NCBI GenBank assembly: GCA_030280995.1
Contig: JASXTE010000015.1
Location: 27,832,001-27,896,000, forward strand
Origin: Hemileia vastatrix
Lineage: Eukaryota > Basidiomycota > Pucciniomycetes > Pucciniales > Zaghouaniaceae
Direction of reading: 5' to 3'
DNA length: 64,000 bases
Positions 1-64,000 of the stretch are shown here, in pieces. The notes beneath the pieces were generated by a model that was not told the DNA's origin, did not search any database, and worked only from the letters and a program-made list of their open reading frames with translations. Numbering within the stretch: the stretch's first letter is position 1; each line of letters opens with the position of its first letter. Both the position numbers and the translations under genes were made by a program.

Positions 1-3000
1 AACCCAGGTAGTAAGGTAACCCAATCATGAGTGAATCTGTCATTGTCTTTATACTCAAGGCCAAAAACACAGTACCTTCTTATCATGTCCTCTAGAGTCT
101 GAATCATTCTTTCAGGTAATCCATAAGTCTGAGGGTGATGGGCAGTAGATAGTTTCAGATCACAACCACAAACATCCATCAGAGACATCAAAAATTCAGG
201 AGTAAATTTAGGGTCTCTGTCAGAGATTATGGATTTACAAAAACCAGCAGTATTGAACATATGAGACCACCATAAGAAAGATAATTCCTTAGTGGAAACA
301 TTCTTGTGAGTAGGGATAAATTTACACATTTTGGTGAATCTGTCCACAATACCCCAACAAGATTTATAACTGTCTTTTCCAGAAATAGGTAATCCTGTTA
401 CAAAATTAATGTTTATTATCTGCCATGGTGAATCAGGAGGTTCAATATGTTTCATTAATCCAGCTCTCTTACTAGTCAATCTTTTTTATTTTTGGCAAGA
501 ATCACAAGATTCAACATATAATTTGGTGTCTTCAGACATATTAACCCACCAAGCAGTGTTTTTAATTCTGATCATTGTTTTTTCAAGATCAAAATGTCCA
601 GCTAATATGTCATCATGACAAATTTTCAAGATGATTTCTTTCATAGAAGGAGTAATAACAATGACATTACTCAACTTTCTTTTATAATATAAATATCCTT
701 CATCAATTGAAAATTTACCTTTATCCAAAGCCTTCTGGTACTTTGTTGGAAGGGGTTTAATTAATGCTTGTATTGAAGCATTCTTTGGATCATTTAATAT
801 GGTTTATAACTTTTTTAAGTTAGTGTCCTTTTAATATGAGTCCAGAATAAGCTGTAATAGCTCTTCCTCCATATCAACCACATATATCTCATGAATATGA
901 ATAATTTTATCCTCAGCATCATAAGCAGGATTAGAGTCATCATTTGTTAAAGGCAACCTTGATAACATATCCTCATTTGAGTGAACAATACCAACCGTAT
1001 TAATAATTGTCATTCTCCCTCTGTATTCCTGAACAGCTAACTGCCATCTGAACATATGTCTGTTAGGTTTTTTCAAATTTAAAAGGGATTTAACCACACT
1101 GAATTCAGTAACAAGTTCAAATTTCTGGTCATCTAGGTAATAATGTAGCTTTTCTAGAGCCCACACTACGGCTAAACATTCAAGCTGAGTGGCACCATAT
1201 TTCAATTGACTATTTCTCAAGGTTCTTGAAATATAACAAATTACTACTTCTGATACTTTATCATTCATCACTTGTTTTTGATGGAGGGCAGCACCAAGAC
1301 CAATAAAACTGTCATCAGTGTACAAAACAAATGGTTGATGAAAGTCAGGTAAAGCAAGAATTGGTGCTGACATCTAACAGTGTTTCATAGTGTCAAACGC
1401 TCTCTGTCTTTCACTATTCCAGACAAAAGCAACCTCCTTTATAGTCAGTTGGGTAAGTGGTAAAGCTATGACTTGGTAATTTTTAATATACTGTCTATAG
1501 TATCCACACATTACCAAAAAAAACTCTGGAGCTCTCTACTTGTGGTAGGAGCCTTCACCTGCTGTATGGCTTCCATTTTGTTTTGGTTAACACATATCTG
1601 TAACCCTGAAACAAAATGACCAAGCACTTTTAAGGAATGATACCAAATTTACATTTCTTCAAAGCAAGTGTCATATTTATTTCATGTATTTTGTGGAACA
1701 CTTTACACAGGTGGTTGAGATGGTCCTCAAATGTTTTTGAGAATATAATGATATCATCAATATAAACCATCAGCCATCCTTCAATTTTCTCCTGATAACC
1801 TTGTGTTATCCATAACCTTTTGAAAAACTGAAGGGGCATTTTTAGGGCCAAATGGCATCCTAATATACTTATATATACCCATATGAGTAGCAATCATCAG
1901 AAAATTCTAAAAATTCTTCTCATCAGGTACCTGGTGATATCCCTTGTTTCCATCCAAGCAGCTTATATATTTAGCACCTTGTAAGGTAGCATGTATAGAG
2001 CTAATTCTAGGTAAAGGGTAGATATCATCAACAGTATAAGTATTTAATGCTCTGTAATCACCACATAACCTCGCTTTATCCTTCTCATAAGAAATTAGGA
2101 CAGGTGAGATAACACAATATTTAGGTGTTTCAACTACCTTTTCAATAATATTAATTTTAAAAAGGTTAGAGATATTATCCTCAATATCTTTTCTCTTTGT
2201 GGGAGAAAAAGGGTAAGGCTTCTTCTTCAAACTAGGTGGTATGTCAGTTAATGGAAAAGATAATGAAAGTTTCATTTCTTCCTTAACTAATCCTAGTTCA
2301 TGTGACCCATGAGCAAAGGCCATAGGAAAAGATTTTATCAATTTAATGATGAAATCTTTATCCTCACCAGAAAGTTGTTCTCCAAAAGAAGCATTGTCAA
2401 TTTCAGACATAAGAGCATGAATTTCCTTTTTAGACCATCCTTTATATTGAATCAAAAAATTACATCTGTTCAATTCTGGTTTTAACAATTTTTTTGGGGA
2501 AGAAATCTTAAATTTTCTCTTCCCATTTATTCCCATTGTGAAGAATTGGTTTAAAGGATCTAATTTTATGCCATATTTGGTTAAAATGTCATTTCCTATA
2601 ATAAACCAACTCCTTAAGTTATCATTTTTTGTGACAACAAAATCACAAATAGCTCTTACAAAACCATGGTTATATTTAAAAAATACTGTGGCTCTGTATT
2701 TACCAATGGGGGACAAAGCAGAGCCATAACCTCTCCAATTTTCAGAAATGATAGGCATCAGTTTTGATTTATAGTCTTGATCCACTGAAGCAAGTGCTTT
2801 TTCAGATACTACACTTCCTCCAGCTCCAGAATCCAGAACAACTTCAATGCTGGTTCCATTGATCAAGACTGGTGCTTTGAGAGGGGAAATAACAATTGAG
2901 CTATCCTCAATGTTCCTTATTATCTCAGCATCCTCAACTTTAGATAAATAATTATTATCAATATCAATAGTATTTAAATAATGAATATCTTCTTCTAGAA

Positions 3001-5360
3001 TCAAGATTTCTTGTTGAGATTCATATGAAATATTGCTGGAACAATCACTTGAAGTATCATACAGTGCTATTGTGTCATCAGCCTGCTCCTTAGTTTGTTC
3101 AACAAGATTTATCCTCTTGTCACAGACATGGCCTTTCTGCCAAGGCTTGTTGCACTTGATGCAAGTGTTTGTTGCATACTTTTTATGTGAAACAAGGGCA
3201 GAAGGTTTACCAAACTTTTCCAGAGGTTTCTTTTGGAAAGTGGAGGATTTCTCCAAAGGGGTCCTAGGAATGGATCTTCTGGAATCATACTTGTTCTTTA
3301 GAAGTATCTCATTACAAGTATTAATGAAGGAAGAAGGTTCTCTGGAGAACTCATTCCTGGCCACTATCAAGTCTCTCAAAGATATTGGTAATTTATAAAG
3401 GATCCTGTCCTTCTATAACTCAAACTCCATATTTCGGTCCATTTCCCTCAAGATTTTTTGAAGTTTCATTAAGAACTCAATAGGTTTATCAGTAGAAGAG
3501 CTATATGTTGTTTTCTCATACTGCCTTTTTTGAGCCATCTTAAACTTGGAGCCATCAAATTGTGCTTTTATAAATTTTTTCCAATCTTCCCATGAGTAGT
3601 CATTTCTATCCAGGAGAACGGAATCATACCACATTAAGGCTACATTGGTAAAAAAAGAAATTAACATAGACACAATTTCCTCATCTGGGAGTTTGTAAGA
3701 ATTTTTTAAGTTATCAATTCTGCAAATGAATTGCTGCCAATCAGAAGAAGAATCACCATCAAATGTTGGGTACTGGTCAAGTTTTGGCCAATTCTTTTGA
3801 TTTGAAGGAGCCTCCTTAGTATTAGCTTGTTTCTGAGTAAAAAGCAGCTGTAGCTTCTTTAATTTTGCAGTAATCTCATTGTTTAATCCTTATGTTGAAG
3901 AATCTTGTGCATCATCAATTTTTGATGGAAGCTCAGTGGTATCAACAGGAATTTCTGAATCTAATTTTACTTTAGATGAACTAGCAACAGGTAAACTTGG
4001 AGAATCCTGTACCATATGTTCCTTCAAAGAAGTTTCAGAATATTTTTGATCATTAAACAATGAATTCAATTTTTTTCAATGGTTGCTAATCTGGATTTCA
4101 CTCTTGGAAGACTAGATAAACTCTCATTGATTATTGCAAAAGATAACTGGGTCTTATTTTGAAAAGATGAATAATGATCACTCAATCTTTTCAGGTTCAT
4201 CTTATCTACCTCTAGCTCCGGGCAACAGGCAGATACAGTATCTTGCAGTTTAGACAAATCATTTTTGATATTTTGTATAAAGCAACTTTCTTTTCTTGGG
4301 TTGCCTTATAATGAAACAAATCATAAGAAACTCTCTGTAACTCACTCCTCAATGCTTGATAACCCTGTTCAGTTAAAAAACTATTATATTTCTGAGTCAA
4401 TTGCATATTTTTCATTAAATGATTTTGTTTAGCAATAATATCCCTTAAATATTCATCATTAATGTTAGCTACATCTGGAGTGTTTCTCAATAAGGGAGCA
4501 GGGTAACTTTCCAGATTCTCATAAAACTCAGGCTCAAGTGTTTCATCAATAATAGCCATATCAGGATTTATCATTGAAGTAGCAATTAAAACTAAAGGAT
4601 TAGATACATTTAAAAATTGAGCAATTTGTCTACTGTTCTCAGTCTCTACTGGTCTCACAGTCTCATCTCCTCTTCCAGAATTACCTGAGGGAACTGAATC
4701 AGTTACAAGAAATGGTACTTGAGACTCAATAGAGAGGCTTACCATGGCTTGGGAAAGACTTAGATGTGGTTTTTCTTTCTCATTCTTCCTCCTTGATAGG
4801 GATGAGGAGTTGTTGGATTGAACTGATTTTCTCTTGAAGGACCTGCCTGAGGTACTTAGTGCTGTTGCTGTTGGGACAGATAGTCTCACTGGGTGTTCAG
4901 CCAATCCCACTGCCACTTTAAGACTTCCACCTTTTCTTGTTGCTGGGGGGCCAGTTGTGGAAGGGCTTTTGGAGGAGGAGGTTTTTTCTTCTCTTGAAGA
5001 AAAGACTCTATGCTTATTACCTTGTCTTCTAAATAGTCTATTCTTAAACTCAGCTTGAGGTTTTCTGTCCTCAAATCCTTGATGTGAGTGGAGAGATTTT
5101 TTACCTGCTGATTTAAGAGCATCTTTTTTATCTTGAAGCCTTTGGGAAGCTCTTCTGGGGGGTATATAGAGGGCTTTTGTTCCTGTGCACTTGTCTCTAC
5201 CAGAATCTCCACTTCCTCCATTTCCACATCCTGATTGGTTCAATGATTTATTAATTTGAGCTAATTTTGTAGTTAAAGGAGAACTCACAGAAGTAGCCTC
5301 ATAATAATCAATCGGATCCAGTTCATCTTCATGTGAAGCAGAAAACCCTTGGTCAGTCAT
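1..5360 (-). pseudogene. E1 gag-pol remnant (Ty3/Gypsy chromovirus)
   Basis: This is a decayed gag-pol polyprotein of an LTR retrotransposon read on the minus strand; it would supply capsid, protease, reverse transcriptase, RNase H and integrase. The start at 5360 matches the starts of elements A and B. Pieces in order are: Gag N-terminus (5360-4212), a short frame-shifted continuation (4257-4066), a capsid-like block (3673-3413), a piece with the zinc knuckle, the DSGA protease motif and the RT N-terminus (3379-1907), RT with YIDD (1893-1630), RNase H (1373-831) and integrase zinc domain (728-486). From 485 leftward the integrase catalytic core continues off the window, so the 3' part and 3' LTR are not seen. 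Several frameshifts and stops rule out function. Family assignment is firm from motifs and from close similarity to A, B and D. Confidence 0.93.
4685..5360 (-). pseudogene. E1 copy of the spliced overlapping ORF inside gag
   Basis: Exon 1 is the first 24 gag codons (5360-5289). A 58-nt intron follows (5288-5231, GTGAGT..CAG), and exon 2 (5230-4743) is read in a different frame from gag. The exon-2 frame carries PPEELPKGFKIKK, NLSTHIKDLRTENLKL and LKWQWDWLNTQ, blocks shared with A, B and D. A TGA immediately after the NTQ block breaks this copy. The frame reaches TGG TAA at 4743, where a second 58-nt intron begins (4742-4685, GTAAGC..CAG). Splicing is inferred from conserved signals, not observed. 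The product's function is unknown; the helix-like segment suggests a coiled coil. Confidence 0.6.
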
Positions 5361-5630
5361 TGTTTTAAATCTAACCTGAAGTGAGGGAAAGAAACAATAA
5401 GATGAATCAGTTTTATTTTTGCTTTTTTAAAAAAAAATAAAAATAAAAATGAGTATAAAATTTTTCATGAAAAAAATTAACTTAAAATAATAATCAATTA
5501 TTTATTAATTCAAAATAATCTTATAACCAGGATTTACAAGAAATCAACTGAAGAAATGATTTTTAATTTAACAAATAAGTTTATGATAATTATCAGGATT
5601 TAAATCAACTGACACCACGCAATATGGGGG

Positions 5631-5652
5631 GCGGACTTGCTAGCAAGTCCGC
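5631..5652. repeat. Perfect 22-bp palindrome at the element end
   Basis: GCGGACTTGC is followed by TA and then its exact reverse complement. The corresponding end at 21207-21224 has a different sequence (GAACTTGC, two bases, GCAAGTTC) but the same palindromic form, so structure rather than sequence appears conserved. Confidence 0.85.
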
Positions 5653-6051
5653 AACCTTGAACCCTAATTCATATCTTTTTGAGCACACATTGAGGAAGTG
5701 ATGAAACCATCATGAAGAAGTATTGAATTTACTTTGAACACACCTTGAAGCTCATGTGAACACAAATGGGGCTACAAGGGCTGGAAAGGCTGGAGAGAGG
5801 GGTGAGGAAGGGTGTATGGGGTAGCGAAAAGGTTGGGAAAGAGTTGGAAGGGAAGATTAAGGGTTCCGAGGCATTTTAAATGAAGAAAAGGGTCTGGGAG
5901 AGGTTGAGAGGGGTGAAATGGGGATCAAAAGAGGATGGCATACAATGGGGCTGGGAGGTTAGCGAAAGGCATGGGAAGGGAAGACAAGCATGTGTTGATA
6001 GAATTGAAAGGGATGGAGATTGGTGCAAACAGAGTGTGAAAATAGGAGGAT

Positions 6052-6083
6052 GAACTCTGTTCTTCGGGCGAAGAACAGAGTTC
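6052..6083. repeat. 32-bp hairpin sequence, 15-bp perfect arms
   Basis: GAACTCTGTTCTTCG, a 2-base spacer (GG) and the exact reverse complement. The same hairpin occurs at 47900-47931 and 48023-48054, and in degenerate form near 17051-17082. Confidence 0.9.
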
Positions 6084-6404
6084 ACTTCCATAAAATATTA
6101 GCTGAAACATAGTTTTCAATTCTGTAAAAACAGTTGTAAGTAATAGAAAAAGTCACTGATTTTTTTTATATGTAATCTGAAATTTTTTAATAAAATTATT
6201 GTATTTAAGAATTGCAATATTGTCAATCAATTTTTATTGATCAAATTAATTTAATAAAGTATTATTTTAATAAGCTGTTTCAAAAAATACTTTGCATTGA
6301 GTAGACTCATGGAATGATTTTTTCTGGCTTCCATTCAGTTATCCTCACACTTTCACTATGTTTTCAATATAGATCCATTGTTATTTGTGTGATACTTCAA
6401 GTGA

Positions 6405-6459
6405 AAGTTCAGTATTACTTCAGTCTGAGTTCCATCTGATTTCCATCTGACTTCATTGC
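6405..6459 (+). repeat. 11-bp subterminal repeat array, copy 1
   Basis: Five consecutive 11-bp units of the type RASTTCANTNT, for example AAGTTCAGTAT, TACTTCAGTCT and GAGTTCCATCT. Related arrays lie near 21140-21215 and 43068-43160. Confidence 0.65.
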
Positions 6460-6842
6460 TCTATCTTTTTAAACTAGGAAGATAAATATATAAAAATAAA
6501 TTTCAATTTACCAGACACCTCCCCCTGTAAAATGAGCAAATTAATGCCACTTACAGAGTGCTGAGTAAAAGGAAATATGTAAAGTATGAAGAGTGCAAAA
6601 TGACCCACAAATAGTAATCAATAATAATTACTACAAAACATATAACTATTAGTTAGTATATAAGCCTAAGTTTTGGAGTGTGGTTCAATTCCTGTTCACA
6701 GCAAAAAATAAGTCACGTGATTTATGATGTTTGTCGTTTTTGTTGTCCACTCATCCTTATAGGTACCTCGATGGCAATGGTCCCACGGTCTCCGGTCCTC
6801 AAGATAACAATGTGCCATCAACGATTCTGAAAGGTTCCCAAC

Positions 6843-7624
6843 TGTCAAGAGATCTTTCTAGTCTAGAAGGCTTTATAGGGAGGTCCAATGGCAGTAACAA
6901 GTGTTTTTAAGGGATTCAAACTCAGGTACGTATTTTCCTATCTTAAAGATTAGTTACTCAATAATAAGAGGTAAAGAGTTGGATTAGAATTACGTTTAAT
7001 GTAAATACTAAGGCAATAATAAATAGTAATAAAGGGTTTGTAAATAGGTGTAATAAAATAAGTAAGTAATGAATGAATCAAAAAACAACCAAAAGAGAGG
7101 CCTTATATAGGCAAAGGAGGGACAAAACACGGAAATGAAATTCTAAAAACAGTATTATGAGAGAGAGAGAAAAGAATATTCCAGAAGGAGTATTTTCAAA
7201 TAATAAGGTTGTTCTAAAAAGAAGGTGTCAAAAAGATGTATTTACAGAATATGTCAGAAATACATAAATTTATTTAATATTTACTGTAGAAGTCAATTCT
7301 AAATAAGAAATTTGAATTATTTGTATATATTTATTTTTATTTGAATATTATAATTTTATTTTAATTTAAAATCTTTTTTTTTAATATAAAACTTTATTTA
7401 TTCTAACCTGTCAATAAACACTGTGTTAGAGAATATAAATAAAAGGGAAATTTTATATTTAATTTTAATTATTCATTTAATTTTACCATTCTGTAATTAG
7501 TTGATTTATTATAGGTAATTTTAATGTAACTAATTTATAATTAAATAATTAAATTAATAAGGCATGGCTTCCTCCAGTAAATTATTAATTATTTTACTGG
7601 GTAAGTCTAGCAGACTGGCTGACA
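6843..7624 (-). mobile_element. E1 5' LTR
   Basis: In the minus orientation the LTR runs from TGTCAGCCAGTCTGC (7624) to CTTGACA (6843), 782 bp. It contains a TATA-like sequence in the conserved context GCCTATATAAGGCCTC (sense; 7104-7109). It is homologous to the A LTRs and lies head to head with the A 5' LTR across 9 bp (7625-7633). The matching 3' LTR is outside the window. Confidence 0.88.
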
Positions 7625-7628
7625 AACC

Positions 7629-7633
7629 CCCTC
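7629..7633. repeat. Element A target-site duplication, left
   Basis: CCCTC directly precedes the 5' LTR and is repeated after the 3' LTR. Confidence 0.92.
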
Positions 7634-8435
7634 TGTCAGCCAGGCTACTAGACTTACCCAGTGAAATAATAAATTATTTACTGGATGAAGCCGCACCTTA
7701 TCATCTTTAATTATTATTTAATTATCATTTAGTTACATTAAAATTAGTTATAAATTAACTAGTTACAGAATGTTAAAATTAAATTAATTAATTAAATAAA
7801 TAAGTAAAATTAAAATTATAATTTTGTCCCTTATATTTTTTCTCTAACACCGTGCTCATTTGACAGGTTGGGAAAAAATAAAACTTTATATTTAAAAAAT
7901 AAACTACAAAGATAAAATGAGATTTAAATATTCAAATAATATTAAATATATAAAAAAAATCAAATTTCTTATTTAGGATTGACATTTACAGTAAATATTA
8001 AAAATATTGATGTATTTCTGACATACTCTGTAAATACATCTTTTTGACGCCTTCTTTTTGGAATAACTTTATTATTTGAAATACTCTTTCTGGAATGTTC
8101 TTTTTCTCTCTCTCTTCCTACTGTTTTTAGAATTTGATTTCCGTGCTTTGTCTCTCATTTGCCTATAAAAGGCCTCTCTTTTTGTTGTCTTTTAATCATT
8201 CTATCTTACCAACTCATTTTATTACAATAACAATAACACTAAAACTTATTTATTATAACTTATATCTTTAGTACTTACAACAAAACGTGATTCTATCCTA
8301 TAACTTATATAAAATATTTAAATCTACCTCTTACTTTGAGAAAAGAAATCATACTTGATTGAGAAATACGTACCTAAATATTGAGAGTCAAATAATACCG
8401 TACCAAAGCTTCTAGACCAAAAGTGACCCTTGACA
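7634..8435 (+). mobile_element. Element A 5' LTR
   Basis: It runs from TGTCAGCCAGGCTAC to CCCTTGACA, 802 bp. A TATA box lies at 8164-8170 in GCCTATAAAAGGCCTC, a context shared with the E1, B and D LTRs, and marks the probable promoter. The 3' LTR is its near-identical partner. Confidence 0.95.
8164..8170 (+). promoter_or_regulatory. Candidate TATA box of element A
   Basis: TATAAAA sits about 270 bp before the LTR end. The surrounding block TTTGCCTATAAAAGGCC is conserved in LTRs whose other sequence differs, which supports it as the core promoter. Confidence 0.65.
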
Positions 8436-8455
8436 ATTGGGGGCCTTTCCGAAAT
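8436..8455 (+). other. Conserved post-LTR block in element A (primer-site position)
   Basis: Immediately after the LTR come ATTGGGGGCC and TTTCC. The CCTTTCC part recurs at the same distance in E1, B, C and D, while the preceding bases vary. A primer-binding site is expected here, but I cannot match it to a tRNA 3' end: the expected TGG is absent in B. Confidence 0.5.
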
Positions 8456-8514
8456 ATTGACGGCACAACGTTACTTGAGGCGTAATCAAGGGGACCATCG
8501 GCGTACAAGCACCT

Positions 8515-8752
8515 GTAAAGGAAGAGTGGAGGCGAGAAAACGACGAACGTCATACGTCACGTGATAAAAGTTTTTGCTGCGAACGGGAATCGAACCGCGC
8601 TCCAAAACTTAAGTTCATATACTGACTAAAGATCGTATATATCGTGGTAATTATTGTGATTACTATTTGTGGGTTACTCTTCACTCTTCATTTGCTACGT
8701 ATTTCCTTTTACTCAGCACTCTGTAAGTGGCATTAATTTGCTCATTTTGCAG
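8515..8752 (+). other. Candidate 238-nt leader intron of element A
   Basis: A GTAAAG donor (GTAAGG in B) follows CACCT, and a TTTGCAG acceptor precedes GGGGAGGTGTCTG. The B leader has the same signals 237 nt apart (41638-41402), while the E1 donor is mutated to ATAAGG. The segment contains the tRNA-like block. Splicing is inferred from conserved signals. Confidence 0.5.
8575..8630 (-). other. Antisense tRNA-like block in the element A leader
   Basis: On the minus strand the sequence has a TTTAGTCAGTAT stretch like a Pol III A box, a perfect B-box core GGTTCGATTCC, and an acceptor-like end CCCGTTCGCAGCA. The 5' side of the T stem does not pair well, so this is not a functional tRNA gene. Counterparts sit at about 41520-41580 (B) and 6660-6715 (E1), with a weak one near 56095-56140 (D). 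Element RNA would be complementary to a tRNA here. Confidence 0.55.
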
Positions 8753-8895
8753 GGGGAGGTGTCTGGTAATTGGAATTTATTTTTATTATTATATTTTTTT
8801 TTATTTTTCCTGGGTGACCATAATAGAGCAATAACTGTTCTTAGTCCCAGAGGTAATAAAATAATTTTATATTAATATTAATTATTATCATTTTT

Positions 8896-9385
8896 CAGTT
8901 GACAATTGTCCTGATTAATTTGAATTTTAATTGTTCCAGTTGACAAACTGTCCTGACAATAATATTTTTATTAAATAAAATAATTATTATAATTTTTCAG
9001 TTGACATTTGCCCTGATTAATTAATTGTTCCAGTTGACAAATTGTCCTGACAATTATATTTTTTTTAAATAAATAATTAACATTTCATTACTTCAGTTGA
9101 CTTTGAGTCCTGGTAATCCAATAAATCTTTTTAAGTAATAAAATTCATATTTAAATTACTTCAGTTGACATTAAGTCCTGGTAGTTAGGTAATCAGTTAA
9201 AATAATTTTATTAATAAAGATTCATATTTTGATTATTTCAGTTGACAATAAATCCTGGTAATAAATTAGTTGATTTAAATCCTGAAAATAAAATTAATAG
9301 AAATTCTAATTTATTTCTACAGTTGATTGCATTATCCTGGTTTTAATTTTTTTTTTTAATTTTATTTAAGTTGATTTTTATCCTA
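8896..9385 (+). repeat. Array of about ten CAGTTGAC-N(4-5)-GTCCTG motifs
   Basis: Copies start at 8896, 8937, 8998, 9031, 9094, 9162, 9239, 9268, 9320 and 9369, with spacing of 29-77 bp. Most are preceded by pyrimidines (TTTTCAG, TTCCAG, CTTCAG). From the fifth copy several are followed by GTAAT or GTAGTT. CAG/CTG and GAC/GTC can pair as a 6-bp stem with a TT bulge. The B leader has about eight copies. The last copies lie just before the TTTCAG acceptor-like site at the gag start. Confidence 0.8.
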
Positions 9386-9492
9386 AAAACATTTTTTTTT
9401 ATTTTTTTTTTATTTTTTCTGTTAAATAAAAATTAAAAATAATGAGTAATTAATTTTTTGTCTCTTTTCCTTCATTTCAGTAGAATCTTAAG

Positions 9493-10162
9493 ATGACTGA
9501 TCAAAGTGGTTTTGCTGCACGTGAAGAAGAACTAGACTTAATTGATTATGATGAGCCTACTTCTGTAAGTTCTCCTTTAACAAGAAGAATTTCTCAAACT
9601 AATAAATCCTTGCCCCAAACAGGATGTGGAAATGGAAGAAGTATAAATCCTAGTGGACAATACTCAGGATCAGAAACCCAGGACAAACCCACCAGAAGAG
9701 CTTCCAAGAGGCTTCAAGATAAAAAAGATGCCGTTGTCCCAGCAGATAAAGAATCTGTCAACCCACATAAAGGAGTTAAAGACAGACAGCTTAAAATTAA
9801 AGGTAAGGGTAGATGCCTTGGAAGAAAGGGAGAAAAGAATAAATACTTCTCTCCAGGAGAAAAGGAAACCTCTTCCTCCCAGGGATCAACAACAATTGGC
9901 TCCCCAATCCCAAGAGATGGTGGAAGTGTCCAAGTGGCAGTGGGACTGGCTCAACACACAGTGGGACTACTTAGCTCAAAATCAGCATCAATTACCTCAG
10001 GTAGGTCCATCAAGGCCCACCCAGGCAAACCCCACTCCTCCCCACCCTTATCAAGGAGGCAAAAGAAGAAGGAAGCCCAATATGGTGATACCCAGCAAAC
10101 CCTGGTACGTCCCTCTATTGATTCTCAAGTGCCTTTTCTTGTGGCTGACTCTGTTCCTTCAG
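9493..10162 (+). pseudogene. Element A copy of the spliced overlapping ORF
   Basis: Exon 1 is 9493-9564. Intron 1 is 9565-9622 (58 nt, GTAAGT, branch-like ACTAATA, ACAG). Exon 2 is 9623-10104 in the frame offset from gag, and intron 2 is 10105-10162 (58 nt, GTACGT..CAG). Exon 2 encodes PPEELPRGFKIKK, NLSTHIKELKT, SKWQWDWLNTQ, HPYQGGKRRRKP and a terminal PSKPW. A TAA at 9644 breaks it near the start; B and E1 have a sense codon there. The donor of intron 2 is weakened to GTACGT. Function is unknown. Confidence 0.65.
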
Positions 10163-13100
10163 GTAAATCTGGAAGGCAGGATGAAACCTTGAGACCTATA
10201 GAAGCTGGGAATAGTAGACAGTTATCTCATGTATCTAATCCATTACTTTTAATTGCTACCTCAATGATTAATCCTGATATGGCTGTGATTGATGAAACTC
10301 TTGACCCTGAGTTCTATGAGAGTCTGGAAAGTTACTCAGTTTCCTTATTGAGAAACACTCCAGATGTAGCAAGAATTAATGATGAGTACTTGAGAGATAT
10401 TATTGCCAAGCAAAATCTAATAATGAACAATATGCAATTGACTCAGAGATATAATAGTTTGTTAACTGATCAGGGTTATCAAGCATTAAAAAGTGAAGCA
10501 CAGAGAGTCTCTGATGAATTGTCTCATTACAAAGCAACCCATGAAAAGAAAATTGCTTTATGGAAAAATATAAAAAATGATTTGTCTAAACTAAAAGATA
10601 CTGTATCTGCCTGTTGCCAGGAGGTAGAAATAGATAAGATAAATCTGAAAAGATTGAGTGACCATTTGTCATCTTTTCAACATAAAAATCAATTATCTTT
10701 TGCAACTATCAATGAAAGTTTATCTAGTCTTCCAAGAATGAAAACAAGACTAACAACCATTGAAGAAACATTGAACTCATTGTTAAATGACCAAAAATAT
10801 TCTAAAAATTCTGTGAAGGAACATATAGTGCAGGATGCTCAACCAGTACCTGTGGCTAGTTCATCTAAAATAAAAATTGATCCAGAAATACCTGTTGATG
10901 ACACTGAGTTTCCATCAAAAACTGATGATGCACCAGGATCTGCAACAGAAGGATTAAACAATGAGATTTCAGCACAATTAGATAAATTACAGCTGCTTCT
11001 TAATCAGAAACAAGCTAGTACTAAGGAGACTCCTTCAAATCAAAAGAATTGGCCAAAACTTGACCAGTACCCAACATTTGATGGTGATTCTTCCTCTGAT
11101 TGGCAACAATTTATTTGCAGAATTGATAATTTAAAAAATTCTTACAAACTCCCAGATGAGGAAATTGTGTCCAAATTAATTTCTTTGTTCACTAATGTTG
11201 CCCTGATGTGGTATGAATCTGTTCTCCTAAATGGGAATGACTACTCATGGGAGGATTGGAAGAAATTAATTAAAGCACAATTTGGTGGCTCCAAGTTCAG
11301 AATGGCTCAACAAAGGCAGTATGAGGAAACTAGATATAGCTCTTCTACTGATAAACCTATTGAGTTTTTAATGAAACTTGTAAAAATCTTAAGGGCAATG
11401 GACCCAAATATGGAGTTTGATTTATGGAAGGACAGGATCCTCTATAAATTACCAATGTCTCTGAGAGACTTGATTGTGGCTAGGACTGAGTTCTCCAAAG
11501 AACCCTCTTCTTTCATTAATACTTGCAATGAGATACTTCTAAACAATAAGTATGATGCAAGAAGATTAATTCCTAGGACCCCTTTGGAGAAACCCTCCAC
11601 TTACCAACAAAAACCTCTGGAAAAGGTTGGTAAACCTTCTGCCCCTTTTGCACCAAAGAAGTATGCAACAAACACTTGCTTCAAGTGCAAAAAGTCTTGG
11701 CAGAAAGGCCAGGTTTGTGACAGGAAGATAAATCTTGTAGAACAAACAGAGGAGCATGCTGATGACACAGTGGCACTGGATGATACATCAAGTGATTGTG
11801 CTAGCAATATTTCATATGAATCTCAACAAGAAATCCTGATGCTGGAAGAGGATATTCATTATTTAAATACTATTGAGATTGATAATAATGCTTTATCTAC
11901 AGTTGAAGATGCTGAGATCATAAAGAACATTGAGGATAGCTCAATTGTTATTGCCCCTCTTAAGGCACCAGTCTTGATTAATGGAACCAGCATTGAAGTT
12001 GTTCTGGATTCTGGAGCTGGAGGAAGTGTAGTATCTGAAAGAGCACTTGCCTCAGTAGATCAAGACTATAAATCTAAACTGTTGCCTATCATTTCTGAAA
12101 ATTGGAGAGGGTATGGCTCTGTTTTGTCCCCCATTGGTAAATACAAAGCCACAGTGTTTTTTAAATATAACCATGGTTTTGTAAGAGCTATTTGTGATTT
12201 TGTTGTCATGAAAAATGATAACTTGAGCAATTGGTTTATCGTAGGGAATGATATTTTAACCAAGTATGGCATAAAATTGGATCCTTCAAACCAATGTTTC
12301 ACAATGGGGTTGAATGGGAAGAGAAAATTTAAAATTTCCTCCCCTAAAAAATTATTAAAACCAGAATTGAACACATGTAATTCTGTGGTTCAATATAAAG
12401 GAAGATCTACAAAAGAAATGCATGCCCTTATGTCTGAAATTGACAATGCCTCTTTTGGAGAACAACTTTCTGGTGAGGATAAAGATTCCATCATTAACTT
12501 GATAAAATCTTTTCCTATGGCCTTTGCTCATGGATCACATGAACTGGGATTAGTTAAAGAGGAAATGAAACTTTCATTGTCTTGCCCATTAACTGATATA
12601 CCACCTAGTTTAAAGAAGAAGCCTTATCCTGCTTCTCCTACAAAGAGAAAAGATATTGAAGATAATATCTCTACCCTTTGAAAAATGAATATTATTGAAA
12701 AGGTAGTTGAAACACCTAAATATTGTGTTATCTCACCTGTCCTAATTTCTTATGAAAAAGATAAAGCCAGGTTATGTGGTGATTATAGAGCACTAAATAC
12801 TTATACTGTTGATGATATCTATCCTTTACCTAGAATCAGCTCTATACATGCTACTTTACAGGGTGCTAAATATATCAGCTGTTTGGATGGTAATAAGGGA
12901 TATCACCAGGTACCTGTTGAGAAAAATTCTCAGAACTTTCTGATGATTGCCACTCATATGGGTATTTATAAGTATATTAGGATGCCATTTGGTCCTAAAA
13001 ATGCCCCTTATGTTTTCCAAAAAGTAATGGATAACACATTACATCAAGAGATAATTGAAGGTTGGCTGATGGTTTATATTGATGATATCATTATATTCTC

Positions 13101-15516
13101 AAAAACATTTGAGGACCATCTTAAACACCTGTGTAAAGTATTCCAGAAAATGGATGAAATAAATATGACACTTGCTTTGAAGAAATGTAAATTTGGTTTC
13201 CATTCTTTAAAAGTTCTTGGTCATGTTGTTTCAGGCTTACAGATATGTGTTGACCAGAACAAAGTGGCAGCCATACAACAGGTGAAAGCTCCTACAACAG
13301 TGAGAGAGCTTCAAAGTTTTTTGGGAATGTGTGGATACTATAGACAGTATATTAAAAATTACCAAGTCATAGCTTTACCCCTTACCCAATTAACTAGAAA
13401 GAATGTTGCTTTTGTCTGGAATAGTGAAAGACAAAGAGCCTTTGACACTATGAAACACTGTTTGATGTCAGCACCAATTCTTGCTTTACCTGACTTTGAT
13501 CAACCATTTTTTTTGTACACTGATGCCAGTTTTATTGGTCTTGGTGCTGCCCTCCATCAAAAACAAGTGATAAATGATAAAGTTTCAGAAGTAGTAATTT
13601 TTTATATTTCAAGAACCTTGAGAAATAGTGAATTGAAATATGGTGCTACTCAATTAGAGTGTTTAGCTGTAGTATGGGCTCTGGAAAAGCTTCATTATTA
13701 CCTAGATGACCAGAAATTTGAACTTGTCACTGACTGCAGTGCAGTTAAATCCCTTTTAAACTTGAAAACACCTAATAGACATATGTTTAGATGGCAGCTG
13801 GCTGTTCAAGAGTACAGAGGGAGAATGACAATTATTCACAGAGCTGGTATTGGTCACTCAAATGTGGATATGTTATCAAGGTTACCCTTACCAAATGATG
13901 ACTCAAATCCTGCTTATGATCCTGAGGATGAAATTATCCATATCCATGGGATATATGTGGTTGATATGGAGGAAGAGCTATTACAGCTTATTCTGGAATC
14001 ATATGATAAGGACACTTACTTGAAAAAGTTATGCACCATATTAAATGATCCAAAGAATGCTTCAATACAAGCATTAATTAAAACCCTTCCACCAAAGTAC
14101 CAAAAAGGTTTTGAAAAAGGAAAATTTTCAATTGATGAAGGATATCTATATTGTAGAAGAAAGTTGGGTAATGTTATTGTTATTCCACCTTCTATGAAAG
14201 AAATCATCTTGAAAATTTGTCATGATGACATATTAGCTGGACATTTTGATCTTGACAAGACAATGATCAGAATTAAGAACACTGCTTGGTGGGCTAATAT
14301 GTCTGAGGACACAAAATTATATGTTGAATCCTGTGATTCATGCCAAAAATCAAAAAGATTAACTGGTAAAAGAGCAGGATTAATGCAATATATTGAACCT
14401 CCTGATGCTCCATGGCAAATAATAAACATGGATTTTGTAACAGGATTACCTATTGCTGGTAAAGACAGTTATAACTCTTGTTGGGTTATTGTGGACAGAT
14501 TCACAAAAATGTGTAAATTTATCCCTACCCACAAAGATGTTTCCACTAAAGAATTAGCTTTCTTATGGTGGTCTCATATGTTTAATACTGCTGCTTTTCC
14601 TAAAGCCATAATCTCTGACAGAGACCCTAAATTTACTTCTGAATTTTGGATGTCTCTGATGGATTTTTGTGGTTGTGATCTGAAACTTTCTACTGCCCAT
14701 CACCCTCAGACTGATGGTTTAGCTGAAAGAATGATTCAGACTTTAGAGGACATGATAAGAAGATATTGTGCCTTTGGCCTTGAGTATAAAGATAATGACA
14801 GATTCACTCATGATTGGGTTACCTTACTTCCTGGGTTAGAATTTGCTTATAATAGCACTGTTCATTCTGTTACTCAAAGAAAGCCTTTTAAGCTCTGGCT
14901 TGGATATGTTCCTAATACTCCTGCCCTAATTCTCAATAACAAAATACCTAAATTGGATATACATCCTGGTGTAAAATCTTTTCTTCAAATGCAACAACTA
15001 TGTAGAAATCATTCTCAAAAATGTATTGAAAAATCATTTGAATATGAGAAGAAAAGATGGGACAAATCCCATAAAGAATACACTTTTAAAAAGGGTGATT
15101 AAGTGTTGATTTCTACAGTCCACTTCAACTTACAAGGTAATAACAAATTAAAAGATCCATTTGTTGGTCCTTTTGTTGTCAGAAGAATGATTGGAGATAA
15201 TGCAGTTGAAGTTATTCTGTATTCCCCATATGACAGAAAACATCCTGTTTTTCCAATATCTCTTTTGAAACCTTACACATCCAATAGTGATTTATTTCCA
15301 AAAAGGAGGGGTAGACCAAAGAAAACCCCAAATGAAATCACTGAGACAGCAGAAATTGAAAAAATTTTAAATGACAGAATAGTCACTGCTGAGAAAGGTA
15401 CAGAATACTTATTGAGATTCAAGAATAAATCATCTGAATATGATTCTTGGATACCTGGGAAGGAGATATCTAATCTTCCTACTCTACTAAAAAAGTATAA
15501 GAAGAAAAAATCATAG
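9493..15516 (+). pseudogene. Element A gag-pol polyprotein, two nonsense codons
   Basis: One frame of 2,008 codons encodes the replication proteins; it is interrupted only by TGA at 12679-12681 and TAA at 15100-15102. Approximate residues are: coiled-coil N-terminal extension 1-480, capsid-like domain 515-705, zinc knuckle 726 (CX2CX7HXC type, but the His is Gln here), protease LDSGAGG 836, RT with YIDD 1195, RNase H YTDASF 1341, integrase zinc domain 1574-1617, catalytic MDF, SDRD and TDGLAE 1645-1745, and a chromodomain at 1949-2005 that would target insertion to modified histones. No frameshift separates gag and pol. The start is supported by conservation with B and E1 and by an acceptor-like TTTCAG just upstream. 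Confidence 0.95.
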
Positions 15517-15539
15517 CATTTTTTATTATTATTTTTTTT

Positions 15540-15551
15540 AGAGCGAGGGAG
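15540..15551 (+). promoter_or_regulatory. Element A polypurine tract
   Basis: AGAGCGAGGGAG directly abuts the 3' LTR, where plus-strand DNA synthesis is expected to be primed. B and D have AGAGTGAGGGAG at the same place. Confidence 0.8.
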
Positions 15552-16375
15552 TGTCAGCCAGGCTACTAGACTTACCCAGTGAAATAATAAATTATTTACT
15601 GGATGAAGCCGCACCTTATCATCTTTAATTATTATTCAATTATCATTTAGTTACATTAAAATTAGCTCTAAATTAACTAGTTACAGAATGTTAAAATTAA
15701 ATTAATTAATTAAATAAATAAGTAAAATTATAATTATAATTTTGTCCCTTATATTTTTTCTCTAACACCGTGCTCATTTGACAGGTTGGGAAAAAATAAA
15801 ACTTTATATTTAAAAAATAAACTACAAAGATAAAATAAGATTTAAATATTCAAATAATATTAAATATATACAAAAAAATCAAATTTCTTATTTAGGATTG
15901 ACATTTGCAGTAAATATTAAAAATATTGATGTATTTCTGACATACTCTGTAAATACATCTTTTTGACGCCTTCTTTTTGGAATAACTTTATTATTTGAAA
16001 TACTCTTTCTGGAATGTTCTTTTTCTCTCTCTCTTCCTACTGTTTTTAGAATTTGATTTCCGTGCTTTGTCTCTCCTTTGGCTATAAAAGGCCTCTCTTT
16101 TTGTTGTCTTTTAATCATTCTATCTTACCAACTCATTTTATTACAATAACAATAACACTAAAACTTATTTATTATAACTTATATCTTTAGTACTTACAAC
16201 AAACCGTAATTCTATCCCATAACTTATATAAAATATTTAAATCTACCTCTTACTTTGAGAAAAGAAATCATACTTGATTGAGAAATACGTACCTAAATAT
16301 TGAGAGTCAAATAATACCTTAAAATCTTCATATAATACCATACCAAAGCTTCTAGACCAAAAGTGACCCTTGACA
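15552..16375 (+). mobile_element. Element A 3' LTR
   Basis: An 824-bp copy of the 5' LTR, with 22 extra bases near 16318-16340 flanked by an ATAATACC repeat, which fits a slippage deletion in the 5' copy. The TATA box is at 16083-16089. Confidence 0.95.
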
Positions 16376-16380
16376 CCCTC
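16376..16380. repeat. Element A target-site duplication, right
   Basis: CCCTC follows the 3' LTR, matching 7629-7633. Confidence 0.92.
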
Positions 16381-17110
16381 CCTCTTTTAAATCCATATAT
16401 ACTCTCCCCATTCCTCTCCGCTCCCCTACCCTTTTTTCCCCTTTCTCCACCCCTCTCCATCCTAGCTCACCCAACCTCATGTTTTTCACATCCATTCTAC
16501 CCATTTTGATACACTCTACTACCCTCTCTATGTTAACACACTAGAAATCACTTTGTTATCTCACCTTTCCATCTGTTTTACTCCATAGGGAGAAAAAAGA
16601 GCTATTTAGAAATCAAAAGTGGTGAAGTCAGACTAAAAAAGGCTTGATTGTGGTGAGGAAGAAATGGTTTGGGTGTGGAGTAAAAAAAGTGCATATGCAA
16701 GCAAGAGGATTGTGATGGGATACATAAGGGGCATTATGAGGTTGAGGAGTTAATAAAAGGGTGATAAATAAGGAAACAGGGATTTTTTGGGGTAGCAAGG
16801 CATTTAAAGGGGGTTAGGAAAGATAAGGAGGATAGAAAAAGGGGTCAGGTGGAATGAAAAGTGAATGGAGAGGGGAGGGGTGAGGAGACCTATAAAATAG
16901 TCTGAGAGGGGTGGAGAGTGCAGCAAGATTATAAGAACAGTTTTTGAAAGGGGAGGGGTGTGAATAAAATTGAGAGTGGTGAAAAATCAGCAAAAAGTGA
17001 GGAAAGGTAAAAAGTGTGTCAAAGGAGGCAGAAAAAAACTGAAGACTGGCTCTATTCTTTGGCCAAACAACAGAGTCCACCATTTCAGTTTTCATTACTT
17101 TTGTTCTATC
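16381..17110. repeat. Pyrimidine/purine-rich DNA with a degenerate hairpin-family copy
   Basis: A pyrimidine-rich stretch (16376-16480) is followed by a purine-rich one (16735-17000) with short similarities to 5760-6100, including a GGGGTAGC...GCATTTAAA block. A degraded form of the 15-bp-arm hairpin is at 17051-17082. I see no credible gene; reading frames here are low-complexity. Confidence 0.5.
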
Positions 17111-20100
17111 TTATAAAGTAATCAATACCTTGACTGTCTTGTTATATGTAAACCTGCATCCACAAACTATACAGCTTTATTAGCTGATGGGATTAAAGAC
17201 TTCAATTTATGACAGAATATTTATTAATATACAGATATTAGCCATAAAATACCATTTCACTTTCTTAGAAATTATTTTACTAAATGCTTCTGATAACTAC
17301 AAATTAGATAGAAAAAATATTAGGAATGTTTTCATAAAAAACTTGAAAAAAAAGAACATCAGCTATATTAAAGTTTTTAATTAATGCTCTTATTGATTTC
17401 ATGAGATGAATGTATTTGAATTTAAACTTAATGATTAATTATTTTTATGAGACTATAATAGTCTTTGAATGAAATTATTGTATCCAAATAAATATTTAAC
17501 AAAAAATACATTTAAATGTTTCAACTTTTTGCTTGATATTTTTTTATAATTACTATACATACATAAAAAAGAACCTGTAATAACTATAAATTTGAGAAAA
17601 AAAAATAACTAAGTTTTCTTAAAATATGTACCATTATCAATTCAGTAAAAAAAGAAACCACTTGAGTCCTTTATTTTACTACACTATTTTAACTCCAATG
17701 ACTATACAAGTTTTTACATCAATATATAAATTATTTTTGTTGAAATAAGATTGAAATACCAATGAGATCTGTTATACAACTGTTTTTATAATGAAGTTTA
17801 ACTACGAGAAAAAATTATATTAGATTTTCAATTTTAAGAATTAAGTGTATTTTATTATCAAAAACTTATAAATTAAATAATTTTCAGTTCCAAAAAAAAT
17901 ATAGGTGATTGATCATTTTGAAAAAAATATTATATAAAAATTGATTGTTATTATATTTTCTGTTTTTATGATATGAATTTATTTTCTGTATGATAGGCTA
18001 AGAAAATTAATTATATCAAGACTCACAAACCATAATATTTATAAAAGGTAGCAGAGCTTCTGTTTAGTTTTAAAAAAATTTAAAGATGGAATTTTTTTTA
18101 AATACATATTATTTAGGGGCTTTTTATTATTTTCTTTATATATATATATATAAGCTCAAGCGAAGCCTAAAAATATAGACTGGGTAGTGTTTTATAAAAA
18201 GAAATAAATATTGCTACATAATTTGATATATTTAAACAAGAAAAGTATAAGCCTAATTTTTTGTTAAAATAGTTACTGAAGAGATGAAAGATTCTATTTT
18301 TAAATGAATTCTCATAAATATAAATTATTATTGTTATAAATTTTCCATAATGCAAGTTACTTTAAATATTAATATTGTTTTTTTTCTAATATAATTTCAT
18401 ATTGATTTTAAATCATATAATTTTACATAGGATAACACCATAATATAATGTTAACCTATCAGTGTAAGTATCATATTTTTAATAAATTATTGATAAATTC
18501 TTAAGCCATATACTTTCACTCTAGAGTAAGTCTTTAATTTTGAGTTGTAAATAAATTCTGATAATTCATTTTTCTAGAAATTATAAGTGTTTACCTGAAC
18601 CATTTTATTTATTTAATAGTTTGAACACCACACCAACAATTGAAGTATTATTTCTATTAATTTAGAATATGCTGTAAGGTTTATATTAACCAAACTTTAT
18701 TTTTTAATGCTATTCTTCTCCCATAGGAATATTTAAAAATACCTATTGTGTCAGACTGGGGTATCACCAGAACAGTTTATCTCTTATGTTTAATTTAAGA
18801 TAACCTTAATTAAATTAAGCTTAAAGCTAAAAATTATGGTTCTATTAATTATATATATGGTCATTATGCTTATATATATATTTAATACACTATTAAATGA
18901 CTTATATGTTTAAATAGCTTATCCATAGCCTTATTATACTTATTAAGGCGTTAATGGAGTCATAATATACTTATCATAAGTGATATTAAGTAATTATAGA
19001 CATACATAAGCTTATATGTATGCATAAACCTCATATTCAGTGAAATATGTAGTTATATTATGTATATATAGGTCTATAAGAAGGTTTTGACCTCTAAATA
19101 GCCTTTAAGCTTTATTCTTCTGCTTATTTTAAGTCATATGTATATATTCAATGAGTTCACAACACCTACACATACATATACACCTTTTCAGGCTCATATA
19201 TCCAGTTTGGACAACTTAATCTGCTTCCTTTAAAGGATTTTCACAGATTTATGGGTTGGGATATGATTACTGGGTTAATATGGATGCTTGGGGATGTTAT
19301 TGGGTGCTTGGAAAGTTGATTTGGTTCCTTTATATGCTTTGGGTTTCATTATATACTCTTTGGATGAGTTATTTTACTTTTTTTATGGTATTTGCTTTTA
19401 CCTGTTATCTCTATTTATGATATGGGTTTGTGATATCATTAATTATGATGGAGGGTCCTTACTGGAGTTCTATGTGTTGAAAATCTTTGAAGTGGAGGCC
19501 ATAGGGAGGTGATGGGCACTCACAGTGCTGTAATTTCCGGGGAGAGCAGTGACATCAACTGGATTGAAGGTCTGTGCACTCCAGTGGATTTTGGTATAAG
19601 TAAGGGATGATTTGACTGTTTTTTGGAAACTAATTATATAATAAAATTCAAATAAACATTTTAACACAAATATGATCATATAGAAATATATTTTAAATCA
19701 TTTTAAAATTGATATTATCTTTATATTTGCTATAACTATATTTTATTAACCTATTTTCCACCACTAGCATGCACCAATCCAAATATTGTGAGTTAATACT
19801 GAGCATAACTATTTTATTAGTCTTCCCCTGAGGTTTAATCACTAAATAATTTTTCAATAAGTAGTCGGACCATTAATATTTAATATTGATTCATATTTAG
19901 TTACTATCATACACTGACATATTGTATCTCTTGTGCAAAATAAACATCATATAGTAGATCTTCAATGATAAACTGATAGAATGAAAAAAACACTACCTCC
20001 TCCTACTTCAGAGAATTCCTGAAAAATAATAAAGTCCAATATTGAATTTTAAACACCTCTTTTCACACCAGAAATTTTTTTTAAATGTGTGTTTTATATT

Positions 20101-20850
20101 GCCTGGTGAACTCTTTTATTATCCCAAAAAATATTATTCAAGTGCACTTTAGATTTAGAATTTAATTTTGAAAAAAATTTATATTTTTATATTTATTTTA
20201 TTTTTATGATTTTTTTTAGTTTATATGTCTTTTTGTCAAATTAAAAATTTACTGAGAGATGATTAATTTTTCAATTCATGAAATAACTCTACCAACTCAT
20301 AATATTCTTATGAAATGGTGATAAAATATATTACAAAACATTTCATAATCTCTGCTATGTATTTCTTTTAATAAAGTTATCATATGAAATTCTTAGTATT
20401 TGAGGAATATATAGAACTTTAAAAGGCAGAAATTAGTTTTTTTTTACTTTTCTTGTAATCATCCTTTTGAATTTGGAAAATCTCAAAAACTGGATTAAAA
20501 TCTACTATCATAAGAATTGGACTTCCCTCAAGAAATGTATCCAAATAATATCTAAAATAATAGTTCTTAGTATAGATAAGGTGTGAGACTCCTATATTGA
20601 TTCAGAAATAAGGAAAAAATGCTTTCCTGTATTTCAACTCTTTAGTTGTGTCTGCTTTCCACTGAATTCTAGGATATAAAATTTTAGAATTTTGATGTTT
20701 CAATGGGTTTTTTAGATAACTTAAATTAACTGAAAATAGTTATAATGCATAATCAAAAATTATAAATTTAAATCAAGGAAAAAATCAGTTTAAACAGTCT
20801 AAACTTAAAAGTAAAAGTTTCAAATTCTGATTTGTCAGGAGTTTTTAACA
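17111..20850. other. AT-rich intergenic DNA, no gene seen
   Basis: A long AT-rich stretch with only short, low-complexity reading frames and a (TA)n run near 18137-18152. A sequence starting TGTCAGACTGGGG at 18749, with a TATATATAGG further on, resembles an LTR start, but no matching end or duplication was found. Confidence 0.5.
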
Positions 20851-20854
20851 AAAT

Positions 20855-21245
20855 CAGTCACTGATTGTGTTTTATATGTTTTCAAAAAAAATTAATGAAA
20901 TAATTAAGAAGGTTAAAAGTGTTATGTTTGTAATGAATAATACAATCTTCCATCATTTTATTGATAAATTTTAATTCAAAATTAACATCAAATTATTTTT
21001 CATTAAAAAATACTGTGAATTAATCTGATTCTTAAGCTCTCCTTTTTTTATTTCTATTAATTGTGCATTAAAATATCACTATCCTTTCAGTAAAGATCCA
21101 TCCTTCCTTGGAAAAGAGTGTAAGCTGAGTTCAAATTAAAGCTCAGTATGGGTTCAGTATGGGTTCAGTCTGAGTTCCACCTGAGCTACATCGGACTTCA
21201 AGTTGAGAACTTGCTGGCAAGTTCCCCTAAATATTGCATGGTGGG
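20855..21245 (-). mobile_element. Non-autonomous element, copy 2 (one end)
   Basis: The right end (reading leftward CCACCATGCAATATT, then a palindromic GAACTTGC/GCAAGTTC at 21207-21224) is the inverse of the left end at 5613. Next come 11-bp repeats (21141-21215), then AT-rich sequence resembling 6130-6300. The other end is not identified. Confidence 0.5.
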
Positions 21246-21369
21246 ATTTTCTGGGATACATAATGAAACTGATATGCTACAAGAAAAGGAATGAAGAGGT
21301 TGAAAACATGAAGAAAACAAGGTACAAAACATGCATGGTTAAAATGTCACAATAAAATTTTTCAAATCT

Positions 21370-21625
21370 CAGTTAGGGGTGTGTGCCAAGGATTAATGAG
21401 GGATTGGAGGTCTGGGTGTCACATGTGACAGGATGGGGTGGGCAAGGAAGGGATGATGTGGCCGAAATGTGGTTGTGAAAAAAAAATTGGGAAAAAAGTG
21501 CTGATTAGAGGTCATAACTGACACCTATTTTTGAAATAAGTGACTTTTTTGCAAAATTTAAGTGCTGATTTGGCTTGAAATCCACACTTAAGTTAAGTGC
21601 AGATTTGCTAGAAATGACACCCCCT
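21370..21625 (-). mobile_element. Fragment of the Harbinger-like element family
   Basis: The reverse complement matches the left end of the element at 46151-46440: terminal AGGGGGTGTCA, the AAGTGCnGATTT motifs, a GGGTGTCAGTTATGACCTC block, CACATGTGACA and GGCACACACCCC. It is a diverged end without coding capacity. Confidence 0.7.
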
Positions 21626-21813
21626 AATTTCTAATCAAATAAATGAGAACGCAAAAACATTTTTTTTTAATTTAAATTTTTTTCAGACCCTCATTTCCTC
21701 AACCCAACAATAAAACTGTTGATAACATGAAAATACATCCATTCAATAGCCTTGAGGTGATAGTTACAAAAACAAAAAACAAAACATGAAAAAAAAGAAT
21801 TTTTCATGCCTGG

Positions 21814-22989
21814 TCACCAGCAGGTAGGTCCACCAGAAGCTTTGACTACAGCATGAATTCAATGAGGCATTGAGTTGATGAGGCTATGCAATACTGTTGT
21901 AGGAATTTTATGCCATTCTTAATGTATGAAATTTAACATTTTGGCCTTTATTTTAGGTTGATAGATGTCATGAATGTTAGTCTTCATTATTTTCCAGATG
22001 TTCTCAATGGGATTTAGGTCTGGAGATTGTGCTGGTCAGTCCTCTATTTCACATAAATTGATGAGTTCCCTAAAATCCTTTACCTTTTTAGAAGTATGTA
22101 TAGGTGCATTGTCTTCTTGAAGGATCATTTGGTTACATTTTTTTTTCTCCAAGAAAGGAAGGAGGCCATTGAGATAGACTTGGTCTGCTAAAATTATACA
22201 AAAGTTGTGCAACAGTTACAAAACAATTGTTTTTTGGACTTAAGACACACCTAAGACCTTTAAGTGCCAAAAATAATTGTTACTTAACTGTTGCATAATT
22301 GTTGTCCCGCAAGACAAAATAAAAATTTATTTTAGTGTGAGCAGTTTGATGTTGAGGGGGTAGAATAGTGAGTGGTATCTTAGTAGTGTTTACAGACCTA
22401 CCCCATACCATAACAGATGAGCAACCACTTTTGAATGTGGGTTGAAGACACTCTTGAAGGTATCTCTCACCATTTGCATGCCAAACATAAACTGAATTTG
22501 AACTTTTCCAATCTCAAAGGAAGATTCATCAGTCCATATGAAATTCTTCCAATCATTGATGGTCCACTGAAGATGATCAAGAAAAAACTTGATGTGTTGC
22601 TGGTGGTGGACCTTTCCAACAAGTAGCTTCTTGGCTGCTGTGCAGTTGAACATTCTTAGCTCATGTATGAGTTTACAAAGTTTAAAAGATAAAATAGGGG
22701 TGGAAATAATGCTTGAAGTATTAGAGAGCTTTGTGCTGCAGTTTGACTTTGGGATTCAGAGGAGTTGACACTGGTCTTGGGCTAAAGTTTTGTGAGGTGG
22801 GTCACCAAAAAATCCTTTTTCCACTGTACCCCTAGCACAATAATGATCCAGGATTGAGCACACCATTGTGTGTAGAATGAGAAAATCAAGGGCTATTTTG
22901 CTTTGATTGGATCCTGCCATTTCTATTCCAACCACCAATTCTTTGGCTTCCATTTTGTACTGGAATCTTTTGGCCTTGAAAGAAGGCAT
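21814..22989 (-). pseudogene. Tc1/mariner transposase, broken
   Basis: A DDE transposase of the Tc1 type would cut and paste its own element. The N-terminal part from 22989 (MPSFKAKR) has the expected helix-turn-helix order ending in a PPxK..Q..QLL-like block. The ORF at 22653-22390 holds FIWTDESSF, with a catalytic Asp. Further on, DNAPIHTSK and AQSPDLNPIE give the second Asp and the Glu of a DD34E triad. Frameshifts, a TGA in place of Trp before PAQSPDL, and a foldback insertion near 22190-22315 inactivate it. The last residues resemble the family's usual C-terminus. Terminal repeats were not resolved. Confidence 0.88.
22190..22315. mobile_element. Small foldback (MITE-like) insertion in the Tc1 transposase
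   Basis: About 120 bp with inverted ends: GTTGTGCAACAGTTAC on the left and GTTACTTAACTGTTGCATAA on the right. It separates coding blocks that are contiguous in Tc1 transposases. The exact ends and target duplication are not resolved. Confidence 0.6.
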
Positions 22990-24190
22990 CCTGAGATTGA
23001 AAAAAAGCCAAAATAGGTACTTTTTAGATATGAAATATATTGAAGAATAATGAGAGAGAAACAAAGCTGACCTTGCCAAATGAGTCTTGGATGTGTGTGT
23101 GCAAATATTTCTTGAGGTGTGGGAGGGCAGCTACTGTTGAGATAGTGGTGGTATAGGGAAAAGATGCAATGACAAAAAAAATAATTAAGTGGTGACAATG
23201 ACTTATTTCCAGGTGCTTTAGATTGAGTAATTTCAAGACCTGATTTGTTCTAAGGTTGTTTTAAAAAATAAGTTTCAAGATAATTTGATAACTATAGTAG
23301 CAACTAAAATATTTTTAATAGTACATAGAACAGTTTTAGAATTTAGATTGTAAGAAGAAATGTTGGATCTATTTAATAATAAAATAATATTGTAAGGGAT
23401 GTAAAAGATCCTTTTATTCCCACTTTATATATCCTAGACTTCACCCTAAAGAAAAAGTAGAATATATGTCTCCATCATTTACATTCATGGAGTGGGAAAA
23501 AGGAATAGTAGAAAATAAAAACAGAAAAGTTGTATTTACAGCAAGAAAAATAAATCTTGGGCCTTTTGTAATTTTTTTTGCACTTTTTGTACTGGCATGG
23601 CATTTTGTTTTGTTAAGCATATCACCCAAAAAAGCCAACATTCCCCTATTTAATGCTGAAATAGTGCAGATCCAGCAAAAAAGTAGTAAAATATTTTGTC
23701 AAAAAGACCAAGCATTTATGGTGTTGCAGTACATAATGAGATATTTAATGTTTATTTAAATTTAGTAGAGGGGATTATCTTTTAAACACAGATCAGGTGA
23801 GAATTTTCCTTCCCATTCCAAGGGGTTTGTACCCATGTCAACATTAAAATCTAAGTTTTATTCTTACTCCATGAAATTTTCTCAAGTTGTTAAAATTAAA
23901 ATAAGTAAAAAACTTATAGTTTTATCTTACAATTAACCACTGTCTAACAGCTTCCTTCAGGAATCATCACACTTTTTAGAGTATCCAAGATTTCTTCAAG
24001 ATTTCACATTTCTTTTATTTTCTTTTATTTTTTTAACATTTAAAATTATATTTACTTTCCATCATTCATTTTCAGGTAGTCATAGTTTAAGACAAAAAGT
24101 TTTTTTTTCTTCATCCTTTTTTCTTTGACCTGAGCAATGTCTTTTCAGGGATTTTTTTTTTTGCTTTTTTATGCTTTTTTTTACTCTTTT
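22990..24190. other. Unassigned AT-rich DNA
   Basis: Short reading frames on both strands (for example 23466-23759 plus and 23641-23441 minus) show no recognisable domain and no supporting splice pattern. The stretch before 24190 is T-rich. Confidence 0.45.
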
Positions 24191-25004
24191 TGTTGGGGAC
24201 TCCTTTTGGTCTAGAAGATTTTGGTGGAGGTTTAACAGTGTTGGAAAGTGAATTTTGAAGGTTTCAAATTCAAAGTATGTATAACTTATCTTTTATTTTA
24301 TTTAATCAATTTAAAGAGGTAAAAATTCTATAAATATTATTATAATTAATGATTTATAACTATGTGGTAGTAAATACTAAAAACATTAAATAATATTAAT
24401 AAATATTTGATTGTAGTAATGATTTAATAAAATAATAAGTAAGTAATGAATGATCAAAAATAACCAGAAAGGGAGGCCATATATAGGCAAAGGAGAGACA
24501 GAGTATAGAGTAAAAATTTCTAAATGCAAGTGTATGAGAGAGGTAAAGAATTTTCCAAAAGAAAGAAAATTTCTAGTTATAAGATTGTTCTATAAAGAAT
24601 ATTTTAGAATATTCTATTTAATGTATATGTCAACAGAAATTGATTTATTTAAAAACTCCGGTAATTGTTATTTTTAAATAAGTAATTTGGTTTTTTTTTG
24701 TATATATTTATTTTATTTTAATTTTTTATTTCAAATATTAAAAAAACCCTTTCTTATTTTATTATTGTTATTTTAATATTTTATTTTTATTTTCTTTAAA
24801 CTGACATTTGAGCACGTTATTAGAAAAATAAAAATAAAAATTAATTTTAAATTTTTACTAAATTTATTTCTTTTGTAACTAGTTAATTTATTACACGTAA
24901 ATTTAAAGTAAATATAATAAAATTAATCATAATAAAAAAGGTGTGGCTTAATCCCGGAAAATAATTAATTATTTTTACTGGGTAAGTCTAGCAGCCTGGC
25001 TGAC
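24191..25004 (-). mobile_element. Element B 3' LTR
   Basis: In sense it begins TGTCAGCCAGGCTGC (25004) and ends near 24191. The polypurine tract AGAGTGAGGGAG abuts it at 25005-25016. It is clearly diverged from the B 5' LTR (41720-43638) and closer to the LTR fragment at 58049-58694. No target duplication was found, so B may be old or recombinant. Confidence 0.75.
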
Positions 25005-25038
25005 ACTCCCTCACTCTAAAAAAACCATAAAAAAAATG

Positions 25039-25472
25039 CTATGATTTTTTCTTTGTATATTTCTTTAGAAGAGTATGAATATTAGATATATCCTTTCCAG
25101 GTATCCAAGAATCATATTCATATGATTTATTCTTGAATCTCAATAAGTATTCAGTACCTTTTTCAGCAGTAACTATTCTGTCATTTAGAATCTTATCAAT
25201 TTCAGCTGTCTCAGTGATTTTATTAGGGGTTTTCTTTGGTCTTCCCCTCCTTTTGGGAGATAAATCACTTTTAGATGTGTAAGGTTTTAAAAGAGATATT
25301 GGAAAAACAGAATGTTTTCTGTCATATGGAGAATACAAGATAACTTTAACTGCATTATAACCAACCATTCTTCTGACAATAAATTGACCTACAAATGAGT
25401 CTTTTAATTTGTTATTACCTTTTAAATTGAAGTGGGCTTTATAATTCAGTACTTCATCACCCTTTTTAAAAG
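25039..25472 (-). pseudogene. Element B: 3' end of pol with chromodomain
   Basis: This is the C-terminal part of the B polyprotein: a conserved HPVFPISLLKPY-like block, a basic RRGRPKK stretch and a chromodomain-like end (YLLRFKNKS...YDSWIPGK...LLKKY). It is cut by the insertion of element C at 25473 and continues at 35200. Confidence 0.9.
25468..25472. repeat. Element C target-site duplication, left
   Basis: AAAAG directly before the C LTR; repeated at 35195-35199. Confidence 0.93.
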
Positions 25473-26973
25473 TGTCAGGCTAGGATCAACTAAAAGACAT
25501 GAACTAGCTTGAAAAGTATTTGTCTAGAAGTTTTATATGGTCCTATTTTGATACTGTAGTGTAGATTAAACAAATAGTAAAATATAATTCAAAATAAAGG
25601 TCTCAGTAATATAATTCTCACTATTTTTATATATGGCTTAAAATCTTTTTAGTTGGTAGAAAAAAAAAGTTTAATAATTCAGATACTACTCAAAAGACTC
25701 ATAAAAGTACTAATTGATTTGTATTGTAATTTATTTGGTTATATGGTGTAAATTGTAATGATAAAGAATGTAGAAACAAGACCCAAAAACCTCCTCCTTT
25801 TATACACACTGAGTTCCCTAATGAATCCCTTGATGTACCACTCCAATACACAGTTAATGAAGCCTCAAACCAACTAATAGACATTCCCATCAACATCCCA
25901 ATTAACCCATGACATAATTAGAAGATTAACAACCGTCAAAATTCTGTAATAATAAGGAAAATCCATCAAAATTAAAGAATAAGATAAAAAGAGAGTATAT
26001 GCGTATTAAACAATAATATAAAAGACTAAAGAGGGAATTTTTACGTTTAATAATAGCTTAGTAATAAGGGGGATTCACTGTAGAAATTATGGGGCTAATT
26101 CTGACATTATCCTACGTGAAATTCCCCTTCAAAAATGACCAATATTGACTGAGAAACCACCCAAAAACTCAAAAAAGAGTGTGAGATGTGGGGTAACTAC
26201 ATGCAGTCCTTGGAAGGCGCTTGCATGGGTGAATCCTTGACTACATTTAGGCGAATTTAAGTTTGGTGACTAAATAAGACACCAAGAGTGAGGTTATTAA
26301 TGAAATAAGTGCATATAAATAGGGTCAATGCATTATTAATTAAGCTAGGACACTAAATAAGTGCCTCTTGCCTATGTTAGAGTGTTTTCCCACAGTGGGC
26401 ATAGAATGTGGGTTAATTATAGTGTAAAAAATCTAACTTTGCTAAAAATGAAACTATTCACACGGGAAAAATGCAGGCAGTATGTGGCCAGTACACAGAA
26501 GCCATTTCTGGCATAAAAAACACCAAATTTGAAAAGTATTATTTTTATGCATTTAAGTAGCCAAATCAATAGTTCTAAATGAGAAAAATTGAACTGTCAA
26601 AGCGCATTTTTATTATTCTTAAATATATAGCGCATATAACCAACTTTTAAGTGAAATTAAGCGCATTTCTTGTTTTTTGCATAAAACAATGAAAATAACA
26701 GCTTTAAGTATACTTAAAAATTATGTAGCCTTATAATTAAGGTTCTTAAGATTACCCTAACATATTCCAACTTAATATTAAGTACATAAGACTTAAAAAG
26801 GATGGATATATGTGTGTATATAAGGTGTTATGAGAGCATATTTTGTATATTATCATAATTTTACTTATGTATACTGTTTGTGTACTCTCATTTATTGTTC
26901 CCATGTATAGTTCATGTGTTTAACATAACTTATAAGTACTTTTTACTCAGTCCTGGGGATATACAGGCTGACA
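25473..26973 (-). mobile_element. Element C 3' LTR
   Basis: In sense it runs from TGTCAGCCTGTATATCCCC (26973) to CTAGCCTGACA (25473). It is nearly identical to the 5' LTR over the promoter-distal half, with scattered substitutions around 26340-26420. The purine-rich tract is at 26974-26993 (sense GTTTTTTTTGGGTGGGCAAG). Confidence 0.93.
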
Positions 26974-27150
26974 CTTGCCCACCCAAAAAAAACAATAAAA
27001 AAATGATAAGTTATACATTTTATTTATTTATTTGTAATTTTCAGGTATTCAGAATAATTCTGTAGCATTAAAGATTAAACTTTAAAGAAATAAAACATAA
27101 TAAAATATTATGAGTACTGGTTTTTACCCCTCAGCTGGTGGAACAGAAAT

Positions 27151-30100
27151 TTATTTTGGTTTAAATTTTTTAAGAAGGGTGGATAAATTAGAAATTTCTT
27201 TTTCAGGTATCCATTTATCAAATTCATTTGATTTCCTTTTAAATCTTAATAAATACTCAGTTCCTTTTTCTTTAGTAAGGATTCTTTTTTTGAGTATTTT
27301 TTCAATCTCTTCTTTTTCCACATTTTATTCAGGTTTCTTTTTAGGCATTCCCCTTCTTTTTGGAAATATGTCAGGATCATTTGCATGGTAAGGTTTCAAT
27401 AATGAGATAGGGAAAACTGGATGTTTCCTATAATATGGAGCATATAATATGACTTCCACTGAATTATTAAAAACCATTTTTCTTACTACAAAAGGTCCTA
27501 CAAAGGGATCCTTTAATTTAACATTACCTTGTAAGTTAAAATGTAATGTTGATATTAGGACTTCATCTTCCTTTTTGAATTCAAATTCTTTATGAGATTT
27601 ATCCCACCTTTTCTTTTCATATTCAAAGGTTTTTTGATGCATTCTTCTGCATGCTTTCTACACATTTGTTGCATATGAATAAAGGATTTAGTACCAGTGT
27701 TTATATCTTACATTGGTAATTTATTTAAATTATTTACTGGGGTATTTGGTACGTATCCCAGCCAGAGTTCAAATGGTTTCTTCTCTTTTACAGAATGAGT
27801 TTTGCTGTTATAAGCAAATTCAAGGTTAGGAATTAATGTTACCCAGTCATGTGTGAATTTCTCATTGTCTTTGTATTCTAATCCAAAGGCACAATATCTT
27901 CTGATCATGTCTTCTAGAGTTTGTATCATTCTCTCAGCCAGGCCATCAGTTTGTGGATGGTGTGCTGTAGACAATTTCAATTGGCAACCTGATACTTCCA
28001 TCAAGGATGTCCAAAACTCTGAAGTGAATTTAGGGTCTCTGTCAGAGATTATGGCTTTGGGGAACCCAGCAGTATTCATCATCTGAGTCCACCATAGTAA
28101 TTCCAAGTCTTTTTCAGATACCTCTTTATGGGTAGGGATAAATTTACACATTTTTGTTAATATATCTACTATTACCCAGAAAGAATTGAAAATTTCTTTT
28201 CCTGCTAATGGCAAGCCAGTTACAAAATCAATCTTTATAATTTCCCATGGAGCTTTTGGTTGCTCTATTTGTTGCAACAACCCAGCTCTCTTCCCATTTA
28301 ATCTTTTATATTTCTGACAAGAGTCACATGTTTCAATGTATTTTTGTACATCTTCTTTCATGTTTATCCACCAGGCTGTATTTTTAACTCTGGTTAATGT
28401 TTTGTTAAAATCAAAATAACCAGCTAAGATGTCATCATGACAAGTACTCAACATTAACTCTTTCATAGAAGATGGACTCACTATTACATTACTTAACTTT
28501 TTCCTGTAATATATATATCCATCTTCAATTGACATTTTACCTTTTTCCAACACATTTTTATACTTTGGAGGCAAGTTTTTAACTAATGCACTCATGGAGG
28601 CATTAGTTGGATCATTTAGAATGGTAGATAGTTTAGTCAAATCTTTATCAGATGAATAATTTTCCATTATAGTTTGCATAAACTCTTCCTCTAAATCCAC
28701 TATATAAATCCCAAATATAAGTATAACCTCATTTTCAGGTTAATAAGCTGGGTTGTCAGCATCATTTGGCAAAGGACTTCTGGATAATAAATCCACATTA
28801 GAATGCAATGTTTCTGCTCTATGAGTGATTGTCATTCTTCCTCTGTACTCTTGTACAGCTAGTTGCCACCTAAACATGTGCCTATTAGGGGTTTTCATGT
28901 TTAGTAATGATTTTACTGCACTTCAATCTGTTATAAGTTCAAACTTCTGGTCTTCCAGATAGTAATGAAGTTTCTCCAAATCTCACACCACGGCTAAAAA
29001 TTCCAGCTGTGTGGAACCATACCTTAATTCTGTTTTTCTTAAGGTTCTGGATATATAACAGATAACTACTTTAGATAATTTTCCATTTATTATCTGTTTC
29101 TGCTGTAAAGCAGCACCTAAACCTATGAAGCTTGCATCAGTATACAAGATAAAAGATAGGGTGAAATCAGGCAGTCCCAATATTGGAGCTGACATTAAAC
29201 ATTCCTTTAATTTATTAAAGGCATTTTGTCTTTCATTATTCCAAATGAAAGCCTCATTTTTCCTGATTAATGTTGTTAATGGAGCTGCAATGGATTGGTA
29301 ATTTTTAATATACTGTCTATAATATCCACACATACCTAAAAAACTTTGAACCTCTTTTAAATTTTAGGTATATAAATGTTTTCAATTTCTGCCACCTTAT
29401 TCTGGTCAACACAAATTTGAAATCCAGATAAAACATGTCCAAGTACTTTCAAGGATTGAAATTCAAACTTACATATCTTTAATGCAATTGTCATATTTAT
29501 TTCATCCATCCTTTGAAAGACTCTTTTCAGGTTATTTAAATGTTCATCATATGTTTTTGAAAACACTATGATGTCATCAATATAGACCAAAAGCCATCCT
29601 TCAACCATTTCCTGATGGAAAACACTATCCATTAATTTTTGGAAGACTGAAGGCGCATTCTTTGGGCTAAATGGCATTCTCAAATACTTGTATATACCCA
29701 TATGTGTGGTTATTAATAAGTAATTTTGAGAATTCCTTTCCACAGGAATCTGGTGGTAACCCTTGTTTCCATCCAGACAGGAAATATATTTTGCTCCTTG
29801 TAAAGTAGCATGGATAGAAGCTATCCTTGGTAGAGGGTAAATATCATCTACAGTGTATGTATTCAGAGCTCTATAATCACCGCATAGTCTTGCCTTATCC
29901 TTTTCATAAGAGATCAATACTGGTGAAACAACACAATACTTAGGTGTTGTGTCCACTTTTTCAACAATACCCATTTCCAACAACATTTCTATGTTGTCTT
30001 CAATATCTTTCCTTTTTGCAGGAGAAGCTGGGTAAGGTTTCTTTTTCAAGCTGCCAGGAATATTATCCAAATCACAACTTAAAGAGATTTTCATCTCATG

Positions 30101-33020
30101 GTCTTTGACCAATCCTAGTTCATTTGAACCATGAGCAAATGCCATAGGATATGATTTAATCAATCTCAAAATATTTTCTTCTTCAATTTTTGAGAGTTGA
30201 GGACTGAAAGAGGCCTTTTGGATTTCAATGTCCAAATCAACAACTTCAGTGGTGGTTCTTCCACCTTGCAGTTGTTCTTCTCTAGGAGAAATGGCATACA
30301 CTGAATTTTCAGAACATATTTTGAATTTTCTCTTACCATTCAAGCCTATAGTGAGGCAACTGTTTTCAGGATCTAGTTTAATGCCAAATTTTGTCAATAA
30401 ATCATTGCCAATAATAAACCAATCACTAAAATTATTATTATCCATTACAACAAATTCACACACTGCTCTAACATATCCATTATTATATTTACAGAATACA
30501 GCAGGTTTGTATTTGTCAATTGGATTTAAAACTGAACCAAAACCCCTCCAGCTCTTTTTCTTAACAGGTTCTAGTTTTTCCTGGTACTTACTGTCAAGTT
30601 TCATTAATGTATTAATTGAAACTACACTACCTGCAGCCCCAGTGTCAAGAATGGCATTAATTTCTTTTCCACATATGATAACAGGTGCTCTGATAGGTGT
30701 TATTTTGTAAGTATCATGAGATACATCTTTAATTATTTAAGCTTCCTCAATGGAAGTTAAAGATGTGTCTGTATGAGTTATAGCATCATTCAGGAACATA
30801 ATATCCTGTTCTAATAAAAATATCTCATGTTCATCATCACTGTAAGATATGTTACTTTTACAATCCTCACTGGATTCCACGTTCTCATCTTCATGATTAC
30901 TTGTTTCAGAATTTTGTGAGGTTTCAATAACATTTATTCTCTTCTTACACGTGTGACCCTTAATCCAAGGTTCATTACATTTATTACAAGTGTTATTCTC
31001 TTGTCTTTTAGGGACAAGGGGAGCTGAAGGTTTTTTCTTCTCCACTGGCAATTTACTTGTAGTAGGTTTTACTATCTCAACACTTTGTTTGTAATTATTG
31101 TACTTGGTTTCATATTTGTGGTTTAATAATATTTCATTGCATATATTAATGAACCCAGAGGTATCTCTGATGGTTTCAGTTCTAGCTACAATAATGTCTC
31201 TAACTGATATAGGCAACTTGTATATTACTTTCTCTTTCCACTCATCATAATCCATTTTTAGATCCATAGCTTTCATTATTTTTATTAAATTCATTAAAAA
31301 GATCATGGGTTTATCTCCAGCATTTGGATTATATCTGGCTCTTTCATACAATCTTTGTTGAGTGATTCTGAATTTTGGGCCACCAAATTGTCTTTCAATT
31401 AGTGCCTTCCATTCATTCCAGGAATAGTTAATTCCCTCACTCAATACAGATTCAAACCATAATAAGGCCACATCTGTAAATAAAGATATTAATTTTGATG
31501 TAATTTCTTCATCAGGTAATTTGTATGAAAATTTTAAGTTATCAATTCTTTGAATGAATTGTTGCCAATCAGATTTTGAATCCCCTTCAAAAGAAGGGTA
31601 CTGATCTAACTTAGGCCAGCTCTCTTGGCTAGTTTTTGCTTCCCTGACCTGAGGAATATTGAGTAATTCACTTACTTTAGAAAGATGTTCATTTATTTTA
31701 TCTTTTACTAATTTTATATTCTCAGAGCCCATGACACTATGTTCATGTTCAATCATTGGTTTATCATCAGAGTGTTTCATAAAAGCTGGTACTCTTTCCA
31801 CATAAGAGGTATTATCTTTTATTTTTTCAGTATTTTTCAAAATGTTAGCTACTTCAATTTCTACTCTTTGTAACCTATCTTTTATTACAGATACATGAGT
31901 TAAGGTATCATTTACATTTGAAAAAGACAAATTTACACATCCCTCTATGGTAGCCATAATATTCTGAGAATGTTCTAATTTATTTTCTAAATTTTTAATC
32001 TCAGAGTTTAATCTTTTGTTTTCATTGATTAATTCATTATTTGAATTATCAATAATTTTTAACCTATTGGCTGTTGTACTCAATGATTGTGTGAGGTTTA
32101 ATAATACACTTTCTGTATTAATGTTTGACTCTGTAGAGAATTCTTCCAATTTTTCAATTCTTAATAATAATTTACTAGTTATTTTTGATTGCATTGGATT
32201 TTCTTTTAGAAAATATTCAATTTTTCTGTGTAAAAGTCAGAAGACTCATCATCAGGTTCAAGATTTAATTCATTTGGTTCCATTTTTATATTAATAGCAT
32301 TTTCCTGGTGGTCAATAAAACTATGTACATTGTCCTCATTTAAAGACAAGTTTAACATGTTATTTTCAAATGAATTATTTTTTAAATCCTTATCAATTAT
32401 ATCCAATAACTCTCTATCAACTTCATTACCTATAAGTAATTCATTGTTAGGATTATATAATTTATCCTGAGAAAATGGATGACTTACCAAGGTCTTATTC
32501 CATTTCCCCTGCCTCTCCTTGGCTTTCCCCTGTAAGGGTGACTGCTGGAGCCCTGCTGTTGAGGGTTGTTGTAGTTTCGGGTGTACCAATCCCACTTCTA
32601 TTTGCTTACTGTAATTTTTTGATCCTCCTCTTGGGCTGGAGGTGTTTCTATGGAACTGTTGGGTGCTACTGTTGGTGGTTGAGCCTTTATTTTTACTAGA
32701 GCTTGATTGACTTCTACAAAACCCTGAGCTGCTCTTTTCTCAAGATTGTTTATCTGGTCCACTATATTGTTTACCCTTATTGTAAAGGTGTTCAGTAGAG
32801 TGGAGAGGGAGTGAATTTGTTCTTTTAAGGTATTTTTTGTTTTTTTATTGATACCTGTTTTAAAAGTTTTTCCCTTTCCTCCAGAGACATTTGTGGAGTG
32901 ATGGTGTCTATGGGGGACTCCTGGCCCTCCATTTGAATGTCCTGTACCAGGTTTCTAAGCTCTAGGTCTTAAACTATAAGGTTTTGCCTTATTACTAATA
33001 ATATCATTGTTGTCACACAT
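27151..33020 (-). pseudogene. Element C gag-pol, decayed
   Basis: The minus-strand polyprotein reads in pieces: probable start at 33020, Gag pieces (32595-32206 and 32194-30737, the latter with the capsid-like domain and the zinc knuckle CNKCNEPWIKGHTC), protease through RT (30604-29357, YIDD present), RNase H (29333-28983), integrase (28700-27708, with the HHCC-type zinc region, SDRDPKF and TDGLAERM) and the C-terminus with chromodomain (27642-27151). The protease region has TGAAGS in place of DSGA, so the catalytic Asp context is altered. Stops and frameshifts separate the pieces. Confidence 0.92.
32430..32941 (-). pseudogene. Element C copy of the overlapping ORF
   Basis: After an acceptor-like GGTACAG, the ORF from 32941 (first Met a few codons in, MEGQES) encodes SIKK, then EQIHSLSTLLN after a 1-bp frameshift in an A-rich run, then KWDWYTRNY, HPYRGKPRRGRGN and RPW-stop. 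A TAG replaces one codon before KWDW. The terminal TGG TAA coincides with a GTAAGT donor at 32487, and a second intron of exactly 58 nt (CCTAAC branch, TATAG) ends at 32430. The first exon could not be placed. This diverged copy is the strongest evidence that the frame is conserved. Confidence 0.6.
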
Positions 33021-33692
33021 TTATATGTGGAATTTAATCAAAGAATTAAAATTTGAGATTTTTTATAACTTCAAAAAGGAGTTTTATCAGTATTTATTAA
33101 TACCACTGAAGACAAATTTATTGCTTACTTGTAGGTATAAAGTGAATTTAGAAGTGCCAAAAGTCAAATATGCTTTTATGTGGTCACTTGATTTAACTGG
33201 TATACAATATGTAGCCGTGTTTTTATATTTAAAAAAGAAAATTTGTCAGTAAGATTCTTTCTAAATATTAAGTGAATTTTACAAACCAATAAAAAGGGAT
33301 TAAGAGTCTTGTTAAAAGAAAACAATTAATCAGTTTAATTGGTTATCATCTGCAAAGATCACAAATTTAATTGTTCTATTGACAGACTCCCACTAAGAAC
33401 AATTTTATGTTAAATTAGTGGTAAAAAAAAATTTATCTGCAAAGATCACAAATTTAATTGGTCTATTAACAGACCCACTAATAACAATTATATGTTAAAT
33501 TAGTGGTAAAATTGTTGATTCAATATCACAATTTTATTATATAACAGGGCTTTTTTTTTGAAATCACTATATAAGTGACCCCAACCTGTTGTAATTATCC
33601 AAATATTTCTATAGGGATTTTATTTATGTGTACCTTCTTTGAAACTTTTACTTACTGGATTACAACAGAGTTCTTGAGGAAAGGCCCCCAAT
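33021..33692 (-). other. Element C leader
   Basis: Between the 5' LTR and gag. The post-LTR block ATTGGGGGCCTTTCC matches element A. It holds the 87-bp tandem repeats. The CAGTTGAC-type array and the tRNA-like block are not evident here. Confidence 0.7.
33348..33515. repeat. Tandem duplication in the element C leader
   Basis: Two copies of an 87-bp unit beginning ATCTGCAAAGATCACAAATT (33348 and 33435), each ending in an AAATTAGTGGTAAAA block. Confidence 0.85.
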
Positions 33693-35194
33693 TGTCAGGC
33701 TAAGATCAACTAAAAGGACATGAACTAGCTTGAAAAGTATTTTTCTAGAAGTTTTATATGGTCCTATTTTGATACTGTAGTGTAGATTAAACAAATAATA
33801 AAATATAATTCAAAATAAAGGTCTCAGTAATATAATTCTCACTATTTTTATATATGGCTTAAAATCTTTTTAGTTGGTAGAAAAAAAAAGTTTAATAATT
33901 CAGATACTACTCAAAAGACTCATAAAAGTACTAATTGATTTGTATTGTAATTTATTTGGTTATATGGTGTAAATTGTAATGATAAAGAATGTAGAAACAA
34001 GACCCAAAAACCTCCTCCTTTTATACACACTGAGTTCCCTAATGAATCCCTTGATGTACCACTCCAATACACAGTTAATGAAGCCTCAAACCAACTAATA
34101 GACATTCCCATCAACATCCCAATTAACCCATGACATAATTAGAAGATTAACAACCGTCAAAATTCTGTAATAATAAGGAAAATCCATCAAAATTAAAGAA
34201 TAAGATAAAAAGAGAGTATATGTGTATTAAACAATAATATAAAAGACTAAAGAGGGAATTTTTACGTTTAATAATAGCTTAGTAATAAGGGGGATTCACT
34301 GTAGAAATTATGGGGCTAATTCTGACATTATCCTACGTGAAATTCCCCTTCAAAAATGACCAATATTGACTGAGAAACCACCCAAAAACTCAAAAAAGAG
34401 TGTGAGATGTGGGGTAACTACATGCAGTCCTTGGAAGGCGCTTGCATGGGTGAATCCTTGACTACATTTAGGCGAATTTAAGTTTTGTGACTAAATAAGA
34501 CGCCAAGAGTGAGGTTATTAATGAAATAAGTGCATATAAATAGGGTCAATGCATTATTAATTAAGCTAGGACACTAAATAAGCGCCTCTCGCCTATTTTA
34601 GCGTGTTTCCCCACAGTGGGAATAGAATGTGGGGTAATTATAGTGTGAAAAAGCTAACTTTGCTAAAAATGAAGCTACTCACACTGGAAAAATGCAGGCA
34701 GTATGTGGCCAGTACACAGAAGCCATTTCTGGCATAAAAAACACCAAATTTGAAAAGTATTATTTTTATGCATTTAAGTAGCCAAATCAATAGTTCTAAA
34801 TGAGACAAATTGAAATGTCAAAGAGCATTTTTAATATTCTCAAATTTATAGCGCATATAATCAACTTTTAAGTGAAATAAAGTGCATTTCTTGTTTTTTG
34901 CATAAAACAATGAAAATAACAGCTTTAAGTATACTTAAAAATTATGTAGCCTTATAGTCAAGGATCTTAAGGTTACCCTAACATATTCTAACTTAGTATT
35001 AAGTACATAAGACTTATAAAAGGTGGATATATGCATGTATATAAGGTGTTATAATGGCATTTTTTGTGTATTATCATAATTTTACTTATGTATACTGTTT
35101 GTGTACTCTCATTTATTGTTCCCATGTATAGTTCATGTGTTCAATATAACTTATAAGTACTTTTTACTCAGTCCTGGGGATATACAGGCTGACA
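33693..35194 (-). mobile_element. Element C 5' LTR
   Basis: 1,502 bp, the partner of 25473-26973. The TATA box lies at 34018-34024 (sense GTGTATAAAAGGAGG). Confidence 0.93.
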
Positions 35195-35199
35195 AAAAG
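35195..35199. repeat. Element C target-site duplication, right
   Basis: AAAAG, identical to 25468-25472; the B pol sequence resumes next. Confidence 0.93.
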
Positions 35200-38100
35200 T
35201 GTATTATTTACGAGATGTTTCCCATCTATTCTTCTCATATTCAAAGGATTTTTCAATAAATTTTTGAGCATGAATTCTGAAAGGTTGTTGCATTTAAAGA
35301 AAAGATTTTACACCAAGACGTAAATACAATTTAGGTATTTTATTATAGAGAATTTGGGCAGGAGTATTTAGAACATATTCAAGACAGAGCTCAAATGGCT
35401 TTTTCTGAGTAACAGAATGAACAGTGCTATTATAAGCAAATTCCAACCCAGGAAGTAATGTAACCCAATCATGAGTGAATCTGTCATTATCTTTATACTC
35501 AAGGCCAAAGGCACAATATCTTCTTATCATGTCCTTTAAATTCTGAATCATTCTTTCAGCTAAGCCATCAGTCTGTGGGTGATGGGCAGTAAAATGTTTC
35601 AGATCACAACCACAAAAATCCATCAGAGACATCCAAAATTCAGAAGTAAACTTAGGGTCCCTGTCAGAGATTATGGCTTTAGGAAAAGCAGCAGTATTAA
35701 ACATATGAGACCACCATAAGAAGGCTAATTCTTTAGTGGAAACATCCTTGTGAGTAGGGATAAATTTACACATTTTAGTGAATCTATCCACAATAACCCA
35801 ACAAGAGTTATAACTGTCTTTTCCAGCAATAGGTAATCCTGTTACAAAATCCATGTTTATTATCTGCCATGGTGCATCAGGAGGTTCAATATGTTGCATT
35901 AATCCTGCTCTTTTACCAGTTAATCTTTTTGATTTTTGGCAAGAATCACAAGACTCAACATATAATTTTGTGTCTTCAGACATATTAACCCACCAAGCAG
36001 TGTTCTTAATTCTGATCATTGTTTTTTCAAGATCAAAATGTCCAGCTAATATGTCATAATGACAAGTTTTCAAGATAATTTCTCTCATAGAAGGAGGAAT
36101 AACAATAACATTACTCAACTTTCTCCTATAATATAGATATCCTTCATCAATTGAAAATTTACCTTTTTCCAAAGCTTTTTGGTACTTTGATGGAAGGGTT
36201 TTAGTTAATGCTTGTATTGAAGCATTCTTTGGATCATTTAATATGGTGTATAACTTTTTTAAGTTATTGTCCTTTTCATATGAGTCCAGAATAAGCTGTA
36301 ATAGCTCTTCCTCCATATCAACCACATATATCTCATGAATATGAATAATTTCATCCTCAGGATCATAAGCAGGATTACAGTCATCATTTGGTAAAGGTTA
36401 CCTTGATAACATATCCACATTTGAGTGAACATTACCAGCCCTATGATTAATTGTCATTCTCCCTCTGTATTCTTGAACAGCCAACTGCCAACTGAACATA
36501 TGTCTGTTTGGTGTTTTCAAGTTTAAAAGGGATTTAACTGCACTGCAGTCAGTGACAAGTTCAAATTTCTGGTCATCTAGGTAATAATGAAGCTTTTATA
36601 GAGCCCACACTACAGCTAAACATTCTAATTGAGTAGCACCATATTTCAATTCACTATTTCTCAAGGTTCTTGAGATATAACAAATTACTACTTCTGAAAC
36701 ATTATCATTTATCACTTGTTTTTGATGGAGGGCAGCACCAAGACCAATGAAACTGGCATCAGTGTACAAAACAAATGGTTGATTAAAGTCAGGTAAAGCA
36801 AGAATGGGTGCTGACATCAAACAGTGTTTCATAGTGTCAAAGGCTCTTTGTCTTTCACTATTCCAGAAAAAAGCAACATCCTTTCTAGTTAATTGGGTAA
36901 GGGGTAAAGCTATGACTTGGTAATTTTTAATATACTGTCTATAGTATCCACACATTCTCAAAAAACTCTGTAGCTCTCTAACTGTATTAGGAGCCTTCAC
37001 CTGTTGTATGGCTGCCACTTTATTTTGGTCAACACATATCTGTAAGCCTGAAACAACATGACCAAGAACTTTTAAAGAATGGAACCCAAATTTACATTTC
37101 TTCAAAGCAAGTGTCATATTTATTTTATCCATTTTTTGGAACACTTTACACAGGTGGTTGAGATGGTCCTCTAATGTTTTTGAGAATATAATGATATCTT
37201 CAATATAAACCATCAGCCATCCTTCAATTATCTCTTGATGGAATGTGTTATCCATGACTTTTTGAAAAACTGAAGGGGCATTTTTAGGGCCAAATGGCAT
37301 CCTAATATACTTATAAATACCCATATGAGTAGCAATCATCAGAAAATTCTGAGAATTTTTCTCAACAGGTACCTGCTGATATCCCTTATTACCATCCAAT
37401 TAGCTGATATATTTAGCACCCTGTAAGGTAGCATGTATAGAGCTAGTTCTAGGCAAAGGATAGATATCATCAACCGTATAAGTATTTAGCGCTCTATAAT
37501 CACCACATAACCTGGCTTTATCTTTCTCATAAGAAATTAGGACAGGTGAGATAACACAATATTTAGGTGCTTCAACTACCTTTTCAATAATATTCATTTT
37601 TAAAAGGGTAGAGATATTGTCTTCAATATCTTTTCTCATTGTGGGAGAAGAAGGATAAGGCTTCTTCTTTAAACTAGGTGGTATATCAGTTAATGGACAA
37701 GACAATGAAAGTTTCATTTCTTCCTTAACTATTCCTAGTTCATGTGACCCATGAGCAAAGGCCATAGGAAAAGACTTTATCAAGTTAATGATGGAATCTT
37801 TATCCTCACCAGAAAGTTGTTCTCCAAAAGAGGCATTGTCAATTTCAGACATAAGGGCATGCATTTCTTTTGTAGATCTTCCTTTATATTGAACTACAGA
37901 ATTACATGTTTTCAATTCTGGTTTTAAGAATTTTTTCGGGGAGGAAATTATAAATTTTCTCTTCCCATTCATCCCCATTGTGAAACATTGGTTTGAAGGA
38001 TCCAATTTTATTCCATACTTGGTTAAAATATCATTCCCTACAATAAACCAATTGCTCAAGTTATCATTTTTAATGACAACAAAATCACAAATAGCTCTTA

Positions 38101-40791
38101 CAAAACCATGGTTATATTTAAAAACACTGTGGCTTTGTATTTACCAATGGGGGATAAAACAGAACCATAACCTATCCAATTTTCAGAAATGATAGGCATC
38201 AGTTTTGATTTATAGTCTTGATCCACTGAAGCATGTGCTCTTTCAGAAACTACACTTCCTCCAGCTCCAGAATCCAGAACAACTTCAATGCTGGTTCCAT
38301 TGATCAAGACTGGTGCTTTGAGAGGGACAATAACAATTGAGTTATCCTCAATGTTCTTTATGATCTCAGCATCTTCAACTGTAGATAAAGCATTATTATC
38401 AATATCAATAGTATTTAAATAATGAATATCCTCTTCCAGCATCAAGATTTCTTGTTGAGATTCATATGAAATATTGCTGGCACAATCACTTGACGTATCA
38501 TCCTGTGCTACTGTGTCATCAGCATGCTCCTTTGTTTGTTCTGCAAGATTTATCTTCTTGTCACAAACATGGCCTTTCTGCCAAGGCTTGTTTCTCTTGA
38601 AGCAAGTGTTTGTTGCATACATTTTTGGTGCAACAGGGGCAGAAGGTTTACCAACCTTTTTCAGAGGTTTCTGTTGGTAAGTGGAGGGTTTCTCCAAAGG
38701 GGTCCTAGGAATGAATCTTCTGGAATATTACTTGTTGTTTAGAAGGATCTCATTGCAAGTATTAATAAAAGAAGAGGGTTCTCTGGAGAACTCAGTCCTA
38801 GCCACTATCAAGTCTCTCAGAGACATTGGTAATTTATAAAGGATCCTGTCCTTCCATAACTCAGACTCCATATTTGGGTCCATTGCCCTTAAGATTTTTA
38901 CAAGTTTCATTAAAAACTCAATATTTTTATCAGTAGAAGAGCTATATCTATTTTCCTCATACTGCCTTTGTTCAGCCATTCTGAACTTGGAGCCACCAAA
39001 TTGTGCTTTAAGCAATTTCTTCCAATCCTCCCATGAGTAGTCATTCCCATCCAGGAGAACAGATTCATACCACATTAGGGCAACATTAGTAAACAAAGAA
39101 ATTAACTTGGACACAATTTCGTCATCTGGGAGTTTGTAAGAATTTTTTAAGTTATCAATTCTGCAAATAAATTGTTGCCAATCAGAGGAAGAATCACCAT
39201 CAAATGTTGGGTACTGGTCAAGTTTTGGCCAATTCTTTTGATTTGAAGGAGTCTCCTTAGTACAAGCTTGTTTCTGAGTAAGGAGCAGCTGTAACTTCTC
39301 TAGTTGGGCAGTAATCTCATTGTTTAATCCCTCTGTTAAAGGTCCTGGTGCATCATTAATTTTTAATGGAAACTCAGGGGTATCAACGTGTATTTCTGGA
39401 ACTAATTTACTTTTAGATGAACTAGCCACAGGTAAATCTGGAGAATCCTGTACTATTTGTTCCTTCAAAGAAATCTCAGAATACTTTTGATCAATAAACA
39501 ATGAGTTCAATTTCTCCTCAATGGTTGTTAGTCTAGTTTTCAATCTTGGAAGACTAGATAAATTCTCATTGATTGTTGCAAAAGATAACTGATTCTTATT
39601 TTGAAAAGATGAAAAATGGTCATTCAATCTTTTCAGATTCATCTTATTTATCTCCACCTCCTGAAAACAGGCAGATACAGTATCTTTCAGTTTAGACAAA
39701 TCATTTTTTATATTTTGCCATAAAGCAACTTTCTTTTCATGGGTTGCTTTGTAATGAGACAATTCATTAGAGACTTTCTGTGATTCACTTCTTAATGCTT
39801 GATAACCCTGATCAGTTAACGAACTATTATATTTCTGAGTCAATTGCATGTTGTTCATTATATGGTTTTGTTTGGCAATAATATTTCTCAAATATTCATC
39901 ATTGATGTTAGCTACATCTGGAGTGTTTCTCAGTAAGGAAACAGAGTAACTTTCCAGCATCTTATAAAACTCAGGTTCAAGTGTCTCATCAATAATAGCC
40001 ATATCAGGATTTATCATTGAAGTAGCATTCAGAACTAAAGGATTAGATACATTTGAAATTTAAGTGATTTGTCTACTGTTTTCTAGAGGTCTCACAGTCT
40101 CATCTCCTCTTCCATAATTACCTGAGGGAACTGGATTAGTTACAAGAAATGGTACTTGAGAATCAATAGAGGGGCTTACCAAGTTTTGCTGGGTATGACC
40201 ATATTGGGCTTTCTTCTTCTTTTGCGTCCTTGATAGGGGTGAGGAGGTGTGGGGTTGACCTGGCTGGGTCTTGACGGACCTGCCTGAAGTAACTGATGCT
40301 GATTTTGAGACAGGTTGTCACACTGAGTGTTTAACCAGTCCCACTGCCACTTGGACACTTCCACCTTCTCTTGGAACTGGGGAGCCAATTTTTGTAGATC
40401 CCTGGGGGGAAGAGGTTTCTTCTTCTATTGAAGAAAGGTATCTATCTTTCTCACCTTTTCTTCCAGAGCATCTACCCTTGCCTTTAGTCTCAAGTTTTCT
40501 GTCCTTAGCTCCTTTATGTGAGTTGACAGATTCTTTACCTGTTGAGGCAATGGCATCTTTTTTATTCTGAAGTCTTTTGGAAGTTCTTCTGGTGGGTTTA
40601 TCACAGGATTCTGATCCTGAGTTGTGTCTACTAGGATTTCCACTTCTTCCATCTCTATATCCTGTTTGGGGCAAGGATTTATTAATCTGAGAAATTCTTC
40701 TTGTTAAAGGAGAACTTACAGAAGTAGGCTCATCATAATCAATCAAGTCTAGTTCCTCTTCACATGCAGCAGAACCACTTTGGTCAGTCAT
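35200..40791 (-). pseudogene. Element B gag-pol (5' part), broken
   Basis: Close relative of the A polyprotein, starting at 40791. Pieces are: Gag N-terminus 40791-40318 (ended by TGA), coiled coil plus capsid-like domain 40017-38728, zinc knuckle to protease 38697-38098 (DSGAGG present; the second Cys of the knuckle is Arg), protease to RT 38059-37400, RT and RNase H 37399-36596 (YIED in place of YIDD, so a catalytic Asp is lost), and integrase 36325-35294 with SDRDPKF and TDGLAERM. The frame continues at 25472 beyond element C. Nonsense codons and small frameshifts inactivate it. Confidence 0.94.
40122..40791 (-). pseudogene. Element B copy of the spliced overlapping ORF
   Basis: Exon 1 is 40791-40720, intron 1 is 40719-40662 (58 nt, GTAAGT..ACAG), exon 2 is 40661-40180 (482 nt, the same length as in A), and intron 2 is 40179-40122 (58 nt, GTAAGC, CTAATCC branch, CTCAG). 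The alternative frame reads MEEVEILVD, PPEELPKDFRIKK, NLSTHIKELRTEN, SKWQWDWLNTQ, HPYQGRKRRRKP and KTW-stop. One TAG near 40425 is its only break. Function is unknown. Confidence 0.65.
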
Positions 40792-41719
40792 TTCAAGATT
40801 TAACTGAAATGAAGAAAAGAGACAATAAGATGAATTAGTCTTTATTTTTAATTTTTATTTAACAAAAATAAAATAAAAATAATAATAATAAAATGTTTTT
40901 AGGATAAAAATCAACTAAATAAAATTAATTTATTAATTCAAAAATAATTTAAAACTAGGATTATAATATAATCAACTGAAGAAATAAATTAAAGATTTTT
41001 ATTAATAATTTTAATTAATTATTTTCAGGATTTAAATCAACTAATTTATTACCAGGACTTAATGTCAACTGAAGTAATTAAATATAAATTTTTATTAATT
41101 AAAAAAAATTGTATTGAACTGATCACTTAACTACCAGGACTTAATGTCAACTGAAGTAATTAAATATGAATTTTTATTAATTAAAAAAATATATTTATTG
41201 TCAGGACAATTTGTCAACTGGAACAAATAAAATTTAAATTAATTAGGACAAAATGTCAACTGAAAATTATAATAATTAATATTAAAATATAATTGTTTAT
41301 TACTTCTGGGACTAAGAACACTATTGCTCTATTATTGTCAACCAGGAAAAATAAAAAAAATATAATAATAAAATTAAATCCAAATTACCAGACACCTCCC
41401 CCTGTAAAATGAGCAAATTAATGCCACTTACAGAGTGCTGAGTAAAAGGAAATACGTAGCAAATGAAGAGTGCAAAGTAACCCACAAATAGTACTATCAA
41501 TAATTACCAAGATATATACGACGTTTAGTCAGTATATTAACCTAATTTTTGGAGTGCGGTTCAATTCCCGTTTGCAGCAAAAAATTTTTGTCACATGACG
41601 TATGACATTTGTCATTTTTGTCGCTCTCTCGTCCTTACAGGTACTCGAAAGGCCGATGGTCCCCTCGATGTACGCCTCAAATAATGTTGCGCCGTTGATA
41701 CTTCGGAAAGGCTCTCAAT
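40792..41719 (-). other. Element B leader with motif array
   Basis: In sense it contains the conserved post-LTR block (ATTGAGAGCCTTTCC), a GTAAGG donor (41638), the tRNA-like block (41520-41580), a TTTTACAG acceptor (41402), GGGGAGGTGTCTG followed by GTAATT, and about eight CAGTTGAC..GTCCTG motifs (40895-41275). Two motif units repeat closely (CTTCAGTTGACATTAAGTCC). A TTTCAG acceptor-like site lies just before gag. Confidence 0.75.
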
Positions 41720-42487
41720 TGTCAAGGGGTCCTTTTGGTCTAGAAGCTTGGTTTGAGGTTTTCACAAGGTTTTTAAGGGATGAAATGGACTCTCAACAAA
41801 ATAGTACATATTTTTTAATCAAAATGATTGTTTTACTCAAATATAAGAGGTAGAATTTAAATATTAATATAGATTATAGATTAGAATTACGCTGTTGTAA
41901 GTACTAATGTTATAAAATATAGAAATAAGTGTTATATTGTAAAATATAGTAACAAAAGTAAGTAATGAAGAAATGTCTTGAAAAGCACAAAGTAAGAGGC
42001 CTTTTATAGGCAAAAAATGAGGTAATAAAATATATGGAATTTACGCCATCTACTGTAAGAGTGTGAGAAAAAGGATAACAAAAAAAAGGAGTACATATAT
42101 GACATAAGAAATAAATAAACTGGCACGTCAACAAGGGCATCAAATTTATTAGCAATAAAGTTTGAGTTCCTTGGACTGTCACAATTAATTACACAATAAT
42201 TAATTAATTATATTACTTTAACGGGATTCCAGATCTCTCACTGAGGTAATATAATTGTTTTAAAGTTTTTTTATTATAATTTTATTATTAAATTTTATTC
42301 CCATTGACTTATACTATTGAGCACGGTGTTAGGGAGTAAAATTGTAGGGGACATTTTATTTACACTAATTATTTATACTACTTATTGTACTTAACTAGTT
42401 AATTGTAAGTAATACTTAAGTAGATAATAAATTATTAGTTAGAAGAAGGGGCGTGGCTTCAACTCAGTAAAATAATCAATTATTTTA

Positions 42488-43613
42488 CCGGTATGGTAAG
42501 GTAAACTCTTACAGTCGCCTTGCTGTAAGCAGAATCCGGAGGAGATATGTGGATTTAGCTGAAAACCCCGTCCTTCCAATAAAAATAACAAAATGGGAAT
42601 TCTAAATCACTAAGCTAACCAATCTACTTGGAACTGATTGATAAAAATAATGAAACTCTAATATGTTTAACGCTTATTGAGATTTAAATAAAAGTGGCTG
42701 TTGATAAAGAAATACTGATAACAACAATTAAGGTGTACCAGTGAAAGATCTGAAAAGATTGACTTTTATGTTTTTATAATAATTTGAATTTTTATGAGAC
42801 AGAAATAATCAAGTCCCAGTGATGAAGACCTTTCTAAAGATACCCTGTATGAAGTGTGATTTAAATTGTTGAGTAGTATTTCTAAAATGTTATATATAAA
42901 ATTAAAGTTATAAGGGTATTACAAATTGATTTAATTTGTTGAGTAATAAAAAATAAGACCGTGGTGGTTAATGATTAAGCTGTATGATGTGTCCCCCCTC
43001 CTCAATTTCAAGTTTGAGAGGCGCTTAAGTATTCCTAGTCACGTGCCTAAGTTTTCCCCTCCAGAGCTCTCCCAGAGTCAATCCGGAGCCCGAATGGAGT
43101 CCGTACGGAGTCGGAACAGAGTCGAAACGGAGTCCATCCGGACTTCCGGACTCAATTAGAACCTTAAAACTATAATAAAAAATCTAGAAAAATTAGACAT
43201 AATAGAGCTACATCCCCTCTACATACCAAACTAATTTTCGTAGTCTGCGCAGCTCTAATTACCCCGTGAAAATTCATCGAAGTTAAGTAATTTCTGAAAA
43301 CGTAAATATTTCTATAAAACTTTAAAATTCATTTAAAAATATAAGAAAAATAGTAAAAATTCTGGGAAAATTTCCCAAGGTTCTTGAGTGACTTGACTTG
43401 ATACTTATAAATTTTTCAGACCGTAAAATAAGTTTTCTCCGTAAAATAAATTGTTTTTGTGTAGGCATTCGCTTGTGACCAATTTCTTCATATTTTAAAC
43501 TCCAATAAATTAAATAAAACCCTTTTATAAAAAATAATAACGCCAATCTTGCACGCCGTAATAACTCAATTTACGTACTTATGTGCCATACTAAACTTTA
43601 GGCTACCACACCA
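42488..43613. mobile_element. Unclassified insertion in the element B 5' LTR
   Basis: The ends are deduced by alignment with the A LTR (TTTTACTGGGTAAGTCTAG). The left end GGTATGGTAAGGTAAA and the inverse of the right end GGTGTGGTAGCCTAAA are similar, suggesting short imperfect inverted repeats. A CTTACAG/CTGTAAG hairpin lies near the left end (42508-42530), and 11-bp repeats lie at 43068-43160. There is no coding region that I trust. Confidence 0.55.
43068..43160 (+). repeat. 11-bp degenerate tandem repeats, GC-rich
   Basis: Units such as TGGAGTCCGTA, CGGAGTCGGAA, CAGAGTCGAAA and CGGAGTCCATC follow one another with 11-bp periodicity, ending in a TCCGGA..CCGGAC inverted repeat. The stretch stands out as GC-rich in AT-rich surroundings. 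Confidence 0.75.
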
Positions 43614-43638
43614 GTTAAGTCTAGTAGCCTGGCTGACA

Positions 43639-44106
43639 AAATGTGACGGACCAAGGGATTCAGATTTTTATTTCAAATAAAATAATACTTTCTATTTATG
43701 CACTATTTAGTATAACTCTTATTATTTCACATACACTCCTTATTTAGCTTCTTTTTTTCTCACAACCTTGTATTTAGTGGTGTTAACTCCGTATTTTATT
43801 TCTCACTCCTTTGCCTATAAAAGGCCCTCTCTTTTGTACCTTTCAAGACATTCCATTACTTACTTATTTTACTAAATCAATTACTACCATTCAATTACTT
43901 ATTACTATTTATTATTGTTTTAGTACTTACAACAACGTAGCTCTAATTCATTAATTATAATAATAACTAAAAATTTTACCTCTTAACATTTGAGTAATAA
44001 ATCTTTAAGATAGAAAATATGTACCTGAGTTTGAAACCCCAAAAAAATGTTGTTATCGCCATTGGACCTCTTCATAAAACCTTCTAGACTTGAAAGAGAC
44101 CTTGAC
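43639..44106 (+). mobile_element. Truncated A/B-type LTR, plus orientation
   Basis: This is the promoter-proximal and 3' part of an LTR: GCCTATAAAAGGCCCTC (about 43815), then sequence like the A LTR to GACCTTGACA at 44106. The first several hundred bases are missing at the junction with element B. Confidence 0.75.
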
Positions 44107-44778
44107 AAATTGACTACCACTCTTAAATTTGCCTAAATTAGTCAAGGATTTATCTGTGCAAGCGCCTGCCAAGGACTGCATGTAGTTACCCCACATCTCA
44201 CACCCTTTTTTGGGTTTTTAGTTTGTTTCTCAGTCAATTTTGGTTATTTTTGAATGGGGATTTCACATAGTATAATGTCATGATTAGCCCCAACATTTCT
44301 ACTGTTAATCCCCCTTATTATTAAGTATTAATTAGTCTTAATTTTCCCTTTTTGGCCTTTTATATTAATGTATAATACGCATATACTCTCTTTTTTGCTT
44401 ATTCTTTATTTTTGATGGATTATCACTATTACTACAGGATTTTGGCGGGTGATATCATTCTAACTATGTTACTAGTCACTCCTTTTGGTTCTAAGCATGT
44501 CCATTGGCTAGAATGAGACATCATTAACTGTTTATTGAGCTGGTAAATTATAGGGGTCATTGCGGAAGTAATTGTGTATAAAAGGAAGGGGTTTTTGATC
44601 TTATTTTCTTCATTCTTTATCATTACAATTAAACATATAACCAATACAATTACAATACATATCAATAGTACTTATAAAGTCTTTGAAGTATCTGAATTTA
44701 TTAAGTCTATTTTTCTACCAACTATAAAGATTATAAGCCATATATAATTAGTGAGATTAGAATTACTGAGACCCTTAT
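44107..44778 (+). mobile_element. C-type LTR fragment, plus orientation
   Basis: It matches the reverse complement of about 25560-26290, including the TATAAAAGGA promoter region, and stops where a D-type LTR begins. Its last 115 bp (44664-44778) are repeated at 57811-57926. Confidence 0.8.
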
Positions 44779-45294
44779 TGTAGGTCAGTCGTCTAGAAGA
44801 AGGTAAGGAAAAGAGGAGAAAAGGAGGAGAAAAGGAGAAGGACAAGGGAAAAATAAAAGAAATAAACTACAATAGAATATTTAATTTATTTAAAAGGAAA
44901 ACAACGGCGAGTAACTTGAGAGATGACAAAAACTTAGGATTTATGAATAATAATATTATTTAATGTAAGGGTTCTGCGCGGCAAACACTTTTAATTACTA
45001 TCAGACTTAAAGCAACCTTTAAATTGTTATATAGAATTTTAATTAGAATTTTATTACTAATAAAAAAATATAAACGTAGTAAAATAGTATTTAATTTGTG
45101 GAGTGTATAATAAGTGATGAGGCTACAGGGGATTATCCAAGGCCCTTTTATAGGCAATGGGTCCTCTGAAGCGCCACTATATTTGTAAATACAATGATTA
45201 GAATAGAATAAAACAAATATATCAAAGAGTAAATGAAACATAACAATGTAGAGAAAAATATGAAACAAATAATTAAAACCCCAATTAAGAATCC
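44779..45294 (-). mobile_element. Truncated D-type LTR
   Basis: It starts TGTAGGTCAGTCG and follows the D LTR as far as CCCCAATTAAGAATCC, where the intact D LTR begins. It lacks the other half of the LTR; a second-half fragment lies at 57357-57810. Confidence 0.8.
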
Positions 45295-46169
45295 TGTCGG
45301 TCAGTCGTCTAGAAGAAGGTAAGAAAAATAGGAGAAAAGGAGGAGAGAAGGAGGAGGACAAGGGAAAATAAAAGGAATAATTTGTAATAGTATATTTAAT
45401 TTTATTTAAGAGGGAAAACAACGGCGAGCAACTTTGAGAGATGACAAAAGCTTAGTATTTATTAATAATAATATTATTCAATGTAAGGGTTCTGCGCGGC
45501 AAACACTTTTAATTACTATCAGACTTAAAGCAACCTTTAATTTGTTATATAGACTTTTAATTAGAATAGTATTACTAAAAAAAAATATAAACATAATAAA
45601 ATAGTTATTTAATTTGTTGAGTGTTTAATAAGTGATGAGGCTACAGGGGATTATCCAAGGCCCTTTTATAGGCAATGGGTCCTCTGAAGCGCTACTATAT
45701 TTGTAAATACAATGATTAGAATAGAATAAAACAAATATATCAAAGAGTAAATGAAACATGACAATATAGAGAAAAACATGAAACAATTAATTAAAACCCC
45801 AATTAAGAATCCAATTTTCCCGCCATTAATTCCCAAATCAGTAAGTGAAAATGGTGAATAACTAAACAAGATTGGAACATAGGAACTATGAGAAAAATAA
45901 TTCCAAACAGATAGTACAGTCTGATTAAAGGATATTTTAAGTGAAAAAAAAAATACTTTGACGCAAAAAAACATGTAATTAATCTCAATTTAGTATAAAT
46001 TAATTAATTGGTTTTTTCTAACACACTTAAGGGTCAAAAGAAGCGTCATTAATTATTGTTTAGTATTATATGAGAGGTGTTATTTAATATATAAATTTAA
46101 ATAATTAATTTAAATATATTATAAGTCAATTTTACACTTATAATTATAATAGGGGGTGTCAGTTCTGGC

Positions 46170-46198
46170 AAATCCGCACTTAAATTAAGTGCGGATTT
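46170..46198. repeat. 29-bp palindrome in the left end of the Harbinger-like element
   Basis: AAATCCGCACTTAA, a central A, then the exact inverse. A similar palindrome lies at 48960-48987, with further AAGTGCGGATTT copies at 48886, 48994 and 49012. These are probable transposase or accessory-protein binding sites (inference). Confidence 0.85.
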
Positions 46199-46481
46199 CA
46201 AACCAAATCAGCACTTACAAATCAGCACTTAAATTTTGCAAAAAAGTCACTTATTTCAAAAAAGGGTGTCAGTTATGACCTCAAATCAGCACTTTTTTCC
46301 CGTTTTTTTTCACAACCACATTTTGGCCACAAAACATCCCTTCCTTTCTTACCCCATCCCTGTCACATGTGACACACTGACCTTCCTCGCTACCTACCCA
46401 TCAATCCTCGGCACACACCCCTTCCTGACATTTTCAATATTTTGACCAGGCATGTTTACATTCTTTTTTAACACCTTTACT

Positions 46482-47224
46482 TGAAGAAGATCAATCCCCT
46501 CCACCTTCTAACCATAGTTCAGCTGAAGATGATCCCAACTATCAAGCAGAACAATTATATCGCAGAAGATCTGAATCCTCAGAGGCCCAAAATTTAAATG
46601 TATGTTTACTTTTTGTTTTTTCTTCAATTCTTCTCTGAATTTCTCTTTCTTTCTAGTCTCCTCCTACTCAAACTCAATCTCCATTAAATAATCTCAATTC
46701 TGGAAATGTGAATACCTCTTTAGAAGCTGCTTTAGAAGAACTTCCTGAAGCCTCTTGTTCAAACTCCAAACTAAAGCGTCGAGCCTCAACTTCAATGAAC
46801 TTGAACCATCTATTAAAACGTGGTAATACTTCAACAAGCTCATTTGGCTCCCTTGAGGATTATTTTGAAAAAAAAGATATAAGTAAGTTTTGTTTACTAT
46901 ATATCTTAATCATTAACTCATTTATTTATTTATTTCAATTTAATTTTCTCAGCGAAATCAACTATTGCAAATAATGCCCTTGACTTTGAGAAGATGAAGT
47001 TTGATCATATGCTAAGGAAAGATCAGCAAGCCTTAGATTTGGAAGAAAAAAAATTTGAGGTAGAGCAGATGGAAAGAGTAAATGACCGTCAATTTCAAAG
47101 AGAAATGGCTACTTGTGAATTGGAAAAACAAGAGAGTTTTAAAAAAAAAGATTTCATTATGGAATGTGTTAAAAATGGCCAATCTTATGAGGACATTAAA
47201 AAATTACTTGACCTTTTCAATTGA
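46482..47224 (+). pseudogene. Harbinger accessory (NAM/Myb-like) protein, C-terminal part
   Basis: Three exons can be joined in frame: up to 46599, 46657-46882 and 46953-47224. The introns are short (57 and 70 nt) with GTATGT or GTAAGT donors and CTAG or TCAG acceptors. The protein part is acidic/Ser-rich, then a coiled-coil-like segment (EEKKFEVEQMERVNDRQF) and a short helical tail ending in KKLLDLFN. PIF/Harbinger elements carry a second gene for a Myb/SANT DNA-binding protein with such a tail; the DNA-binding N-terminus is not found here. The assignment rests on context and on the tail, so it is moderate. Confidence 0.55.
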
Positions 47225-47378
47225 TAAATTGTTTTTCTAGTTAATTTAATTTTGGTAATATTTTCTTATATGCTGACTTATAAAAGGAAAAGAATATAGT
47301 ACGTTATTTTTGACAAAAATTTGAATGTATAATAAAAATTTTCTATCTTTACTTTCTAGTCAATAAGTTTGCTTATCT

Positions 47379-47564
47379 AAATTTTTCTAAGTCATCAATT
47401 TCACATTTCAGATTTAAAAAATTGGCAATGCCCTCCCCTGCATTTTATTGAAACAAGGGGTGGGTACCACCAAATTTTTCTAAGTCATCAATTTCACATG
47501 TCAGATTTAAAAAATTGGCAATACCCTCCCCTGCATTTTATTGAAGTAAAGGGTGAAAGTCATC
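47379..47564. repeat. 93-bp tandem duplication
   Basis: Two copies (starting 47379 and 47472) beginning AAATTTTTCTAAGTCATCA and containing GGCAATRCCCTCCCCTGCA. Confidence 0.88.
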
Positions 47565-47639
47565 AAAATACAATATAATTACATAAATTAATTAATATAT
47601 AAATAAGATATGTCAAGTATACTACTTTTAAAGTAATGA

Positions 47640-48145
47640 CAATTCCTTAAGCCAAAATGCAGATCAAGTCTAGAAACTAGGTTCAATGCAAAGTATTTTT
47701 TGAAGCAACTTATTTAAATAATACTTTATTAAATTAAGTTGATCAATAAAGATTGATTGACAATATTGCAATTCTTAAATACAATAATTTTATTAAAAAA
47801 TTTCAGATTACATATAAAAAAAATCAGTGACTTTTTCTATTACTTACAACTGTTTTTACAGAATTGAAAACTATGTTTCAGCTAATATTTTATGGAAGTG
47901 AACTCTGTTCTTCGCCCGAAGAACAGAGTTCATCCTCCTATTTTCACACTCTGTCTAAAAAGAATAAAATGACTTACCTGGAGAGATGAGTTGAGAAAAA
48001 AGAAATATAAGTGAATGGAAGTGAACTCTGTTCTTCGCCCGAAGAACAGAGTTCATCCTCCTATTTTCACACTCTGTTTAAAAAGAATAAAATGACTTAC
48101 CTGGAGAGATGAGTTGAGAAAAAAGTGGAATGAGGGGAAGATATG
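47640..48145 (-). mobile_element. Hairpin-family sequence inside the Harbinger-like element
   Basis: 47690-47960 is the reverse complement of 6045-6285, so the same family sits here in the opposite orientation. The hairpin and about 90 following bases are tandemly duplicated with a 123-bp period (47900-48022 and 48023-48145). Confidence 0.8.
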
Positions 48146-48203
48146 AGGAGACCAAGAAGGGGGAGAAAGGGAGAGATGAGACCAAAGAGGGAGAAAAGGG
48201 AGG

Positions 48204-48692
48204 TTAGAGTGAGCCAAGGAGGGGTGAATGAGGCAGCCAAAGGGGGGAAAAGGGGGATGATTCCAAGGAGTTGATGGCAGTGATACATCGTTTGGTATAA
48301 GTGTTAACTGAACCATACCCTAAATCAAAGACATTTTCTAAACGTTTCAAAGCGGCTCCATTACCATTTGAACCCAAACGGCATAGTGTGATGGCCAATT
48401 GAATTGAAGGATGTCGTTGTTCTTTTTGAGAATTATTGTGAAATATGGGATGATCCTGAATAAGCTCAAGCAATTTAAGGAAAAATTCCTGAGAAGTCCT
48501 GAACAGCTGTCTAAAACTGGGTGTAGATAGGTTAAGAAGTGTTTGGATGGTGTACTTGGGGGTATGAAGTACTTGAGGCTTTCTGGGAAGAAGGTAACGT
48601 TTCCTGGCCATTTTTGATAAAACGACAAAATCTTCTTCTAGATCAGAATCGGAATCAGAGTCCAAGAGCAGTTCAAGCGCCATGAAAGTCAT
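48204..48692 (-). pseudogene. HARBI1-like transposase, N-terminal fragment
   Basis: The 162-residue ORF starts at 48692. It has an acidic DSDSDSDLEEDF stretch, then FRTSQEFFLKLLELI, LAITLCRLGSNGNG and a YTKRCITAI segment, the helix-turn-helix-like N-terminal region of PIF/Harbinger transposases, familiar from rust genomes. About 250 residues with the DDE catalytic triad are missing. The last 20 residues, rich in Ser and Pro, are read from the purine-rich sequence that replaces the catalytic part. It cannot be an active transposase. Confidence 0.82.
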
Positions 48693-49326
48693 TGCTTTAT
48701 GTAATTTATCACGATTTGAAAGTGAGGAAGGTATGACTCTTATATGATATGATATGAAGATGTAAGTGATGTACGATGTTTTGAGTTATGAAGTGTTATT
48801 CTGCGGAGTGCTGCGTATGAATGGGATGATGCTGACAAATCAGTGAAATGGGACTTGATGGTGAAATCAGCACTTTTGGTTGAGAAAGTGCGGATTTGAG
48901 TGAAATAAGTGACTTATTTCATTTTGAAATCCACCAGTATTGGGGCTAGTGTGTTTTGGAAATCCGCACTTATTTAAGTGCGGATTTGGTCAAATTTAAG
49001 TGCGGATTTGTAAGTGCGGATTTGCCAGAACTGACACCCCCTAATATATGTTTTTTCAATTAATTAAATATAAATTTATAATTATTAAATACATAAAAAT
49101 GCGCCATGATTTGTAGAATATATTATATTATGTTCAATTTAACTGTATATAAAAATTTATATAACCAATAAAATTAATATAACACTTGTATATAATAAAA
49201 TACTTATATAATTTCATTATGCAGTAAAATATTAATTTATATTCATTAAATACAATTCTTACCCACTCTTTCAGGTTTTATAAGTTACATATCATTTACT
49301 GGACTCCTGGAATAGCCTGGCTGACA

Positions 49327-49338
49327 CTCCCTCACTCT
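49327..49338 (-). promoter_or_regulatory. Element D polypurine tract
   Basis: In sense AGAGTGAGGGAG, directly next to the 3' LTR, as in A and B. Confidence 0.8.
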
Positions 49339-49359
49339 AAAAAAACAATAAAAAAAATG

Positions 49360-52300
49360 CTAAGATTTTTTCTTTTTGTATTTTTTCAACAGAGTAGGCA
49401 GATTTGAAATTTTCTTGCCAGGTATCCATGCATCATGTTCAGATGATTTGTTCTTATATCTCAATAAATATTCAATACCTCTTTCAGAAGTGATAATTCT
49501 ATCATTGAGAATTTTATCAATTTCTGCTGTTTCTGTGACTTCCTGAGGGTTCTTCTTAGGTCTTCCTCTTCTTTTTGGAAATAAGTCACTGTTGGAAGTA
49601 TAAGGCTTAAGCAAAGAAATGGGAAAGACAGGATGTTTCCTATCATATGGAGAATACAATATAACTTCTACTGCATTATCACCAACCATTCTTTTAACAA
49701 CAAATGGTCCTACAAAAGGATCTTTTAATTTGTGGTTACCTTGTAAATTGAAATGGACAGTAGAGATCAACACTTCATCACCCTTGTTAAATGTGTATTC
49801 TTTATGGGATTTATCCCATCTTTTCTTTTCATATTCAAATGCTTTATCAATACAACTCTGAGCATGTTTTCTGCATAGCTGTTGCATTTGCATAAAAGAT
49901 TTTACACCAGGGTGTAGTTCCAACTTAGGTAATTTATTATTGAGAATCTGAGCAGGAGTGTTTGGCACATAACCTAACCAAAGCTCAAAAGGCTTTTTCT
50001 TAGTGACAGAATGAACAGTGCTATTATATGCAAATTCAAGACCAGGCAAAAGAGTGACCCAATCATGAGTAAATCTGTCATTGTCTTTATATTCTAAACC
50101 AAAGGCACAATACCTTCTAATCATATCTTCCAGAGTTTGAATCATTCTTTCAGCTAGACCATCAGTCTGAGGATGATGAGCTGTAGACAATTTTAACTCA
50201 CAGCCACAAATATCCATCAAAGAGGTCCAAAACTCAGAAGTGAATTTTGGATCCCTATCAGAGATAATGGCTTTTGGAAAACCAATAATATTAAACATGT
50301 AAGACCACCATAAGAAAGCTAATTCTTTGGTGGATACATCTTTGTGGGTTGGAATAAATTTGCACATTTTTGTGAATCTATCCACTATTACCCAACAAGA
50401 GTTAAAGCTGTCTTTACCTGCAACAGGAAGACCAGTAACAAAATCCATATTAATGATTTTCCAGGGAGAACTAGGTGCTTCAATATATTGTAATAACCCT
50501 GCTCTCTTACCTGTTAACCTTTTAGATTTTTGGCAGGAATCACAAGATTCAACATATAATTTTGTGTCTTCAGACATATTAGCCCACCATGCAGTGTTTT
50601 TGATTCTAATCAATGTTTTTTCAAGATCAAAATGACCAGCTAATATGTCATCATGACAAAGTTTGAGGATAGTTTCTTTCATTGAAGGAGGAATTACAAT
50701 TACATTGGTAAGCTTCCTTCTATAATATATATAACCATCTTCAATAGAGAACTTTCCTTTATTTAAAGCATTTTGGTACTTTGCAGGAAGAGTTTTTATT
50801 AATGCTTGAATTGAAGCATTCTTAGGATCATTTAAGATAGTAACCAATTTATTTAAATCAGAATCTTTATCATATGAATCCAGTATTAATTGTAATAACT
50901 CCTCTTCCATATCAACTATAAATATACCATGGATATGAACAGTATCATCTTCAGGTACATAAGCAGGATTTGAGTCATTATTTGGCAGAGGCAATCTGGA
51001 GAGCATATCAACATTAGAGTGAACATTTCCAGCTCTATGGATAATTGTCATCCTTCCTCTGTATTCTTGAACAGCAAGTTGCCACCTGAACATATGTCTG
51101 TTAGGTGTCTTTAGGTTTAAGAGGGACTTCACAGCACTACAGTCAGTTACCAACTCAAATTTTTGGTCATCCAGATAGTAATGAAGTCTCTCAAGAGCCC
51201 AAACAACTGCTAAGCACTCCAATTGAGTGGCACCATATTTCAATTCACTACTTCTTAAGGTTCTTGAAATATAACAAATTACAACCTCTGAGGATTTATC
51301 ATTAATAATTTGCTTTTGGTGAAGGGCAGCACCCAGACCAATAAAGCTAGCATCTGTATAAAGGACAAATGGCTTGTTAAAATCTGGAAGAGCCAATATA
51401 GGGGCTTTCATTAAGCAACTTTTTAATGTATCAAAAGCTTTTTGACAGTCATTATTTTAGAGAAAAGCAACATCTTTTCTGGTCAGTTTTGTAAGAGGCA
51501 AGGCTATGACCTGATAATTTTTAATATATTGTCTATAATAGCCACACATACCCAAAAAACTTTGGATTTCTCTTACAGAAGTTGGTGCTTTCACATTTTG
51601 AATGGCAGCAACTTTATTATGGTCTACACAAATTTGTAAGCCTGACACAACATGGCCAAGGACTTTCAAAGATTGAAAACCAAATTTACACTTTTTTAAA
51701 GATAAGGTCATATTGATTTCATCCATTTTTTGGAAAACTCTATTCAAGTGAATCATATGTTCATCAAAAGTTTTAGAAAAAACAATAATATCATCAATAT
51801 AAACCATGAGCCAACCTTCAATAATTTCTTGATGGAAAGTGTTATCCATGACTTTCTGGAAAACTGAAGGAGCATTTTTAGGGCCAAATGGCATCCTAAC
51901 ATACTTATATATTCCCATATGAGTAGCAATAAGCAAAAAATTTTGAGAATTTTTCTCAACTGGAACTTGATGATAACCTTTATTACCATCCAGACAACTA
52001 ATAAATTTTGCACCTTGCAAGGTAGCATGTATTGAATTAATTCTGGGTAAAGGATAAATATCATCAACAGTATAAGTATTCAAAGCTCTGTAATCTCCAC
52101 ATAATCTAGCTTTATCTTTTTCATAAGAAATCAAGACTGGGGAGATGACACAATATTTAGGGGTGACATCCACTTTCTCAATGATATTCATTTTCAATAA
52201 TGTTTCAATATTATCTTCAATATCTTTTCTTTTTGATGGAGAAGCAGGATATGGTTTTTTCTTAAGGGTAGGAGGAATATCACTCAAATTACAGGATAAG

Positions 52301-55300
52301 GTAATTTTCATTTCTTCCTGAACAATTCCCAAGACATGAGAACCATGAGCAAAAGCCATAGGGAAAGAGGTAATAGAGGCAACAATAGAATCTTTTTGTT
52401 CACTAGTCAACTGATCACCAAAAGAAGCAGTATTTATTTCATGTAATAAATCATCCATTTCAGTTGTTGTTCTACCTTTACATTGGATCAGTGAGTTACA
52501 AGATTTCAACAAATGCCCAGAAGTTCTAGGAGAAGAAATTTTGAACTTTCTTTTCCCATTCATTCCTAAGGTAAAGCAATTATTTGCTGGGTCCAGTTTC
52601 ACACCAAACATGGTTAAAATATCATTTCCCATAATAAACCAATTGCTCAAATTATCATTTTTCATGACAACAAACTCACAAATAGCTCTGACAAAACCAC
52701 CATTATATTTGAAGAATACAGAGGTTTTGTATTTGCCAATAGGAAATAAGGTAGAACCATACCCTCTCCATTTTTCAGAAGTTATAGGTAATAATTTACT
52801 CAAATATTCCTTATCCACTGAAGCCAAAGCTTTTTCAGAAACTACACTTCCTCCAGCACCAGAATCAAGAACTACATCAACATTCTTACCATTAATGATA
52901 ACAGGTGCCTTTAAAGGGGATATAGGAATAGAATTGTTAGTAATATCTTTAATTATCTCAGCATTTCCTACTGAAGATAAATTCAATACACAATCTTCAG
53001 ATATATTATTTAAATAATGGACATCATGTTCCAACATTAAAACATCTTTAACAGATTCATTGTCATAGGAGATATTACTTTCACAGTCACTGGAAGAATT
53101 ATTGACATCAAGTTCAACTTCATCAGTGTCTTCATTTTGTTCAACAAGATTAATTTTCTTGTCACAAACATGACCCTTCTGCCACGGTTTGTTACATTTA
53201 TAACAAGTATTTGTTGCATATTTTTTAGGTGCAACTGGGGCAGAGGGTTTACCAGATTTTTCTGGGAGCTTTATAGAAGGTTTATTCTGATCATTATAAG
53301 ATTTACTAAGGTAATTCTTTGGTTCATATCTATGGTTGAGTAGTACTTCATTACAGATATTAATGAAAGAAGAATTTTCCCTTACATGCTCAGTTCTAGC
53401 AACAATCAAATCCCTAAGAGAATTTGGTAATTTATACAAGATTTTATCTCTCCAAATATCATAATCCATTTTTGGATCAATTTCTCTAAGGATTTTAGTT
53501 ATTTTCATCAGAAAAACAATGGGCTTTTCAACAGAGGAGGATACATATCTAGTATTCTCATACAGTCTCTGCTGAGCTAACCTGAATTTTGAACCACCAA
53601 ACTGATTCTCAATCAAGGATTTCCAATCATTCCATGTATAATGATTGTTATCTAAAAGAACAGATTCATACCACATCAAGGCTACATTGGAAAATAATGA
53701 AATTAGCTTAGAAACAATTTCCTCATCAGGTAGTTTATAAGATCTCTTTAAATTATCAATTCTTTGGATAAAGTGTTGCCAATCAGAGGAAGAATCACCA
53801 TCAAAGGTAGGATATCGGTCTAACTTAGGCCAATTTTTCTGACTACTGGGATGGTCCACTTTTTGGTTTGAATTATTCATTATTAATAATTCCTGAAGTT
53901 TAGCAAGGTGTTCAGAAATTTCATTATTTACAGAAACAGCTGGTGCATGACCATCACAAGATTTTTTGCTAGTAGCAAAAGATTTTAAAGACTCATTGTC
54001 AGTTTGTTTAATGGTTGAAATATGAGGAAGAAAGGATGAACTTTGCTCAGGTTTTTTCCCTTTATTTTTATGCAGCTTATTTACAGAAATCTCATTTAAT
54101 TCATTATTGATGGTTAAGGTTGAGAACTTTTCCTGCAGGTCAGACACATAGTTTCTTATTCTTGGAATTTCAGACATCTGGTCATTTACTTTTGCAAGAG
54201 ATAGAACATTTCTGTCCTCAGAAACTGAGTGTTTGGTACTTAGTGCATGGAAATCATTTTTTAGCTTCTTAAACTCATTTTGCAGAGATTTTATTTCATT
54301 CTTGAATGAATAATTTTCCTCAATAAGGGGTTCCAATTCACTCAAGGTCTTATGTAGACTGATATTTCTATCTGAGATAGCTCTATGGTCACTTCTTATT
54401 TGTTTTTGTTGACTAAGAACAATATTCAAGGTTTCTTTGATTTTTAAATAAGCTGTATCTTGTACAGAAGAACTCACTTTACATTGCAAGTGTAAATTAT
54501 TTAATCTATCATTTTCATGGATTAACACATCTCTCACATGTTTGTCTTTCACAATATTGAAATCAAGGGTATCTTTCAATATTTCCTCAGAAGTTTTTAC
54601 AATTAAGGTATAGATTTCAGGGGGAACAGAATCATTTTTAATTGCAAGAGAGGGATTAATTAAAGATGTAGAAGTTAAATGCAAAGGTTCATCAAATGAC
54701 AATTTGCTAATTACATCAATAGGGCTACTAGTTACAGGAAGCTTTCTTTTAACAGGTTTAACTGTTCTTTCACCATGTTCAATAATATTACCTGCAGAAG
54801 AAGATTTATTAGAAAACATACCCAAGTGACTATCAACCAAATTACTTACCATGGCAGAGGAGGAAACTTCCCCTGGGACTGGTTTTGGGATTGTGCCTGG
54901 GCCTTCTTTCTCCTGCCTTGTTGGTAGGGATGAGGAGGTGGATGGAAATTGGGTGTTCTGGATGGGCCAGGCTGATGATGAGGAGGGTGTTGCACATTCT
55001 GTTGGTAGTGACTCATTAGATAATCCCATTTCCATTGCTCTACTTCCATAGTATTTGGATTTTGGATGGTTGAGCTGGGTGGCCGTGAAGGTTGAGCCTG
55101 AAACTGAGGCTGATTGGGAGGCAACTGAGGAGGGGCCTGGGCCTGAATCTGGTTCCTGAGTTCTTGGACCTGATCCCACAATGTGTCTACCTTTGCTTTG
55201 TACGTCATATTTTCTGTCTTCAACTCTTTTATATGACTGGATAGGTTGCTTATTTGTTGTGGCAGAGGAAGCTTTTTTATTTTGAAGCCTTTTGGAAGAC

Positions 55301-55527
55301 CTTCTTGAGGCACTAGAGGCTTTACTTCCTTCTGTGGTACTGGGGGAAGGGGGTTTGGTTTGTTTGCATTTCCTGTCATTTCCACATCCTGCAGTATGTG
55401 AATTCTTTGTGTTAGTATAAGATTTTTTATGACCAACTTTAGAAGAACTTACAGTGTCAGCATCATTGTCAATTTCTATTTCATCCACTTGCATGTTATC
55501 CATTTTTTCTGCCAAATTGTTGGACAT
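49360..55527 (-). pseudogene. Element D gag-pol, one nonsense codon
   Basis: A single frame of 2,056 codons is interrupted only by TAA at 51459-51457, between RT and RNase H, where relatives have Trp. Approximate residues are: N-terminal extension with coiled coil (330-470), capsid-like domain (570-740), zinc knuckle CYKCNKPWQKGHVC (774), protease LDSGAGG (886), RT YIDD (1241), RNase H YTDASF (1390), integrase zinc domain (1625), SDRDPKF (1755) and TDGLAERM (1790), and a chromodomain (1996-2052). All catalytic motifs I can check are present. One substitution separates this copy from a complete frame, so it is the most recent element here. Gag and Pol share one frame, so their ratio must be set by processing or by splicing. 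Confidence 0.95.
54846..55527 (-). CDS. Candidate spliced overlapping protein of element D (unknown function)
   Basis: Exon 1 is 55527-55453 (25 codons shared with gag). Intron 1 is 55452-55389 (64 nt, GTAAGT, ACTAAC branch, TGCAG). Exon 2 is 55388-54850 in the other frame, ending TGG TAA at 54846. This is the only copy without a break, about 205 residues. It has a basic helix-like block (LPKGFKIKKLPL, then NLSSHIKELKTEN), a Pro/Gln-rich middle, EVEQWKWDYL, and a basic HPYQQGRRKK tail ending in LPW. These blocks are shared with A, B, E1 and partly C in the same order and are better conserved than the gag reading of the same bases. A second 58-nt intron (54849-54792) begins at the stop. I recognise no known domain; RNA or nucleic-acid binding is a guess from the basic tail. 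Confidence 0.65.
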
Positions 55528-56219
55528 ACTAGTGGGAAGACTTTAATTTACTTATTATTTATTAAAAAAAAAATAAAGGTTAGTCAATAATTGCTCCAAA
55601 TAATAAAAAAAAATTTTATTAATTAAATTATAGAAAAAAAAAATTTTCAATATAAAGTAATAATTATAAAAAATTAATTTTTTTTAAAAAAAAATGGATT
55701 GCAAGGTTATATTGGGAATAACAATCAAGTTAATTCAACCAATTAATTACCAATATTAAATATGGCAATATATTTGGGACTAAGCACAAAGTACTTTTAA
55801 GTCAACCAAAATTAACAATAATTAATAATAAAAAAAAATTAATTTAATAATTCAATTTGTATTAATAAAAATGTCAATTCTTCTAGGACTAAGAGGATTT
55901 AACACTCTATAATGGTCAACTAGGAAAAAAAATTTTAATAATTGAACACTTACACTCAGTGAATCAGCAATTAAGCCACAATCACTGTTATTGCAGTAAA
56001 AATATAGTAATATGAGTGAGAGGTGCAAAGGTGAACTTACTATAGTGATCAAAAAATCACTTCAAAATAATATAAAAATTAATATAATATAAACCTAAGA
56101 TATCGAACCCAAGTTCGAAACACAGTCGCGGCAAAAGTTTTGTTTTTGCTAGGTGGTCCGTGCGTTTTGTCGTTCGTCGCCAGGCTCGATCGTCGTCGTC
56201 GTTTGGAAAGGTCCCCAGT
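55528..56219 (-). other. Element D leader
   Basis: In sense it begins with the conserved post-LTR block (ACTGGGGACCTTTCC), then (GAC)n-like sequence, a weak tRNA-like block (56095-56140), a GTAAGT donor (about 55948) and a CTAGTTGAC...GTCCTAG inverted motif (55868-55925). The motif array of A and B is mostly absent. Confidence 0.7.
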
Positions 56220-57356
56220 TGTCGGTCAGTCGTCTAGAAGAAGGTAAGAAAAATAGGAGAAAAGGAGGAGAGAGGGAGGAGGACAAGGGAAAATAAAAGA
56301 AATAATTTATAATAATATATTTAATTTATTTAAGAGGGAAACAACGGCAAGCAACTTTGAGAGATGACAAAAACTTAGAATTTATTAATAATAATACTAT
56401 TTAATGTAAGGGTTCTGCGCGGCAAACACTTCTAATTACTATCAGACTTAAAGCAACCTTTAATTTGTTATATAGACTTTTGATTAGAATTGTATTACTA
56501 ATAAAAAAAATATAAACGTAGTAAAATAGTATTTAATTTGTTGAGTGTATAATAAGTGATGAGGCTACAGGGGATTATCCAAGGCCCTTTTATAGGCAAT
56601 GGGTCCTCTGAAGCGCCACTATATTTGTAAATACAATGATTAGAATAGAATAAAACAAAAATATCAAAGAGTAAATGAAACATAACAATGTAGAGAAAAA
56701 TATGAAACAAATAATTAAAACCCCAATTAAGAATCCAATTTTCCCGCCATTAATTCCCAAATCAGTAAGTAAAAATAGTGAATAACTAAACAAGATCGGA
56801 ACATAGGAACTATGAGAAAAATAATTCCAAACAGATGGTACAGTCTGATTAAAGGATATTTTAAGTGAAACAAAAAATACTTTGACGCAACAAAACATGT
56901 AATTAATCTCAATTTAGTATAAATTAATTAATTGGTTTTTTCTGACACAATTAAGGGTCAAAAGAAGCGTCATTAATTATTGTTTAGTATTATATGAAAA
57001 GTGTTATTTAATATATAAATTTAAATAATTAATTAAAATATATTATAAGTCAATTTTACACTTATAATTATAATATATGTTTTTTTCAATTAATTAAATA
57101 TAAATTTATAATTATTAAATACATAAAAATGTGCCATGATTTGTAGAATATATTATATTATGTTCAATTTAACTGTATATAAAAATTTATATAACCAATA
57201 AATTTAATGTAATACTTGTATATAATAAAATACTTATATAATTTTATTATGCAATAAAATATTAAGTTATATTCATTAAATACAATTCTTACCCACTCTT
57301 TCAGGTTTTATAAGTTACATATCATTTACTGGACTCCTGGAATAGCCTGGCTGACA
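56220..57356 (-). mobile_element. Element D 5' LTR
   Basis: 1,137 bp, in sense TGTCAGCCAGGCTATTCC to GACCGACA. The TATA box is in CCTATAAAAGGGCC (56588-56594). It provides the empty site for dating the Harbinger-like insertion. Confidence 0.94.
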
Positions 57357-57810
57357 TAATTAATCTCAATTTAGTATAAATTAATTAATTGGTTTTTCCT
57401 GACACAATTAAGGGTCAAAAGAAGCGTCATTAATTATTGTTTAGTATTATATGAAAGGTGTTATTTAATATATAAATTTAAATAATTAATTTAAATATAT
57501 TATAAGTCAATTTTACACTTATAATTATAATATATGTTTTTCAATTAATTAAATATAAATTTATAATTATTAAATACATAAAAATGCGCCATTATTTGTA
57601 GAATATATTATATTATGTTCAATTTAACTGTATAAAAAAATTTATATAACCAATAAATTAATATAACACTTGTATATAATAAAATACTTATATAATTTTA
57701 TTATGCAATAAAATATTAATTTATATTCATTAAATACAATTCTTACCCACTCTTTCAGGTTTTATAAGTTACATATCATTTACTGGACTCCTGGAATAGC
57801 CTGGCTGACA
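57357..57810 (-). mobile_element. Second-half D-type LTR fragment
   Basis: It repeats 56898-57356 (TAATTAATCTCAATTTAG to the GGCTGACA end) directly after the D 5' LTR. With 44779-45294 it could be one older LTR into which D inserted, but about 180 bp between the two halves are missing. Confidence 0.8.
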
Positions 57811-58048
57811 AATAGTACTTATAAAGTCTTTGAGGTATCTGAATTTATTAAGTCTATTTTTCTACCAACTATAAAGATTGTAAGCCATATATAATTAGTG
57901 AGATTAGAATTACTGAGACCCTTATATTGAGTTTTATTTTAATACTTATTGGATTTGTACTACAGTATTCATATAGGACCATTAAAATCTTCTAGACAAC
58001 TGACCATTCAAGCTAGCTCACATCTCTGTACTTGACCTCAGCCTGACA
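57811..58048 (+). mobile_element. C-type LTR fragment, 3' end
   Basis: It continues the C-type LTR of 44107-44778 to its terminal CAGCCTGACA. The first 115 bp duplicate 44664-44778. Confidence 0.8.
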
Positions 58049-58694
58049 AAAAACAATAAATAATAGTAATAAATATTTGATTGTAGTAATGATTTCATAA
58101 AATAATAAGCAAGTAATGAATGATCAAAAACAACCAGAAAGGGAGGCCTTATGTAGGCAAAGAAGAGTTAAAGTACGGAGTTAAAATTTCTAAATACAAG
58201 TGTATGAGAGAGGGAAAGAATTTTCCAGAAGAAAGAACATTTCAAATTATAAGATTGTTCTATAAAGAATATTTTAGAATATTCTATTTACTGTATATGT
58301 CAACAGAAATTGATTTATTTAAAAATTCTGGTAATTGTTATTTTTAAGTAAGTAATTTGGGTTTTTTTGTATATATTTATTTTATTTTAATTTTTTATTT
58401 CAAATATTAAAAAAACCCTTTCTTATTTTACTATTGTTATTTTAATATTTATTTTTCTTTAAACTGACATTTGAGCATGGTATTAGAAAAATAAAAATTA
58501 AATAAAATAAAATATATAGGACAATTAATATTAATTTTAAATTTTTACTAAATTTATTTCTTTTGTAACTAGTTAATTTATTACACGTAAATTTAAAGTA
58601 AATATAATAAAATTAATAATAATAATAAAGGTGTGGCTTCATCCCATGAAATAATTAATTATTTTACTGTGTGAGTCTAGCAGTCTGGCTGACA
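58049..58694 (-). mobile_element. B-type LTR fragment
   Basis: It is strongly similar to 24390-25004 and ends in GTCTGGCTGACA; the left part is missing. It marks the right border of the retroelement cluster. Confidence 0.8.
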
Positions 58695-59778
58695 CTTTTC
58701 TTTTAAACTTGAGGAATTTCTTTAACTTGATTTATTTTTTTTGTTTAATTTTTTGAATGTGTTCTTTTAATCTTTTTTTTTTTATTTTTATTTTTTTTTA
58801 TTTTTTTTTTTTTAATATTTTTTTTTGAAACTTCGCTTTTTTGTAACAACATTGTAGAATCTTCTAGCCATCCCCAAGTAAGACTCTCATCTTTTTGTGA
58901 ATTTTAATTTACAAAATCAAAAACTGGGTAAGAGATTTCAGACGAAAATCGTAACCTTTGTTTTCATCTGGAAAATGCCATCTCATTAATATTTATTTAA
59001 TTTTTTCTTGACTCTTGGGAACCTGTGCTTTGATGTATATCTTTTCCTGCTGTTGTATTTTTTTCCAGCTGACGAAAAAAGGGTCAGTTTTTGGACTTGG
59101 TTTTTCTTTAACTTTAAGAAAGGAGATATATTCACCAGCTTGAGCAGACAGAGTATGAAGATTTTGATAGTCGGTGCAGCGAAGTCAGGTTCAAATTCTG
59201 GATAAATATCCAAGCAACCAGACATCCCTGACTGCACAAATTTGACTGTCTTCACTTGAAGCCATAAGAGGAGGAAAGTTAAAGATTCCGCACATTGCAG
59301 AGATGCTCTCATGATTAAGCTCCAAGACAAGTCAAAACAGTCCAAAAGAATTAGGCATCATTTTAGAGAAATGATCAGGCTCTTTATCTACCAAGATATC
59401 GCCTTGCACCACTCTAAAGCTCACGCATCAAAAGCGACCCATTTCAAGAGGATTGAAGGACTGGATGGTCAGATATGTTGTCAGGTTGAGTGGTCGTCAT
59501 ATTGGAGATATTTAATTTTAGTAGATATGGCAGACCACCAGACATTGTGATATCAGCTTTCATGATGATATTGGAGAGCAGAGTTTTGATTTTCATGAAT
59601 TTATCGCCCAGTTGGCAACAAACTAGCCCCAAAATAATTCCCCGATACACCACAGCCCGCCCCCTTGTCTATTCAGTTACACATCTACATACATTCACAT
59701 CTTCTCCTTTTCTGTTAAACTTACTTTTCTCCCATCTTCCTCAATTTCTTCCTTTTTATTTCAATCTACTTTTCATCT
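58695..59778. other. Region upstream of the TOG gene, unassigned
   Basis: T-rich at first (58740-58830), then of more balanced composition. Overlapping frames on both strands (minus 59345-58986, 119 codons; plus 59311-59550, 79 codons) show no domain or clear splice pattern, so I do not call a gene. The last 130 bp before 59779 are C/T-rich and probably include the TOG gene promoter and 5' UTR. Confidence 0.45.
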
Positions 59779-60395
59779 ATGGCTGAACAGGCTAACGAAC
59801 CTACTTGGGAGTCTTTGCCACTTGAAGATCAACTCTCTCATAAAGTCTCTTTTTTCTTCATTTCTTATTCTTATTCTTGTTCTTATTCTAATTTTTCTTT
59901 TCTGTTCATCTAGCTTTGGAAAGCACGATTACACGCTTACGAATCTTTATCAAAGCAATTTGAGCTTGCTGAAAGTGAAGACGATGATGTGTTTGAACCT
60001 TGGAATCGGTCGGGATCTCTCTTTTTCCCTCTTTGTATATACATCTATTCGTTCCTTTGCCTATTTTACTCATCTTTATTCTTTCTATTCATTTATATCC
60101 TTTAGAAATTCCACTTGGACTAAACAAGCTTTAACCGACTCAAATGCAATCGCGCAAGAAAAAGGAACTTATCTCGTTTCTCTTTATTCAAATAAGGCTG
60201 GCAAACGAGCAACTGTTCGGACTCGTCCTGAATGTATCGTTCCTTTGATCGAAAAATGTTTACCTACAAGTGTAAGAAAAGTAACTCGAGATCATGCTCT
60301 TGAGTGTTTATTGGCTTGGGCTCTATATGAAGTTGATGGTGATAAAGGTGAAGGGGTTGTTGTATGTGGTGTCATCTTTTTCCTCTTTCCTTTTT

Positions 60396-60446
<51 letters not shown>

Positions 60447-63400
60447 GCGATCAACTATTGTCTTGTTTCATTGACATTTATTGGCCACTTATTTATTTAT
60501 TCCTTTCTTCTAGGCTCCTCTCATTGATGCTTTAGGTGCCAAGCAACCTAAAGTCGTAGCAGGTTCAATCTCTGCACTCACTGCTTTAGTCGCGTCAGTC
60601 ATGTTTTTCCTCACTTCTTTCTTTAATCTAAAAAAACAAAAACAAAAAAACTTATTTTTTTTCTCTCTCCTCTCCTTAATACAGTTCCTTTGGTCTTAAA
60701 GTTCTGAGTCCCAAACCCATTCTCAAAACTTTTCCGAAAATCTTTTCTCACGCGGACAAAGCCGTGCGAGCAGAAGTGTGATGCCTTTATCTATTTAAAT
60801 TATTGAATCTTTTTTCTAACCTATATGAATGACTCATTCTTTATGATTTTTCAAGGGAACGACTTTGGTTCAAACTGTTTACACTTTCTTGGGTCCTGCC
60901 ATCGATCCTTCCTTAGCTGAACTTAAACCTGTTCAGCAAAAAGAATTACACGAGTCTTTTGCCGCTCTTGATGCTGAGGGGAAAGGTAAAGGCTCTGGTA
61001 AACCTACTCGTGAAACCGCTGCTCAACAACGTGAACGTCTGCAACGCGAAGCCCAAGCCGCACTGGAAGGTCTAGATCCTCAATCCTCTCAACCTGATCA
61101 TACCGTTCCAAATGAACCCGAACCTCCTCCGGAAGAAGAAATAGATCCTTATGATCTAGCAGATCCCGTTAATATTTTATCAAAATTGCCAAATGATTTT
61201 TATGAAAATTTGTCTTCTTCAAAATGGAAAGATCGTAAAGAAAATGCTCTAGATCCTTTATTACACATTCTTAAACCTGCCATCAAAATTTCTAATGATT
61301 CTTATGATGAACTGGTTAAAGCTCTTGCTGCCCGAATGGCTGATGCTAACATTCTCTGTGTCATTGCGGCTGCCAATTGTTTAGAATGTTTGGCTAAAGG
61401 TTTGAGATCTCAGTTTGGGCGTCATCGACCTGTTATCATGGGACCTATGCTTGAAAAATTTAAAGAGCGTAAAGTTAATGTGATTGAAGCTCTTTGCAGT
61501 AGCTTAGATGCCATGGCCGCAACCGTATGTGTTCACCATTTTATATCTCTTTCCTTGTTATGAACTCATCAACCAATTTACTTATTGGGGTTTTACTTTT
61601 TTTTTATACCAGACCACTTTGAATGATTTGACTGAAGATATTGTTAATTTTTCAAAGCATAAAAATCCCCAAGTTAAAGAACAAACTTTTAAATTCCTTG
61701 TTCGATGTTTATGCAATACAGAACATCCAGTCTCTAAAAATGATGTTAAATCTTTAGTAGATGTTATGTTACTTGGTCTCGATGATGCTTCAAATCCTGT
61801 TCGTGAAGCTGCTGCCCAAGGTATCGGTACTTTGATGAAACTAGTTGGCAAAGCTTCTTTTGCTCCCTTCCTTGCCAACTTGGACGAATTGAAAAAAAAT
61901 AAAATTAATGAATTTTTCGATAACGCACAAGTTAAATATAAACCTGTTAAAAAATCTGCTCCTCCACCCGCTAAATCAAAAGCTCCACCAAAGCTTTCCA
62001 AACAACCTCCTTCTAATACTATAGATCACCATTCTGAAACTGTGCCACCTCCTGCTCTTTCTCCTCCTTTCTCCTCTCAATCATCATCTTTTCCAAAACT
62101 CAAACCAAACCCTGATCTCGGCCCTGACTCAAACCTAGACCAGACCCAAGATTCAGATTCGAAACCACAACCTACCTCATTACTTCCCCCTAAACCCCCC
62201 AAAGCTCCTTCTCGTAAATTACCTACTGCAGCACCTGCTCCGAGGAAACCCGCTCCTACCCATGCCACCACTGGCCAGAAATCCTCTTCTAAATCTTCAA
62301 CAGTTTATGAAGATCTTAAATATAAATTTTCTCAAGAAGATGCAGAAGTTCAAGCGGCCGCTATACTAGAACCTTCATTTGTTGAAGGCGTGTCCAACAG
62401 TCTTTGGAAAACTCGGTTACTTGCTTTAGAAGAGTTTCCTGCATGGTTAGAAAATCATGTTGATGACATAGAATCAGAAATCATTGTTAGGTTTTTAAAC
62501 AAAAAACCAGGTCCGAAAGAAAGTAATTTTCAAGTTTGGCAACGGGTTTTTTCAGTATGGCAATATTTAGCTGAAAAATCTTCAACGTTTACTAAAAGTT
62601 GTATGGCTTTAAGTGTACCGTCTTTGATTGAAAAGTATGGCGATATTAAGTTGAAAGAATCGGCAGGGGCAACGTTGGCTTGTTATGCAGAAAAATCTTC
62701 TTTAGGTTTTGTTTTATCTCAAGGTATTTTTTTTTTCCTGTGTCATTAGAATGTGTGCGTGTTTGTTTATCCATTCATTTGTTTTTTATTTTGTTTTTCT
62801 GTCTGTCCATCCATATCCATTTCTCTATTTGTCAGCTTTTGATCCGATCTCTAAACAAAAAGCTGTCAAAATGCAAGCTGAAAGTTTTTTATTTATTGAA
62901 AACTCTCTAATTGAATTTGGGATTTCGGGAGTCCCGATTCGAGATTTAATTGAATGTCTGAAGATTGGGTTGAAAAGTGCTAATGCAGTTGTACGGACTA
63001 ATGCGACTAAAGCTTTGGTTATGACCAAATTATGTCTTGGTGCTGGTGAGTATGATTTCATGATATATATATAGGTTGCTCAGAATCTGACCAAGTTCAT
63101 TTTTATTAGATATTACAAATTTTTTGCAAGATTTAAATCCTCAGTTGTTAAGTACTATCGAAGCTGAGTTTTCTAAAAATGATGGCCAACCTCCACCTGT
63201 TCCTACTCGGCAAAGTGTTGATACGTTAGCTAAAGCAGGAGCTGACGGATCGGGTAAAGGTAAAGGTAAAACAGGTGGTGGTTTAAGTGATGATCCATTG
63301 GACGAACTTTTCCCTCGTGTTGAGTTATCTAAGTTGATAACCGGTTCAACTATCAAAGCTTGTGATGATCCGGCTTGGAAAACTAGGAAAGAGGCGCTAG

Positions 63401-63525
63401 AACAGATTCAGGGTATTTTGGAACAGAACAAACGTCTGAAACCTATTTTAGGTATTTCATCTTGACCCTTATTTTTTTCTTTTCTTTTTTCTCCACCAAT
63501 CTTGATATATTTCATTCATTCATTT

Positions 63526-63585
<60 letters not shown>

Positions 63586-64000
63586 TTCTCATTGGTTAGG
63601 CAATGATATCATTGCAGCATTAAAGCCTCGGCTTGCTGACGCAAATAAAGCTGTGCAAAGCTTAGCCTTGGATATCATATCTCGCCTTGCAACTGGTATC
63701 GGAAAACCTTTTGATCGATATGTTCGACCACTTGCTACAGGAATCTTGATGGTCTTGGCTGATAAGAATGCTACAGCACGTAATAGTGCTTTGTTAACAC
63801 TCAACACTGTTGCTGATTCATGTGGAATGGATTGTTTAATATCCAGTGCTGGGGCTGCTTTGGATGTGGCTAAACCTGAACTTCGATCTTCAGCTCTTAG
63901 TTGGCTTTTACAACGTTTTAATGATCCTAATAATTTGATGGGACTAGACTTATCTAGTTTTGCTAGTTCAATCATTTCTTGTTTAGAAGACCGGAATGGA
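59779..64000 (+). CDS. STU2: XMAP215/Dis1/Stu2-family microtubule polymerase, partial
   Basis: The protein binds tubulin through TOG domains and speeds microtubule growth at plus ends, kinetochores and spindle poles. Ten exons splice in frame: 59779-59844, 59914-60008, 60106-60361, 60514-60593, 60685-60775, 60856-61524, 61613-62723, 62836-63045, 63110-63451 and 63600 onward, giving 1,107 residues before the window ends. Four TOG domains are marked by the Trp-containing first helix: LWKARLHAYE (residue 23), KWKDRKENAL (318), LWKTRLLALEEF (681) and AWKTRKEALEQI (946). A Ser/Pro/Lys-rich linker (about 505-600) separates TOG2 and TOG3, and a Gly/Lys-rich one precedes TOG4. The start MAEQANEPTWESLP runs directly into TOG1. 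Yeast homologs have two TOGs; animal ones have five. The C-terminus is not seen. Confidence 0.93.
60398..60445 (+). repeat. Poly-T run in intron 3 of the TOG gene
   Basis: About 48 consecutive T between donor 60362 and acceptor 60513. It will be length-variable and prone to sequencing error. Confidence 0.9.
63529..63582 (+). repeat. (TC)n microsatellite in intron 9 of the TOG gene
   Basis: About 27 TC units just before the acceptor at 63599; it may act as an extended polypyrimidine tract. Confidence 0.95.

Follow-up and report, generated by a model that had tools for sequence, protein, structure and literature searches.

The window analysed here, a 64,000-nt stretch of a Hemileia vastatrix contig (JASXTE010000015.1), carries fungal LTR retrotransposons, and the question that it raises is whether their gag genes also encode a second protein, reached by splicing in another reading frame, as proposed in a first-pass annotation of the sequence. 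The elements were named by their first gag ATG: D (55527, − strand), A (9493, +), B (40791, −), E (5360, −; formerly E1), and C (33020, −). A sixth family, F, lies outside the window and was encountered by chance beside an intron-less D copy. The comparisons described below suggest that gag overlaps a second conserved frame, which is probably expressed from a twice-spliced RNA as a protein that would likely comprise 159–205 residues, the first 7–25 of them derived from Gag.

Element D is a chromodomain Ty3/Gypsy element (chromovirus), with reverse transcriptase, RNase H, integrase, and a C-terminal chromodomain. Its matches above the curated Pfam cut-offs were RVT_1, RT_RNaseH, Integrase_H2C2, SH3_Tf2-1, and Chromo (1.2e-6), while rve (29.4 bits; cut-off 32.6) and the protease-like matches fell below theirs. 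No Chromo match was reported for the portion of Element A that was searched. Direct repeats (LTRs) flanked Element A (7634-8435 and 15552-16375) and Element C (25470-26973 and 33690-35194). The repeats flanking Element D (44778-49326 and 56219-57810) were partly tandem, the 3′ one seemingly split by approximately 2.9 kb of other sequence, and Element C with its flanking repeats (window 24993-35195) appeared to sit inserted in Element B. The genome searched comprised 747.6 Mb in 791 contigs, and the first-look candidates numbered 1073, 2506, 3423, and 4505 for families D, A, C, and E, respectively, counts that may overlap between families and from which the best 40 of each were scored.

An intron-like stretch followed the first 25 gag codons in D, 24 in A, B, and E, and 7 in C (Table 1). 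It was 64 nt long in D and 58 nt in A, B, E, and C, and most copies had GTRAGT as the donor and CAG as the acceptor, in agreement with the sites and lengths that the first-pass annotation had given for D, A, B, and E. In the single F copy read, both introns measured 55 nt by alignment. The intron lengths in all families (55–64 nt) are of the form 3n+1, so that removal of any one of them shifts the reading frame. Introns this short also fit a fungal origin. Removing intron 1 leads into another frame, approximately 455–540 nt long, which overlaps gag in families A–F.

A second intron, absent from the first-pass annotation, was recognised at the end of exon 2. There the sequence reads TG/GTAAGT (GTAAGC in B and E; GTACGT in A), AG/GTAA follows 58 nt after the donor in all five window families, and the junction falls within TGG TAA, the final codon plus its stop (slashes mark intron borders). 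The final Trp-stop claimed previously is therefore present in D, B, C, and E, but it is made by the donor of intron 2, which itself supplies TAA, and the frame stops there with or without removal of the intron (in Element D, TAA follows TGG either way, at 54846-54848 if intron 2 is retained). In family A, with GTACGT as the donor in 19/20 copies, the frame continues past this point as long as intron 2 is retained and ends in TGG TAA only after its removal. The differences between A and E within intron 2 (10105-10162 and 4685-4742) amounted to 2/20, 1/19, and 8/19 at gag positions 1/2/3, respectively, a gag-codon periodicity by which these bases seem to be both gag codons and intron.

Table 1. 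Features of the five elements by window position
Feature	Position	Strand	Remark
Element D gag-pol ORF, 1356 aa	51457..55527	−	Reverse transcriptase and weak protease-like match
Element D pol continued: RNase H, integrase, chromodomain	49360..51411	−	Pfam matches
Element D exon 1, 25 codons common to Gag and the spliced protein	55453..55527	−	Also in the 6 intron-less copies read
Element D intron 1, 64 nt, GTAAGT..TACTAAC..TGCAG	55389..55452	−	Gag-frame coding if retained; absent in 6/6 junction copies
Element D exon 2, dual-coding, alternative DVEM...PPLP(W) and gag both open	54850..55388	−	
Element D intron 2, 58 nt, GTAAGT..CTAAT..TGCAG	54792..54849	−	Absent in 4/6 junction copies
Element A exon 1	9493..9564	+	
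Element A predicted intron 1, 58 nt	9565..9622	+	GTAAGT donor in 20/20 A copies fetched
Element A exon 2, one early alternative-frame stop in window copy	9623..10104	+	
Element A predicted intron 2, 58 nt, donor GTACGT	10105..10162	+	Trp-stop only if removed
Element B exon 1	40720..40791	−	
Element B predicted intron 1, 58 nt	40662..40719	−	
Element B exon 2, window copy with one stop in each frame	40180..40661	−	
Element B predicted intron 2, 58 nt	40122..40179	−	
Element E exon 1	5289..5360	−	
Element E predicted intron 1, 58 nt, GTGAGT	5231..5288	−	
Element E exon 2, 3 alternative-frame stops in window copy	4743..5230	−	
Element E predicted intron 2, 58 nt	4685..4742	−	
Element C exon 1, 7 codons	33000..33020	−	
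Element C predicted intron 1, 58 nt	32942..32999	−	Donor altered here; GTGAGT in most of 30 copies
Element C exon 2, window copy 1 base shorter than sister copies	32488..32941	−	
Element C predicted intron 2, 58 nt	32430..32487	−	

As a genomic proxy for RNA reads across the junction, the predicted 32-nt D junction was searched genome-wide with up to 3 mismatches, and 17 places were retrieved (11 with 1 mismatch, 4 with 2, and 2 with 3), compared with 0 for the reversed sequence used as a control. Six of the 17 copies were read (L122-L127), and all of them lacked exactly the 64-nt intron 1; L124-L127 also lacked exactly the 58-nt intron 2, which was kept in L122 and L123. Exact absence of an intron at predicted GT..AG sites is what reverse transcription of a spliced RNA would leave, and the D-family copies without exactly the predicted introns indicate that the element RNA is spliced. 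Around L127, LTR-like sequence was found approximately 1 kb upstream and integrase-region sequence approximately 5 kb downstream, flanks that would fit a complete element made from a spliced RNA template. Neither random deletion nor assembly error was retained as an explanation, given the exact borders, their repeated occurrence, and the element flanks (one copy). The junction searches covered families D and C, with intron-less copies shown for D alone; the same genome-wide test with the intron 1 junction of family C gave 0 matches.

Intron-less copies are few, 17 compared with the 1073 D candidates of the first look. When 57 D copies were placed in a tree from which the intron columns were excluded, the six copies read fell in three places, namely L122/L123/L124 (support 0.94), L125/L127 (0.97), and L126 (0.22). 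From this placement, and because 11 of the 17 junction places carry one identical single mismatch, the separate losses may number only two or three rather than 17. L122 and L124 were uninterrupted from the first ATG to the predicted PPLPW-stop, and stops occurred within this stretch in L123, L125, L126, and L127. None of the six can reach gag from the first ATG, and they were thus presumably mobilised in trans by the proteins of intact relatives. Two pairs of intron-less copies lay 7.9 and 8.2 kb apart (G000:C338:52525597-52534223 and G000:C579:33421938-33430188, respectively), a spacing such as tandem duplication of whole elements or a shared LTR would give. The F copy (G000:C26:30655200-30656100, L130-L132) was located near one of the intron-less D copies, at a distance of approximately 5 kb. 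In this F copy, gag was open in the stretch read, the alternative frame was open until a shift near the end, and ATT stood in place of the first ATG.

The same copies bear on the idea that the alternative frame is translated by leaky scanning, from the internal Met of DVEM on unspliced RNA, with splicing being incidental. A Met does stand 4 codons into exon 2 in A, B, C, D, and E (with the E copy L077 as an exception), but the F copy has DVEI at this position, most copies in the families examined preserve the intron borders, D copies lacking exactly the predicted introns occur, and the Trp-stop of family A needs intron 2 to be spliced. We consider this explanation improbable.

We then compared how open the two frames are. 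The alternative frame over exon 2 had been described as open in E, A, B, and D, and this was true of D in the window (0 stops), but A, B, and E carried 1, 1, and 3 stops, respectively. Among sister copies picked by DNA similarity (20 D, 20 A, 20 E, and 30 C), exon 2 had no alternative-frame stop in 19/20 D (the window copy included), 18/20 A, and 7/20 E copies. Family C had been regarded as the same frame with decay; the frame is indeed the same, but it is not merely decayed, as 17/30 C copies had neither a stop nor a frameshift, and both frames were open in several of them. The third frame over exon 2 contained 10–18 stops. When synonymous codons were shuffled with the alternative protein held fixed, gag acquired on average 4.8–6.9 stops, compared with 0, 0, 1, and 0 observed in D, A, B, and E, respectively, a deficit found in all four elements (P 0.0004–0.0014). 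In the reverse test, of alternative-frame openness given gag, the alternative frame was no more open than gag's own codons allow by shuffling (P 0.10–0.85), and resampling gave P values of 0.003–0.20. The case for the alternative frame consequently rests on the pattern of substitution and not on openness.

To describe this pattern, differences over exon 2 were counted at alternative-frame codon positions 1/2/3 between one copy per family, those of A, E, and C having been chosen open. The counts were 26/33/78 (A-E), 29/21/76 (E-B), and 16/23/36 (A-B) of 160; 61/56/97 (D-A), 66/51/92 (D-E), and 71/55/91 (D-B) of 156; and 75/55/100 (E-C), 74/62/89 (A-C), and 77/59/87 (C-B) of 136. For D-C, the codon-position skew was not significant (81/77/92 of 142; p 0.17). 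The same skew was seen when A, B, D, and E were represented by their window copies. Since an alignment made in the alternative frame may lean towards that frame, a plain DNA alignment was run as a check; in it, all six pairings of A, B, D, and E kept the order, the pairs with C were weaker, and D-C lost its skew. Between D and F, the differences were 33/167, 31/167, and 70/166 at alternative positions 1/2/3 (D position count), equivalent to 70/166, 33/167, and 31/167 at D's gag positions 1/2/3; as F was encountered by chance, it had not been selected by its alternative frame. On the 3′ side of exon 2, the A-E differences followed gag instead (13/133, 11/133, and 39/133 at gag positions 1/2/3).

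Amino-acid identity gave a similar picture. Over exon 2, A and E were 68% identical in the alternative frame vs 48% in gag, and the alternative-frame identity exceeded that of gag in 10/10 family pairs, narrowly so for D-C (0.25 vs 0.23). The first-pass annotation had judged A and D to be closer in the alternative frame than in gag, and this holds over the whole of exon 2, where D and the A-family copy L090 shared 66/156 residues vs 42/159 in gag. On a coarse simulation grid, A-E was fitted best by an omega of 0.1 in the alternative frame and 0.5 in gag, and A-B by values of 0.3 and 0.7, respectively. Simulations of A-E with constraint on gag alone (0.1–0.3) missed by up to 10–13 standard deviations, and gag as the sole coding frame was dropped because the gag-only settings fit badly. 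Variants within families, counted among the sister copies picked by DNA similarity, were near neutral in both frames, as expected after insertion, and speak neither for nor against the alternative frame. Copies L009-L038, which had been selected by their alternative protein, were left out of these counts to avoid the bias that such a choice brings. Judged from the substitutions that separate the families, constraint over these bases is stronger on the alternative frame than on gag, and not equal or lower, the outcome that had been named beforehand as evidence against that frame. Both frames appear to be in use, gag having fewer stops than chance and the alternative frame being conserved.

Constraint on exon 2 could also act at the RNA level, through packaging or splicing signals that mimic coding, but this is extremely improbable; RNA signals are common in the 5′ gag regions of retroelements, yet they do not predict a third-base excess in phase with one frame over approximately 480 nt. 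It is very improbable, too, that splicing merely lowers Gag-Pol in a two-pool strategy of the BARE or Evade type and that the other frame goes unused. Splicing that favours Gag over Gag-Pol is known in LTR elements (PMC3735527; PMC8892269), but the spliced RNA here would quit the gag frame after 7–25 codons, and the frame that it enters is conserved as protein between families.

Under the reading that we prefer, that of a spliced protein overlapping gag, the unspliced RNA would be translated straight through both introns into Gag(-Pol). The spliced RNA would give a product composed of the first 7–25 Gag residues, an acidic N-terminal part, a coiled coil, W-x-W-D, a basic tail, and Pro-Trp. The blocks of the alternative product that had been listed earlier were confirmed, in the claimed order, by alignment across copies; the full order was DVEM (DIQM in C), a long helix, a P/Q-rich stretch, V-x-x-W-x-W-[DN], HPYQ/HPYR, the basic tail, and PW. 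In D, A, E, and C, the charge ranged from −4 to −14 over the N-terminal 40 residues and from +6 to +8 over the last 40. AlphaFold2 returned one confident helix at residues 42–83 of exon 2 (block means 90–96 over 41–80) and a weak second helix at 111–131, with the remainder disordered (mean pLDDT 63, pTM 0.27). The protein is thus predicted to be a coiled coil with a basic tail. Neither D exon 2 nor an 18-row alignment found protein relatives among 5.8 billion proteins, a database that may contain few frames of this overlapping type. The matches listed, to LINE-1 ORF1p, prefoldin, and bZIP-type coiled coils, were weak and lay mainly on the helix, with scores such as any coiled coil would be expected to give.

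The main competing explanation gives the product a structural role, as a further particle protein that is nucleocapsid-like or a partner of Gag and whose ratio to Gag-Pol would be set by splicing. The first 7–25 residues in common with Gag, the predicted long coiled-coil helix, and the basic tail would suit such a protein, as would the intron-less copies with element flanks, which suggest that spliced RNA is sometimes reverse-transcribed. Neither Pfam (searched with D exon 2) nor PDB (searched with the alignment) showed similarity to a capsid or nucleocapsid family, the matches being weak and mostly to coiled coils; this argues against the explanation, which we regard as possible but on the unlikely side. 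Our best guess for the role of the spliced protein is instead that of an RNA-binding regulator of unspliced RNA. It might act as an RNA-binding oligomer on the export, translation, or packaging of that RNA, following the logic of lentiviral Rev. Such a regulator is favoured because the product would come only from spliced RNA, while the genome needs to stay unspliced.

Splicing has provided LTR retrotransposons with a second mRNA in other lineages. The RNA of BARE (Ty1/Copia, barley) is partly spliced and the second mRNA encodes Gag (PMC3735527), and Evade/ATCOPIA93 of Arabidopsis likewise forms, by partial splicing, a sub-genomic mRNA encoding Gag (PMC8892269). The elements described here would resemble them in having a second mRNA by splicing, but, in contrast to the Gag of these two systems, the two tiny introns inside gag would lead to a different protein in another frame. 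Small accessory proteins are also found in Ty3/Gypsy elements. One study describes sORF1 and sORF2 in the Drosophila MDG1 group, as separate ORFs that lie upstream of gag there and downstream of pol in some Lepidoptera, sORF2 being a transmembrane, fusogen-like protein (PMC11952523). The earlier statement that no accessory protein of this kind was known in Ty3/Gypsy elements must be narrowed accordingly, since the MDG1 group has two, although neither is a spliced overlap of gag. Unlike these sORFs, the candidate protein overlaps gag and would be reached by splicing, and, unlike sORF2, it has no transmembrane stretch apparent by eye, the model consisting of helices and disorder. In a literature survey judged by titles and abstract openings, mostly without subscription papers, no spliced, gag-overlapping Ty3/Gypsy protein was described.

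A conserved frame inside gag of an abundant Ty3/Gypsy lineage, together with genomic traces of the spliced RNA, suggests that conserved proteins can lie concealed in retrotransposons of simple appearance, where annotation based on ORFs overlooks them. The very many copies would offer a system for the study of dual-coding evolution, and the question of how an element with introns in gag keeps enough of its RNA unspliced becomes testable.

Complex retroviruses are characterised by overlapping genes that are expressed through splicing. The lentiviral tat and rev genes encode small proteins from spliced RNA in overlapping frames, and the genomic RNA must stay unspliced (for Rev, see PMC4488727). 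It is conceivable, if rather doubtful and put forward by analogy, that an LTR retrotransposon lineage of fungal type independently evolved a gene in the style of complex retroviruses, namely a two-intron overprinted protein that would be produced only from spliced RNA and would keep the genome RNA unspliced by rescuing it from the spliceosome. Unlike tat and rev, to which no sequence relation was found, the frame described here overlaps the 5′ part of gag, would be joined across introns of 55–64 nt, and is carried by a chromodomain Ty3/Gypsy element. Its coding layout and the intron-less copies would fit a Rev-type product made from spliced RNA, should the frame be expressed.
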